Below are positions 1-64,000 of a stretch of DNA of 64,000 nt, one piece after another. Every line of letters starts with the position of its first letter. Position 1 is the stretch's first letter. The notes below the pieces were generated by a model. The model did no database searches. It saw nothing but the letters and a program-made list of their open reading frames with translations, and was not told the DNA's origin. The stretch is taken from positions 39,060,486 to 39,124,485 of the forward strand of contig CM037864.1 in the NCBI GenBank assembly GCA_021292105.1, read 5' to 3'. The position numbers and the translations under genes are program-made. This DNA is from Anadara kagoshimensis. Its lineage: Eukaryota > Mollusca > Bivalvia > Arcoida > Arcidae.

Positions 1-23
1 ATCAATCAACGGACCAAACATAA

Positions 24-1322
24 TTATAAAGTACAAGCACGTTTCAAATTTCCCTCATTCCGAGCACATAGGTTATTGAAGCCATTCCATTCCATTGGAT
101 CTTCCTCCTGACTTAGAATATTGAGCCATTGTGTGTCCTTTTCTTGAGCAGCTAATAAACTTATTTGCTGATTGTGCAAATCAGAATACCTTTTGCCAAT
201 AGTCTTGGTGGTAGGCACTGCTGGAGCTGGAGGTATAACTTTCTTCGGACCGGTATAATGTATAAGTGGAACAATAGTTTCAGTTTCTTGCTTAGTCTGC
301 TTAATGGTAAGGCGAGGAAAAGTTAGTGAGCCAAACCTAGACTGTACACTGCCGGTTTCAATAATACCAGCTGGATAGACCTGGAACTCTGTAGCCATAG
401 CATGTGTCTCACGGCGACCGTTTGGAGTAGAAACTAGAAGATCGAAATGATCATACCACTCAAAAATAAGTCCTACTGTTCGACTTAAACCCATCAATTT
501 GTGGAATGCTGTAGCATTATTATGTACAGATTTTGCTGCAGATTTTCGAAACCGTAAAACTTCATCATTTGAGGCAATGTATCCATGTTCATGACATGTA
601 AAATAGTATCAATTCACTGATGCCAAACCTATGTTGTAGTTTAATACCAAGTCCAAGTGTAGTTTGGTTTCCATTCGTGGTTATATGTGAAAGAATTGAC
701 TGTCACAATGAGGCTTTATTTGTTTGTCATCCATCACAGGTGTCTGCTCTTTGTGAGCTGGCATTTTTCTGAAGTCGTCATAGCATCGATGATGACACTG
801 AGCTTCAGCAGCTGATAAATCATGGACTCAATGACAGCGGAGGGCAACTTCCCTGCTCCAAGTGTCAGCAAGATCTGCACAATATCGAAGTACAATGTCT
901 TTTAAAGGTGTTGTATCTTCGATACCTATTCGCTCACAGTGTATTACTCTGTCCCATCTATCAGGATGCTTTGGATCTTTTGGTTTGCACATTTCAGCAC
1001 AAAACAAACACTGGTTTTTGAAATTAATATCAATTACTTGTGACCGTCTCACTCTTACCGCCGGGACTTCATAAATTTCACCTTCTTTTCGTTTTTTTCG
1101 CCAAGTGTTTCCTAATATGGTCTTTTGAAGTGAAATTACAGTAAAAAGTTTTATGAATGTCCACTGCAGCTTGTTCTCCTTGAGATGTCAAAACAGGTTG
1201 TATTTGTATACAGATTTCATCATCATGGCGTTCACACTCATGGATTTTTTCACAGCTTGAACTTTGACCGTTTGTACTGGACCAGGTTTACTGCAGGTTG
1301 AAATAATACACTTACCATCCAT
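24..1322 (-). pseudogene. Decayed copy of a multicopy invertebrate gene family
   Basis: Read on the minus strand, a protein can be followed in pieces from an ATG at 1322 to a stop near 24. The N-terminal part has Cys pairs (KCIISTCSKPG). The middle has a Cys-rich stretch (CLFCAEMC, KDPKHPDRW) followed by AAEAQCHHRCYDDF. The C-terminal part carries NGRRETHAMATEF in an open frame at 24-497 that extends upstream to about 600. I recall such proteins as high-copy 'uncharacterized' genes in many invertebrate genomes, possibly mobile-element linked; I cannot name the family and could not search. It is broken: a one-base shift near 1245 (in an A-run), a further frame change near 1080-1110, an in-frame TGA at 828-830 inside continuing similarity, and a stop near 683. 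The flanking parts still align in order, so it is one decayed locus, not several genes. Confidence 0.6.
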
Positions 1323-2818
1323 GTCCGTTATTTTTTAAAGCCTGGAAATAAATAAAATGCATTTATATTAATGATTAAGTTACACAGCATTAAATGTGAT
1401 AAACTGAGTTACATCTAATACCAGTTCACTCTAATAAAATACAAAATCCTGAACATTACGTCTTCCTTTGTCCGGCTAAAATGGTCAAACAATCTTTAAA
1501 TGGCCACAAATGTTAAAATCAACATCAGAAATGAGTTCCTCGTCCCTGAAAACATATAAAAGTATATATTACTGGCTGTTGTAGAACAATTCTTACAAAT
1601 GTGAGATTTACAAGATGGCCTCAGGCAGCCATCTTGGATTTATGCAAATTATGCAATTTGCCCAATGTTGCCTGCAGGGCAACTAATCTAATTTTACTCT
1701 AGGAACCCTAAGTAATACGAAACGGGAATAAAACTTCATAGGAAAAAACCTTTCTAGGTTAAAGTATTGAACCTATGGGAGCGTCAACTCGACTAATATA
1801 CCTGCTTCTCCTGCTTATGGTGTATTAAATTTGTTTTACAATTAATACGGAAAATGTCCCGTCTATAGGTAACACGTATGACGTCATAGAAAAATTGCAT
1901 AGACCATACGTCCAATTCATTTGACGCATCGCGTGCACCACTTTTCTCAAGGTCATTGAAGCGGTCAAATCGACAGGAAGTGAGCTCCATATGGGGGGGG
2001 GGGGGGGGAATCTCGCTCGTCTCGTACATCAGAAGAAATGGAAGCAAAAAAAAACAACAAAAAAACCCGATTATCGTGAAAATAATGCAATGAAACTAGT
2101 TATAACATAAATAGGTTGATCAAATACCAAATATTTACGTTCCTTTCGCCATTCTTGCTAATCTCCAAGTGTAGCGTTTCGAGATTCGCGTTGACGTTAT
2201 TTCTTTTGATTAGGTCAAAGTTTAATTCAGATCGATAACCACTGTAAGCCAATCAGCGATCGGTATTCCCACGTGCATTAATCATGATCAAAAAGTATAC
2301 AATGCGGGAAGATACAAAATTTGCCGATTTCAAGTTAGATAAATTGATAAGTTAACCATAGTTACCTGACACAAAACTGTTACGAGGTTAGCATAACCAC
2401 AGTATATGACTTCTACGGTTACTCTTTTTCACATATTATTACTTAATTAAATAGAAATTTTGAGTGCTATTGAGGATGAAGAACACCAGGCTACCATTAT
2501 ATGAAGACTTCACATAAAGATTAAGTATTTTTATGAGCCAAAAACGTGCTAAAATTTTAGAGTTAAGGAAATATGTACTACGTAAACTGTACATAATTGA
2601 TAACTTTATTAAGAGTGGCTTTTAAAATAATTTCATTGTGTAATTGTAATATGTATTCTATTTTTTTAAAGTGGGAAGTAAATAAAATATTGAAATGTAT
2701 TGAGTTTAGTGGCTTAGATCTCTGACCATACATGATGTGTCAAGTTGTCCTGGACCTAAATAGGTTTATACACTCAATGATCTTCAGATATGTCCTTAAA
2801 CTTGCCATTTATCTACAG
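1323..2818. other. Intergenic stretch, no gene seen
   Basis: No coding similarity recognised. It contains a G(16) run at 1993-2008 and a short perfect palindrome around 1612-1637 (CAAGATGGC facing GCCATCTTG). The last few hundred bases should include the promoter of the dehydrogenase gene. Confidence 0.5.
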
Positions 2819-2826
2819 TATAAAAA
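2819..2826 (+). promoter_or_regulatory. Putative TATA box of the HSD17B14-like gene
   Basis: TATAAAAA in a GC-flanked setting (CAG before, GTGG after) lies about 105 bp upstream of a strong splice donor. A start site about 30 bp downstream would fall near 2849. This is inferred from spacing only. Confidence 0.45.
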
Positions 2827-2848
2827 GTGGTGACAAGGTTTACTGCAA

Positions 2849-2923
2849 TTACGCACACATACCAGACATCCACACAAACACACTACTGTGAACAGCAGCA
2901 ACAGCAACAAATAATTAGCACAG
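2849..2923 (+). other. Putative 5' non-coding exon of the HSD17B14-like gene
   Basis: The segment ends in a consensus donor (CAG|GTATGT, GT at 2924-2925). The next good acceptor (ACAACAG) ends at 3409, two bases before the initiator ATG. A 486-bp intron in the 5' UTR is therefore likely. The left boundary is estimated from the TATA-like box, not observed. Confidence 0.45.
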
Positions 2924-2933
2924 GTATGTAACG

Positions 2934-3125
2934 TTGTGTGTGTTGTGTGTGTGTGTGTGTGAGTTTGGACCCCCCTCTCTCTCTCTCTGTAAGGTTATCA
3001 TTTTCTCTCTCTCTCTCTGTGTGGGTGTGTGTGTGTGGTGTGTGAACCCCCCCCTCTCTCTCTATATATCTCATTCTATGTGAGTATGTGTTTGTGTGAC
3101 CTGTCAATTTCAAGGATCTCTGTAT

Positions 3126-3179
<54 letters not shown>

Positions 3180-3215
3180 ATCTGTATGCTCTCTCTCTCC
3201 CCTCTCTTTTTGTCT
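2934..3215. repeat. Compound TG/TC microsatellite in the 5' UTR intron
   Basis: Runs of TG and TC dinucleotides occupy most of the proposed first intron, including an uninterrupted CT tract at 3128-3175 (24 repeats). Open frames on either strand here are low-complexity artefacts. Confidence 0.9.
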
Positions 3216-3411
3216 GTGTGCAACACTGTACATTTATCCTTTCAATTGATCTGGCTCTCCGTATGTGTTTACAGAATATAAATACTATAGATACTTTAAG
3301 ATATAAATAGCTAACTGATGTAGGTCAATATGTATTTATGTGATACTATTATTAAATATCACATGATTCTATTTATTTATCTCGATTACTTGATTAGATC
3401 ATACAACAGCC

Positions 3412-6400
3412 ATGGCAGAACCCGGGCTACGTTATGAAGACAAAGTGACCATTGTGACCGGAGGTTCTAAAGGAATTGGTAAAGGATGCGTGATTGTATT
3501 TGGTGAGAGTCAGTTATGAATACATATATCAAATGCATATTTCATTCCTGGAATTTACGCATGTACCGTACAGACCAGTCGAAAGTTTAACACTAGACTA
3601 ACGAACAAATACCGAATCGACAGTTTTTCTCGGCCCCTCCTTGGCAATTTTTTTGGACAGCTTTTTGGCAGTTGCTAAATGTTTAGGCAGCTTTTGGCAG
3701 TTGCTAAATGATTTGGCAGCTTTTTAACAGTTGCTAAATTTTTTGGCAGTTGCTAAATGATTTGGCAGCTGCTAAATGTTTTGGCAGCTTTTTGGCAGTT
3801 GCTAAATGTTTTGGCAGCTTTTTGGCAGTTGCTAAACGTTTTGACAGCTTTTTGGTAGTTGCTAAATGTTTTGACAGCTTTTTGGCAGTTGCTAAATGTT
3901 TTGGCAGCTTTTTGGCAGTTGCTAAACGTTTTGACAGCTTTTTGGCAGTTGCTAAATGTTTTGACAGCTTTTTGGCAGTTGCTAAATGTCCTGGCAGCTT
4001 TTTATCACTAGCTATCCTTATCTCTACCACTCGACAGGCGACCTTTGTTTCCCTTTGTTTAGATCAGTGTTAAACTTTCGACAGGTCTGTGCTTTCAGCT
4101 GCATATTTACACATAATACAGTACAGACGTGTGAAAAGTTTAACACTTAGCCAACGAATTGGCTCTTTTAACATCAAATCATAATGCATACTAAAATCAG
4201 ATTAGTTTGCAGTTAAAAAACTGCACTGAGTAACATTGTTTATTTTTAAAAGAGATTGATCACTGAAAATATGCCGACGTGAATGAAGTTTTTTGAAATA
4301 ATAATATAAAAATTTTTGACTATGATTTTATCATTCAAAACATTCAAATCTTCAAAAAATAGTATACGACAATGTTTGCCGTTTGTGTCTTGTATAATTA
4401 TGTATAATAACGATAAAGCAATTATTGTCGTTTATCATACTTGTAATATTTATGAATGTTTAACTATCATTATGAGCTGGTCGCCCCAAATACACAGCGT
4501 ATTATTACTTAGATGCAAGTTCTGTTTTTAACATATACCAGTTTTATGTAGTAAGTAAAGCCAGAGCAGCAACGAGAGTATTCGCTGATTCTACTTTTAG
4601 CTGAATTTGTTATAATTTCACATTCGAGCTTTCTCTATGGTATATCTTTTGGTGTACTTGTTATAGTTTGACGCCTCAACTTTCTACTTTGCAGCTTCAG
4701 GTCTTCATATGTTTTTAGGAACAAAAATAATTAAAGTTCAACTTTTTGGTTATTAACGAATTTGAAATGCATATCAAAGAGTTTTGAAATAATAAAACTA
4801 GATATTAGTACTGTGGATCAATTGTTTGTAGACTTTTTAAGTTATAGAACTTGAAAACTACATTGTTGGAAAAGTATTATAGTTCAGATGGCCGCAAGGT
4901 CAAACGTCAACATGGACAGTGTCCTACATATTAACTGGGCAAATGATAACCTTTTCGTACTTTGTATTTGCTACTCAATGTAGATATCTGACCGCGAAAA
5001 TTCATATCAAACATTATTACAGGTTTTGTTCAAGTTGTATTACGAACTCATTATACTAGTGGCATATGCCATTTTTTAATATATTTTTTGTTTGGCTAAA
5101 TACGGTCTATGGTGCATACATATGCCTTTGTAGTTTTTACCGGCTTGGTCTACCAAATATACAACAAAACCGAACCAGGGCCGACATGTTGGTCTTCCAC
5201 TTAGTTTAAACAATATTTTATTTTGATGAAATACATGATACATAATTACAACTAGATACAATGAGGATTCCAGAACAAGAGTGAAACTCTTATATAAACC
5301 AGTCTCCTTCAATATAATATGTTACAATATATAAATCAACATGAAGTTACAATTTTAAATAAATAAACTAATGGTCTTCCACTTGCGGTGGTTGTCAAGT
5401 TTGCAATCAAGTGGTATAAACACATTCGCTAGATTGTTGTACTTTTTGGACCCACTTGGTAAAATTTGCAAGGGTTTAGTTCCATTTATATGTGCGCGAA
5501 AAGAGCGATTTACATGTTACAATTTCAGAGAATTATGATTTTTCTCCGTAGTGTCGTGTGCTACTTTTGATTTTTTAAATGAAATAACGCAATCAATGAA
5601 GCACATGACACTAGTGTCATTTACTATTTTTGAATGTATTTTATGATAAAATTTAAAAAAGGTACATGACACTAGTGTCATGTGCTTCATTGAATGCATT
5701 ATTTCATTAAAAAAATCACACGTAGCACATGGCACTCTGGAGAAAGGAATAATATTTTATTAATGTTTGAGCTGTGTATACCGTAACTAGATGGTTAAAA
5801 TGAAACCAAAAACTCATCCATATAATTAAGATGACTCTAAACGTTGATTTAAGATCCGGAAGTCACTTGAAATTGTAACATGGATCACTCTTTTCGCGCT
5901 CATATACCCTTACTGTTTTCACCGAGCGGGTCTAAAAAGTACAACAATCTAGCGATTGTGCTTGTACCACTTAATTGCAAACTTGACAACCACCGCAAGT
6001 GGAAGACCAACATGTCGACCCTGGTTCGGTTTTGTGGTATATTTAGTAGACCAAGCCGGTAAAAACTACAAGATGGTAGTCCCATTTCTGTGTGTATGCA
6101 TTGTTACGCCACATAGCGGTGTTGCCGCATAAACGCGCCCAACACGTCTATGCGGGGAATTCCAACGCATAAAGAGGTCCGCCACGTTTATGCGGCGGCG
6201 TTCAACGCATAAAGATGTGCTGCTTATATATTTCGACTTTTGCTTTAATAAAAATAATAAAAAATAATAATATAATGATGATCGTGACGATGGTGGTGGT
6301 GCTTTTGTGAGGTGGTAATAATGATGGAGGTGTAAATGCAGGTGATGATAGTAATTGTTTTCTTTATGCGGCGGAATGTAGCCTTTTTGCCGCATAAAAG

Positions 6401-9400
6401 TTTTCTCTTTATGCGTTGAAATTCCCCTCATAGACGTGTTGGAACACGTTTATGCGGCAACACCGCTATGTGGCGTAACAATGCACCATAGACCGTATTT
6501 AGCCAAACAACCAGACATCTATACATTGACTATTGTTTGTTTATTTATTCATTTCGTTTATATGGCACTGTATATTCCATATTTCACATTTGCACAATGT
6601 AACCAACTTAAATTTTGTGAAAATCAATTATTTTTTGCCGACATTGATTCTCATCAATGTCTGAATTATGTATATTTTATTAATATTTTAGTGAAACATG
6701 GAGCAAAAGTAGTGTTCTGTTCCAGAGGAGGTAAGCTTTTGTTAGATGAACATCTCCAATAAAGCCGCTCATGTATGTGTACTTGTAGCTTCAAACACAC
6801 TCCTTTAACTTAAGTTTACATGCCAATAAACAAAATACATGAAACATAATATACAGAAAAATATTGCAAATAAACTAAATATCTATTGCAAATTAACGAA
6901 ATAACCGCGGCGAATAAACAAAATAACTATCGCGAATACCAAAATAGGTATCGCGAATAAACAAAATACATTTCGTAAATTTTGCGATTATACGAAATTA
7001 CTATTGCAATTGTACGAGATAACTATTGCAAAATAATTATATACATGTAGCCTTTTGCCCCTTTTTTAAAACACATGTCAACTTATGGACTTCGTTAATA
7101 CCACATGCCGGTTCTCTGAAAAAATATAGACCAGACGTAAAACGGAACTAGAATTATCTTTTGACTGTCATCGTACATACGGTGTAAATAATGTTTCTAT
7201 AACTTATCTTTCAGAGGCTGAAGGGAAAGCGCTGGAGGAAGAGGTCAACAAACAAGGCCCAGGAGAAGCGTTCTTTGTCAAATGTGATGTTACTAAAGAA
7301 TCGGATATAAAGGTGTGGCTATACATAAAACTTAATAACAGTTTAGACTTGGAAGGGAAATGGACATGGCAAGCTGCAGACTAGACCTAACGACCGCGTT
7401 TGCTTTTCCATTAGTGATTTTATGTCGCAGTAACGCGTTTTTCACTTTTATCGAGGCGATGAGTTCTAGCATCGTGGTGCCCCCGAGAAACCGAATTTAA
7501 AAAAAACTTACAGTCAACACGTCGATAATAATATGAGTTATCAAGAAAATGCCACAATAAAGCACATATATTAAGAAATTGACTTGTGGCAAACGTATAC
7601 TAAAACGAACCACTAATACTAAACAATCTATAGTACATTAATTTAAACAAAGGTTATGTTCTTGCTGTTTATCGTTCATATATATCTGTTTTAGAATGTT
7701 GTTGACAAGACAGTAGAAAAGTATGGTCGAATTGATTGTTTGATAAATAATGCAGGATATCGTAAGTTTTATGATGCTCACATTGATCGATCTCTAGGGA
7801 ATTTGCTCAGGTGAGCTATGCCATGCTCCTTCGTCCGTTGTCCTTTGTCTGTCAAATTTTTATTGTTATACGTGTTCTCCAAAACAAGTAAACCTATGAC
7901 ATAGAAACTTGACATGGATTATCAAAATAGACCATCAAATATAGTATCAGAGCATGATTGGCTACCTATGTGTGCAAAGCAGGTTGTCCTTGCTCTTCAT
8001 TCGAGGCAAGATTGTAATCTCCGGACATTTGACAGGCACGTTCCCTACCTGATGTTAGAGCTATTTCGTAATAGCTGGAAGTTGGTTACCATTGGCCTTC
8101 ATTTTAGACCTTAAATATAAAACAATTAAGCGTCTTATTATAAACCGAAATGTCTATAAGCTTGAAATTCAATAAAGCGCCAGCATGTGAATCCAATGTT
8201 TCCAAGCTGTTTGAAAGTGACAGCTACTTTAAAAAGTAAAAACATGTATCTCCTTACTGTCATGAACCAAAATACAATGGTTTCTAAAACCTTGTATAAA
8301 TCGGCAGGACATGAAACTCTTAAAATTTCACTATTTTACTTTAAGCGCATTACAGACATCTTGAATAAAAGAATCATTTAACCATTGACTTTAATTTCAG
8401 ATCCACCTCGTAAGACCATAGATGAGTTTAGTGCCGACGATTTCAGAAATTTGCTAAATATGAATTTGGTCAACTATTTTCTTTTTTCAAAGGTAAAATG
8501 CAATGTTTGTGAATTGCATTGATATACTAGTAATATAAATAACTAAATAATATGAATTATGAAAAAAATATAAATTCTTAAATTTATAAATAATATAAAT
8601 GACAACATAGTTTGACATGACACAGCGTGCAAAATACAATTCGGTATGCTACTTTGCATTACTTTCTAGTATGTCACAAATGCCTTTTAATAGTGATTAA
8701 ATTATTTTAATTACATATTTTATTTTGAACAGCTGATGGTTGAAACTCTAGTTTTTAATTTGCTGTATTATCAATTTTATTGTTTTGTTCATTTCACAAA
8801 AAGCCAATATACGTTATTTTCTAAAATGTAATAGACGAGGAGATGTATCGATATTTAGACATTAAATAGCAATTCTTTACCACGATGAGTCCCAAAATAT
8901 TCACGCTATTATTTTTATCTTGTTTCTACTGTGAGAGATTTTCGAAATAATCTTGATCATCTATTATACATGTATAGTATCATGCTTAAATATATCGTTG
9001 TGTTTACAGTATGCAATGCCACATCTAAGGAAGACACAGGGTAACATTATCAACGATTCTAGTCTTGTTGCACAAATCGGACAGGAAGGGGCTGTTACCT
9101 ATGTTGCTACAAAGGTAATATTATAATTAACAATGTTGTTTACAATGTAAACACAGCCATATTATTGAAATCGGTACTCGTAGTGAGCTTGAAATAAAAG
9201 ATAGACCGATTCTTCCAGCTTAAAACTCATATTATATATATGGTGTCATATAAACATAAAATAAAAATAATGTGTACAATCAGTATAAAATATATGACAA
9301 CCAGCCTTAAAAGACTTATGAGCTACTCTTTTAACTAGACATAGATACACCTGTTAAATGTAAAGATATCTACATGAATACCAATATTTAGACTTGTACC

Positions 9401-9972
9401 TAAATTATGACATCGAGATGTATTATATAAAACTGTATGACAAATGTAGTATAATTAGATTTTTCTATTGTCGACTTTCTTTTTTTTCTATGCAGCAATA
9501 TATCCTTGGGTATGATGTATTTGTTTCACAATTGATATGCTATGGCAGAGCTTGTTGTTGAACTTTATACAACGAATCACACTGCTTTCAAACAAATTTT
9601 TGAATCAAGATCATTGTAATCCTATAGGCCTTATCAAGGCCCTCGAAAATTTTTATGGCCGTCATCACAATATTGTTTATATGTTTGATGTCTCTGCATT
9701 TAAAATACCTTGGATATATTTCACGTCCCATAGTTTTATGTTCCTTGCTATTGCCAAGTACTTTGTTTTACATTTCTAAATTTCGTTGGTTATGTTGTTT
9801 TGCTTTTTTGCTATCTACAGGGTGGTATAAATGCAATGACCAAGGCTTTAGCTGTAGATGAAGCTAAACACAATGTTAGAGTTAACTCGTAAGTAAAGAC
9901 ATACTTTTTACAGGTCGGCGTTTTTGCACAGAATATAGTACATTATGAGTACATCATAATCAATCAATCAGT

Positions 9973-10007
<35 letters not shown>

Positions 10008-11421
10008 CAAACAAACAAACAAACAGTCAACCAGTCAACCAAGCTATCTTGCCAAACATCACAACACCCATGCCAAAATATGTTTGTTTACTATAATAAC
10101 TTTATTTCTCGTAAACCATTTTTAAAGTATAGAGAATATATGCAACATTTACGTATAAACAAATACGATGAATACGTGGATACAAATTAATGAGCTAACC
10201 AGAAAGACTAAAAAATAACAAAACGAAGAAATAACATTGTATTAAGATATATATTTCAGATGTGTAAAACACTGGTTCCTATGGAAATACTATTTTCTGT
10301 TTACGGCATTTCAAGTTATGCGACAAAGTACTGGATAAAGTTCTGATATGACCCATTAGAAACAAACAGTATTTATGTCATGTGCTGCTTTTTATTTTTT
10401 TTATAACATTTATGTTAATAGAAATCGTTTATAATTTTGTAATTGAGATAGAAAACATTGTTATTGTGTATCCTTGTACATTCAAATATTCAAGATGGTT
10501 ATGAATATGTTTTCACTAACAGCCATGGAAATGTGTAATTTAATTATGTTTCTTTCACAAAGATGTTGTTTTAATATGTTTACGAATTTTGGGGAAATCC
10601 CGAAAGAAAGTTTACTGAATTTTGAGTCTGTTTTGCAGGTTTTCTCCTGGAAATGTATGGACACCATTGTGGGAGGCAGGGGCTAATGAGCTACCTAACC
10701 CAGAGGAAGCTAAAAAAGCAGGAGCTAATTGTCAGGTATAGGGTATTTTTAAGATAGATTGGTTACTGTTCATAACAAAGATCTGTTACTTGTACATGTA
10801 CAATTTGGAACATTTTATAAATGGAATGTTACCAATTAAATTACATATTAGAGAAAGTTTTAAAAACGATATGTAAGACCGCCTCTGATTGATTAAACTG
10901 TAGAAAAAACGGTGCCATTTGTGTTGTACTTATGTATTTGGCAACGCTTCCACCTGAAAAGTTTGTACACTTGGAAAATCAATTGAACATGCATACATTG
11001 TGCATGGAATGGGGATATTTGACTAGGAGGAGGTGTCCTTGGCATTTGTATGAACAAACATTTTCCTCCTTACTGAGCAGACCTTGCCTGACTGACATGA
11101 AGCGCATTCGCCAAAACGTATGCAGGCGATGAACGGATTAAAAACTTTTCCGCCGGACGTCCGCTAATTTTTCGCTATTCGGTATTATGACAGTAACTTA
11201 AGTGTTTTTACCATCCTTTACCTTATAATAACTCTATTACCTTTATTTTGTTTCAGTTGAATGGTCGTTACGGAACCATTGAAGAATGTGGTTTGACCTG
11301 CCTATACTTAGCTGCTGATGCAACATTCTGTACAGGGATAGACATAAACCTCTCAGGTGGTGCTGAGTTAGACTACGGATATAAAAATAAACATGTGGAA
11401 AGGTCGTCTCCATATTCTTGA
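3412..11421 (+). CDS. HSD17B14: Short-chain dehydrogenase, 17-beta-HSD type 14-like
   Basis: Nine coding exons join in frame to 273 aa: 3412-3502, 6692-6730, 7215-7312, 7695-7761, 8401-8492, 9010-9114, 9821-9888, 10639-10735, 11257-11421. All introns are GT-AG. The start has a good Kozak context (GCCATGG). It is a classical SDR: cofactor loop TGGSKGIG (residues 16-23), NNAG (94-97), Asn120, catalytic Ser147, Tyr160 and Lys164 (YVATK), and PGNVWTP (190-196). The [10 protein letters not shown] stretch and the C-terminal FCTGI...GGAELDYGY are close to vertebrate HSD17B14 (270 aa), a cytosolic oxidoreductase acting on steroids and other alcohols. The residue after beta-strand 2, usually Asp in NAD-dependent members, is Ser41-Arg42, suggesting NADP(H). 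Substrate cannot be read from the sequence. Exon 2 is only 39 nt. Family assignment is firm; exact orthology is likely. Confidence 0.9.
3570..4090. mobile_element. TIR element filled with a 30-bp minisatellite
   Basis: A 24-bp near-perfect inverted repeat (ACAGACC.GTCGAAAGTTTA at 3570-3593, its complement at 4067-4090) bounds about 520 bp. Its core, about 3654-4000, is a tandem array of a 30-bp unit built from GGCAG, CTTTTT and TTGCTAAATG. Because 30 is a multiple of three, both strands stay open and read as decapeptide repeats ([10 protein letters not shown] and similar); this is not taken as a gene. A second partial copy of the end (4121-4155) lies just downstream. No clear target duplication was seen. 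Confidence 0.65.
4156..5087. other. Intron sequence without recognised features
   Basis: Part of intron 1 of the dehydrogenase gene, AT-rich. Apart from short chance frames nothing is recognisable. Confidence 0.5.
5203..5371 (-). mobile_element. 169-bp insertion with a 13-bp target duplication
   Basis: TGGTCTTCCACTT occurs at 5190-5202 and again at 5372-5384, while the opposite arm of the host element has it once. The inserted 169 bp read on the minus strand end with AATAAAA about 15 nt before the boundary, as a 5'-truncated retrocopy of an mRNA 3' end would. A long poly(A) is absent, so retroposition is inferred from the duplication length and the signal. Confidence 0.6.
5540..5745. mobile_element. 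Innermost foldback MITE
   Basis: Arms 5549-5622 and 5664-5740 are inverted copies, both containing the palindrome TGACACTAGTGTCA, with ends resembling TTTCTCC and GGAGAAA. The segment lies in the centre of the larger foldback element and can form a long hairpin with a loop of about 40 nt. Confidence 0.6.
6101..6481. mobile_element. 381-bp MITE with TIRs and 4-bp TSD
   Basis: Inverted ends begin TTGTTACGCCACATAGCGG (6101) and end with the complement at 6481; inverted similarity continues for about 120 bp each side. TGCA flanks it at 6097-6100 and 6482-6485. The opposite arm of the host element keeps the uninterrupted site (TGTATGCACCATAG), which fixes the boundaries. The centre is an AT-rich, trinucleotide-like stretch with no coding capacity. 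Confidence 0.8.
6860..7032. repeat. Degenerate minisatellite, unit about 22-26 bp
   Basis: Recurring GCGAATAAACAAAATAACTA-like units (GCGAATAAAC, GCAAATTAACG, GCGAATACC and variants) follow one another between exons 2 and 3 of the dehydrogenase gene. The copies are diverged. Confidence 0.5.
9555..9740 (-). mobile_element. Dispersed repeat family X, partial copy
   Basis: Shares GGCC.TATCAAGGCCCTC, a GTCATCACAATATTG block and TTTCACGTCCCATAGTT with copies at 12690, 13770, 14405, 15785 and 37130. It lies in intron 6 of the dehydrogenase gene and lacks the exon-like end of the family. Strand follows the exon-like reading of fuller copies. Confidence 0.55.
9957..10043. repeat. Tetranucleotide tract (CAAT)n / (CAAA)n
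   Basis: Mostly CAAT repeats, then CAAA, then GTCAAC variants, in intron 7 of the dehydrogenase gene. Confidence 0.9.
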
Positions 11422-11505
11422 TTGTTTAATTTAGGTTGCTGGTTTATTTATGGTTCCATTTATGTTTTATAAAGTAGCACAGACACGTGATACAACAATA
11501 ACTTT

Positions 11506-11511
11506 AATAAA
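11506..11511 (+). terminator. Poly(A) signal of the HSD17B14-like gene
   Basis: The first AATAAA after the stop codon, 85 nt downstream of it. Later AT-rich sequence holds other possible signals, so the true cleavage site is uncertain. Confidence 0.45.
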
Positions 11512-11800
11512 TCATGCCAAAATATGCCATTCATGGTGTCGCAACAATTTGGGTTAATTCCGAAATGGTACATTATATTTTAGGCCACATGTTTGTTTTC
11601 TTCATGCACATTTATGAAAAATCACTCAAATTTCATGTTATATGTTCAAACGTTAAAAACGGTTGGTTTTTTCGTTTGTTTGTTTGTTCTTTTTAGAAAA
11701 TATTACCATACTATCATATGCCTATTCTAGTATTTTGGAAATGCTTTTGTACATATTGGTAAATTTGAAGACTTTTGTTGTAATTGTTAAATGTGAAAAT

Positions 11801-11998
11801 TTGAAAGTTTTGAAGATGTTTTGTAAAAATTGTTGAATGTGAAAATATATTTGTTCAAATTGGTAAATTTGGAAGATGTTTTGTAAAAATTATTGAATGT
11901 GAAAATATATTTGTTTAAATTGGTAAATTTTGAAGATGAATGTTTTGTAAAAATGTATTTGTTCAAATTTGTAAATTTTAAAATGTATTTGTTAAATA
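11801..11998. repeat. 60-bp minisatellite, about three copies
   Basis: A 60-bp unit (GTTTTGTAAAAATTGTTGAA... then GGTAAATTTGGAAGAT) repeats exactly in register at 11821 and 11881, with partial copies on each side. The open frame on the minus strand (KFTNLNKYIFT repeats) follows from the unit length. Confidence 0.8.
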
Positions 11999-12689
11999 AA
12001 TTTAGTAAATTTTGAATGTTTAGGATCAAATGGTAAGCAATTAATTATGTACATGTATTAAAACGCTCGCTGTTATTATTGTTTCATAATGGACGGGTGT
12101 GGAGTATTTTAATCAAAAAATTTGTAGTTTTAAATGTTCTAGTCTGTTATTTTATAGATTAAATTAACTGCCGCAATGGTTAACTTCGACTTTTAAAGAA
12201 ATAAATGTTAAAAATATAGGACATAGAAACGTAATACAAATTCAAAATGTGATAAAAGTGTAATAAAGTATCACATGGCCGGCAACGAGATAAAATTTCG
12301 AAAGAGTGCTAAAAGTGTTTTGCAAATAAGCACATGGAAACGGAATAAAAATTCAAAGTTGTATTAAAAAGGTTTTTTTTTTTAAATCATAAGCACATAG
12401 CAACGAAAAAAAGATTTAGAATTTAGCACATGATAATGATAAAAACGACGGTGTCATTTTATCTTTGCCAAAAATACAATCTGTATTAGGCATGACTGTT
12501 GTCATACTATATATAGTATCATTATTGTTGCATCAGCTACTGTAGTACCGGCATCATACATGTCCTTTACTTGGGCTTCCAGCCATATTGTACTTACCGG
12601 TATATCACAGTGAAGTGCTTTTGACAATTGATAAAAATTGGCATGTTTGGTTCTTAAAATTATTATGTACTGTATTTGAATACCTTATT

Positions 12690-12960
12690 TTGATAAAATG
12701 TTTGATAAGTTTTGGGTCTCTGTGTCCAGGATTGCCCTGGATATATTTGACGTCCTATAGTTCCATGTTCCTTTCACACAATTTTGATTACACACGTGAC
12801 GGGTGTAGTAGCTAGCTAAACAGGAGGTGCTTACCTTTTCGGAGCAACCGGTCTCACTTCCCTTGGTGAATTTCACGTGTCTAACCTGACTTGTCAGTTC
12901 CAAAATTTTTACTTTGCTTCTGGATTGTGATTCGGACATGGATTAGTATGTTTGTTTTTT
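12690..12960 (-). mobile_element. Dispersed repeat family X, copy with exon-like end
   Basis: On the minus strand the copy starts near AAACAAACATACTAATCC, has an ATG at 12939, and stays open as [20 protein letters not shown] and GCSEK up to an AG|GTAAGC donor-like site. This leader, ATG and donor recur in other copies. I do not recognise the protein. Confidence 0.6.
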
Positions 12961-13769
12961 ATTATAAAGTGTTGCTTTTGAATACATTGTTTTAATAGAA
13001 ATGTTATTTAGCATGTGTTGTTTCCTAATCAAACTTAAACTGTCATGTAATTTTGAATGCACTATTATTTATGGAAATGGAATTTGAAATGTGCTGTTTT
13101 TGAATTCAATATTTTAACAAAAAATTATAATGTGTTGTTTGAGTTTTTTATTTAGATTTTATTTAAATTAGTTATTTTACCTGTACTACTGAGAACCTTG
13201 TGCAATGTTTTGTTTTTCTGGCAGTCATTCAGAAACATAAAGCTGTGGTTTTATCAGTAAAACAGTAAAAAGTACAATGTGTTGTCTTCATCGTCATTTG
13301 TTAATTTATTCTTCTGATAAATATAAATCGCGCGTGCGTGTGTGTATGCGTGTGAAAAATTGTGTATACTTTGAATAAAGTAATAAAAATCATTATAATT
13401 GTGCACAAAGAAAAGCACTAAAGTAATTTGTAATAATCAAACACAAACATACTGGCTCATGCAAAAAAACACAATTCCAAAAGCAAAGTAAGATAAAAAC
13501 GTTTAAAACTTTGCGTTACTAAGATTCAATAACAGCTTACGTTTAACATATAGCTAATATTTTGTTGCTAGAAGCCAAGTAAGATGTTAAGTTATCATTT
13601 TGCTACTCTGTATTCTGTTCAGACATTAATTACATAAATAACAAGTTACGTTAAAATTAATTACAATTTGCGTATAACATATCTAGGTAACGTGCATACT
13701 ATAAGACAACTACAACGTTAGGAATGCTAGTTTTCTATTTTACATTCTGTTAAGACTAATTTACGTATA

Positions 13770-14095
13770 ATAAAAAACAAACTTACTAATCCATGTCTGA
13801 ATCACAATCCAGAAGCAAAGTGAAAACTTTGGAACTGACAAGTCAGGTTAGACACCTGAACTTCCACCAGGGAAACAAGGCCGGGTGCTCTGAAAGGGTA
13901 AGCACCTTCTGTTCAGCTAGCTACACCCGCCACGTGTGTAATCAAAATTATGTGAAATGAACATGGAACTATGGGACGTCAAATATATCCAGGACAATCC
14001 TGGACACAGAGACATCAAACTTATCAACAATACTGTGGTGACGGCCATAAATCTTTTTGAGGGCCTTGATAAGCCTAGGCTTGCAATATCCCTGA
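13770..14095 (+). mobile_element. Dispersed repeat family X, copy with exon-like end
   Basis: Leader, ATG at about 13793 and frame [18 protein letters not shown], again ending at GAAAGG|GTAAGC. The copy continues through TAGCTAGCTACACCCGCCACG and GGGACGTCAAATATATCCAG to CCTTGATAAGCCTAGGC. It is inverted relative to the copy at 12690-12960. Confidence 0.6.
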
Positions 14096-14404
14096 GTACA
14101 TATTTCGTTAAGACAAGTCACAAGTTATCGTAAGATGAACTACATTTTACGTATAACATACTTTAAACTTTCGAAACGTTTAGACGAGTAACGAAAACGT
14201 AAAAATTAATTACAGTTTTCGTATAACACAATTTATTTTGTTGACGATAAGAATAGTAAGTCGTTACGTTTAACATTTCGTTATTCTACTTAGTTACAGT
14301 TTAATTACAACATGTAGCTAATCTTTTGTCACGATAAGAAAAGTAAGGCGTTACGTACACTATTTTGCTATTAGATTAAGATTAATTTTAGTTAACATCA
14401 AAAA

Positions 14405-14800
14405 CAAACATACTAATCCATTTCCAAGTCAAAAATCCCGGCCAAAACAAAGTAAAAACTTTGAAACCGACAAAAAGGTTGACCACTTCTACTTCTATGA
14501 AGGAAAGTGAGACCGGATGCTTCGGGAGGGTAAGCATCTCCTGTTTAGCTAGCTACACCCGCCATGTGTAATCAATATTGAGAGTGAAAGGAAAATGTAG
14601 CTATGTGACGTCATATATCGAGGGAAATCCTGAACACAGGGACATCATACTTATCAACAATACTGTGATGACGGTAATAAAACTTTTTGAGGGCCCTGAT
14701 AGGCCTAGTTGTGCAATATTCCTGGGTCAACGATTTATTTGTTAGCAGACTGCTTCGTTGTTTAAAGTTCCCATAGTGGAACAAGCTCGCCCTTATCATA
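14405..14800 (+). mobile_element. Dispersed repeat family X, longest copy
   Basis: Same order of blocks as the copy at 13770, with the ATG replaced (CCATTTCC) but AGG|GTAAGC kept. It extends past GATAGGCCTAG to an additional end segment (CAACGATTTATTTGTTAGC) also found in the copy at 9555. Confidence 0.55.
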
Positions 14801-15784
14801 GCGTATTAAGTGTGAAACAAATTCACCATAAGCATGAGTAGATATATTTCTGAATAGAAAAGGGAAGGAAGAAGAAAAATCGGAGTCATCAAGTTTGTCA
14901 TACAGCTTCCAAATAAAGACGTGGGCGTCATAATTGAGGTATAAATCTAAATGCATGTATAAAGCAAAACTTAAAAATCAGTCTTATCTTTTATTTCAAG
15001 CTCACCAGGATAGATGACATTCAAATAAATTCCAAATTTATGATTGTTACTGAGAGATAGAACGCCATCTATACTGGCATCTGAATGTGGAGTTGATTGA
15101 TTTGGCGACAGTCTTCTGTCAATATTTAAATAAATTCTGCATGCATATATTCTGCTTCATAAGAAAAAACTAATCAGCAAACAACGATGCACAGTTTGTG
15201 CCCATTGGTATATCGATTATTTTCGGGAAAATTATTTTATCAAACACATCAAATATGTTGTCTTTCAATGCTAAACTCATGTTAAGTCTCAGAACAGCAT
15301 GCCATACGTAATGTGTTACTTGTTTAAACATTACGAGGGTTAGAAATGTGTTATACGTAATCTGTAATTAATCTTAATTCAATTCTTCTTTGTTTCAAGC
15401 ATTTTGATTGGTCAGACCTTTTCTGTTATAATTTCATGAATGGATTTGCTCTCAGTGACATCATCGTATTATCATTAGGACGACACACAAAAAATTCAAT
15501 TTCCGTAGTACGCCATAGCGATGCTACTTGGTCATTATGGCTATATTGTTGTTTAAATTGTTGATTTTTTGTTGAAAAATTCCTATCCATTGAATTTTTC
15601 AATGTTTAAAATGTCCAATTATTTCATGCTTCCATAAAAAATCTAAAATCAGTAGTTTCATTTCTTTATTAATGTAGAACAGAATAGCAAATGTTACATC
15701 AGAGACATATATGTCTCAGAGGCTGGTTACATATAGCGTGTGTCTTGTCAGCACGTCACTGCTATCAAACGTGAATGTGTACGT

Positions 15785-16065
15785 CATCACAATATTGTTG
15801 ATAAGTACCCGTATCTAAAATTACATTGGAAACATTTGACGTTCCATAGCTCCATGTTCACTTCATTCTCAGTTTTGCCGGGTTTTTGTTGAATGTATCT
15901 AAACATGAGTAAGTTGCTTATTCCCCAGTCCGGGGCACCAGGTCTCACTTTCTTGGTCTGCTGGTGGAAGGATGTTCACGTGTTTAACTTAGTTTGTCAG
16001 TTTCCAAAGTTTTTTTTACTTTGCTTTGTGGCTGTGATTTCTGTATAGTTTGGTATGTTTGTGTT
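15785..16065 (-). mobile_element. Dispersed repeat family X, diverged copy
   Basis: Shares the TTGTTGATAAGT, GACGTTCCATAGCTCCATG, GGTCTCACTTTC and CAGTTTCCAAAG blocks with the other copies. Both the donor-like site and the ATG are lost. Confidence 0.5.
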
Positions 16066-17453
16066 TGATTGATAACTAAGTAAGCATTCGTCCTTTGTGA
16101 CACATCGAACTGGTACGGACAGTGATACTTAGCTGCGGATCGAGTGATTCAGCGGCCTAAGTGTGTTCACTCTGTATTATGCAACACTGTTAGGTCCTAC
16201 ATGAAAACTTTAACAGTTATTACCAGACGGTTTGCTTTGCGTTTGAAGACTGATACCGGTTTGATACCGCGATTTTTTAACATGGTCATGAATTTAAAAG
16301 CTGTACAGTCAGTGATAACGTAGGACATGTGGAATTTATGACAGAGCCAGATGAGCTCTTTTTTCGTCGGGATGTTTATGCTATCTCCAGATCGATTTGT
16401 TTTTCATGTACACACTGAAAGGTTGCAAAGTTACTCTTCTCAGTTTCAGTGTTTTATATCGCCATCCGCGTTTAAATAATCTAATGACGCCGTGATGTAC
16501 AGGTGGGTCTGTTAGATAAACAACTCCAGCCAAACTAGGGTCAGTATTGTTTTTTTTTTTTACAAATGATGATTATCAGTTTATAAATACCCACAGTTTG
16601 CTGAAAATTAACTACAATTTTCCCCCGCGAGTATTATAAGGGAGACAACTCTCGTATACAAAAAATAGGCGGAGCTTCCTACACCTGTTGACAAGTCAAC
16701 GTTGACAATTTTTCTGGGGACACGGAAAGAGATGGGCGGTGAATAGACAGAAAGAGATTATGCATCAAACAGGTGAATATTAACCAATAATTACCATGCA
16801 TACACGACTTTATCTTTGCATAGTTTCAAGCACCGTCCACAACTTGTCAAAACTGAAACAAATATAAACAATCACAAAGTTATTAGTGTTTATTTTGCCG
16901 GTTATTGTCATTTGATATTTTTTTTAAATTAATAGGGAAACCAATAAAATAACAAACTTGTAGATCTACATATTTAAAATAAGTGTTTCAACATGTTCAA
17001 TATTGTCGGTCACATTCAACCAGCAACATATTGTCACTGAATTTTAAAGTATGATGTAGATAAGAGTTGTCCCCCTTGAACACACACATACACACACACA
17101 CACACTCTCTCTTTCTCTCTGTCATAAGAATTGTAGATGCAATATTATTATAGTGAATAAAATTTCCTTGACTGATAACATTATTGCATGCATCTGAAAT
17201 ACTTGACATAATCTGCAATGTAAAACTTATTGAGATAAATGGTGTTCATATAACTTGAGTACTTTTTTAAAAGCTTTATGTGAACTAAAACACCTTTGTA
17301 ACTTAATATGAACACACATGGGACTTTATTTTTGGGTGGTCATGTGTTAAAAGTAACCTGTTTCACTAGATTAAATATATTTTTAATTTTTAAAACAGAT
17401 GTAACAATATTGTTATTGTAAGAAAGTTCTGTCAAAAAGAAATTCAAGTTGCT

Positions 17454-17531
<78 letters not shown>

Positions 17532-19683
17532 ACTTTTTAAAGATCAAATTTTAGCATTGGTTCCTAGCTGACTTTTACAACTTTGTTCTGGGATAATGGA
17601 CTGTGGAGGAAACCTGAGTACCCAGAAACCACTGTCCTTTTGGCAAATGAACTGACAAACTTTCTCACATTGTGATATTTCCAGAGCAGGATTCCATCCT
17701 AGGCAGAGAAGGTGCTAGCTGTGATTTGTAAGTGTGCACCTACTGGTAATTTAGACTACTTTGCCCCCAAAACCTTTGCAATTGATTAGATAACGAGTTA
17801 CAAAACCCTTGCAATTGATTATGCAATCGGTATATATACTGTCCATTTGTGAGTAATAGGCAATGCGACATCTTGTTGGTGGGGACAGGTCCCAACCACT
17901 TGTATTGCCGCTTTGCTTGTCGCTCAGATGTGAATAGGCCGCGAATACATTGTTAATAATATTCAATACATCTATAGCATATTGTTATTTAATATATATC
18001 ACAAATAGTCACAAGTAGTCAGTGGTGCATGGTTGTCTGTCTTAATGAGTATACTATTCATATTATCGTACCTCGGCAAACATCTAGTGTACCGTCCCAC
18101 CTCTGAATGACAAGCACTGTCGCATTTTGGGTGTACATCTTGTCTTGTTCCCTTGCTTGTCGTTCAAAGATGGGTCAGTCGGTGTCATTGTTTACGGTTT
18201 TTACTCAGCAGTCAGACAGCAATGTTCCATAGTTCTACTTGTAAAGTTTAGGCAAAAATTGTAAATAAAACTAAGTTATTATAACTACCATTTTGTATAT
18301 TATAGAATAATTATTTTGTTGTAAACATTTCAATTTAATGTACCATTTCCATGAACATTGCCAAATATTGTATTATATAGTATATACACTCATAAGTTGT
18401 AAAACTTTCAGTGAAAATAAATATATATTTAGTGTTAGTGATTAGATAACAAGTTACAAAACCCTTGCCATTTGGTCAGATATAGACCATTATAAAGTGT
18501 TTTATTATAACAGTTTCTATTATTTTGAGAGGTCTCATAGATTACCGGTAGTTGTCAACTCTACCGGGTATTCACAATTTAAGTATTTTATTGAGGTCCC
18601 AGACTTATCCCCTTAGGGTATAATCACTTACAAATGAAGATATAGAATTTGATTGTTCTGCCAGATTAAGCAGTATAATAAGATGGTAAATATGACAGTA
18701 ATGTGTGTAAATGTTTGTATACCGGTAAATATGGTAGGTGTATAGGTAAACAACAGTGACCAGTCCGCTTGACCTTTAATTAAATATTTATTATGGACTC
18801 GTGCATTTGTGAATATGGCACACAAGTGTTTATTTTGTGTGCATCATGGAAAATGTGTATTGTTTTTGTATTAACAGCTAATCCTATCCAGTATATGCAT
18901 TGGATTGGTCATCACTTATCAATATGTTCCTTAAGAAAGGTCAAGCAGACAGGTCAATATTGTTTTCCTATCTACTTAAATCCAGGTTTTATTGCATGTA
19001 TACATAAAAAAGTATATGACAAGTTTATACATGTATGTAACATTCTGACAAATTAGCTCATTTTAAGAAATTATGGGTTTTTAACATGTTTGACTTAAAA
19101 GGAAAATATTATGATTAAGTTAGCCTGTTAAATTGGATGTAATCTTGTAGATACACACAGGTTTGTTTTTGTTCTGGAGGAAGCTAGGGTAAGATAAACT
19201 AACAGGTTTACATACCTGGCCCTGGTTTCACAATCATTCCTTAGCTAAGATTTTCCTTAACTTAAATCTTGCAAAATTTAAAATCTTTATAATTTTGTTA
19301 ATTTTGAAGATATTCAAAAACTTAAGGTGTCATTTTTAAGATCACTTCTAGCTTAAACATTTGCATTTACCGGGGTAGTTTTGACAAAAATATTCATCAT
19401 AATTATATATACTTATCGTACATTAGTTTTGTGTTTTTGTAATTAGTGTGTGTGTTAAGTTTTCATTAAATTTGCTAAAGAGCTTACCATTTTTCATCAT
19501 AGTCATAGATAAACTTGTTCAAAAACTATGTTTTACCTCAGATAATAATTCTTTGAAGTTTAATTTACATCTTCGCACCTGCTAAAAATGCACACATTCA
19601 TGTTCTCCACCTTGACCACGACCAGACATATATACCAGGTATATATTATGTACATACTTCATTCTATTTCCCCTGTAACATAC
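16066..19683. other. Intergenic stretch with microsatellites only
   Basis: No gene recognised. Contains a CA/CT tract at 17083-17120, a joined TA then GA tract at 17456-17530, and a short motif (GATTAGATAACGAGTTACAA and a variant) repeated at about 17785 and 18440. A possible single end of the transposon described at 19684 (CCTGGCCCTGG, TTCCTTAGCTAAG) starts near 19219. Confidence 0.5.
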
Positions 19684-20059
19684 CAGGATTCAGTTTTACA
19701 ATCGTTTCTTAAGTACGGTAAGTTTTTTGTACTTAAATCTAGCAGATTTTGTCAATTATTTTATGAACTAAGAATAAACATTTTGACAAAACTAAATTGT
19801 ACAAATGTTGTATTACAGTAAGCTTGAAGTGATCTTGAAAATGATACAAATGTACCATGAATTTTTGAATATTTTGAAAAATTAACAAAATTATTGAGAT
19901 ATCAGTTTTGTCAGATTTAAGTTAAGGTAAATCTTAGTTTAGATTAGCACAGAATAGAACCAGATGGAGGAGTGTTGTCAGTGGCCTATGTACCTCCCTG
20001 GTACCACAGGCATAAGTAAGTTAGTAATTCTTAGTTAAGGAGTGATTGTAAAATTGGAG
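19684..20059. mobile_element. Putative foldback MITE
   Basis: The left end CAGTTTTACAATCGTTTCTT matches, inverted, the right end AAGGAGTGATTGTAAAATTG. Inner inverted blocks (cttaaatctagcagattttg / gtcagatttaagttaaggta) continue the pairing. The ends resemble the single end at 19219 and the MITE at 54420. Confidence 0.5.
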
Positions 20060-20552
20060 TTTATATACATGAATTTAAACATGTTAAATAAATCATATCT
20101 CAGTCATATCTGTCAGTATAATTTTTTAGTATACCCTATTGATTTAACTTACTGATAAACTAATATGTACTTTATTTAATTCAGGATGATAAGAGAATAA
20201 GGAAGTATATGCACAAAAGTAAGTTATAATAATACACACACAGTTACATATACACACACTGCACAGCTACATACACACCCACTGCACAGTTACATATACA
20301 TGTAGTGCACAGTATCTCACACACATACACCTACATGCATATGTAACAGGATGGTGAACAAATGATGGGTTGGATGTGGGTTCAAACCCTTGGCCTCCCT
20401 TTAGGTGAGTTTTCTAACAACTTGAGTTAACTAGTACCTAGAACCCTTTCCACATATCACACATGGCAGATACATTTACACATGCATGATGACACACCTC
20501 ATCACATCTAAACACATGATATGAAGAACATTGGTGTAAATGTAAAAATATA

Positions 20553-20598
<46 letters not shown>

Positions 20599-21339
20599 TT
20601 TAAGGTACAGAAATGGGGTTCAGAAATTAGGCCACTACATAGGTGCACATGTCTAAGACCTGTAACTTTTCATTTAGATATTTAAATATTTTATATTTTA
20701 AAGAAAAACATTAGGATTTAGAGATTTAGATTGCCAAATTTTCAGTCTAATTTTGGATACTGTGCATGTTAGTAACTGCAGAAGAGATTAATGTTATACC
20801 CAAAGCTTTAGTTTGAGTGATAAAATCAGCAGGAACGCCTGGGCCTCAATTAAAGCAGCATTGTAAGATAATGTGATAGTATAAATCCTAGAGTGATAGT
20901 AAAACATTGCAAGATTACGTGAGACACATTAGGCAACAGTATCATTGTCGCAAAGCACATGCATACCTTTAAAAATCATTCATCACTCTTGCAAGTACAC
21001 AAAACGTTGCAAGATGTTCATAATAATGTTTGTGTGTTGCATTGCTATAATTTGTGTCACATTTGGTTGCGTCTGAATAGTGTGCATGAGTAGACTTGTT
21101 ATGACTACTAAAATGCACACAACGAATGTGAGATATCGTGCAACATATGCGAGAGCTCGTGCGAAATTAAAACATTGCAATTTAAAACATTGCAATTGCA
21201 ATGTGTTATAAAGTGCTTGTTTGTCAATTATGAAAGGGGCTTAAGGTAGGTTTGAGTTATCCATCCCTGGTTGATAGACAAGATTACGAAGGCTAGCTAA
21301 GCTTTTTATAATTATATAATCCATTACATTGTATTATGT
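20060..21339. other. Intergenic stretch, includes a (CA)n tract
   Basis: Contains a CA dinucleotide tract at 20556-20597 and several short CACACA/ACATAC clusters near 20230-20340. The rest shows no gene. Confidence 0.5.
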
Positions 21340-23210
21340 AAATCTATAATTAATTGTTTTACATGGTTCTTCTAGTTATGTATTAAGTTATATAACATTA
21401 ATAATTGTGATATATCTGTGAAGGCTTTTACTGATCTTAATCTACTATAATTGAATAATAGGATTATGTTATAATCTTTTATCCTTTCTAAAGTCTTATA
21501 AAATCTATTCTAAAGATAGACATAACACTTAAAGACAGTTAATTTAAAAGACAGTTAATTTATTATACCCAGTGGGGTATTGTTAAGAAACATGTTTGAA
21601 AACAAGACAGTTTGAAGTTTACCAGCTTATGTAAGGTCAAAGTTTGATTGATTGAATGGGTCAAGAATATTTCACTTATATCAAGATGTCACCAGCCAAA
21701 GTAAAGATATATGAAATGTTATTCATGGTGGTTATATCAGATCATTGAAATTAAAAAAAATGTAAGACACATTGTATAGTTAGAACTTTTATAGCACAGA
21801 CTTTACATTCTGCAATCCAGTACAGGCTGCGAGTCTCTTTATGTGACCTAACTACTAGGGTAGCTCGGTAGAATGCTTGCTCTGTATGTGAGAGGTCTTG
21901 GATTCCAACCCCAGCCGGGTCTGACCAAGACTTGAAAATAGGTAGTGACTTTTTTTCCCCAAGCACTTAGCTTTAAGAAATGAAAGTCACCAAGTCCTTT
22001 GCAAGAGGATGAGATTCATAAACATACAACATTTAGCGGTAAACGGGAAGTAAATATATATCGCAAAGATGTTGTTGCCGAGCAAATCTTGAATGTTCTC
22101 TGGCAAATTTTTGGCTGCGATGTATGTAGACGACCTTTAGAAAATACTGGGCTTGCTGGCCTGGGGTGGGGGTGGGACGTATCTACTGGGATGACGTATA
22201 TTCGGAAATATACGGTAGTTATGGTAAACAATCATGGCGACGACTTAATACGTTAGTCACACAGAATATTAAATCGAAAACAAAAGATCAAACTAGTATG
22301 GCTGTGGTGACAAAAAGTTATACAGGGTTTTGACAGGTTACATGGTAGCTCAGGGTACATAACTTTTAAACAGGGTACACAGGGCCGTCTAACCTGCCAA
22401 AAACCCTGTATACCTTATAATGTAAAATTGTTTTGTCTGGTTCTTCTAGTTATGTATTAAGTTATATAATATTAATAACTGTGATATATAAGTGTGACAG
22501 TTGTCAATGATCTTAATCTAGTATAATTGAATAATCGCATTATGTTAATCTTTTTTATCTTCTACAGTTGTAAATCTATTCAAAAGATAGACACGGGATT
22601 TAAACACAGTTAATTTATACCCAATGGGGTATTATTAATAAACATGATTGAAAACAAGGCAGTTTGAAGTTTAACAGCTATTGTAAGGTCAAAGCTTGAT
22701 TGATTGAATGGGATCAAGAATATTTCACTTATATCAAGATGTCACCACCCAAAATGATGGTATATGAAATTTTATGGTGGTTATATCAAGTAATTAAATT
22801 AAGAAATGTACTTCATATTGTTAAGTAAGAAGTATTAACCCAGTTATTACTTTCTGCAATCCAATATAATCTACAAGTCTCTTCATGTGACCAGTGCAGG
22901 TCCCCGGGTTCAAAATTATGTTTTGCAGGCCCCATAGAAAGTTTTGAATGTGAACTATCATCATTGAAAGGTTCATGTTATCATATAGAAAAAGCAGTAT
23001 TATACTTTTGCAGTTTAAATACAAAGAGTCTAAATGTAAAATCAAGGGGTCCCAGACCTCAGACCCAGGGAATTTGAAGCCCTGATATCAAATCATTTAA
23101 TTAAAAAAATGTAATACACATTGTACAGTAAGGACTTTACAAACACAGACATTACTTTGTAATCCAATACAATCTGCAATTCTCTTCATGTGACCAGTGT
23201 GAATTTCCAT
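21340..23210. repeat. Local duplication, two copies plus a fragment
   Basis: About 500 bp from 21345 (GGTTCTTCTAGTTATGTATT ... TTATATCAAGATGTCACC ... CTGCAATCCAGTACA) recur in the same order from 22435 to 22895. The last part (GTAA.ACACATTGTA ... AATCCAATACAATCTGCAA) recurs again at about 23100-23195. Copies are diverged by substitutions and small indels, so the duplication is not recent. Confidence 0.7.
21846..21995 (+). mobile_element. tRNA-derived SINE, partial
   Basis: A diverged tRNA-like head (GGTAGCTCGGTAGAATGCTTGC) is followed by the family body (GTCTGACCAAGACTTGAAAA, TAGTGACT, CCAAGCACTTAG, GAAATGAAAGTCAC). It breaks off before the 3' part. Confidence 0.65.
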
Positions 23211-24104
23211 GTACAAGAAAAATTGTGTTATTTGAAACCCTATGTTAAATGACAACACATAACAATTTATCTTTTGATGTAACCAGCAGCAACACTTGGT
23301 CTCTGATGTCATGACCAAATTACAGAGAACATTTTGATATTTGGGTACAATATCCAGGATCTAGGATTTAAAGTCAGAGTTACCAGTACTTTAGTTCCCA
23401 TCATCTTTGTCATTGGATAATTTCAAATTTGAAACCATAAACACCCCAGAAATCCAGTGTCAGAAATTAGTCTGATATGTATTTTTGTGTTATCAGAGTT
23501 TTCCTGATACACCTGTGTGGTTTATTTATACAGAATTGATGATTTTATTTATATAAAATTGATGATTTATGTATCTGTATATAGGTAAACTAACATTCCA
23601 TGTAAATTATATTACCTCCATTGAGATCAGATTTATGAGTCACTACATTGCCTCCTTCTTCAGGGAAATTTAGTCCCTTTATGCTCACCTGATTTATACC
23701 ATATATTAATGGGGTATGATAACTGGCATTATAGTTGTAGATTAACTGTTTTCAACAGTATGTAACTGATTTTATCACTACAATTTACCATCTGATGAGT
23801 CTCTTGGGTAAGGAATACATGACATGTATATATATAATGAAATATTATCACACAGGACATTGGTAAAATTTATTGTAGTCACTTCGAAAACAATTAAATT
23901 TTTTTATCATGGGTATGACATATAAAGTATACTGCCCGATTTTCAGTTTTCACTTGTCATAGCTAAAAAGGTTTTTTAATTCCCACTTTTAAAAAAAGTG
24001 TGTTGGGGAGGAGGGTATATTAAATTTGAAATTGTGCCTGTGCTTTATCTGTTAGTCTTGTTACACAATAATTCTCCAAAACTGAAAGTCACATTTATAT
24101 GAAA
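23211..24104. other. Intergenic stretch, nothing recognised
   Basis: AT-rich sequence without identifiable gene or repeat boundaries. Confidence 0.4.
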
Positions 24105-24380
24105 CTCAATTTGTTGAGTGCTTACTTTGTATAACCCCTGAAAGGTCTGACCAAGACTTGAAAATAGGTAGTGACTTCTCTCGCCAAGCACTCAGCATTT
24201 TAGAAATAAGTCACTTGAAAAAATCTTATAATTCATTGTCCAGTATCCCTGTAGGCATGACATGCTAAAGGCTAAAGTTCCCTCCCTGCACATTGTCCCG
24301 AGTTCACTGCTAAAGTAAAACTTTCTTATAGCTGGTGAAATCTTGATATAAATAAAATATTCTTGGCTGTAACATAAAGC
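24105..24380 (+). mobile_element. tRNA-derived SINE, degraded
   Basis: The head is mostly lost. The body is recognisable from AAGGTCTGACCAAGACTTGA through CCAAGCACTCAGC to the conserved end (AGCTGGTGAAATCTTGATAT, AAAATATTCTTGGCTG). Confidence 0.6.
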
Positions 24381-24808
24381 CCCACTCAAGCAAACCCAGT
24401 TTATTGATCATCCCAATACATGCAACACTTGATGTTTTTTTTATTATTATCTCATTTTTAGCATTTATGTCAAAATGGACACATTTATTGCTCTATTAAT
24501 AAATAAAACCTATGATTTAAAGTATTGAATTTATCTGTCATTTTGGTTTAAACAGTATCATATGAGATCATATATCGACTAGGTTATTAAAACAAATGAC
24601 ACCATATGGTTGGTGCATTTTGTAATGCCTCATGTAAATTATGGATTTTGTTTAAATCTCCAGTATCGATAAATTCAGGTTTTTTATTTTTACAGTTTTA
24701 GGCAGGTCTGATTATAAAATCGATATAGACTGCAAGGTGTTACCATCTGAGTTAAAAGAGTGGAACTTAATGTACTGTATATATTATATACAGATATATG
24801 TTAGTGAT

Positions 24809-25126
24809 TCAGGCCTGTATTTGGGTCGCTCCGTAAGTGGGAGGTCGTGTGTTCGAACCTTGACCAGGTCTGACCCAAAGCTTGAAAGTGGGTAGTGACT
24901 GTTTTTTGCCAAGCACTCAGCATTACGAAATGAAAGTCACGGTCTTTCGGATGGAAACTTAAAATAAATAGGGTCCCGTGTCATGGTGGGCTTGGCACGA
25001 TAAAGAAATCCTGTTGTATAATGCCATCAGTGCAACTCAAAGGCAAAATTTCTGCACCTTTGCCTATAGCTGGTAATGTCTCAATATAAGTGAAATATTC
25101 TTGACTGGGACGGTACTCAACTCAAC
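24809..25126 (+). mobile_element. tRNA-derived SINE, near full length
   Basis: Head with GGTCGTGTGTTCGAACCTTG (box B intact, box A eroded), full body, and the 3' end AATATAAGTGAAATATTCTTG followed by ACTCAACTCAAC. Confidence 0.75.
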
Positions 25127-25449
25127 ACCTGTATTTGAGACTAATTGGAATCTTGGTCCTTGGTGGGTGCCGCTTAGCATGGTAATCCAAATAATTGATA
25201 GTTTTGTTCATAAAAGATTTGTATATTTTTTTTTTGAAAAAAGTTTGAATCAAGAGGTGGTACAGGTGTAAAAGTGACCATCACTGTGGGATAACAGAAT
25301 TAGAACCCCTGCAAGGTCTGACCAAGATTTGAAAATAGTAAAAGTGACTGCCACCACTATGACTACATATTCATTTAATTGAGACCTTATAAAATATATG
25401 AATTTTGAACTTCAGGATTTGGTGTTAGTAACTATTCTTCTAAGCTTTA

Positions 25450-25570
25450 GGACCACAGCAGCTTAATTGGTAGAGTGCTCGCTTTGTATATTGGAGGTTG
25501 GATCATATCTGAGTCATCTGACCATGATAATCGGTAGTGACTGTTCATTTGCCAAGTACTCTAAAGGTTA
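25450..25570 (+). mobile_element. tRNA-derived SINE, 5' fragment
   Basis: Head AGCTTAATTGGTAGAGTGCT and body up to CCAAGTACTC; the 3' part is missing. Confidence 0.55.
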
Positions 25571-25589
25571 GAGTTTGATTCATATGTCA

Positions 25590-25890
25590 ACCAAAAAGGA
25601 ACCTCTTTATAAAGGATGTCATGTGATGTCAACCAAAAAAGAACCCTTTTATAAAGAGTGTCATGTAAGTGGTCTTTATATACAGGTTTTAGTGTATTAT
25701 CTGTAGGCATTTACCATACAGTCAAACCTGTCTATAAATGCCACCCAAGGAAACCTGTAAAAGTACCCTCTATGGACAGGTGGCCTTTATATACAGGTTC
25801 AAATATGAACAATTGTCATATAATTCTAATGGCCTTTATAAGCAGATGACCCTTATAAAGAGGTGGCTTTTAAGGTGGGTTGAACTATAT
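25590..25890. repeat. Repeat with 'CCTGTCTATAAA..GCCACC' modules
   Basis: Several direct and inverted copies of a TTTATA-AAGG / CCTGTATATAAA module. One inverted pair is CAGTCAAACCTGTCTATAAA (from about 25720) facing GGCCTTTATATACAGGTTC (to about 25802). The TIR-like style suggests an old DNA transposon fragment; class not determined. Confidence 0.45.
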
Positions 25891-26047
25891 TAATAAAATT
25901 TTCAGGTGTAAACTCTGCATCAACAGCTAAAAGCAATACACCTGTTACACACTGATAGTTCAGATAAATGATAGATTGTTATACATGATGATTACCCATG
26001 ATGATGAGTAATGATTTGTTTGAAAAAAAATCTATTGAAGTGATTTA

Positions 26048-26400
26048 ACCACTGTGGTAGCTCAGTTGGTAGAGTGCTCGCTCCGTATGTGGGAGGTCAT
26101 GGGCTCGAGCCCCGACCAAGTCTGACCCAAGACTTGAAAGTGGGTAGTGACTGTTCTTTCGCCAAGCACTTGGCATTATGAAATGAAAGTCACATTCAGT
26201 TCTATCGGATGGGAACTGAAAATAAACGAGGTCCCATGTCACAGTGGGCTTTACACAATTAAGAACCCTGCTGTATAATGCCATCAGCAAAATGCACAGG
26301 CAAAATTTCTGCACCTTCGCCCTAAAGCTGGTGACATCTTAATATAAGTAAAATATTCTTGACTGGGATGTTAAACACCATTACTCAATTTAACTCAATT
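26048..26400 (+). mobile_element. tRNA-derived SINE, full-length copy
   Basis: Best-preserved member. The tRNA-like head has box A TAGCTCAGTTGG and box B GGCTCGAGCCC. Unrelated body: CAAGACTTGAAAGTGGGTAG, GCCAAGCACTTGGCATTATG, CTGCTGTATAATGCCATCAG. End: AAAATATTCTTGACTGGGA then CCATTACTCAATT. Pol III-type promoter boxes are implied by family, not tested. Confidence 0.8.
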
Positions 26401-28029
26401 TTATTGAATTGATTTATATTGTTATAAGTTTGCATACAATTTTGCTAAATCGCATTAGCACTAAAATGTGAAACGTGTTAACAAGACCAGACATTGTCAA
26501 GGTGCTGTTGTTTGTGGTGTTGGTATACCGGTACATTATAAGTTATACAGGCTTTAACATTGTATAACAATATGAATGTATAGCATTTTTGTCACCCCTT
26601 CAAAGCAGTACTAGTTTGATCTTTCTAACTTCCATTTTCAAGAAATTTCTTTGAAGGGTAACAAAGCATGTTAAAATTATGCAAAGTCTGTCTATAGCTT
26701 TATTGAAAACAAAAAAATTGTGTGAATGGCTACTGGAGAAAGGGAATTGTGTTTGATACCCAAGTCAAGTCAGATATAACAAAGCAGTTCTGAGATGATA
26801 GAGAAAACTAAAGTGTCCAAAGAAAATAACTGACCGTCAGCAAGTAAAGTTTGAAATTTTCTTACATTAGGGTATGACATGGGTTGAATTTGATTTAGGG
26901 GTCACTGTATGAAATGTAAGTCGGTACTTTACACCACTGTTGTGGCAGTTCCTGCCCCTTAGTGTGTGCATCACTGTCAACATAAGCATTTGCAGAAATT
27001 AGTCAAGCATTTTGAAAATGTTCTGTTGACAACTCTGAAATTTAAATACATGTAGTTTAGACAGTGTTGGAAACAAGTCAAAGTTTTTGATTGATAATTT
27101 CAACGTTTTCGATTGTGGTATATCAAAGACTATCGAAAAAGTAACCAGTACATCCCAAAAGTTACCAGTCTTCAATTGTAAGACTAGTTGTTACTTCAAA
27201 CACTGGTTTAGGAAGTTTCTGCAACTTAGTGTAACAGTGTGTAACATCTGAAATGGCAGATATAAATCCTTAGGCCAGGTCATTCTAAGCCAACTTAAAA
27301 GAACATAAATACTTACAGTGATTTTGTTTGCCTAAAATTACTACCAAATAAAGGTAGTTTCTCCATGAAAAAATGACTAAAATTTCCCAAATTTTGAAAA
27401 CATTATTATTTTTTCTGAAATGGAGATGGCAGTGGATGGGAAGATGTGATACAATTCAAGTTATCTAGTGTCTTGGAAAAGGCTTTTTAAAGCCGAAATA
27501 TTGACTATATGAGCAAATTTTATAATATCGTTTTTAAAATTTCCCAATTTGACAACTAAAACTCCCAAAACAAAAATGATATACTGGCATATTAAATCTA
27601 GTTGTCCTTACCCACAAAATGTTAGATGTTGGCACAATATAAGATATTTGCAATGAAGATCATAAGCTATTGAAAGCATGTAAGTATGCAGTTTACTGTA
27701 TTTCAGAACTTCAAATTTTCCCAATTTAAAAGGCAGAAGGTAGTTTTAAAAAAATGTAACAAAATCACTGACTTATATGCATGTAGGTGTAAAGTATCAG
27801 TAACTGTAAAGACAAAATTACCCAGGCTAAAGTCAGATGTGAAACTTTATTAACACAATCTGAGTATTTTCAGTGTTGGGCGTATAAATTCTGCTATACT
27901 TAATGCAGAACATGGATAAAATTTTTAATCAGGTTTCGAAATTCATTATAAATGTAGGTATTTGATATGAAAATGATCAATATTTTTACCTGGAAGTTAT
28001 ATCATGCATTGCTAATAATATACATTTGA
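26401..28029. other. Intergenic stretch, nothing recognised
   Basis: No gene or delimited repeat identified. The promoter and any first non-coding exon of the downstream calcium-sensor gene may lie here or nearby. Confidence 0.4.
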
Positions 28030-28053
28030 ATATATATATATTATATATATACA

Positions 28054-28089
<36 letters not shown>

Positions 28090-28091
28090 TG

Positions 28092-28167
<76 letters not shown>
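28030..28167. repeat. (TA)n tract with palindromic interruptions
   Basis: About 138 bp of TA repeats broken symmetrically by ACAGTATA and TACTGTAT, so the tract can form cruciforms. Open frames of Tyr/Ile repeats are artefacts. Confidence 0.9.
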
Positions 28168-28170
<3 letters not shown>

Positions 28171-28536
28171 GTATGGTATTTTGTCACAGTGTGTGAATTT
28201 TTCTACCTGAAGTATATCAAATAAATTGTAATCATCAGGTGGGACATGCGACACATGTTGTCACTTTATTACTTCATTTTATAACACGTTCTGATATACC
28301 TACATTATTGCCCTTTGTTATGGATATCCCAATGGTTTGTATGTGTAACAGATGCTGTGGTCTCTATATACGTCAGGGATAAGTTAAATTCTAGACGGTT
28401 TGCGTTATAGATCTATTATTTAAATTCTTTCCTATTGTAAGAGAAAAATGATTTTTACAATTTGACGTGTATTAGTTTTTATGTAAAACTGTAACACAAG
28501 TAAGATTTATTATTATTTATTGTGATGTTTTTGTAG

Positions 28537-28745
28537 GTTGAAGGATGAACTATCGGAAGTAATCAGGACCAGAAAGTTGTCACAATACAAGGATAACTGT
28601 TGACAGTCAGTTTTATTTTACTTTTAATACGGACATTTTAATTTATCCTGTTCATGGATTTTATTCAATTTTAACTTCTAAGAAGTTTTATTCAATTATA
28701 CAATCAGACTTGTGTCTTGTGTAGTTAAACACAAACATAAGAGAA
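28537..28745 (+). other. Putative 5' UTR exon of the CRACR2-like gene, with two short uORFs
   Basis: A pyrimidine-rich acceptor-like TTTTTGTAG precedes 28537, and no acceptor is obvious between it and the ATG at 28746. Two short upstream frames occur: 28545-28562 (ATG to TAA, 5 codons) and 28654-28674 (6 codons). The true 5' end is unknown. Confidence 0.4.
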
Positions 28746-31700
28746 ATGGCTAATTTTGAGGATCAACTTTCGATGCATGATGAGCCCTCAGCTCAAGAAA
28801 TGGAGGAAATGATGTCACAGAAAGCACATGAACTTTTTGAGTTGTGCGACAAAGAACAAAAAGGTTTTATAACAAAGCGTGATATGCAGAGACTTCAGTC
28901 GGAACTGCCATTGTCTCCAGAACAACTTGAGGCTGTGTTTGATTCCCTGGATGATGATAGAAATGGATTTTTAACATTAGAGGAATTCACAGGTGGCTTT
29001 GGTAAGTAAACTGAACACTCTCTAATCTCAATACATGTACATATATATATATATGTATTTGATTCCCTGGATAATGAGAGAAATGGGTTTTTAACATTAG
29101 AGGAATTTACAGGTGGCTTTGGTAAGTAAACTGAACACTCTCTAATCTCAATACATGTACATATATATATGTATTTGATTCCCTGGATAATGAGAGAAAT
29201 GGGTTTTTAACATTAGAGGAATTAACAGGTGGCTTTAGTAAGTAAACTGAACACTCTCTTATCTCAATATATGGTTATATGTTTCCTTGGATGATAATAA
29301 ATGCATTTTAATATTAAAGTAATTTACAGGTGGCTTTAGTAAGTAAACTGAATGCCTAATCTCAATACATATATATATGTGTTTGATTTCTTGGATAATG
29401 ATAGAAATGGGTTTTAACATTAGAGGAATTAACAGGTGGCTTTAGTAAGTAAACTGAACACTCTCTTATCTCAATAATTGAGCCATATATTTTTTCTTTC
29501 CAATTATACTAAGGGAGACAACTCAGTAATAAATTCATATTTGACAGATTTTATAGATGGTAGCCTTTTGTAGACCTTCCTTTACAAATTTAGGTAGTTT
29601 TCTGGGTTTGAATCCATCAGAAGGTGTACATGAAGAAGACCAAGGGGAGGGCAATGTTTATGAAGAACAAGATGATGCTGTTGAAGAGGACAGGCAGTTC
29701 CATCAGATGATGTCTAATCTGGGAGCTACACACTTGTTTGATGAGTAAGTAAATGTTATAGATGCATATTTTTATTATTATATAAATGTAAACTATTGTA
29801 CAAATCACTATGTTTATGACAGTGAATTAAGCTTTATTCCCACAGAAAATACTTTAAACTTGAATAAAGTTTGATATTGTGTTTACTTACTTATGCCTAG
29901 TCGTAACTAAAACTCTGTATGCGCATCTGAGATTGCCATGAGGTATTTCTGTAGAAAGGAAAATGTTGGCGCTATGGGGATTTTACATGGTGTAAATGAT
30001 GATGTTTACACAGGAAGTGATGTCCTTGGTGCTGTTTTACATCATATGCACAGCAAGATCCGGCATTTGCCTGCTTTTTTAACATATTAAATCCCCAATG
30101 TTTTACTCTGTGCAGAAATATTCTATGCTAATCACAGATGTGCATACAGATTTTCTGTTACGTTTAGGTACAAATAAGTGAAAAATATCAATCTTTATTC
30201 AAGTTTATTTGATTTTCTATGAAAATAATTCCTAAATCGCTGTCACAAAAACAGTGATTCAGACAGTAATTATGAATTTGACAATGCTGTTATCATGAGA
30301 GTTCACATAGAAATGCAACATTTAAAAATAAAATTGTCTTTATCATCATTAGGATTGAGGCATACGACCTTTTTAGCTCACCTGAGCCGAAAGGCTCAGA
30401 TGAGCTATTGCTATCTATCACCATCCGTCGTCCGTCGTTCGTCGTCCGCCGTGCGTAAACTTTACATTTTAATCTTCTCCTCCAAAACTACTGAGCCAAA
30501 TTTGATGAAACTTGGTGATTATTATGCCTGGGTAACAGGCTTTCAAAATTGTGTTCGGGGTTTGACCACGCCCAACAATATGGCTGCCGTTACTATAAAT
30601 AGCCAAAAGACAAAAAAATCTTCTTCTCTGAAACCAAAAGGTGCAGGCAAATTTTGATTGGATATTTGGATTCAGGATACCTAGATACACTAAAATTGTG
30701 TTTTTTCATGAAAATTGGACGAAAAATAGGTTACACGTTTTTTGCGTAAAATTATGTAATTTTTAAAATGAGACATTTATTGTTATAACTTCATAATGGC
30801 TGAAGAGAATTGTATGGAGTTTTCACTGTTGATCTTGTCTTGCGACTTTCTTCCGATTGATGTCAAGGTCAAAGGTCAAGGTCATGTCCCAGTTTTTGAC
30901 CTTTGATAAAAAATGCTAATTTTTAAACATTTCTGGTGATAATGATGTAGGATTTTTGGTTAATTGTAGGTATTGACATGACGATCATTTTGATATATTG
31001 ATTAAGTTCATGGGTTCAAAGGTCAAGGTCACAGATGTACAAGTTTACCAAAATAGTTAATTATCTGCAAAACTATGAACTTTTTGTATAAGCATGTATA
31101 TTAGAATATTGTAGGTAATGGCCCAATGGTCATTTTGATATATAAATAAAGGTCATGAGTTCAAAGGTCAAGGTCACAGATGTAAACAAGTACTGAAATG
31201 ATTATTTATCTCTAAAACTGTAGACTTTTTGTATAGGCATGTATATTAGAATATTGTAGGTAATGACCCAATGGTCATTTTGATATATGAATAAAGGTCA
31301 TGAGTTCAAAGGTCAAGGTCACAGATGTAAACAAGTACTGAAATGGTTATTTATCTCAAAAACTATAGACTTTTTGTATAGGCATGTATATTAGAATATT
31401 TAGGTATTATCCTAACTATCATTTTGATATATGAATGAAGGTCATGGGTTCAAAGGTCAAGGTCACAGATGTGAATGAATACCTGAATGGTTAATTATCT
31501 TGAAAACTGTTCACTTTTTGTATATGCATGTATATTAGAATATTGTAGGTATTAGCCTAACAACCATTTTGATATATGAATGAAGGTTATGGGTTCAAAG
31601 GTCAAGGTCACAGATGTGAACAAGTTCTGAAATGATTATTTATCTCAAAAACTATAAACCTTTTGTATAGGCATGTATATAAGAATATTTATGTATTATC

Positions 31701-34700
31701 CTAATGATCATTTTGATATATGAATGAAGGTCATGGGTTCAAAGGTCAAGGTTACAGATGCGAATGAATACCTAAATGGTTAATTATCTTAAAAACTATT
31801 AACTTTTTGTATAGGCATGTATATTAGAACATTGTTGGTACTGGCACAGTGGTCATTTTGATATATGAATGAAGAGCATGGGTTCAAATGTCAAGATCAC
31901 AGATACAAACAAGTACTGAGATGATTATTTATCTCAAAAACTATAAACTTTTTGTATAGGGATGTATATTAGAATATTGACCGAATTATCATTTTGATAT
32001 TTGAATGAAGCTCATGGGTTCAAAGATCACAGGTGAGCGTTAAGGCCCATGGGCCTCTTGTTTTCAATCAAACAACTAAATAAACAACTGTATAGAAGAG
32101 AAAATCCAGAGAATCTTGACATGTCAGTACTTTATATTCAACTTTTTTAGTTTTAGCACATGTACCAGTGTTCTGAAATTAAAATCTTGATATGTCAGAT
32201 TTCAAAGTTTTCATATCAGTAAAGTTTAAGTGCATGTACTAGTGTTTTGAAGTTTAAATCTGGATAATATGTCAGATTTTTCAGTCATTAAAAAAATGGT
32301 TTTCTTCAATTTTCACATAGTAAAGCTATTGGTGCATTCATAAATTTTATAGTGAAAATGATTCCATTTGTAACCAGGTGTTGAAATTTTGTCTTGCAGT
32401 GAAAACACCATAAAATCAGTTTGGAGTCGAATAAGACGAAATGAACCTGAAGTTGTCAGTAATTTTGAAGACTTCCTGTATAAAATTTCAAATGAAATAC
32501 GCAAATCGAAACTGGATTTTAACACACTGGAATCAGCATTAAAAAGGTAAGGTTACTTAGAGTTATCTCCCTTATATACAAGAATGAAAATCAATGGCAC
32601 ATGTATTAATATTGACAGTATTATTGTTTCTTACTTATTATGTCATAAGTTACTGGTACCACTGCGGTAGCTCAGTTGGTAGAGTACTTGCTCTGTAAGT
32701 GGGAGGTTGTGGGTTCAATCCCCCAGCTGGGTCTGACCCAAGACTTGAAGTGGGTAGTGACTGTTCTTTTGCCAAGCACTCATCATTACAGATGAAGGTC
32801 ACAGTTCTTTCAGATGGGGAACTTAAAATAAATGAGGTCCCATGTCGCGGTGGTTTGGCACAAGAAACAACCCTGCTGTATAATGCCATCAGCTCAACTC
32901 ATAAGTTACTGTAGAATTTTAATAAGAAACTGAACAAAATGCTGTAGCCAGACTTCAAACCTAGACATTCCCAATACTATTGGGATGCTTTAGATTGAGG
33001 TAATTAGCCACCTGTCGAGAATTACTCACTTCATTCCTTCCTTTCCCTTTTTGTGATGATGCAACTACAGTAAAACATGTTTATAATGAAGCCCTTTAGA
33101 CTCTTTTTAACTTCTTTATATTGTTATAAATAGACTTATATTGAGAAGCTGTCATGCCCAATATTTAACTTTCGTTCTATCTATGTATTTGGTTTAAGTG
33201 TGTGACTGGCTAAATTGAATCACATGACCAACTCAGTATCTTTTTGTACATGGCTGCGCAAACATACTGGGCCTGTGAAATTCATACTGGGTGGGTTAGA
33301 ATTACATCCCCTGTCACTAACCTAAACTTCAACCAAATCTGCGACCAAAAATAAAAGATTTGCAAAACCTACTGCTGAAGATAGTGATTTAAAATGCATA
33401 AAAGAATCATTTTGAGACATTGAAGGTCAACGAAACGGCTGCTAGACTTTGTTAGTATGCTAAACTTTAGTATCCATTTTATTTAGCTGTAGTATTTTAT
33501 TGCAGTCAGATATTTTACTTTTTATAACTTCTTTGATCGAAATCAGCAACATTTTTTAAAAAGAATTTATTTCAATAGCGCAGGGTCATCTATAAGGTAA
33601 AAAGTTAAATGTTTTGTAAATGTCTGATACGGAATGATACAGGGTCAGTAGAAAACATACGGGGTTCGGCTGCCTTATATGGTATCTTTCCTACTGACTC
33701 TGTATCATTCCGTAACAGATGCTTACATACCATGTAACTTATATTACTTTACCTTGAATTGAAACCACTAGTTTCCTAGGTAAGCTGTTGGAGTCAGAGC
33801 CCTCAAATGCAACAGATAATGGAAAAAAATTCAACCAATTAAACCTGGGACTTAATCATTGCTATGATAATTATCTTGCCATGATTGCCATAATTGGCCA
33901 GAACAGACCGTACTAGTGGGATACAACCAATTCAGCTAGTTGACAATTGGGATACTTGTCAAGTCCAGGACACCACTGTTACAACGCATTTGGTAACAAA
34001 AACGCATTTGGTAACAAAAATTTAAACAACTTCTAGAAATAAAATACACGGCATCTGAGTGTCATTCGGAGTTGTAGATATGACAAATAGTAGATATCTG
34101 ATGAGATATCACCAAAAACAAAGAGATATCCAACTTTTCCCGAAAACGCATTTGGTAACAAAAGTATGTTCGACCTGAAACGCATTTGGTAACAAAAATT
34201 TAAACAACTTCTAGAAATAAAATACACGACATCTGAGTGTCATTCGGAGTTGTAGATATGAAAATAGTAGATATCTGATGAGATATCACCAAAATTTAAC
34301 AGATATCCAACTTTTCCCGAAAACGCATTTGGTAACAAAAGTATGTTGAACGTGAAACGCATTTGGTAACAAAAATTTAAACAACTTCTAGAAATAAAAT
34401 ACACGGCATCTGAGTGTCATTCGGAGTTGTAGATATGAAAATAGTAGATATCTGATGAGATATCACCAAAATTTAACAGATATCCAACTTTTCCCGAAAA
34501 CGCATTTGGTAACAAAATATGTTGAACGTGAAACGCATTTGGTAACAAAAATTTAAACAACTTCTAGAAATAAAATACACGGCATCTGAGTGTCATTCGG
34601 AGTTGTAGATATGACAAATAGTAGATATCTGATGAGATATCACCAAAAAAAGAGATATCCAACTTTTCCCGAAAACGCATTTGGTAACAAAAGTATGTTC

Positions 34701-37700
34701 GACCTGAAACGCATTTGGTAACAAAAATTTAAACAACTTCTAGAAATAAAATACACGGCATCTGAGTGTCATTCGGAGTTGTAGATATGACAAATAGTAG
34801 ATATCTGATGAGATATCACCAAAATTTAACAGATATCCAACTTTTCCCGAAAACGCATTTGGTAACAAAAGTATGTTGAACGTGAAACGCATTTGGTAAC
34901 AAAAATTTAAACAACTTCTAGAAATAAAATACACGGCATCTGAGTGTCATTCGGAGTTGTAGATATGACAAATAGTAGATATCTGATGAGATATCACCAA
35001 AAACAAAGAGATATCCAACTTTTCCCGAAAACGCATTTGGTAACAAAAGTATGTTCGACCTGAAACGCATTTGGTAACAAAAATTTAAACAACTTCTAGA
35101 AATAAAATACACAGCATCTGAGTGTCAGTCAGAGTTGTAGATATGAAAAATAGTAGATATCTGATGAGATATCACCAAAATTTAACAGATATCCAACTTT
35201 TCCCGAAAACGCATTTGGTAACAAAAGTATGTTCAACGTGAAACGCATTTGGTAACAAAAATTTAAACAACTTCTAGAAATAAAATACACGGCATCTGAG
35301 TGTCATTCGGAGTTGTAGATATGACAAATAGTAGATATCTGATGAGATATCACCAAAATTTAACAGATATCCAACTTTTCCCGAAAACGCATTTGGTAAC
35401 AAAAGTATGTTGAACGTGAAACGCATTTGGTAACAAAAATTTAAACAACTTCTAGAAATAAAATACACGGCATCTGAGTGTCATTCGGAGTTGTAGATAT
35501 GACAAATAGTAGATATCTGATGAGATATCACCAAAAACAAAGAGATATCCAACTTTTCCCGAAAACGCATTTGGTAACAAAAGTATGTTGACTGAAACGC
35601 ATTTGGTAACAAAAATTTAAACAACTTCTAGAAATAAAATACACGGCATCTGAGTGTCATTCGGAGTTGTAGATATGAAAATAGTAGATATCTGATGAGA
35701 TATCACCAAAAACAAAGAGATATCCAACTTTTCCCGAAAACGCATTTGGTAACAAAAGTATGTTCGACCTGAAACGCATTTGGTAACAAAAATTTAAACA
35801 ACTTCTAGAAATAAAATACACGGCATCTGAGTGTCATTCGGAGTTGTAGATATGACAAATAGTAGATATCTGATGAGATATCACCAAAATTTAACAGATA
35901 TCCAACTTTTCCCGAAAACGCATTTGGTAACAAAAGTATGTTCGACCTGAAACGCATTTGGTAACAAAAATTTAAACAACTTCTAGAAATAAAATACACG
36001 GCATCTGAGTGTCATTCGGAGTTGTAGATATGAAAAATAGTAGATATCTGATGAGATATCACCAAAATTTAACAGATATCCAACTTTTCCCGAAAACGCA
36101 TTTGGTAACAAAAGTATGTTGAACGTGAAACGCATTTGGTAACAAAAATTTAAACAACTTCTAGAAATAAAATACACGGCATCTGAGTGTCATTCGGAGT
36201 TGTAGATATGACAAATAGTAGATATCTGATGAGATATCACCAAAATTTAACAGATATCCAACTTTTCCCGAAAACGCATTTGGTAACAAAAGTATGTTCG
36301 ACCTGAAACGCATTTGGTAACAAAAATTTAAACAACTTCTAGAAATAAAATACACGGCATCTGAGTGTCATTCGGAGTTGTAGATATGAAAATAGTAGAT
36401 ATCTGATGAGATATCACCAAAATTTAACAGATATCCAACTTTTCCCGAAAACGCATTTGGTAACAAAAGTATGTTGAACGTGAAACGCATTTGGTAACAA
36501 AAATTTAAACAACTTCTAGAAATAAAATACACAGCATCTGAGTGTCAGTCAGAGTTGTAGATATGAAAAATAGTAGATATCTGATGAGATATCACCAAAA
36601 TTTAACAGATATCCAACTTTTCCCGAAAACGCATTTGGTAACAAAAGTATGTTGAACGTGAAACGCATTTGGTAACAAAAATTTAAACAACTTCTAGAAA
36701 TAAAATACACGGCATCTGAGTGTCATTCGGAGTTGTAGATATGACAAATAGTAGATATCTGATGAGATATCACCAAAATTTAACAGATATCCAACTTTTC
36801 CCGAAAACGCATTTGGTAACAAAAGTATGTTGAACGTGAAACGCATTTGGTAACAAAAATTTAAACAACTTCTAGAAATAAAATACACAGTATCTGAGTG
36901 TCAGTCGGAGTTAAAGATATGAGATATAGTAGATATCTGATGAGATATCATCAAAAACAAAGAGATATCAAACTTTTCCCGACTTTAACTTTTAATCCTG
37001 ACTCCATTATAGGAAACATCAAAATTGAAATAAAAGAAATCATGTCAAAATTTTTACATATAGACAAGACAGAGCAATTAAAGGCTTAAATGGCAAAGTA
37101 GGTCATGACATTGACCTTTGATCTTAGGTATATCTTCTTGCAAGCCTAGGCTTATGAAGGCCCTCAAAAAGTCTTATGACGTCATGACAGTATTGTTGAT
37201 AAGTTTGATGTCTCTGTGATCAGGATTGCCCTGGATATTTTTGACGTCTCATAGTTCCATGTTCACACACAATTTTGATTACAAGTGGCGGGTGTAGCTA
37301 GCTAAACAGAAGGTGCTTACCCTTCCGAAGCACCCGACCTCACCTCCCTGGTGGAAGTTCACGTGTCTAACCTGACTTGTCAGTTCCAAAGTTTTTACTT
37401 TGCTTCTGGATTGTTATTTGGACATGGATGAGTATGTTTGTTTTTGATTCTTTGAAATGTTCCCAATTATAAGCTAAAATGGAAACAAAAGCACACATAC
37501 CAAGCAAAGCCATTACCTTGACCCAGTTTTGAAGACATAGCAATTTTCAGCTATTCACATCTTACTTCGACCCATTTTGAAGGCCATTTCAAAAGAAAGT
37601 AAAAATTGAAACCTGATGTAAACTGTCATAATTAGAAGCCATTTTACGAAATTCACACAAAGACGTGGTACCCATTTTTCTACCGAATATTTCCAAAGGG

Positions 37701-40700
37701 TAAAACCTTCAGAGGTTAATGCAACATCATATTTTTCCATTATCGGTTACGGAGAGAAAATGATTTTGCTTCTTAGATCGCCTTGTCTTAGTTATGGTAA
37801 CCGTAGCAACACCACGAATAAATCTGAACTACACCAGCCTATATATACTTCAGAACAAATATCATTGATATCTGTTCAGTTGTTTCAGAAGAGAAGTCAA
37901 AATTGGGTGTCAAAGATGTTATTCCGATTAAATGATTAACGAAAACTTATTGAAGTCATTTGTACATTTCATTTGTATGTTGCAAAAGAACGCGCTTTTG
38001 TGTTATTTCCTTGTTGTACTGCCAAAACATTCTCTGAATCGGAAGTTTGGAAACCTTTTTAACATAATCTACATTTTTAGCTCACCTGAGCTGAAAGCTC
38101 AGATGAGCTATTGCAATGGTTCACCGTCCGTCGTCTGTCGTGCGTTAACTTTGTACATTTTAATCATCTCCTCTAAAACTACTAAGCCAAATTTGATGAA
38201 ACTTAGTGATTATGATGCCTAGGTTAAGGTCTTTCAGATTTGCACAAATAAAAGGATTGTGTCCCCTTGGGGCCCTATAAAGTGGGAAATTGTAAAATCT
38301 TTAAAAATCATCTCCTCTGAACTTACAAGAGATATAGCATAGATATTTCATGTGAAACATACTTAGGGCACCTAGTTTCAGATTTGCACAAATCATAACT
38401 GTTGAGGCCAAAATGGGGAAATGGCAAGGTACTTAAGGGGAAAATCACTAAAATTAATGTATTGGTCAATATATCTTATCTATAAACTTTTTGTATAGGC
38501 ATGTATATTGGAATATTGTAGGTATTGGCCTAACGGTCATTTTGATATATGAATAAAGGTCATAGGTTCAAAGGTCAAGGTCATAGATGCAAACGAATAT
38601 TTAAATGGTCATTATCTCAAAAACTATAAACTTTTTGTATAGGCATGTATATTGGAATATTGTAGGTATTTGGCCTAACGATCATTTTGATATATGAATA
38701 AAGGTCATAGGTTCAAAGGTCAAGGTCATAGATGCAAACGAATATTTAAATGGTCAATTATCTTAAAAACTATAAACTTTTTGTATAGGCATGTATATTG
38801 GAATATTGTAGGTATTGGCCTAACGATCATTTTGATATATGAATGAAGGTCATAGGTTCAAAGGTCAAGGTCAGAGACACGAACAAATACTTAAATGGTT
38901 AATTATCTAAAAAATTATAAACTTTTTGTATAGGCATGTATCTTAGAATATTGTAGGTATGTTTTAGCTGTTTATAAATAACATATTGTAGCTAGACTTT
39001 AGATATGTTATATATAGCATACTTATATAATAATTATTATAATTAATTTGCAAAAATACTTGCATATTATTTGCCCTTACTGCTGAAAATTTTGATATTC
39101 TCTTTTATTAATGTCATTGACCATTGGACCTCTGCATAAGATATGTACTCTGCATCAGGTGATCGTTAAGGCCCATGGGTCTCTTGTTGGTTTCTTTTAA
39201 TGCTGTTCTGTGTCCAGTTCTTTTTCTCTGTATATCGAGTAGGCAGTTATTTACGAGCTGGAATTAGTTGCCATATACATTGTATTTTCCCAATATTATT
39301 GGAAAAGCTAACTAACAGCTTTAGAAAATGATTCCAGAAAATGTTTTTTTTGTAAGACTACAAAAAAAGTCGCAGTGATATTTTGCAGATCAAGTTTAAG
39401 AAAAAGTGATGTCAATTTTGTTTAAGTACAGTCCTGGTTGACGGGCTATTGACATCACAGTCATTTTTGTACAGCGTGAACAAAGTGAACCTGTACTTTG
39501 TCATCGCTTTCTTCCAAGATATCGAGCTTCTTTGCTATGAAATTATAAGATATGAGTACACCTGGAAATAGTGCGCCTGATAAATGAGCGTGAAAGAAGT
39601 ATATCTGTTTTATCGTGAGATATGTATTCTGAGACGGGTAATGCATTTGGTTACATATGCACATTTGGAATAAATTTTCGGAATACATTTCAGAATCTAG
39701 TAAAATATTGCGACGGGATGCATCTAATAATTTCTGCAATTTGGCGAACTGATCTCATGTTTACAATAAAAAGTAGTTCGAGAAGTTTGCGTCCTACGAT
39801 GTAAAATCATAACTTTTTAAGAAATGAACATCAACGGCAGGTTGTTTAATTAATTCTTCGTGAAATCTACGGAAATTTAAATTTATTTTGAAGGTTATGA
39901 TAACGTATTTTAATGTTGAGGCAATTGTGTCATATTTTAAAATGTTTATCGATTAGATTTTACTTCGTGAAAGGGAGATAATTCGTACAGTGTTGTATGC
40001 AAATTTTATATACAGTCGTTTTACCAGTTCTGAACAGGGTTTCATATAAGCGCTGCTGCAGACGTCATCCACAAGCAGAGGAAATAAAATTTATGTGGTG
40101 TAATAATACAAATGTTTACTGATTCCAAAATATCGACACCTGTCCTCAAAAACACGTGGTAGTATGTTTTCTTGAAAAAAGCATTTCCGTGATCACGATT
40201 TGTTTACATCGTTAAACTAGGTCACCAACAATCTGTCGTACATTTAGGAAGCGGTTGAAGAAACAGCAAATTGAGAAAGTTATTTTGCGATTCCTTTAAT
40301 TGAACGGGATTGAAATTTTAGATTATTCGGTAGTAAAAATTCGGAACTGGTAAAACAACTAAATGATCCAGTTATGCATACAACCGCTAGAATGTACCCC
40401 CTCATAGCGACGGTAGGATCTGCAAAACTCTACTTTCTCTCTATCCGAAATGACAAAACGATCGGGTACAACTTTTTTAAATTTTAATTACCGATTGTCT
40501 TTTTCATATATTTATGAAATTAATTTTTTCTACCATTTAATTCAGCAATACATGGTTTGGTACATAAAAATTTGTTTCTTTTTCCAAAAAAAAACCCATC
40601 CGTCGGATTATATGCATAGATCAACGACACACACACCCCCCCCCCCCCCCCCCCCCCCCGAATTTTCGGTTATATTCTGTCTTGCCACAACACAATTTTC

Positions 40701-43124
40701 CCAACTACGCTGTACAGCAGCACGACAGTGCTATGTTTTAAGCTTATATTCAGATAAAGCTGAATAAAATGTTTAATCATTGTCCGTTAAAACTTTTGTT
40801 CAATCATACCTAATGCAGACTGGAATTAAACAATTTAACCAGTTTCCTGTTTCCTGTCTGGCAGGTTTTTTTTTAATAACATATATACAAAATATACACG
40901 ACACCCACCTACCACCTACCAGATGAGCAGGACGTTACTAGTGTTATAATCACTTTTGTTAGGGGGTTATATAAATTTTCTGAATTTATCTATAGACATA
41001 ATAACAGGCACATAGCCGGTTGTAATTTTGAACAAATCATAGTGGTATGGAAACATTGGAATGACTGTAACTTGTATATCACAGTATTATTTGTATGAAC
41101 TTTTCTTGTATATGTAATTACCCCCGAAAAGAGTAAAAGTGTGTACAACTTAATGCTTAAGTACTTTCGACAGCTTACAAGAGTAAAATTATTTACTAAT
41201 AACAAAATTATTTTCTAATTTTTGCTTATTTTTAAATAAAGTCTGAAGGTTATCAATCTTCAGTAACATTAGTTAGTATAACTGCAGGCATGGGGCGAAT
41301 TACATTGCAATGTAATGCATTACATTACAATTACTCTGACAAAAGTAGCTTTATATTACAATTACAATTACATGTATTTTGGAAAGTAATGCATTACATT
41401 ACAATTACTTTACCAAAGTAATGCATTATATTACACATTACATCTCATAAAGAATCCAAACATATAAATACGATATGTTTCGGATTCAGAATTTGAAATT
41501 GAAATTTTGGGTTCTTTTTCTATAAAGTTCTTATGTTTTGATTTTCAATTGTTGAAAACAGGAGTATATATAGTCAATAAGTGTATGTATAGATTCTTTT
41601 CGCTTTGGGTCATTCAACTGATATTTCTGCTGTTTACCAGTAGGTTTTACAAAATTTGTCAAAGTTGATTGTTCATCTATGTCAGGCTTTTTATTATCTA
41701 AATATACATTTCTGTTTTACTCTAAAAATTAAGAAGAAAAAACAGAAATGTTGTAAGGAATTTTTTCATATTATATGTTTTTATTTTTTTATTTATTTCA
41801 TTCACTGAATGTTTCTTAATTACCATTAAATCAAAACAGTAACAGGAGTTGATAGGTATACAAACTAATTAGTGGTATTGTCAGGTGTAAATTATAAACC
41901 ATACTTAACAAATAATTTCTTTAATCATTAAAGATAGGTTACTTTAATAGCATATAAAAAGGATTAAAAAAAACAATCTCTGGTAAAAATAAAATTGTTT
42001 TCATCACAGGTTATAAGTTAAAGCAAAATTACAAATTATTGTAGTTACTGAAACTTATATTTAGATATTTTGCAAATTTTGATGTGATCTTTAGACTTCA
42101 ATAGTACTAAAAACAGCATTTGCATTTTGCTTTAAAATGTATTTTTATCCTTTACATTTGTTGGAAATTCAAAATGATCTGAAGTATACTAACTTTTTGC
42201 ATTTTATATAGTTTTAGTATTAAGGTTGAATGAAATAAATCATTAGTTTGACAAATTAACAGTTAAAAGTTACAATTTTTCTAGACATCGATTTTTATAT
42301 TTATATTAGGGAAAAAAGTAGCCTGTAGGTACTTACTAGCCCTGAATTGTAATGGTAATAATATCTAACATTTAATACAGAGAAGTAATGCTATGTAATG
42401 CCATGTAATGCTTAATTACATGCATTTTTGTCTATGTAATGCATTACATTACAATTACATGTAATGCAAAAATTAAGGCATTACATTACATGCATTACTT
42501 TGAGAAATGTAATGCATTACAGGGCATTACAATTACAAATTAGCATTACCCCATGCCTGTATAACTGATATAGAAAATATATAATTACTATATGTAACTA
42601 TGATGATGGTATCATTTCATTGTAGTACAACAAAATATTGCCTACTTTCTATTTTAGCAAGAACTTAAAGTTTCAGTAAGCAGTGAGTGGTCGTTTATTG
42701 CACAATTTGATGCACCAGACACTAACCGCAACTCATACTGCAGAAACAACAAGAGGCAAAGTGTTCAAACATAATCATTTAGCAGTTTGGAGGTGTATTT
42801 ACTCGAACGATTTGACTCTTGTGGCTAACCACTTTGGGATTGATGAAAAATGAGAAACATCCCCAAAATCAATACACGGATTCGTGTGACAAACTTTCTT
42901 AACATTGCAAATAAAATTGAAAACATGTTATGGGTTTGGTTAAGAATTGGAATGGTGTTTATAAATTATCATTATTGTAATGAGAAAAGATGTTTTAGCC
43001 CTTACTAGTTCAAGATAATGTATACACGTTATGATTATGTTATCTAACCGGTTACAACAAAAATAATCTTATAAAATTATAATTTGTACATTATGTACGT
43101 CTTGAAAGAATGTTAAAAAAAAAC

Positions 43125-43170
<46 letters not shown>

Positions 43171-46100
43171 AAAGCCAATACGTAACATTTTGGGGCAGAT
43201 CGATCGAATATACATTCAAATTCTTGTTTCATTTTATATGAAACAAAAAAATTGAATATATTAACCAGATATTGGAAACATTTTTCTTTTCATGTAATTA
43301 AACAATTCACAAACCTTTCGACATGTATACATAGAATGATACAACAAATATTGCAGTAGAGTCCAAACACTGTTTCAGAACCTTTTTTATTATTATATAT
43401 ATATTGCCATTTATATTTTCTGCATCAGTCGAATGTCGATTTCTTTTTAGCCAGATTTGGTAGGTCCTGCGGAGACAGGGAAACATTACCATCAAATACA
43501 AACTTTATTATATAAAATATCCATTAGATAATGGCTTCATGTCTTAAAACAACCATCAGGGGTATTTACAGCAAATGTAATGAAACAATATTAGTGACTG
43601 CTAAGGTTGCATTTCCCTATATCTTCCTTCATAGATACGTTTGGCTCTCCAGAAAACTTCGTTTGCTAGATGAGAACGAATAGCAGGTAAAAACGCTACC
43701 ACACATAGCTGGGGACATTGAAAAGACATTGATTGCAAGAGCAAAAAGTAACATATTAGAAATGTGGAGAGGTACATGCAAAGGAGAAGTGCGGATATAA
43801 GGAGTGCTTTCAAAATTTAGATAAACACAGTAGGAAATTATTTCTTTTCATCTTTTTTTAAGCTAGATATAGGCCGTAAATAGTTTAGTTGAATTAAAAA
43901 AGTGGAATAGCGAACAAGAACGATAAAGGTCGATTGAGCTGTGGATATAATAAGAATTTCAAAAAATGTTTACTGACAAATAGAAAGAAATTAATTTAGT
44001 AAATAAAAAGGAATAACTAAAGCAAAGAAAAAATCAAAATGAGGGAGAAGATAAATGCTCTGTGAAAAAGTTAGGATAAGTAGTCTTTCTTTTTGGTGAG
44101 TTTGAAATTAGGTTGAACCAGTTGAGATCTAAATAATAGCTAATCTGAATGTCTAATGAAATTTTAATTTATATTAAGGAAATAAACCGAAATCCAGATT
44201 ACATTAACCAGTTTCTGAGTTTGTTTAAACACAATGTCAAAACACAAGGTACAAAAACTGTACAATCCTTGATATTAGAAAAAGCGACCGAAACAGAAAA
44301 CATCAAATCGTTTCGACAACCAAAGCTCAGTCATCTTAACCTTAAAAGAATTAAGAAAGAATGTTGTGTGTGTTACATGTTTAAAAATGCCTATACATCC
44401 AAATGGCTTCTAAATAGCTGACTTTTAGTCTTGTTTGTCTCAGGTTCCAGAAATTGATCTACGGGTGCATTTTGCTTTATCCTAACATGGTTATCAATTT
44501 TAAGGACAAAATTAACAGAAACTAATTGCCATCCAACATTTTTGTTACAAATGTCTTACAGGAAACAATCTGATATAATATCAACACCTCCCGCTGGTAT
44601 TCCTGGGCAGTGTATTCCATTATATATTGTACAGTGTATCTGACACTCAGATACTGTGTATTTTATTTCTAGAAGTTGTTCAAATTTTTGTTACCAAATG
44701 CGTTTCACGTTGAACATACTTTTGTTACCAAATGCGTTTTCGGGAAAAGTTGGATATCTGTTAAATTTTGGTGATATCTCATCAGATATCTACTATTTTT
44801 CATATCTACAACTCTGACTGACACTCAGATACTGTGTATTTTATTTCTAGAAGTTGTTTAAATTTTTGTTACCAAATGCGTTTCAGGTCGAACATACTTT
44901 TGTTACCAAATGCGTTTTCGGGAAAAGTTGGATATCTCTGTTTTTGGTGATATCTCATCAGATATCTACTATTTGTCATATCTACAACTCCGAATGACAC
45001 TCAGATGCCGTGTATTTTATTTCTAGAAGTTGTTTAAATTTTTGTTACCAAATGCGTTTCAGGTCGAACATACTTTTGTTACCAAATGCGTTTTCGGGAA
45101 AAGTTGGATATCTGTTATTTTGGTGATATCTCATCAGATATCTACTATTGTCATATCTACAACTCCGAATGACACTGGATGCCGTGTATTTTATTTCTAG
45201 AAGTTGTTTAAATTTTTGTTACCAAATGCGTTTCACGTTCAACATACTTTTGTTACCAAATGCGTTTTCGGGAAAAGTTGGATATCTGTTAAATTTTGGT
45301 GATATCTCATCAGATATCTACTATTTGTCATATCTACAACTCCGAATGACACTCAGATGCCGTGTATTTTATTTCTAGAAGTTGTTTAAATTTTTGTTAC
45401 CAAATGCGTTTCAGGTCGAACATACTTTTGTTACCAAATGCGTTTTCGGGAAAAGTTGGATATCTCTTTGTTTTTGGTGATATCTCATCAGATATCTACT
45501 ATTTGTCATATCTACAACTCCGAATGACACTGGATCCGTGTATTTTATTTCTAGAAGTTGTTTAAATTTTTGTTACCAAATGCGTTTCAGGTCGAACATA
45601 CTTTTGTTACCAAATGCGTTTTCGGGAAAAGTTGGATATCTCTGTTTTTGGTGATATCTCATCAGATATCTACTATTTGTCATATCTACAACTCCGAATG
45701 ACACTCAGATGCCGTGTATTTTATTTCTAGAAGTTGTTTAAATTTTTGTTACCAAATGCGTTTCAGGTCGAACATACTTTTGTTACCAAATGCGTTTTCG
45801 GGAAAAGTTGGATATCTCTTTGTTTTTGGTGATATCTCATCAGATATCTACTATTTGTCATATCTACAACTCCGAATGACACTCAGATGCCGTGTATTTT
45901 ATTTCTAGAAGTTGTTTAAATTTTTGTTACCAAATGCGTTTCACGTTGAACATACTTTTGTTACCAAATGCGTTTTCGGGAAAAGTTGGATATCTGTTAA
46001 ATTTTGGTGATATCTCATCAGATATCTACTATTTGTCATATCTACAACTCCGAATGACACTCAGATGCCGTGTATTTTATTTCTAGAAGTTGTTTAAATT

Positions 46101-49100
46101 TTTGTTACCAAATGCGTTTCAGGTCGAACATACTTTTGTTACCAAATGCGTTTTCGGGAAAAGTTGGATATCTCTTTGTTTTTGGTGATATCTCATCAGA
46201 TATCTACTATTTGTCATATCTACAACTCCGAATGACACTCAGATGCCGTGTATTTTATTTCTAGAAGTTGTTTAAATTTTTGTTACCAAATGCGTTTTTG
46301 TTACCAAATGCGTTGTAACACACCACAATGTTATACATGTACCGTACTTTTGTGATGAAATTACAAAATTCTTTTAATTTATTGTAGTTTATATATAGAG
46401 TAAATCCTCAGTAATTCAAACAATTTTTCCAAATATTTGTTTTTTCTATGAACTCAAACAAGCGAATAATAAGTTGGGAGCCAAAATTATATCATTAAAG
46501 TTACACTGATGCTTTATATGACTGTTAGTCTCTTTAATGCCATATGAAATATGCACCATTTTATGAATTAACCTACTGTTAACATGTTCATGATGTTTGT
46601 AAGATTCCCCTGTTCCCATCCACATACAAAGTGGTATATTATCAAAATTTTACAAAATGTCTACATTTAACATTGTTAGGTCTGATGCAGTTCTAAGGTT
46701 CTTTTAGATTTCTGAAGGGTGATATGTTTTAGGCTGCTGGGTCATTTTAGGCTACATTATAATGTAGGGTTTTCTAAAAATTGGTTTTCAGGGCTGACTA
46801 AAGTTTTGCCCATTTTTAGAAGCTTTTTCTTCAGATGCATCTAGCACAGTCAAAAAGATTGAAACTATATGGAGGTATATAGGATTTGTCTCCCTTTGAA
46901 TTAGTTTTCTGTATTCAAAATTGTAGCAACCTTTCTATCACCTGTTATACTGAAATTATTACTCAAAGCAGCAGTGTTTAATGAAGTTCTTATGAAGTTG
47001 TCTATGGTGTTTCAGCAGAAAAATAGCATGTCCAACTTAGTAATTATCCATGGTAACTTAGCAGACCATCAACACTGATTTCCTACAAACAAATAAGGGG
47101 TTGAGCCCAAGTGATCTAAATTGCCAACTTAAAGATTACAGTCCCTATCACCACAAAGTTTTGAAACCTGTTCGTGACTGACAATATTAAATATGAAAAC
47201 TAATTTTGTCAGTCACGAACAGGTTTTAAAACTTTGTGGCGATAAGGACTGTAATCCTTAAGTTGGCAATTAAGATCACTAACTTAAAGTAATAGGGATC
47301 ATGTGTATATCTTGTCTGTACAATGTGAACGCTAATCATAGGTAATATGTATATGTATTGACTGTGAATTCTGATGCACCCCAGATATCAGTAGACCTTC
47401 CCATGTACTAATTAATAATATCAACTATTAGATATTAAAATTAGATTGTCAACTATCAACTATAGTGTTGAGGTCTAATTTATTTTATAATACCTCCTCA
47501 CCCTTCAAACAAAGTTTAGGGGGAATATAGGAATTACCCCGTCTGTCTGTCCATCTGGTTGTCTGTTCCAATATCGTGTCCGCTCCATATCCTTCATGTC
47601 TATGGATGGATGTTTTGGCACAAGTCTAAACCAACAAGAGATGATTTGTTGCATATTTATATGCATAAGTCAACAGTCAAGGTCAGAAGGTCAAAGCTTA
47701 GTTTTTCTGTCACAATATCATGTCTGCTCCATATCTTCCATGTCTATCAATGATTTTGATCAAACATGGCACAAATGTTAACCAGCATGAGACAGTGTGT
47801 GGCATACTACATTTATGTGCATAGGTCAAAGGTCAAGGTCAGGAGGTCAAAGTTTAGTTTTTCCTCCACAATATGTTGTCCGCTCCATATCTTCCATGTC
47901 TATCCATGGATTTTGATCAAACTTGGCACAAATGTAAACCAACATGAGCGACAATCTGCTGCATACGACAATGTGTGGCATATGACAATGTGTCGTGTAC
48001 CAAATTTATGTGCATAGATCAAAGGTCAAGGTCAGGAGGTCAAATCTTAGGTTTTCTGTCAAAATATTGTGTCTGCATCATATCTTCCATGTTTATGGAT
48101 GGATTTTGATTAAACTTGTCACAAATGTAAACCAACATGAGACGATGTGTAGCATACCAAATTTATGTGCATAGGTCTAAGGTCAAGGTCAGGAGGTCAA
48201 ATCTTAGTTTTTTTGTTACAGTATCATGTCTGCTGAAATCTTACTTTTATTCTTAGTTCTTTTTAAATCTAAGAGTCATTGCTCTGAAAACAGTGACATG
48301 TATTTATGGAATTTGTTTGTCACAAGAACACAGATGGCGGGTCTACTGATGATGGGTCTACAGGGAGTATTAGTCTCCTTTAGAGACAGCTCTAGTTTAT
48401 GATTTTTACTGCAAGTATTATGAGAATTTACCCTGTTGGCCTCTTGGTTTATTTGCTTTATTAAACATGTATTGCAGTTGCATTTTCAGTATAATATCAG
48501 TCAAAACTTTTTGTTATAAATGGTTCAATATTGAAATGTTGAATATTCATTTGTATGCAAAATAATATAATAGATGTATAAATCTAAATTGATTTTAAGT
48601 TTTATTCATATGTTTTATAACATATGAGTGGTACTCAAAAGTAATAACCAGTTATTTATAAATCTGTCCTGACACATAATTACACTAAAAATGTAAGGAA
48701 TAGTTATGTCATTCACTTATTTGATTAGTAGTTCAGTGTATTTGAAGTACCTGTATGACAAAATAGTCATGAAGTTATTAACTTTCCTTTCTTTGGAAAC
48801 TATGGGCCTCTCGTGCTATAACTGGTATTGGCTCCATTCTTACTAAGGAATGGAGTGTTATTCCGATTTTCTGGTCTACATATTGTCAGCTGATCTGTAT
48901 GATATGCAGTGGTTAGTTTGTTGCATATAACCTAGTATTTCATGTGGCACCCGCAATTTTTCAGAGAAAGACTCCACCCACCCACCACACCCCGCTACAG
49001 AAATGGAGAAAAAAATAATATTAAAATTTTGATACAGAATTTAAAGGGCTGATAAGGAAGTCTTGCCATTTTTGCCTGTTTATGTTCAGATAAATTTATT

Positions 49101-51314
49101 ACTGGTATAACTGTCTTACACTGAGGAGTAATAAAAAACAAGCCATATGGTGGGCGATATTAAATTTATTGAAGTTCTGCTCTGCCATCTGTATATCTCA
49201 CTTCTCGTTTCAGACGAACCCCAATTTTTATGAAGGTTGGTGCAAAACACATTGATAGGAGATGTACATATTGCTTGTATTAAATAACTCAAGGTTCCAT
49301 TGTACATATGTTATCCAATTTAATTTTGATTAAAACTATATTTTCAAGGGAGTATGATACGATACTGTTCAGTGTGGGTGTGTCAGTGTTATGTGGGTAT
49401 GTCATTGTAATGTGGGTGTGTCAGTGTTTCTATCAGTAGAAGCTGCTTTTAAAACAAATTAAACTATATAACTTAAGACAGGTCATAAATGAAAGGGTGG
49501 AACACTTAACTTAATGCATATACAAATTTTATAAGCACCTAATGTTTATTTTTCTGAGTTAAAAGATAACTTGATATAACATGCATGGATATCTGTTTTG
49601 TCTAAAATTTGTGTGGGTTGAAGATTAGTGTTTATGAAATTTCTACTGAGGCATGCCAAAGATGATTTTTTCTCCTATAATTATATCCTCCCCATACTTT
49701 TGTTGCAGGGGGTGGGGGGTAGGGTGATGGATGGGAGCAGGGGTGTGTGTGTTGTATTTAAACTGGAATCACCTTGTCCATCCGTCAATCTGTACACATT
49801 ATTTTGTCCGGAGCTTTGTGCTCCATTCAAAGGCAGGGTCTCAGCATGAGTACTTATGGTAATGGAAATACTAGTTACAGTGAAAAATTACTTTCCCAAG
49901 ATACCAGGAATAGGGAATCGAAACTGGGTCATTGCACAACCATTTTATACAAAAGGTGCCTTATAGACAACACAGTATTAACGGGCCTTGTACATATAGT
50001 ACAACTTCACATCATTGCATTCATTTTTTGTGTTATGGTTACTAGTTATTATAATTTGTGTGAGCTCTGTTTATATTACATTGATGATGCCCATAGATTT
50101 AGAGAACTGCTGTATTTTGTGAAATTTTGTTCCCCACATGATTGCAAATAATACCATTAAATTCAATAAACATGTATAAAATACAGTCAGTCAAGTGGAA
50201 GACCTTGTCAGATTTATCAGTTTATAATGAAAGTTTTACTTTAAAGTATTAACAAGTGGATGGAAATAAAACTTTAATGTTCAAATGTTGACTTAAGGAT
50301 TAGATGTATCGGTACCTTGTATATGCAGTTTGCCTCATCACATACCAGTACCCCTTCTTTGGCCTCCCTATATACCTGGAAGATGTGTGGAAGCTATTCT
50401 GACAAGATATTTTTCATATGAAGTTATCACACTGTAGTCATGTTAAAGGTTCTTCTCAGTTTTATTAATTTATGAAGAGTTAAATCATGACCAGGTAGAG
50501 AAAACTAGTTCAAGTGTGTGTGGTACCACGTTATTAAGTATAGGTGTAATTACCATTATTTACAAGGTTAAATTGTCCAGGTAGATAGTGCAGGTAAAAT
50601 TGACAAATTTTAGTCATCTCTATACAGAATACAGGTAAGATGGGATATAATTTTTTATTTTTTGTGAAATTAATAATTCATTTGTATGTGTATAAAAGAA
50701 AAGGAAAAGATAAAAATTTAAAAACATTATTAAAAACATTTAAGTGGGAAACCTCATTGTTTCATATCAGGATTATGGATATCATTTTTCAAAGTTAAAT
50801 GTACCGGTATTTTAAAAGTGTAAATGCATTATGTAAATTAAAGTTATTGTACTAATAATAAAATTTATGGGATTTAAACAGTGCAACTTTAGAGCGTTAC
50901 AACACATGCTGTGTATATATTAATTTTTTATTGTTAATAACTTTTAGCTGTATTATTGCAATAAGTTCTACATTACAGTAAATTGGTCCTTACTAATTAT
51001 CTTTGTTACATATTAAAATTTTAAAACATGAATACTAGCCCTCAGTGATTGATTAGTCCCATGCACTTCAAGTTAAAATAATTTTTAGACAAATAAAATG
51101 TAAGTAAAACACTGCTGTTTACTTTATCCATAATCTTTGATTTTTATTTTTTTTTTTTTTTCTCCACTGAAGATAAAACAATTGTTTTTTGAAAATCAGC
51201 CAGTTTTGTTGACTATATTTTTTATGTTTATTTTCTTAATTCACGTTCAATATAAGTATGTGTAATAGCATATATAAAACACTAACTGGAATCTACAGAT
51301 ATATTGAATGGTTC

Positions 51315-51367
<53 letters not shown>

Positions 51368-54300
51368 CGATGTTGAATTTGTGATACTGTATAAGAAACA
51401 TTCACAAGGACAAATATTCACAATTTTTATGGTGACTCTTGTACCTCGAATACCAGGTATATCTTCTCGGTGAAAATTTCTTTCCACAAAATATTTTAGA
51501 AGATCAAAATAGTGAAAGTTTCCTACCACTAATGTTTTTCTTTACGAAGTGGTTATTGTCCCGTATGTGTCAATAACAAATGTGTTATTACCACATATTT
51601 TTTATACCCGTATTTTATAGTATACATGTACATGGGCTTTATAACTTTATGATTGGCTATAAATTCATCAATTTAGTGATAATTAAAGTATATTTAATAG
51701 AAACTTGTCATATTTGGGTCCAATAATAGATTATTTTGATAAAAAACGTAAATACGATCTTAGATCCGCCATTTTGTTTTCGTCATACCGTCGCATCGTT
51801 TTTTGCAGTTCATCACGATCAAAGATCGATAGTCAAACATTTGGACAGCAACTTTTTGAGAAATATCAATAAAATTTTGTTTGAATTCAAAATTGGACTG
51901 TTTATTCCTATTTAATCGATGTAAGAAGTTACCGTACATGCGTACAGTTATATGAATATAAAAAAAAATATGTGGTAATAACATCCGCCTTTTTCTTATA
52001 CAGTATTGTGTGTGTATCATAAAATATTCAGTTTAAAAATGTTTTACTTTACCTAAATATTTAATTTAGAAAAATCACAGGAAATGATTCAATATATTTT
52101 TTTGTCTAGATTAATAGTGAGAGAGAATGTTTTGTAGAAATAAAAACTTTATTTAAATTACACAGGAAATGCTTACAAAAAATTTATTAGATGATTGATG
52201 GGTGTCAGTAAGGGAGAATTTATAACATATGATACAAGAATTAGTTTTGTCTGCCAACAATTATTGGAAAAACATAATTTTATTTGCAACCTTAAGGAAT
52301 TTAAGTGAAACAGTGTGAGTTGTATTAGTTTGTCAGTTTGCCTGCCAAAGGTCAGTGTTTTCTCCAGGCACTCGCATTTCAACCATATCTTAATTGACTG
52401 ACTTGATATAAGTGACAGAATCTTGACTGGGGCAGGGAAAAAATCACCATTACTCCACTCCATTCCAAAACTAAAACAATATACCGGTACAAAGGAATTC
52501 CCCTGCTAGTAGTGCACAAGTATAACTTAATGGTCAGTCTGCATTACTTGGCAAATTTCAATGTAACTTGGTAAGAAGCATATCTAGGTAAGTGCAATTC
52601 AAGTTGGTTTGTTTACTCAAAAAAGTAACCAAAAGTAGGTCACTAGGTCATAGTGGTCCAAAAATCATTACAATTAATCTCCTAAATTGATTTTTCTATA
52701 AAGATGACATTGTTTTCTGTTTCTTAAATGGATTTTCAAATGATGTTGATTTCAAAGATCATACAAGGTCCTGACCATTGCCAAATGTAAAAATTAATGA
52801 ACTGATATGCAATTCTTTCAGTTATAGAGGTGTACATATTTCAGGCTGACCAATTTGACAGATTTATCTGAATTTGACAGATTTGTACCATAAAACGTGT
52901 AAACATATGGATAAAATGAAATGGTCAAATGAGACAAATTTTTCCCATTTTGACGTTTTCTTTTGATTAAAAGTACTTAAAATTCGGACTTTATGTATGG
53001 TAATTAAACCAAAATCAAACAGGATAAAAAGTACCTAAATGGCAACCTTGCGCACTAAAAATGTACCGATCTCGACAAATAAATAAATTTGATCGGTCAG
53101 CCTGATATTTACACTATCAAAATAGTAAACTTTGAAAACAACATACCTATAGCTCAATAAAGTTTAATACATTTTGATACAGTCCCTCATGTATAATTTG
53201 TAAAATTTTTGTTTTTATAGTAAAAGTTCAGCACATGATCAGGAAGTACAGAAATTATATGAGGAAATGGAGTACCAGATTAAAGCCGAGAAAGAGCGAG
53301 TTTTGACTGAGGTATGCTTATGTGTATTTTATATTCATGTGCATGATGTTTATGCACTAATATTTTGCTGTAGAAGAATTTCAAAAATTATTTTTCTTTA
53401 AGATCAGATTTTAAATGTAAATGTTATCACATTTTACAAATGCAAACTGGTGCCACTTGTAGACAAGTATGAAAGTTACTATACATGTTTAGTTAAATAC
53501 CATAGGGTCACATACATCAGGGTCACTTGTCATACATGGTGTTCATATAATGATGATCTTGCAATGATATAATGATATATTCCATAAATTATTTTCTTCA
53601 GGATCAGATGTTAAAAATTAAAATGTTATCACTGAAGTAATTATAAACTAACAATTTGCAGACAAGGTAATCAAATATCATAGGGTCACATGCATCAGAG
53701 GGGTCACTTGTTAAAAAGGTATTACTGGTAATATATATGAGTGCATTTTTTGTTATTCTTGGTGTATTTCATAATTTGTGATGATAAAACTGTTAAGACA
53801 ATTCCAGTTGCTAGGGTAATTAATTTTGAGAGCAGATTAAAATTGAATATAGAAATAGGGCATGTTAATTATTATGTCTTTATATAAAAATGTATTGGCA
53901 CAAAAATGCACATACACTTGCAGTTTAAAAATGCAAATTGTGCATATATGAAAAAATAGGTTCATATTACAATGGTTGTCACACTATTTTATTGTATATA
54001 CAATGAACTATATTATACCGGTATGCACACTTCTGATAAGTGTATTAAGTGTAATAGGATGTTACAAACTTTGAGTAAATCCACACATTCACAAATACCT
54101 TCCCGTTGTTTACTAGAAGTGACAAGAAACATACTACAAAGTGTAGTTGAATAGTTTTGAACTCCTACTTTGAAAAGATTGTCATTTCACTTGCCTTTCA
54201 CCACCATCCAAGAATTGACCACCTCCATATAAGGTAAGGAATCTTGACCGGGGTGTAATGCATCGTTACTCTACTCTATTCATATATACAATAAAACCCA

Positions 54301-57300
54301 CAGTAACTTTGCCACCTCATTTATATATAGCCACACTGTTTTGAAGTCAAAAATTTCATTTCTTCTATGTTTTTCTGTATATGCTAAATTGCCAAATTGT
54401 GACAGAATAATGTGATTAATTGACCTGGCCCTGGGATCACAAACAATGCTTAACTTAAGCAAAAACTTATTTTCAAAATATGAGTTTTGACTTAACTTAA
54501 AGTTAAATATTGTTCCTGATACCAAGGTACTTGTCTGTGAAAAGTTAAGTTCAAACTTAGATTTAAGTAAAATAAGTTAAGATTGCTTCCTGATCCATTT
54601 CTTTTTTTAAAGTTGTTTTAACTTTAAAGTTAAGAAAAAACTTAGATTTAAGTATAAAAACTCGCTTAAGTATTGTTCTCGATCTCAGGGCCTGGTCTTA
54701 CTGTAGAAGAATTGGTAGCAAATCAAAATCAAGACTAGATAAGTGTTCAATCCTGCATTGGAATATAAAATGTCATCTGGTGGGTGGCGCACAAACAATA
54801 TCAAAACTGGTTGCTATAAACATTCTGTTTTAGAAAAAATTGTATAAATATTTGTTGACATGTAGACATGCACGTGTCTTAATTAATGAATATAATTGAT
54901 GATTTACCTGTAAGGTAAATACTCAAGGTGAGGATATCACCGGTAATTTAACATTTACTTTCTGCAAGGACACTCATACTCTACTGGTATATCATCACTG
55001 TTGAAGAGAGAACTACCAGTACTTTGTAATTGTCCAGGTAAATCGTCTAGAACATTTTTAATTTCAGCATTTCATTTTCAATATTTAATAATGATGAGGT
55101 TTTTTTTAAATGAAAAGTATAAATAAAGCAATTGAGTTTGAATTAGAATCAACATAAAGTTCTGAGTAGCTATCATGTCCAGGATTTAAGAGATAAAAAC
55201 TAATTTAACTTTGGTTATATAGTTGCAATGTACATAAATTTCATGTCTAATATAATCTAAAAACATTTGTGTTAATAACTTATACTACAAGAGAATTTGT
55301 ATTGAACTGTCATGAAATTTTTGTCATAGAATTAAGATATTAAAACATGTTTTATGTTACACAGTATAATTGATATACCGGTACATATATAAAGCATTTT
55401 AAAACACCAGGCTGACCAATTCGACAGATTTGTACCATAAAAATGGATAAACGGATGGATTATATGACTTTTTTTTATCCCTGAACCATAGGCTCAGATG
55501 AGCTATTGCTATCTATCTTCGTTCGTCATGCGTGGTCTGTTTTGTGTCATGTGTAAACGTTTCACATTTTAATCAACTCCTCAAAAACTACAAAGCCAAA
55601 TTGGATGATATTTGGCAGTAATGATGTCTGGATGAGGGGCTTTCAGATTTGCACAAATGAAAGGATTATGTCCCCTTGGGGCCCCATAAAGGGGAAAATT
55701 GTGAAAATCTTTCAAATTATCTGCTCTGAACTTACAAGAGATAGAGCTTAGATATTTCATGTGAAACATACTTAGGGCACCTAGTTTCAGATTTGCACAA
55801 ATCCTAACTGTGGGTGCCAAAATGGGGAAATGGCAAGGTACTTAAGGGGGAAATTGCTAAAATTAATGTATTTGTCAATATATCTTGAAAACTATAAACT
55901 TTTTGTATAGGCATGTATATTAGAATATTGTAAGCATTTGCACAACAATCATTTTGATATATGAATGAAGGTCATAGGTTCAAAGGTCAAGGTCATAGTC
56001 ACGAACAGATACTTAAATGGTTAATTATCTCAAAAACTATAAACTTTTTGTATAGGCATGTATATTAGAATATTATAGGCATTTGCACAACGATCATTTT
56101 GATATATTAATGAAGGTCATAGGTTCAAAGGTCAAGGTCATAGATGCAAATGAATACTGAAATGGTTAATTATCTCAAAAACTGTAAACTTTTTGTATAG
56201 GCATGTATATTGGAATATTGTAGGTATTGCCCTAACGATCATTTTGATATATGAATGAAGGTCATAAGTTCAAAGGTCAAGGTCATAGATGCGAACGAAT
56301 ACTGAAATGGTTAATTATCTCAAAAACTATAAACTTTTTGTATACACATGTATATTAGAATATTTTAGGTATTGGCCTAATGAACATTTTGATATATAGA
56401 TGTTTTAGCTGTTTATAAATAATATATTGTAGCTAGAATTTAGATATGTTATATGTTGCATTCTTATATAATAATTATTATAATTAATTTGCAAAAATAC
56501 TTGCATATAATTGGCCCTTACTGCTGAAAATTTTCACATTCTCTTATATTGATGTCATTGACCATTGAACCTCTGCATGAGATATGTACTCAGCCTCAGG
56601 TGAGCATTAAGGCCCATGGGCCTCTTGTTTAAATTAAAAGTACTAAAAATTCAGACTTTTTATATGGAAATGTACCAAAATCAAACACTAAATGATAAAA
56701 AGTACCTAAATGATATTCTTGCAAACTAAAAATGTACCAATCTGGACAAATAAATAAATTTGATTGGTCAGTCTGTAAATGTTTCTTGGGTACCCGTAGA
56801 TGAAGCAGTATTGGATGCATGTAATTTTCAGTACATTTGTCCGAACTTATTATGTTATTGTACTTCACTTTATACAGTGAAAATGTGGCTTAAAACAAAG
56901 GTGGTGGCTAATTGTGAGGTATATTATATATAGTGTTATACTACTGGATATGTCAACATCTAATATCAAATGCCTCATTCGTGAGGGTGATTATTAAACA
57001 GCTACTTTTTAGTAAATATAATCATGACATTGTTAGTGGCTGGTTGTAACAGTTCACGACTAACATCGAAAAAGCTATAAAAAAAGGTAATATATTATAG
57101 GGTTACTGAACTGATATTAATTATTATGCTATTGTCCTGAGTTGACTCGAAATTTGCACGAGCTTGTGAGTGCAAATTTAGAGTCAACGAGGGTCTATAT
57201 TTTACTATATCAGTGTATATACACATTGCATAAAATTGCATTTGAAGCAAGACCTGTTATATAAGTCTGTTTGATAACGGTAAAATCCATTAACCAAAAA

Positions 57301-60300
57301 GGAAATTGCATAAGACATTAACTAATATAAAAAGATACAAACTTCATATTTGATAACCATACATAATGAACAAGTGAAAAAAGAACAATATATTTAAAGA
57401 AATTCTCTTTGTTCCACATAAAAGTAGCATTTTTTTATTAAACTTGTGAAACTTTTAATAAAATATTGATTAACACCCTGAAACATCTTTTTTACCAATT
57501 AATAACTAACGAATTAAATAATAGTGTTATCTACCTAAAGCAAAATGCTGATAGCAATAAAAATACTTTAATGTGAAATAACTAATTGATTTCCTATTGT
57601 AATTAATTGTATTAATTAGATTAAGATTTATGAATTAAGCTTCACTCTCTTTCTAATTTATGACTATAAATGACATATTGTATTATTACCATAATTATTT
57701 ATTAATTTAATCAAAGATTTGACAGTATATTACTATTTTCATCATCAGGACTATTTATTCCATATCAAAGTAAATGGACATTCAGATTTTTTTGTCACTC
57801 GATATAGAAACAAGATCAGGAAATACATCGCACTGGTATATAAAAACCTACTTGTGGTATTTTGTAGTGGAATTTTGTCACTTGATAATAATTAGCCTTA
57901 TGAGGTTTAGCAATGACAGTTTCTTACATCAAAAATGTGAGGGTTGCTTTAAAGTACAACAAGAAGTAAAACGGCAGATTGTTTCATCACACAGCTGAAA
58001 CTTTTTCATCACTGTGATACTTAAAACATAAATTCTCCTTTCAAAAGACAATTGTTACAAGTTTATCATTAATGTAGTTTGTTGTCATGTTAAAGGATTT
58101 TGTTAATAAGTTAGTTGAAGTTATTAAAAGATTAGTGGATTTTATTGCAGAAACTAGTAAAGTAGACTTTATTGATTGGTATTGACAGGTATCTGACAAG
58201 AATAAGGCTTAACATTAATGGATAAGATTTGAAATTTCTAAAATTGTGAATGATTTCTTTTTATATAGGAACAAACAAAAGAAAGACAGTTAAGAGAAGC
58301 AATGGAACACGAAATCAAAGAAAAAGACAAACAACTACAGGAACTGGTGATGAAACACCAGGAAGTAAGTTGTAGATTTCTTTATCAGAATCTATGTAGA
58401 TTTCCTCGTCAGAATCTATGTTGATTTTTTTGTCAGAAACTATGTAGATTTCCTTGTCAGAATTTTCCAGCTTATCACTCATCAGAAATAGTTCAAAATG
58501 TACTTATTGAATGTTAAAAATCGTTTGTAACCATCCATCATGTTAAAACCAAAGAGGATTTTATGTTTTAATTGCCTGTTGAATTGCTATTTATTATAAA
58601 TTACAGTACAATGTATATAACATTTAATTAAAAACTTTGCTGTTTTAAGCTTGCTTGGAATCAAAATCAATCAAGCTTTTATTGAGCAGTTAGCCAGAGA
58701 AGAGTGTTCAAAGTAGTGTGGTTTGATGCACCAGTAGACTTTTTCATTTATATCAAGGCAGTCAGTTTAAGAAGGTGGAGAAAACCAGAGTGCCAGAATA
58801 AAACGACCAAGTTTTAGCAAGCAAACTTACAACTTTTACACTCGGATCTACCACGAGGGATTTGAACCCAGGTGGTGGTGAGAAGTGCTGTAATTCATGC
58901 TCTTACAGTTTTAACCACTCAGCTGAGGCCCTGGTTAATCAGAGGATTAAGACTAAAATATTTATCCTGTACACTTTGTCTTTTCTTGATTTGATGAGTT
59001 TATATACTGTAAACGTATTTAAATTTGTGTGTATTTATTTTCCAGGTATATGAAATTTGGACACATCCGCTTAGTTTAATTTTTGCATATGCACTATAAC
59101 ACAATAAGCTTAATATAATTTCCTGCCCAAAAAGTGACAACAAAATTAGCAAAAATAAGTACATCATGAAAATAGAAATTCTTACAATATATGAATTTAT
59201 ATTTATTTCTATGAATATTCTGTTTCAGATGGAAGAAAGGCTATCAGATTTAAATCTGGTCGAAGTTGAAACCAAACAGGAGAATGACAAGTTAATGAAG
59301 GTAGTTATTTCGTTATTCCATATAAACGATACTTCTACAAATCAAATAGACATCTGTGCATTCATTCCTGGTAGCCAAAATCAACATTGGCTACTGATTC
59401 CTTAGGAGATATTCCAAAAAGTAACTTGTTTTAGCCATTTTGTAAAAAAAAAAAATAAAAAAAAGGAATACTTTTATGAATGTACACGTATCTAATCTAT
59501 AGTATTAAAGACATAATTGAATTGCTCTGATGTAAGTTATTCTAAGTGTTTTGATATAGTTATATTTCTGTCATCTTTATTATGCCTGCAACTTCAATAT
59601 CATGTTTTCTTTTTTATCCTTTTATGCTAAAGTATCTGTGAAGTGCTGAGCACTGGCTTCTCAGTTGCCTTTTTTTCATATTTGAGAATACTTGTAGCTT
59701 TATTCTTGACCAATTAAAAGTCATTTGCCTTTATAAAATTATCAAATTGGAGTAAACACCATGTTCTTACCTTTTTATACTGATATACATGTATGTTAAA
59801 CTTCAGATGAGATTTTTTTACAGGAATTTTTATATCCGTAATTTTATTTTACCCATAACATGATTTTTGCTCAGGGCTTAGAGAAATTGTATTGTTTGTT
59901 TTAAGGAAAAGGAAAGCTTAGAAGAATTATTATTGAAATCAGAGGAAAATCTTGAAGAGTCAAAAGCATACATCAATCAGCTGAGATCTCAACAGAGAGA
60001 TGAAAAGCGTGAACGAGCAAGGTACCATTTTGACTATTGTTATGATTGTTGAAGTTAAATGTATACATATAGCCTGTCAGCAAATGTGCAGACTGAAAAA
60101 CAAATTTATATATATGTGAGGCATACAAGTGTTTTTTATGGTCTGCCTGGTACTAGCGACACTCAGGGCATCTTTAATGTGCTAACTGAAAAAGTCATAG
60201 ACAATCTGACCACCCCCCTCCCAGTCATACTGCTCTGGCACAGAGTGAACCAGTCCATACTTTTTCCACTTACATGTAATTCTGAGATGAGGAAGCAGTT

Positions 60301-61472
60301 TCACAAATCTTTTAAGTCTTATGTATGACCCAACCAGGGTTCGAACCCAAGACCTCTTGCTCTTGAGGTTGACACTACTACTGAGCCACAGAGACAGTGG
60401 ACTATTGTTATAAATGACCTACTTGTTTATAAAATATAGAAACATGTCTATATCTCACCCTAGGCATAATCGTCAGAATTTATTAATAGAGATTAAGGCC
60501 CCAGTCAAGATTCTTTCACTTATATTGAGACAGTCAGTTCAGGGATGGTGAGGGAAACTGGAGAGCCAGGAGAAACTACCTTTTGTTCGGTCAATATTTT
60601 GGTATTATCTTTTTTTATCTCTCTTGATTTCTTGTTTAATGTACATTGCTCTGATAAATTGTTAATAAATATAAAAAATGTTTTATGTATATTGTAGAGC
60701 TGCCTTGAAGCTTACAGAAGGTATAGCATTAGAGAGAGAAAGCTTGGTGAAACAGTTAGACACATTGAAGTAAGTAACATGTTACATACTAAATCTATTT
60801 TCAGTGTGGACATTTTAACATAATGTTTTAGCATGTTTAATGTTCACACAACAGTTGATAAACAAAATTAAGTAAAATGAAACTTGTCAAAAATAATAAA
60901 CTAATAACTTTTAGTCATAATTTTTTGCTTCCTATCTTCAGGATTGTTTTGCAGAAGACTTATTATTAAACTTGAATGTTGGAATTTTTATTCACAGTGA
61001 AATTTTCATAAGTATTGACTACAAGCTATTTACATGTTTTATTCCTCTTGCGAATTACCACTGTGGTAGCTCAGTTGGTAGAGTGCTCGCTTCATAAGTG
61101 GGAGGTCGTTGGTTCGAACCTGACCGCGTCTGACCCAAGACTTGAAAGTTTGTAGTAACTTTTCTTTCGCCAAGCACTTGGCATTATGAAATGAAAGTCA
61201 TGGTTTTTTCAAATGTTTCAGGGTAGGTGTGGCACTCTAAAGAACCCTGCTGTATAATGCCATCAGCACAATGCACAAGCAAAATTTCTTCACTTTCGCC
61301 TATACCTGGTGACATCTCAATATAAGTGAAATATTCTTGACTAGGACATTAAACCCCATTACTCAACTCTTCTTGCAAACTTACACAAAACATTAAACAA
61401 AAGCAAATGTATCCTGATTTACCGTATTCATGCATTACAAATTGATGTTGTTCAGGTTACTGAATTTCTACT

Positions 61473-61515
<43 letters not shown>

Positions 61516-63185
61516 TTTTACAGACATGTAAACAAAAAGTTACGAGACGATAAGGACGAGGCAGAGACAAGGCGGGTATATACAACTTTGTCATATTCAG
61601 ACAGGAGAGATCATTTCAATCTTTTAAATTTTAAATTTAATTTTGATTTTAATTTGAAAAGATTTTATATTTCAAAGTTTTTACATTTTTAGTCATAAGT
61701 AGTGATAACTCATATATAATATTAACACACAGAATATTACAAATAACTGTAGATATAACACTCACACTGGGAATTTTTCAAGAATAAGTACATAGAAAAA
61801 TAATCTCTCATCTAGAACATTGTTGAATTTCTAGAGTATACATGTTTAAGGTTTTCCATTTAAATTTGAATATTTTTCTTTCAAAATCAATTTTTATTCC
61901 AAAGAAATCTTTTTGACATAGCAAATTTCAGAATTTGAAATGTAAAAATAGGAAAATATCGATCAAAATTACAGAAGCAAGTTACTTTATTTAACAAACA
62001 CCGAGATTATGGTTTTAATTAAGGTGAAAAATTAAAAATTAAAAATTATTTTTTCAAAAACTCTGTAGTAATTCCTCCACTATTTTATGTTTAAATTTTT
62101 ATTACACAACATTATTTTTTGTAAGAAATATTAATTTTAATACAATTAACAATTTTACTTTATGTATTTGTACACCAGCAACATGCATTATCAATTTTTA
62201 CACTGTTTTAGTTAAATATTTTTCTTGTTTTTTTTAACATTTCCCAGACAACGGTATATATTAGCACTTTTTTTTACATATTTATACAAGAATTTTAATA
62301 AGTACTTTCTGGTGAAGGGTCAGTTATGATATTTATATAAACATAGAAAATCTAACACAAGATTTACTCTATTAAAATACTCTCTTTTTATATTTATCTT
62401 AAAAACATATATATTTATAATTTCTAAAGAATTTTATTAACATTTCTGTACCAATAATTCTTTATTTATAAAGACATATTTCATTTATAGGACCTAAAAT
62501 TCTGTTTCAAACTTTTAATTGAGTTTCCCTTTGTACCACATGATACATCTTAGTGTTTGTGCTGAACTATTATTTCCTTTGGATATAGAATGGAATTGCT
62601 TTATTTGATTTATTGATTGAAGAAGGTTTAACACTTTAGTCAAGAATACTTCAGTCACTTATATTGAGATGTCACCAGCTTTAGGTTTTAGTGCCAACAA
62701 TTTTGACCTTTCCACTGCACTCACGGCAGTATGCAGGGAGGGTTCTTTAGTTTCATGCCCACCATGACACAGGGCATTGGTTTGTAAGGTCTTTTCTGAA
62801 AGATCAATTGACTTTCATTTCTATGTGATGATTGCTTGGAGAAAGAACAGTCTTATTTTCAAGTCTTGGTTAGACCGGGTTGGGGTTCAAACTCTGATCT
62901 CCCACATACAGAGCAAACAATATATTAATTGAGCTACAGTGGTGGTAAATTTATTTGGTGTTTTCACATAAAGTGGCTTTGTTTTTGGGGTATATTTCAA
63001 ATGGCAGTTTTCCATTGCCATGGAAACAGAAGTTCCGTTCCACACAAACATTAGTGATTATCACATGGTACACAGGTGAGACTCATTCTTATCTGTATTG
63101 AGGATTGTGCTTCTATCTTTTAATCATAACACTTCAGGATTGGGCTAATGATGCCGCTGTGAGTATAGAGGAGGAAACCAAACAG
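28746..63185 (+). CDS. CRACR2A: EF-hand/coiled-coil calcium sensor, CRACR2A/CRACR2B (EFCAB4) family, 3' partial
   Basis: Ten coding exons join in frame to 367 codons, all GT-AG: 28746-29001, 29594-29744, 32400-32546, 53221-53311, 58269-58364, 59229-59300, 59906-60021, 60698-60769, 61524-61575, 63138-63185. The start (GAAATGG) fits Kozak. Residues 35-46 form a degenerate EF-hand (Lys at loop position 5, Asp at 12), 69-80 a canonical one ([12 protein letters not shown]). Then comes an acidic linker, then [12 protein letters not shown] and [19 protein letters not shown], matching the vertebrate CRACR2 core, followed by a long charged coiled coil (about residues 185 onward). In vertebrates these cytosolic proteins bind ORAI/STIM and tune store-operated calcium entry; the long CRACR2A form adds a Rab GTPase domain. 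Whether one follows here cannot be seen, because the gene runs off the window. Both vertebrate paralogues match about equally, so this may be the pre-duplication type. RASEF is a less likely alternative. Confidence 0.85.
28936..29478 (+). repeat. Tandem amplification of the 3' half of an EF-hand exon
   Basis: The segment from GTGTTTGATTCC through the EF-hand loop, the splice donor (GGTAAGTAAACTG) and about 55 bp of intron is repeated. Copy 1 (28936-29055) is the real exon end. Copies at about 29056, 29171, 29279 and 29381 follow head to tail. Copies 2, 3 and 5 keep GTTTTTAACATTAGAGGAA-like coding sequence and every copy keeps GTAAGT. Units are 98-120 bp and AT-repeat flanked. Later copies have no clear acceptor, so they are probably intronic. 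Confidence 0.85.
30373..32062 (+). mobile_element. Dispersed element with 144-bp internal tandem array
   Basis: Opens TTTTTAGCTCACCTGAGCC, with a hairpin closed by a GAAA loop (CTGAGCC-GAAA-GGCTCAG), then ATCCGTCGTCCGTCG. The body is about eight units of 144-145 bp (repeat starts at 31016, 31161, 31306, 31450, 31595, 31739). It closes GGTGAGCGTTAAGGCCCATG with the palindrome GGCCCATGGGCC and CTTGTT. Two shorter relatives lie at 38073 and 55480. No coding capacity; superfamily not determined. It lies in intron 2 of the calcium-sensor gene. Confidence 0.75.
32656..32898 (+). mobile_element. tRNA-derived SINE with perfect 13-bp TSD
   Basis: TCATAAGTTACTG occurs at 32643-32655 and 32899-32911 around a SINE with intact box A (TAGCTCAGTTGG) and box B (GGTTCAATCCC). 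The copy stops at GCCATCAGCTCAAC, lacking the usual last ~100 bp. Confidence 0.85.
32912..33595. other. Intron sequence, little recognised
   Basis: At 33068 a single TIR-like motif (CAGTAAAACATGTTTATAAT) resembles ends of old DNA transposons. Otherwise nothing. Confidence 0.35.
33596..33745. mobile_element. Short foldback MITE
   Basis: CGGAATGATACAGGGTCAGT (near 33630) faces an inverted copy (ACTGACTCTGTATCATTCCG) about 40 bp downstream. Outer blocks (GGTAAAAAGTT / AACTTATATTACTTTACC) also pair. About 150 bp in total. Confidence 0.55.
33977..36987 (+). repeat. 178-bp satellite array, about 17 units (left arm)
   Basis: Unit landmarks are two AAACGCATTTGGTAACAAAA boxes 37 bp apart, CTTCTAGAAATAAAATACAC, GCATCTGAGTGTCATTCGG, and GATATCTGATGAGATATCAC. 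Seventeen TTCTAGAA sites are spaced 174-179 bp from about 34031 to 36871. Units differ at linked sites: ACAAAGAG versus TTTAACAG, CGACCTG versus GAACGTG, GACAAAT versus GAAAAT, in a non-simple alternating order. The last unit (36839 on) is the most diverged (CAGTATCTGAGTGTCAG). The 64-aa frames on the complement are a by-product of unit conservation. Confidence 0.95.
37130..37445 (-). mobile_element. Dispersed repeat family X, copy inside the giant element
   Basis: Same blocks as the 12690 copy (TTGATAAGTTTGATGTCTCT, TAGCTAGCTAAACAGAAGG, GACTTGTCAGTTCCAAAG). The donor-like AAGG|GTAAGC is kept on the minus strand, but the exon-like frame has a stop (TAA) four codons after the ATG. Confidence 0.6.
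38073..39187 (+). mobile_element. Dispersed element with 144-bp array, second copy
   Basis: Opens TTTTTAGCTCACCTGAGC and ends GGCCCATGGGTCTCTTGTT, as the copy at 30373. About four internal units carry TCAAAGGTCAAGGTCA. The end region (GTTTTAGCTGTTTATAAATA ... ATTATTATAATTAATTTGC) is shared with the copy at 55480 but not with 30373, so two subfamilies exist. Confidence 0.7.
39188..41284. other. Interior of the giant element, no firm feature
   Basis: Holds a 92-codon open frame on the minus strand (39461-39739) that I do not recognise. There is a weak inverted pair (GTCGTTTTACCAGTTC near 40016 versus GGAACTGGTAAAACAAC near 40345), perhaps a decayed TIR element. An uninterrupted C(24) run lies at 40636-40659. 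Confidence 0.4.
41285..42559. mobile_element. Non-autonomous hAT-type element, 8-bp TSD
   Basis: Ends CAGGCATGGGG and CCCCATGCCTG are exact inverted copies, flanked by the 8-bp duplication TATAACTG (41277-41284 and 42560-42567). An 8-bp duplication and CAG-starting TIRs are typical of hAT. Both subterminal zones (about 250 bp each) are packed with GTAATGCATTACATTAC-like motifs, the kind of repeat hAT transposases bind. The 1,275-bp element has no long open frame. Confidence 0.85.
42568..44625. other. Interior of the giant element, possible exon traces
   Basis: A 37-codon frame after a good acceptor (TTCTATTTTAG, frame from about 42659 to a TAA) is followed by AATAAA at 42910. On the minus strand, acceptor-like sites occur near 43710 and 43471, the first opening a 70-codon frame (43601-43813) with a hydrophobic start. 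None is recognised, and they may be remnants of a gene carried by the element. A (CA)n tract lies at 43128-43168. Confidence 0.3.
44626..46320 (-). repeat. 178-bp satellite array, about 9.5 units (right arm)
   Basis: Ten TTCTAGAA sites from about 44668 to 46261, each in the complement of the left-arm unit, with the same two variant types. The innermost unit carries the same diverged CAGTATCTGAGTGTCAG form as the innermost unit of the left arm. This supports a common ancestral arm layout. Confidence 0.95.
46321..47109. other. Intron sequence, nothing recognised
   Basis: Part of intron 3 of the CRACR2-like gene; AT-rich without delimited repeats. Confidence 0.4.
47110..47280. mobile_element. 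171-bp near-palindromic foldback MITE
   Basis: Arms of about 75 bp (47110-47184 and 47205-47280) are inverted copies with few mismatches; landmarks are TTGCCAACTTAA, CCACAAAGTTTT and CCTGTTCGTGACTGAC. The loop is about 20 nt. No target duplication could be defined. Confidence 0.8.
47510..48450 (+). mobile_element. Repeat element with about 150-bp tandem units
   Basis: Opens with a GTCTGTCTGTCCATCTG tract. Then come roughly four units marked by GTCTGCTCCATATCTTCCAT, GATTTTGATCAAACTTGGCA, and TCAAAGGTCAAGGTCAGGAG. It closes near GGCCTCTTGG, like the GGGCCTCTTGTT end of the 30373 family, so it is probably a related but distinct non-autonomous family. Confidence 0.6.
48451..52841. other. Intron sequence with small repeats
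   Basis: No exon recognised. Contains a probable fragment of a tandem-type element near 49685-49850 (GTCCATCCGTCAATCTGT, TTTGTCCGGAGC), a (GA)n tract at 51322-51365, and a SINE 3' fragment at about 52398-52465 (TGATATAAGTGACAGAATCT then CCATTACTCCACTC). Confidence 0.45.
52842..53104. mobile_element. 263-bp MITE, CAGGCTGACC ends, 6-bp TSD
   Basis: Begins CAGGCTGACCAATTTGACAG and ends GATCGGTCAGCCTG. ATATTT flanks both sides (52836-52841 and 53105-53110). Its right end lies 116 bp upstream of coding exon 4. A second, interrupted copy lies at 55408. Confidence 0.8.
53312..54419. other. Intron 4, first part, nothing recognised
   Basis: AT-rich. A motif (ATCATAGGGTCACATGCATC and a variant) occurs twice at about 53500 and 53680 within a short local duplication. 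A SINE-like tail is suspected near 54240. Confidence 0.4.
54420..54696. mobile_element. Foldback MITE, GACC-GGCCCTG ends
   Basis: GACCTGGCCCTGGGATCAC at the left and CGATCTCAGGGCCTGGTC at the right are imperfect inverted copies. Inner CTTAACTTAAGC / CTTAAG-rich blocks also pair. Similar ends occur at 19219. Confidence 0.65.
54697..55407. other. Intron 4, nothing recognised
   Basis: No delimited repeat or exon seen. Confidence 0.4.
55408..56775. mobile_element. CAGGCTGACC MITE split by a later insertion
   Basis: The left end CAGGCTGACCAATTCGACAG and right end GATTGGTCAGTCTG match the intact 263-bp copy at 52842. Between them, at about 55480-56631, sits a copy of the TTTTAGCTCACCTGAG/GGGCCTCTTGTT element. 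MITE sequence resumes as AATTAAAAGTACTAAAA. Confidence 0.8.
55480..56631 (+). mobile_element. Dispersed element with 144-bp array, third copy
   Basis: The 5' end is eroded (GGCTCAGATGAGCTATTGC retained). Then the CCCCTTGGGGCCCCATAAAG region, three to four tandem units with TCAAAGGTCAAGGTCATAG, the GTTTTAGCTGTTTATAAATA segment shared with 38073, and the end GGCCCATGGGCCTCTTGTT. Confidence 0.75.
56776..58268. other. Rest of intron 4
   Basis: The one structured item is a hairpin at 57142-57187, TTGACTC.AAATTTGCAC facing its inverted copy across 10 nt. TACTATATCAGTGTA outside it pairs loosely with AACTGATATTA. Otherwise AT-rich and featureless. Confidence 0.45.
58720..58935 (-). mobile_element. 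tRNA-derived SINE, different family
   Basis: On the minus strand a tRNA-like head (CAGCTGAGTGGTTAAAACTG ... GGGTTCAAATCCC) is followed by a body ending in CACCTTCTTAAACTGACTG. The body differs from the 26048 family. Confidence 0.5.
60275..60400 (-). mobile_element. tRNA-like SINE head
   Basis: The minus strand gives TGTGGCTCAGTAGTAGTGTC and GGGTTCGAACCCTGG with tRNA-like spacing. Related debris (CCCCAGTCAAGATTCTTTCA) follows at 60490-60590. Confidence 0.5.
61059..61370 (+). mobile_element. tRNA-derived SINE with TSD
   Basis: Full head (box A TAGCTCAGTTGG, box B GGTTCGAACCT) and body through AAATATTCTTGACTAGGA and CCATTACTCAAC. TCTTGCGAATTAC (61046-61058) and TCTTGCAAACTTAC (61371-61384) are an imperfect duplication. 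It lies in intron 8 of the CRACR2-like gene. Confidence 0.8.
61472..61520. repeat. (TTTA)n tract abutting a 3' splice site
   Basis: About twelve TTTA repeats run directly into TTACAG|ACATG at the acceptor of coding exon 9 (exon from 61524), so they take the place of the usual pyrimidine tract. Confidence 0.9.
61576..62623. other. Intron 9, first part, nothing recognised
   Basis: Very AT-rich; no exon or bounded repeat found. Confidence 0.4.
62624..62950 (-). mobile_element. tRNA-derived SINE, reverse orientation
   Basis: The complement shows an eroded head (GTAGCTCAATTAATATATTG) and the family body in order (AAGACTTGAAAATAAGACTG, GAAATGAAAGTCAATTG, AATATAAGTGACTGAAGTAT). Length is near complete. 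Confidence 0.65.
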
Positions 63186-64000
63186 GTAAAACAAAAGTTA
63201 TCCCCCTTTACCCTCCTGTCTGAACTTGGCAAAGCTTTTTTTTCAGTTAATTTTAATTATTTTATTTAGATGACAATACACTTGGGAAGTGATGCTAAAT
63301 CTATATTTCTAATTTATAATGGATGTTTTTTTGTTAAAAAACATTTTAGTGACTTTAGAATACTTGGTAAATAAACATTTTAGCAATAATGACTTTTTTG
63401 TATTTATTTTTCTCTTTCAAAGTGAAAATAAAAATATCAGCATTTCATTTTTCGTTCTCTTAGTGAGCATTTCTTTCTCAAGTTAAGTCATTGATGTCAT
63501 CTTGGAACCAAGTGTATTGTCAGAATTTTTAAGTTTTTTTAAAATGTTTACTTTTATTCAAAAGAAGTTACGCAGATTATTTTTTCTAACTGTGAAGAAA
63601 AAAATAATTAGAGTGATTTCTTTTATCATAATGATTTTGTATTTAGAAAATACTTGAATGCTTTCTTATATTTTGTATGGCATACATCAAGACTCTACCA
63701 ATTTTAGCTTATCTGGTACAAAGTATTTATACTTAACCATTCTTTCCTTTTTTTGCCTTAAGATACATAGAAGCAGCTGATTTGATAACATGTTTAGCTG
63801 CAATTAAAATTGAAATTTTTAATTTAAAAAAAATTGAATTTTTAAGTCTTACAGGAAAGTTTAACACAACACGTTACTATTACCGGTATTTCAGATGGAA
63901 AGTATTCAAAATTGTGATATAAAATCATTATGTTCTGTTTAAGTTATATTTATTTGCATGACTTTATATTTATACTGGTAAACAAGCATATGCTGGATAA
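63186..64000. other. Intron after coding exon 10, window edge
   Basis: Follows a good donor (CAG|GTAAAA). No further exon of the CRACR2-like gene is visible before the window ends. Confidence 0.5.

Follow-up and report, generated by a model that had tools for sequence, protein, structure and literature searches.

A DNA transposon family with foldback architecture, 178-bp array ends and a retroviral-like integrase-OTU gene in the bivalve Anadara kagoshimensis

The window analyzed here, a stretch of 64,000 nucleotides from contig CM037864.1 of Anadara kagoshimensis (GCA_021292105.1), contains a single transposon in which a core is enclosed by two inverted arrays of one 178-bp unit (Table 1). 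It belongs to what is very probably a recently active family of DNA transposons with a foldback architecture, of which the window copy would be a non-autonomous member; it is devoid of the integrase-OTU gene found in the full-length copies, whose product probably moves the family. The initial annotation had described two opposed arrays of the same unit (17 and about 10 copies), an exact outer end common to both and identical CACCAC hexamers on the two flanks, and each of these features was recovered, the arrays being delineated by TRF. At up to two mismatches the terminal motif has just the two matches in the window that define the element ends (0.04 expected). The outermost 252 bp constitute an exact inverted repeat, and the two arms match at 97.4% across 1,667 bp; as far as this complementarity goes, the transcribed intron might fold into the long RNA hairpin suggested in the initial annotation. 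Among the core matches listed, the nearest relatives of the window copy are L035, L012 and L030. The proposed location within an intron of a calcium-sensor gene fits the presence, on the same strand, of an EF-hand exon upstream and of candidate coiled-coil exons, suggested by residue composition, near 58269 and 59882.

Table 1. Features of the transposon and its surroundings (window positions)
Feature	Positions	Strand	Remarks
Whole element	33977..46320	.	12,344 bp; very probably a non-autonomous family member
Left target-site duplication	33971..33976	.	CACCAC
Right target-site duplication	46321..46326	.	CACCAC
Left terminal motif	33977..33993	+	TGTTACAACGCATTTGG
Right terminal motif	46304..46320	-	TGTTACAACGCATTTGG
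Left array	34000..36982	+	16.8 units x 178 bp (TRF)
Right array, inverted	44641..46297	-	9.4 units x 178 bp (TRF)
Core	36983..44640	.	7,658 bp, without integrase gene
Core segment missing from L035	39469..40732	.	
Nested hAT-like element	41285..42559	.	8-bp duplication TATAACTG; empty site in L030
EF-hand exon of the EFCAB4B-like host gene, upstream of the element	28746..29006	+	EFCAB4B match (PDB 6psd, E 2e-21)

The end motif occurs 214 times in the 1.1-Gb genome, on contigs C1-C19 and C29, and its reversed control was not recovered at all. Where two ends neighbor each other within 20 kb they are convergent in 67 of 69 cases (the remaining two being one -+ and one ++), whereas shuffling the orientations 10,000 times gave at most 31 convergent pairs. 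The figure of 67 rests on positions; for 34 of these pairs, including that in the window, the sequence itself was read. The other 80 of the 214 ends have no partner within 20 kb, and among the few unpaired ends read, those in L005 and L007 possess about two degraded units. The exact unit motif is present 1,057 times in the genome. By comparison of coordinates, all 100 of the occurrences listed (contig C1) lie in an element end or no more than about 3.5 kb inward of one, so that this sample contains no free tandem satellite.

Exact 6-bp target duplications flank 29 of the 34 pairs read (28 of a first set of 32 and one of two later ones), and none of the 28 reaches 7 bp; an exact duplication is missing from the other four pairs of the first set and from L053, which shows one mismatch. 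When flanks were cross-paired between different copies, 2 of 992 combinations matched. The duplications are mostly centered on AGCT-like palindromes, with a G in the third position in 27 and a C in the fourth position in 26 of the 28, which amounts to a clear insertion preference; the CACCAC of the window is without this usual G-C center. Empty sites were sought in the fetched sequence for the 28 copies with exact duplications (by one flank in the case of L037 and L039), and matches spanning the junction were obtained for three, namely L009, L024 and L023, as paralogous sites in which the duplicated sequence occurs just once. The matches are gapless for L009 (145 of 156 bases) and L024 (168 of 194 bases), and the gaps in that of L023 are situated away from the junction; the paralogues for L023 and most of those for L009 are located inside the cores of other copies. 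Thus, of the tests suggested by the initial annotation, the search for empty sites succeeded for other copies but not for the window insertion itself, whose joined flanks match only themselves. Taken together, the paired ends, target duplications and paralogous empty sites support the initial reading of the window element as the product of a single transposition rather than of two satellites.

The ends of the elements begin with TGTTACAACGCATTTGGTAACA, and most of them run into the 178-bp arrays, which are inverted and present at both ends in 29 of 32 pairs, with 0.8-27 units. Each unit includes two copies of the 18-bp motif AACGCATTTGGTAACAAA, but its consensus is without the leading TGTTAC of the element ends. 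Across 507 units (matches covering at least 171 of the 178 positions, whether or not the motif was present) the two copies show a mean identity of 99.3% and 99.1%, versus 95.1% for the remainder of the unit, so that the repeated terminal motif ranks with the best-conserved parts of the unit.

Retroviral-type integrases cut at a terminal TG/CA and insert with staggered cuts. By analogy with these, the integrase of the present family in all likelihood would bind the terminal motif, pair the two ends of the element, cut at their terminal TG/CA and insert the element through cuts staggered by 6 bp. Given the two conserved copies of the terminal motif per unit, the arrays probably supply extra transposase-binding sites, and we somewhat favor the prediction that the 178-bp units act in binding or recruiting the integrase. 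They are not predicted to be cut, as AACGCATTTGGTAACAAA is duplicated in the unit without a leading TGTTAC in the consensus. The strongest alternative, to which we accord a real if less than even chance, is that the arrays have no function, having arisen incidentally as inverted ends underwent unequal exchange, and that the outer 20-60 bp alone are of consequence. It is favored by widely different array lengths around near-identical cores and by very short copies of 116, 131 and 310 bp, of which two, among them that of 116 bp, are flanked by exact duplications; given the copies of 116 and 131 bp, arrays may either not be needed or have been lost later. On the other hand, the duplication of the terminal motif in every unit, its high conservation, and the finding that in all four copies with 10-kb cores each arm comprises about 9 to 27 units argue against this alternative.

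The four 10-kb cores differ by 0.06-0.22%, yet their array lengths differ, and the family hence allows the formation and alteration of satellite-like arrays to be followed directly. Likewise, the cores of L013 and L024 show zero mismatches in 3,210 aligned bases (with 2 gap runs), and in the same core orientation their arms measure 3.8 and 10.9 units in the former and 13.7 and 3.9 units in the latter. Array length changes quickly, probably through unequal recombination or gap repair. The differences between L013 and L024, like others of this kind, may in part be assembly error. The mean distance of a unit is 3.4% to units of the same arm, 3.6% to those of the other arm and 4.5% to those of other elements, in an extraction anchored on one motif copy (and thus biased for its conservation) and excluding the short copies L011, L018 and L022. 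Strong homogenization within elements can accordingly be rejected in favor of a weak one. There may also be exchange of units among arms and copies, although the support for it is partial; in the comparison of unit order, which covered 16 of 32 copies, two of three units in the shortest arms of L013 and L024 do match in order, which counts against such exchange. More tentatively still, and with considerable doubt, one might envisage a retroviral-type integrase lineage that evolved satellite-sized arrays of its own predicted binding site. Each end of a full copy would then present dozens of sites, with two in every 178-bp unit and arms reaching about 27 units, and exchange among copies would reassemble the arrays at about each round of movement, with array and core evolving as separate modules. 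Were this so, the family would naturally give rise to new satellite DNA and would be a system for measuring the effect of the number of integrase sites on movement.

The single long open frame of the 10-kb core, besides which there are two shorter ones (117 and 86 aa) without Pfam matches, combines an integrase core domain (rve, E 5e-15; residues D144, D207 and E242) with an OTU protease domain (E 2e-9) displaying GDGSC and DHY motifs, and an identical protein of 1,003 residues is encoded at three loci. The Pfam matches (rve, OTU and weaker ones) do not include a THAP domain, and a C-terminal F-box was rejected because it scored 11.7 bits, below the cut-off, and was missing in the relatives scanned. 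In P0001, L049 and L050 there is neither an HHCC zinc finger pattern nor a CxxC, and no literal GP[YF], a search that a diverged GPY/F would escape. Around the diverged relatives L049, L050 and L051 no pair of inverted ends was delimited in the 6.4-6.5 kb inspected for each. The genome contains at least 55 integrase matches (46 of 1,531 candidates were scored). Of those with at least 57% identity, a line chosen after viewing the list, 31 of 33 lie within 12.5 kb inward of an exact end, as against none of the 22 weaker ones, although the strip concerned makes up about 0.24% of the genome; the two exceptions, both of 61% identity, are away from any exact end.

This distribution bears on the possibility that the foldback carrier is moved by another transposase and that the integrase gene belongs to a nested element of the Ginger type, present in certain copies. 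Nested insertion would allow for the gene being missing from most copies, but its concentration inside elements with these ends, together with TG..CA termini and a palindromic 6-bp target that suit an integrase, renders this very improbable. Moreover, among the matches listed, partial copies of the gene stop at different points and continue into shared core sequence. Comparison of 29 of the 32 cores (excluding the short L011, L018 and L022), 26 of them in groups, showed that cores of the window type are without positions of about 1560-5650 of the 10-kb core, and that 3.7-kb cores retain 4885-5868, joining the C-terminal coding part to downstream sequence; such differing endpoints fit internal deletions. 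In Polintons/Mavericks a polymerase and other genes accompany the integrase, and the 10-kb core, with its one long frame, shows no such gene set and no polymerase. Hence, derivation from a reduced element of that kind also appears very improbable, even though a 6-bp duplication and the lack of an HHCC motif are both described for Polintons (PMC10045372). Finally, two independent opposed satellites or a local assembly error, in favor of which one can say no more than that arrays are generally hard to assemble, can be dismissed with near certainty in light of the exact duplications and paralogous empty sites, and because a local error would not yield 67 like-oriented pairs with target duplications.

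In this family the foldback architecture is paired with a third type of enzyme, the retroviral-like integrase. This would support the view of a repeated origin of array ends, owing to a benefit of extra binding sites for movement. Furthermore, the coding copies themselves bear arrays, unlike the situation in Tetris, which has no known coding partner.

Foldback architecture has precedents among Mutator- and P-type transposons; most foldback elements are of the former type, and exceptions such as Galileo of the latter (PMC4079207). The present family conforms to it in having inverted tandem-repeat ends of variable length between ends and copies, and its fixed termini, target duplications and empty sites are consistent with a DDE-type TIR transposon. 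To this extent the window copy is the giant foldback-type element that was initially proposed; however, the integrase and the length of the duplication rule out membership of FoldBack or Galileo. Neither the 8-10-bp duplication nor the Mutator-type transposase of FB, Tetris and Tm1 is seen here. Tetris, a foldback element of Drosophila virilis, similarly has variable copies, but differs in its 8-10-bp duplications, which suggested Mutator, in repeats that also form free kb-size arrays and, in the passages compared, in having no transposase-coding copy (PMC4079207). Tm1, a Mutator/Foldback family of root-knot nematodes, shares variable tandem repeats within inverted ends and coding as well as non-coding members, but has repeats of ~14 bp, a 9-bp duplication and a Phantom-like transposase (PMC3169594). 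Galileo likewise displays long inverted tandem-repeat ends of variable length and chimeric copies, and binding of its transposase domain was demonstrated at extra sites in the end repeats; it differs in its P-type transposase with a THAP domain and in ends of ~0.3-1.2 kb with 2-3 internal repeats (F subfamily) (PMC3688188, PMC3573991). As for bivalves, the oyster satellites CgiSat41 (1,736 bp), labeled DNA/Ginger1, and CgiSat35 and CgiSat47, labeled DNA/IS3EU, also link satellites with transposons of the integrase type, though by similarity and, in the descriptions compared, without inverted end arrays (PMC8268682).

With regard to the enzyme, the family is Ginger-like in the broad sense, with its own retroviral-type integrase linked to the ends. 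Ginger1 elements have such an integrase, with a C-terminal OTU in several families (OTU or Ulp1 being characteristic), and TGTNR termini, and both an OTU and TGTTA are found here. Ginger1 is further described with a 4-bp CCGG/CCGT duplication, HHCC and GPY/F motifs, inverted ends of 40-270 bp and proteins of 500-800 aa (PMC2836005), versus a 6-bp AGCT-like site, arrays of up to several kb and 1,003 aa here; the family is not placed in Ginger1 on account of the duplication and the two motifs. The 4-5-bp duplication, AT-rich RTATAY target and H2C2 finger of Ginger2/TDD are likewise not observed. GingerRoot/IS3EU elements resemble the family in their usual 6-bp duplication and absence of HHCC, with TG..CA ends occasional in GingerRoot, but their ends are mostly TA..TA, array ends are unmentioned in the passages compared and an OTU throughout the article (PMC10045372). 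By titles and the beginnings of abstracts, none of the papers retrieved from the open-access collection searched concerns a foldback or array-ended element of the Ginger type. Thus, in this family a foldback architecture is joined to a Ginger-like enzyme, and this pairing of two known designs is a new combination.

The element in the window is bounded by two oppositely oriented arrays of one 178-bp unit that share an exact outer terminus, with the hexamer CACCAC immediately outside each end, as the initial annotation had described. Over 1,667 bp its arms are 97.4% identical, and their outermost 252 bp constitute an exact inverted repeat.

Anatomy of the array-ended element in the window
Feature	Position	Length	Basis or location
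Left end motif, TGTTACAACGCATTTGG	33977-33993		motif match
Left array, 16.8 units of the 178-bp repeat	34000-36982
Core		7,658 bp	between both arrays
Right array, 9.4 units, inverted	44641-46297
Right end motif, TGTTACAACGCATTTGG inverted	46304-46320		motif match

A nested element with the ends CAGGCATGGGG ... CCCCATGCCTG and an 8-bp duplication, TATAACTG, occupies 41285-42559; its empty site is present in L030, a locus with another copy of the family, and its ends and duplication length mark it as hAT-like. A 145-bp repeat forms three arrays in the window (30963-32034, 38480-38960 and 55881-56397), one of them within the element core.

The same ends recur throughout the genome, with 105 forward and 109 reverse occurrences of the end motif (214 in total, against none for the reversed control). 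Convergent orientation characterizes 67 of the 69 neighboring end pairs within 20 kb, while 10,000 orientation shuffles gave at most 31 convergent pairs; the spacing varies between about 116 bp and 17 kb, and 80 ends are without a partner within 20 kb. The sole divergent pair stems from two abutting full-length copies with opposite core orientation (G000:C1:43553293-43584527, loci L037-L040), where TAGCTT occurs before, between and after the copies, as would a second insertion at the target site of the first copy give. In the sole same-direction pair the L032 copy has its right arm interrupted by the left end of the L030 copy, which is without an exact target duplication.

Sequences were read for 31 pairs plus the window element (n=32), and later for two very short pairs. 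Of the 32 copies, 28 are bordered by exact 6-bp duplications, as is one of the two very short ones, whereas cross-pairing the left flank of one copy with the right flank of another gave 2 matches in 992. Among the exact duplications position 3 is G in 27/28 and position 4 is C in 26/28; the target is palindromic, near NAGCTN, and the centre of the window's CACCAC is atypical relative to it. Paralogous empty sites were recovered for three copies: the joined flanks of L009, with one duplication, match window positions 56475-56630 without gaps (145/156), those of L024 match L006 with no gap (168/194), and L023 has a spanning match with gaps only distant from the junction. The expectation of empty sites was thus borne out elsewhere in the family but not for the window insertion, whose joined flanks match only themselves in the fetched sequence. 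Convergent ends, exact duplications and empty sites together uphold the proposal that the array pair represents one transposed element rather than independent satellites. Family members also lie in or beside one repeat type containing GTTACGCTTTCCG (L006 1537-1730 and the flanks of L017 and L024).

Inverted arrays of 0.8 to 27 units are present at both ends in 29 of the 32 copies; three short copies are without such two-sided arrays, and L043 has an additional internal array. The 100 exact unit motifs listed, all of them on contig C1 and out of 1,057 genome-wide, lie in or shortly inward of elements with these ends, as judged by coordinate comparison. Across 507 units AACGCATTTGGTAACAAA occurs twice per unit, and its two copies agree with the consensus at 99.3% and 99.1% on average, versus 95.1% for the remainder of the unit; they rank 4th and 12th in identity among 148 18-bp windows of the unit, several of the higher-ranking windows overlapping them. 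The termini consist of the same motif, there preceded by TGTTAC. This conservation twice per unit and the use of the motif as terminus suggest that the AACGCATTTGGTAACAAA copies are probably repeated binding sites, with TGTTAC as a putative cut mark.

Core divergence is 0.06-0.22% among four 10-kb cores and 0-0.59% within the 3.2-kb group. The L013 and L024 cores align over 3,210 bases with 2 gap runs and no mismatch, but when both are read in one core orientation, the arms count 3.8/10.9 units in L013 and 13.7/3.9 in L024; hence array length changes faster than the core mutates, assembly error within arrays being a caveat on this and all other array comparisons. Support for exchange of units between copies is less clear. 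In-order substitution-free unit matches cover 2/3 of the shorter arm's units on each side for L013/L024, 2/10 and 0/4 for L037/L039 (cores 0.08% apart), and 5/16 and 2/9 for the window element and L035 (0.30%). For 280 units in 16 copies the nearest unit lay in another copy in 170.5 cases, in the same arm in 71 and in the other arm in 38.5.

A long frame runs through the 10-kb cores of L037, L039, L045 and L047, intact in the first two and broken in the others; its protein combines a domain of the integrase core type (rve, E 5e-15) with an OTU protease domain (E 2e-9). Most PDB structures that match this protein are retroviral integrases, and OTU domain-containing protein 5 is also among them; an identical 1,003-residue protein is encoded at three loci. 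Among the 55 integrase hits listed, a lower bound in which one copy can hold several hits, 31 of 33 with at least 57% identity (a line set after inspecting the hits) have an exact end no more than 12.5 kb away and are on its inward side; for the 22 weaker hits the number is zero. Relative to the 10-kb core, the window core has no counterpart to roughly positions 1560-5650, where the gene lies, and 6244-7080; the 3.7-kb cores retain 4885-5868, including the last part of the gene. These unlike endpoints are more consistent with internal deletions in a native gene than with a single nested insertion. Diverged relatives of the gene (32-52% identity) occur at L049, L050 and L051; the 6.4-6.5 kb read around each yielded no paired ends, and downstream of the L051 gene are tandem arrays with 53-bp and 151-bp units. 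A 451-aa frame in another member's core (L033 joined with L034, core positions 1989-3341) looks by eye like a piggyBac transposase.

The placement in a calcium-sensor intron is probably correct: among solved structures the EF-hand exon at 28746-29006 best matches EFCAB4B (CRACR2A), and candidate coiled-coil exons lie on the same strand near 58269 and 59882. Tandem units of 104-116 bp at 28934-29476 repeat part of the EF-hand exon, including its splice-donor side, and are possibly extra or alternative exons. A tRNA-like match (36 bits, 61066-61125) may be a tRNA-derived short element.

The foldback reading of the initial annotation stands for the architecture, which this family has in common with Tetris, Galileo and Tm1 (PMC4079207, PMC3688188, PMC3573991, PMC3169594). 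It does not extend to the enzyme, which is Ginger-like in the broad sense (rve and OTU), versus a transposase with a THAP domain in Galileo. That THAP domain has been shown to bind additional sites within the end repeats (PMC3688188, PMC3573991), and by analogy this supports the binding-site reading of the 178-bp units. The family does not fit Ginger1, which has a 4-bp CCGG-type duplication with HHCC and GPY/F motifs (PMC2836005): its duplication is 6 bp, and neither an HHCC pattern nor a literal GPY/F motif was found. As with the annotation, which knew of no foldback with such a unit, no description of array ends combined with an integrase was found among titles and abstract openings; the element is confirmed as real, and represents a known foldback architecture on an enzyme lineage without a described case in the literature searched. 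Earlier work had already tied integrase-type transposons to bivalve tandem repeats, in that some oyster satellites are labelled as Ginger1- or IS3EU-related (PMC8268682). The 6-bp duplication and the lack of HHCC would agree with GingerRoot/IS3EU (PMC10045372), a candidate place for the family among integrase-type transposons.
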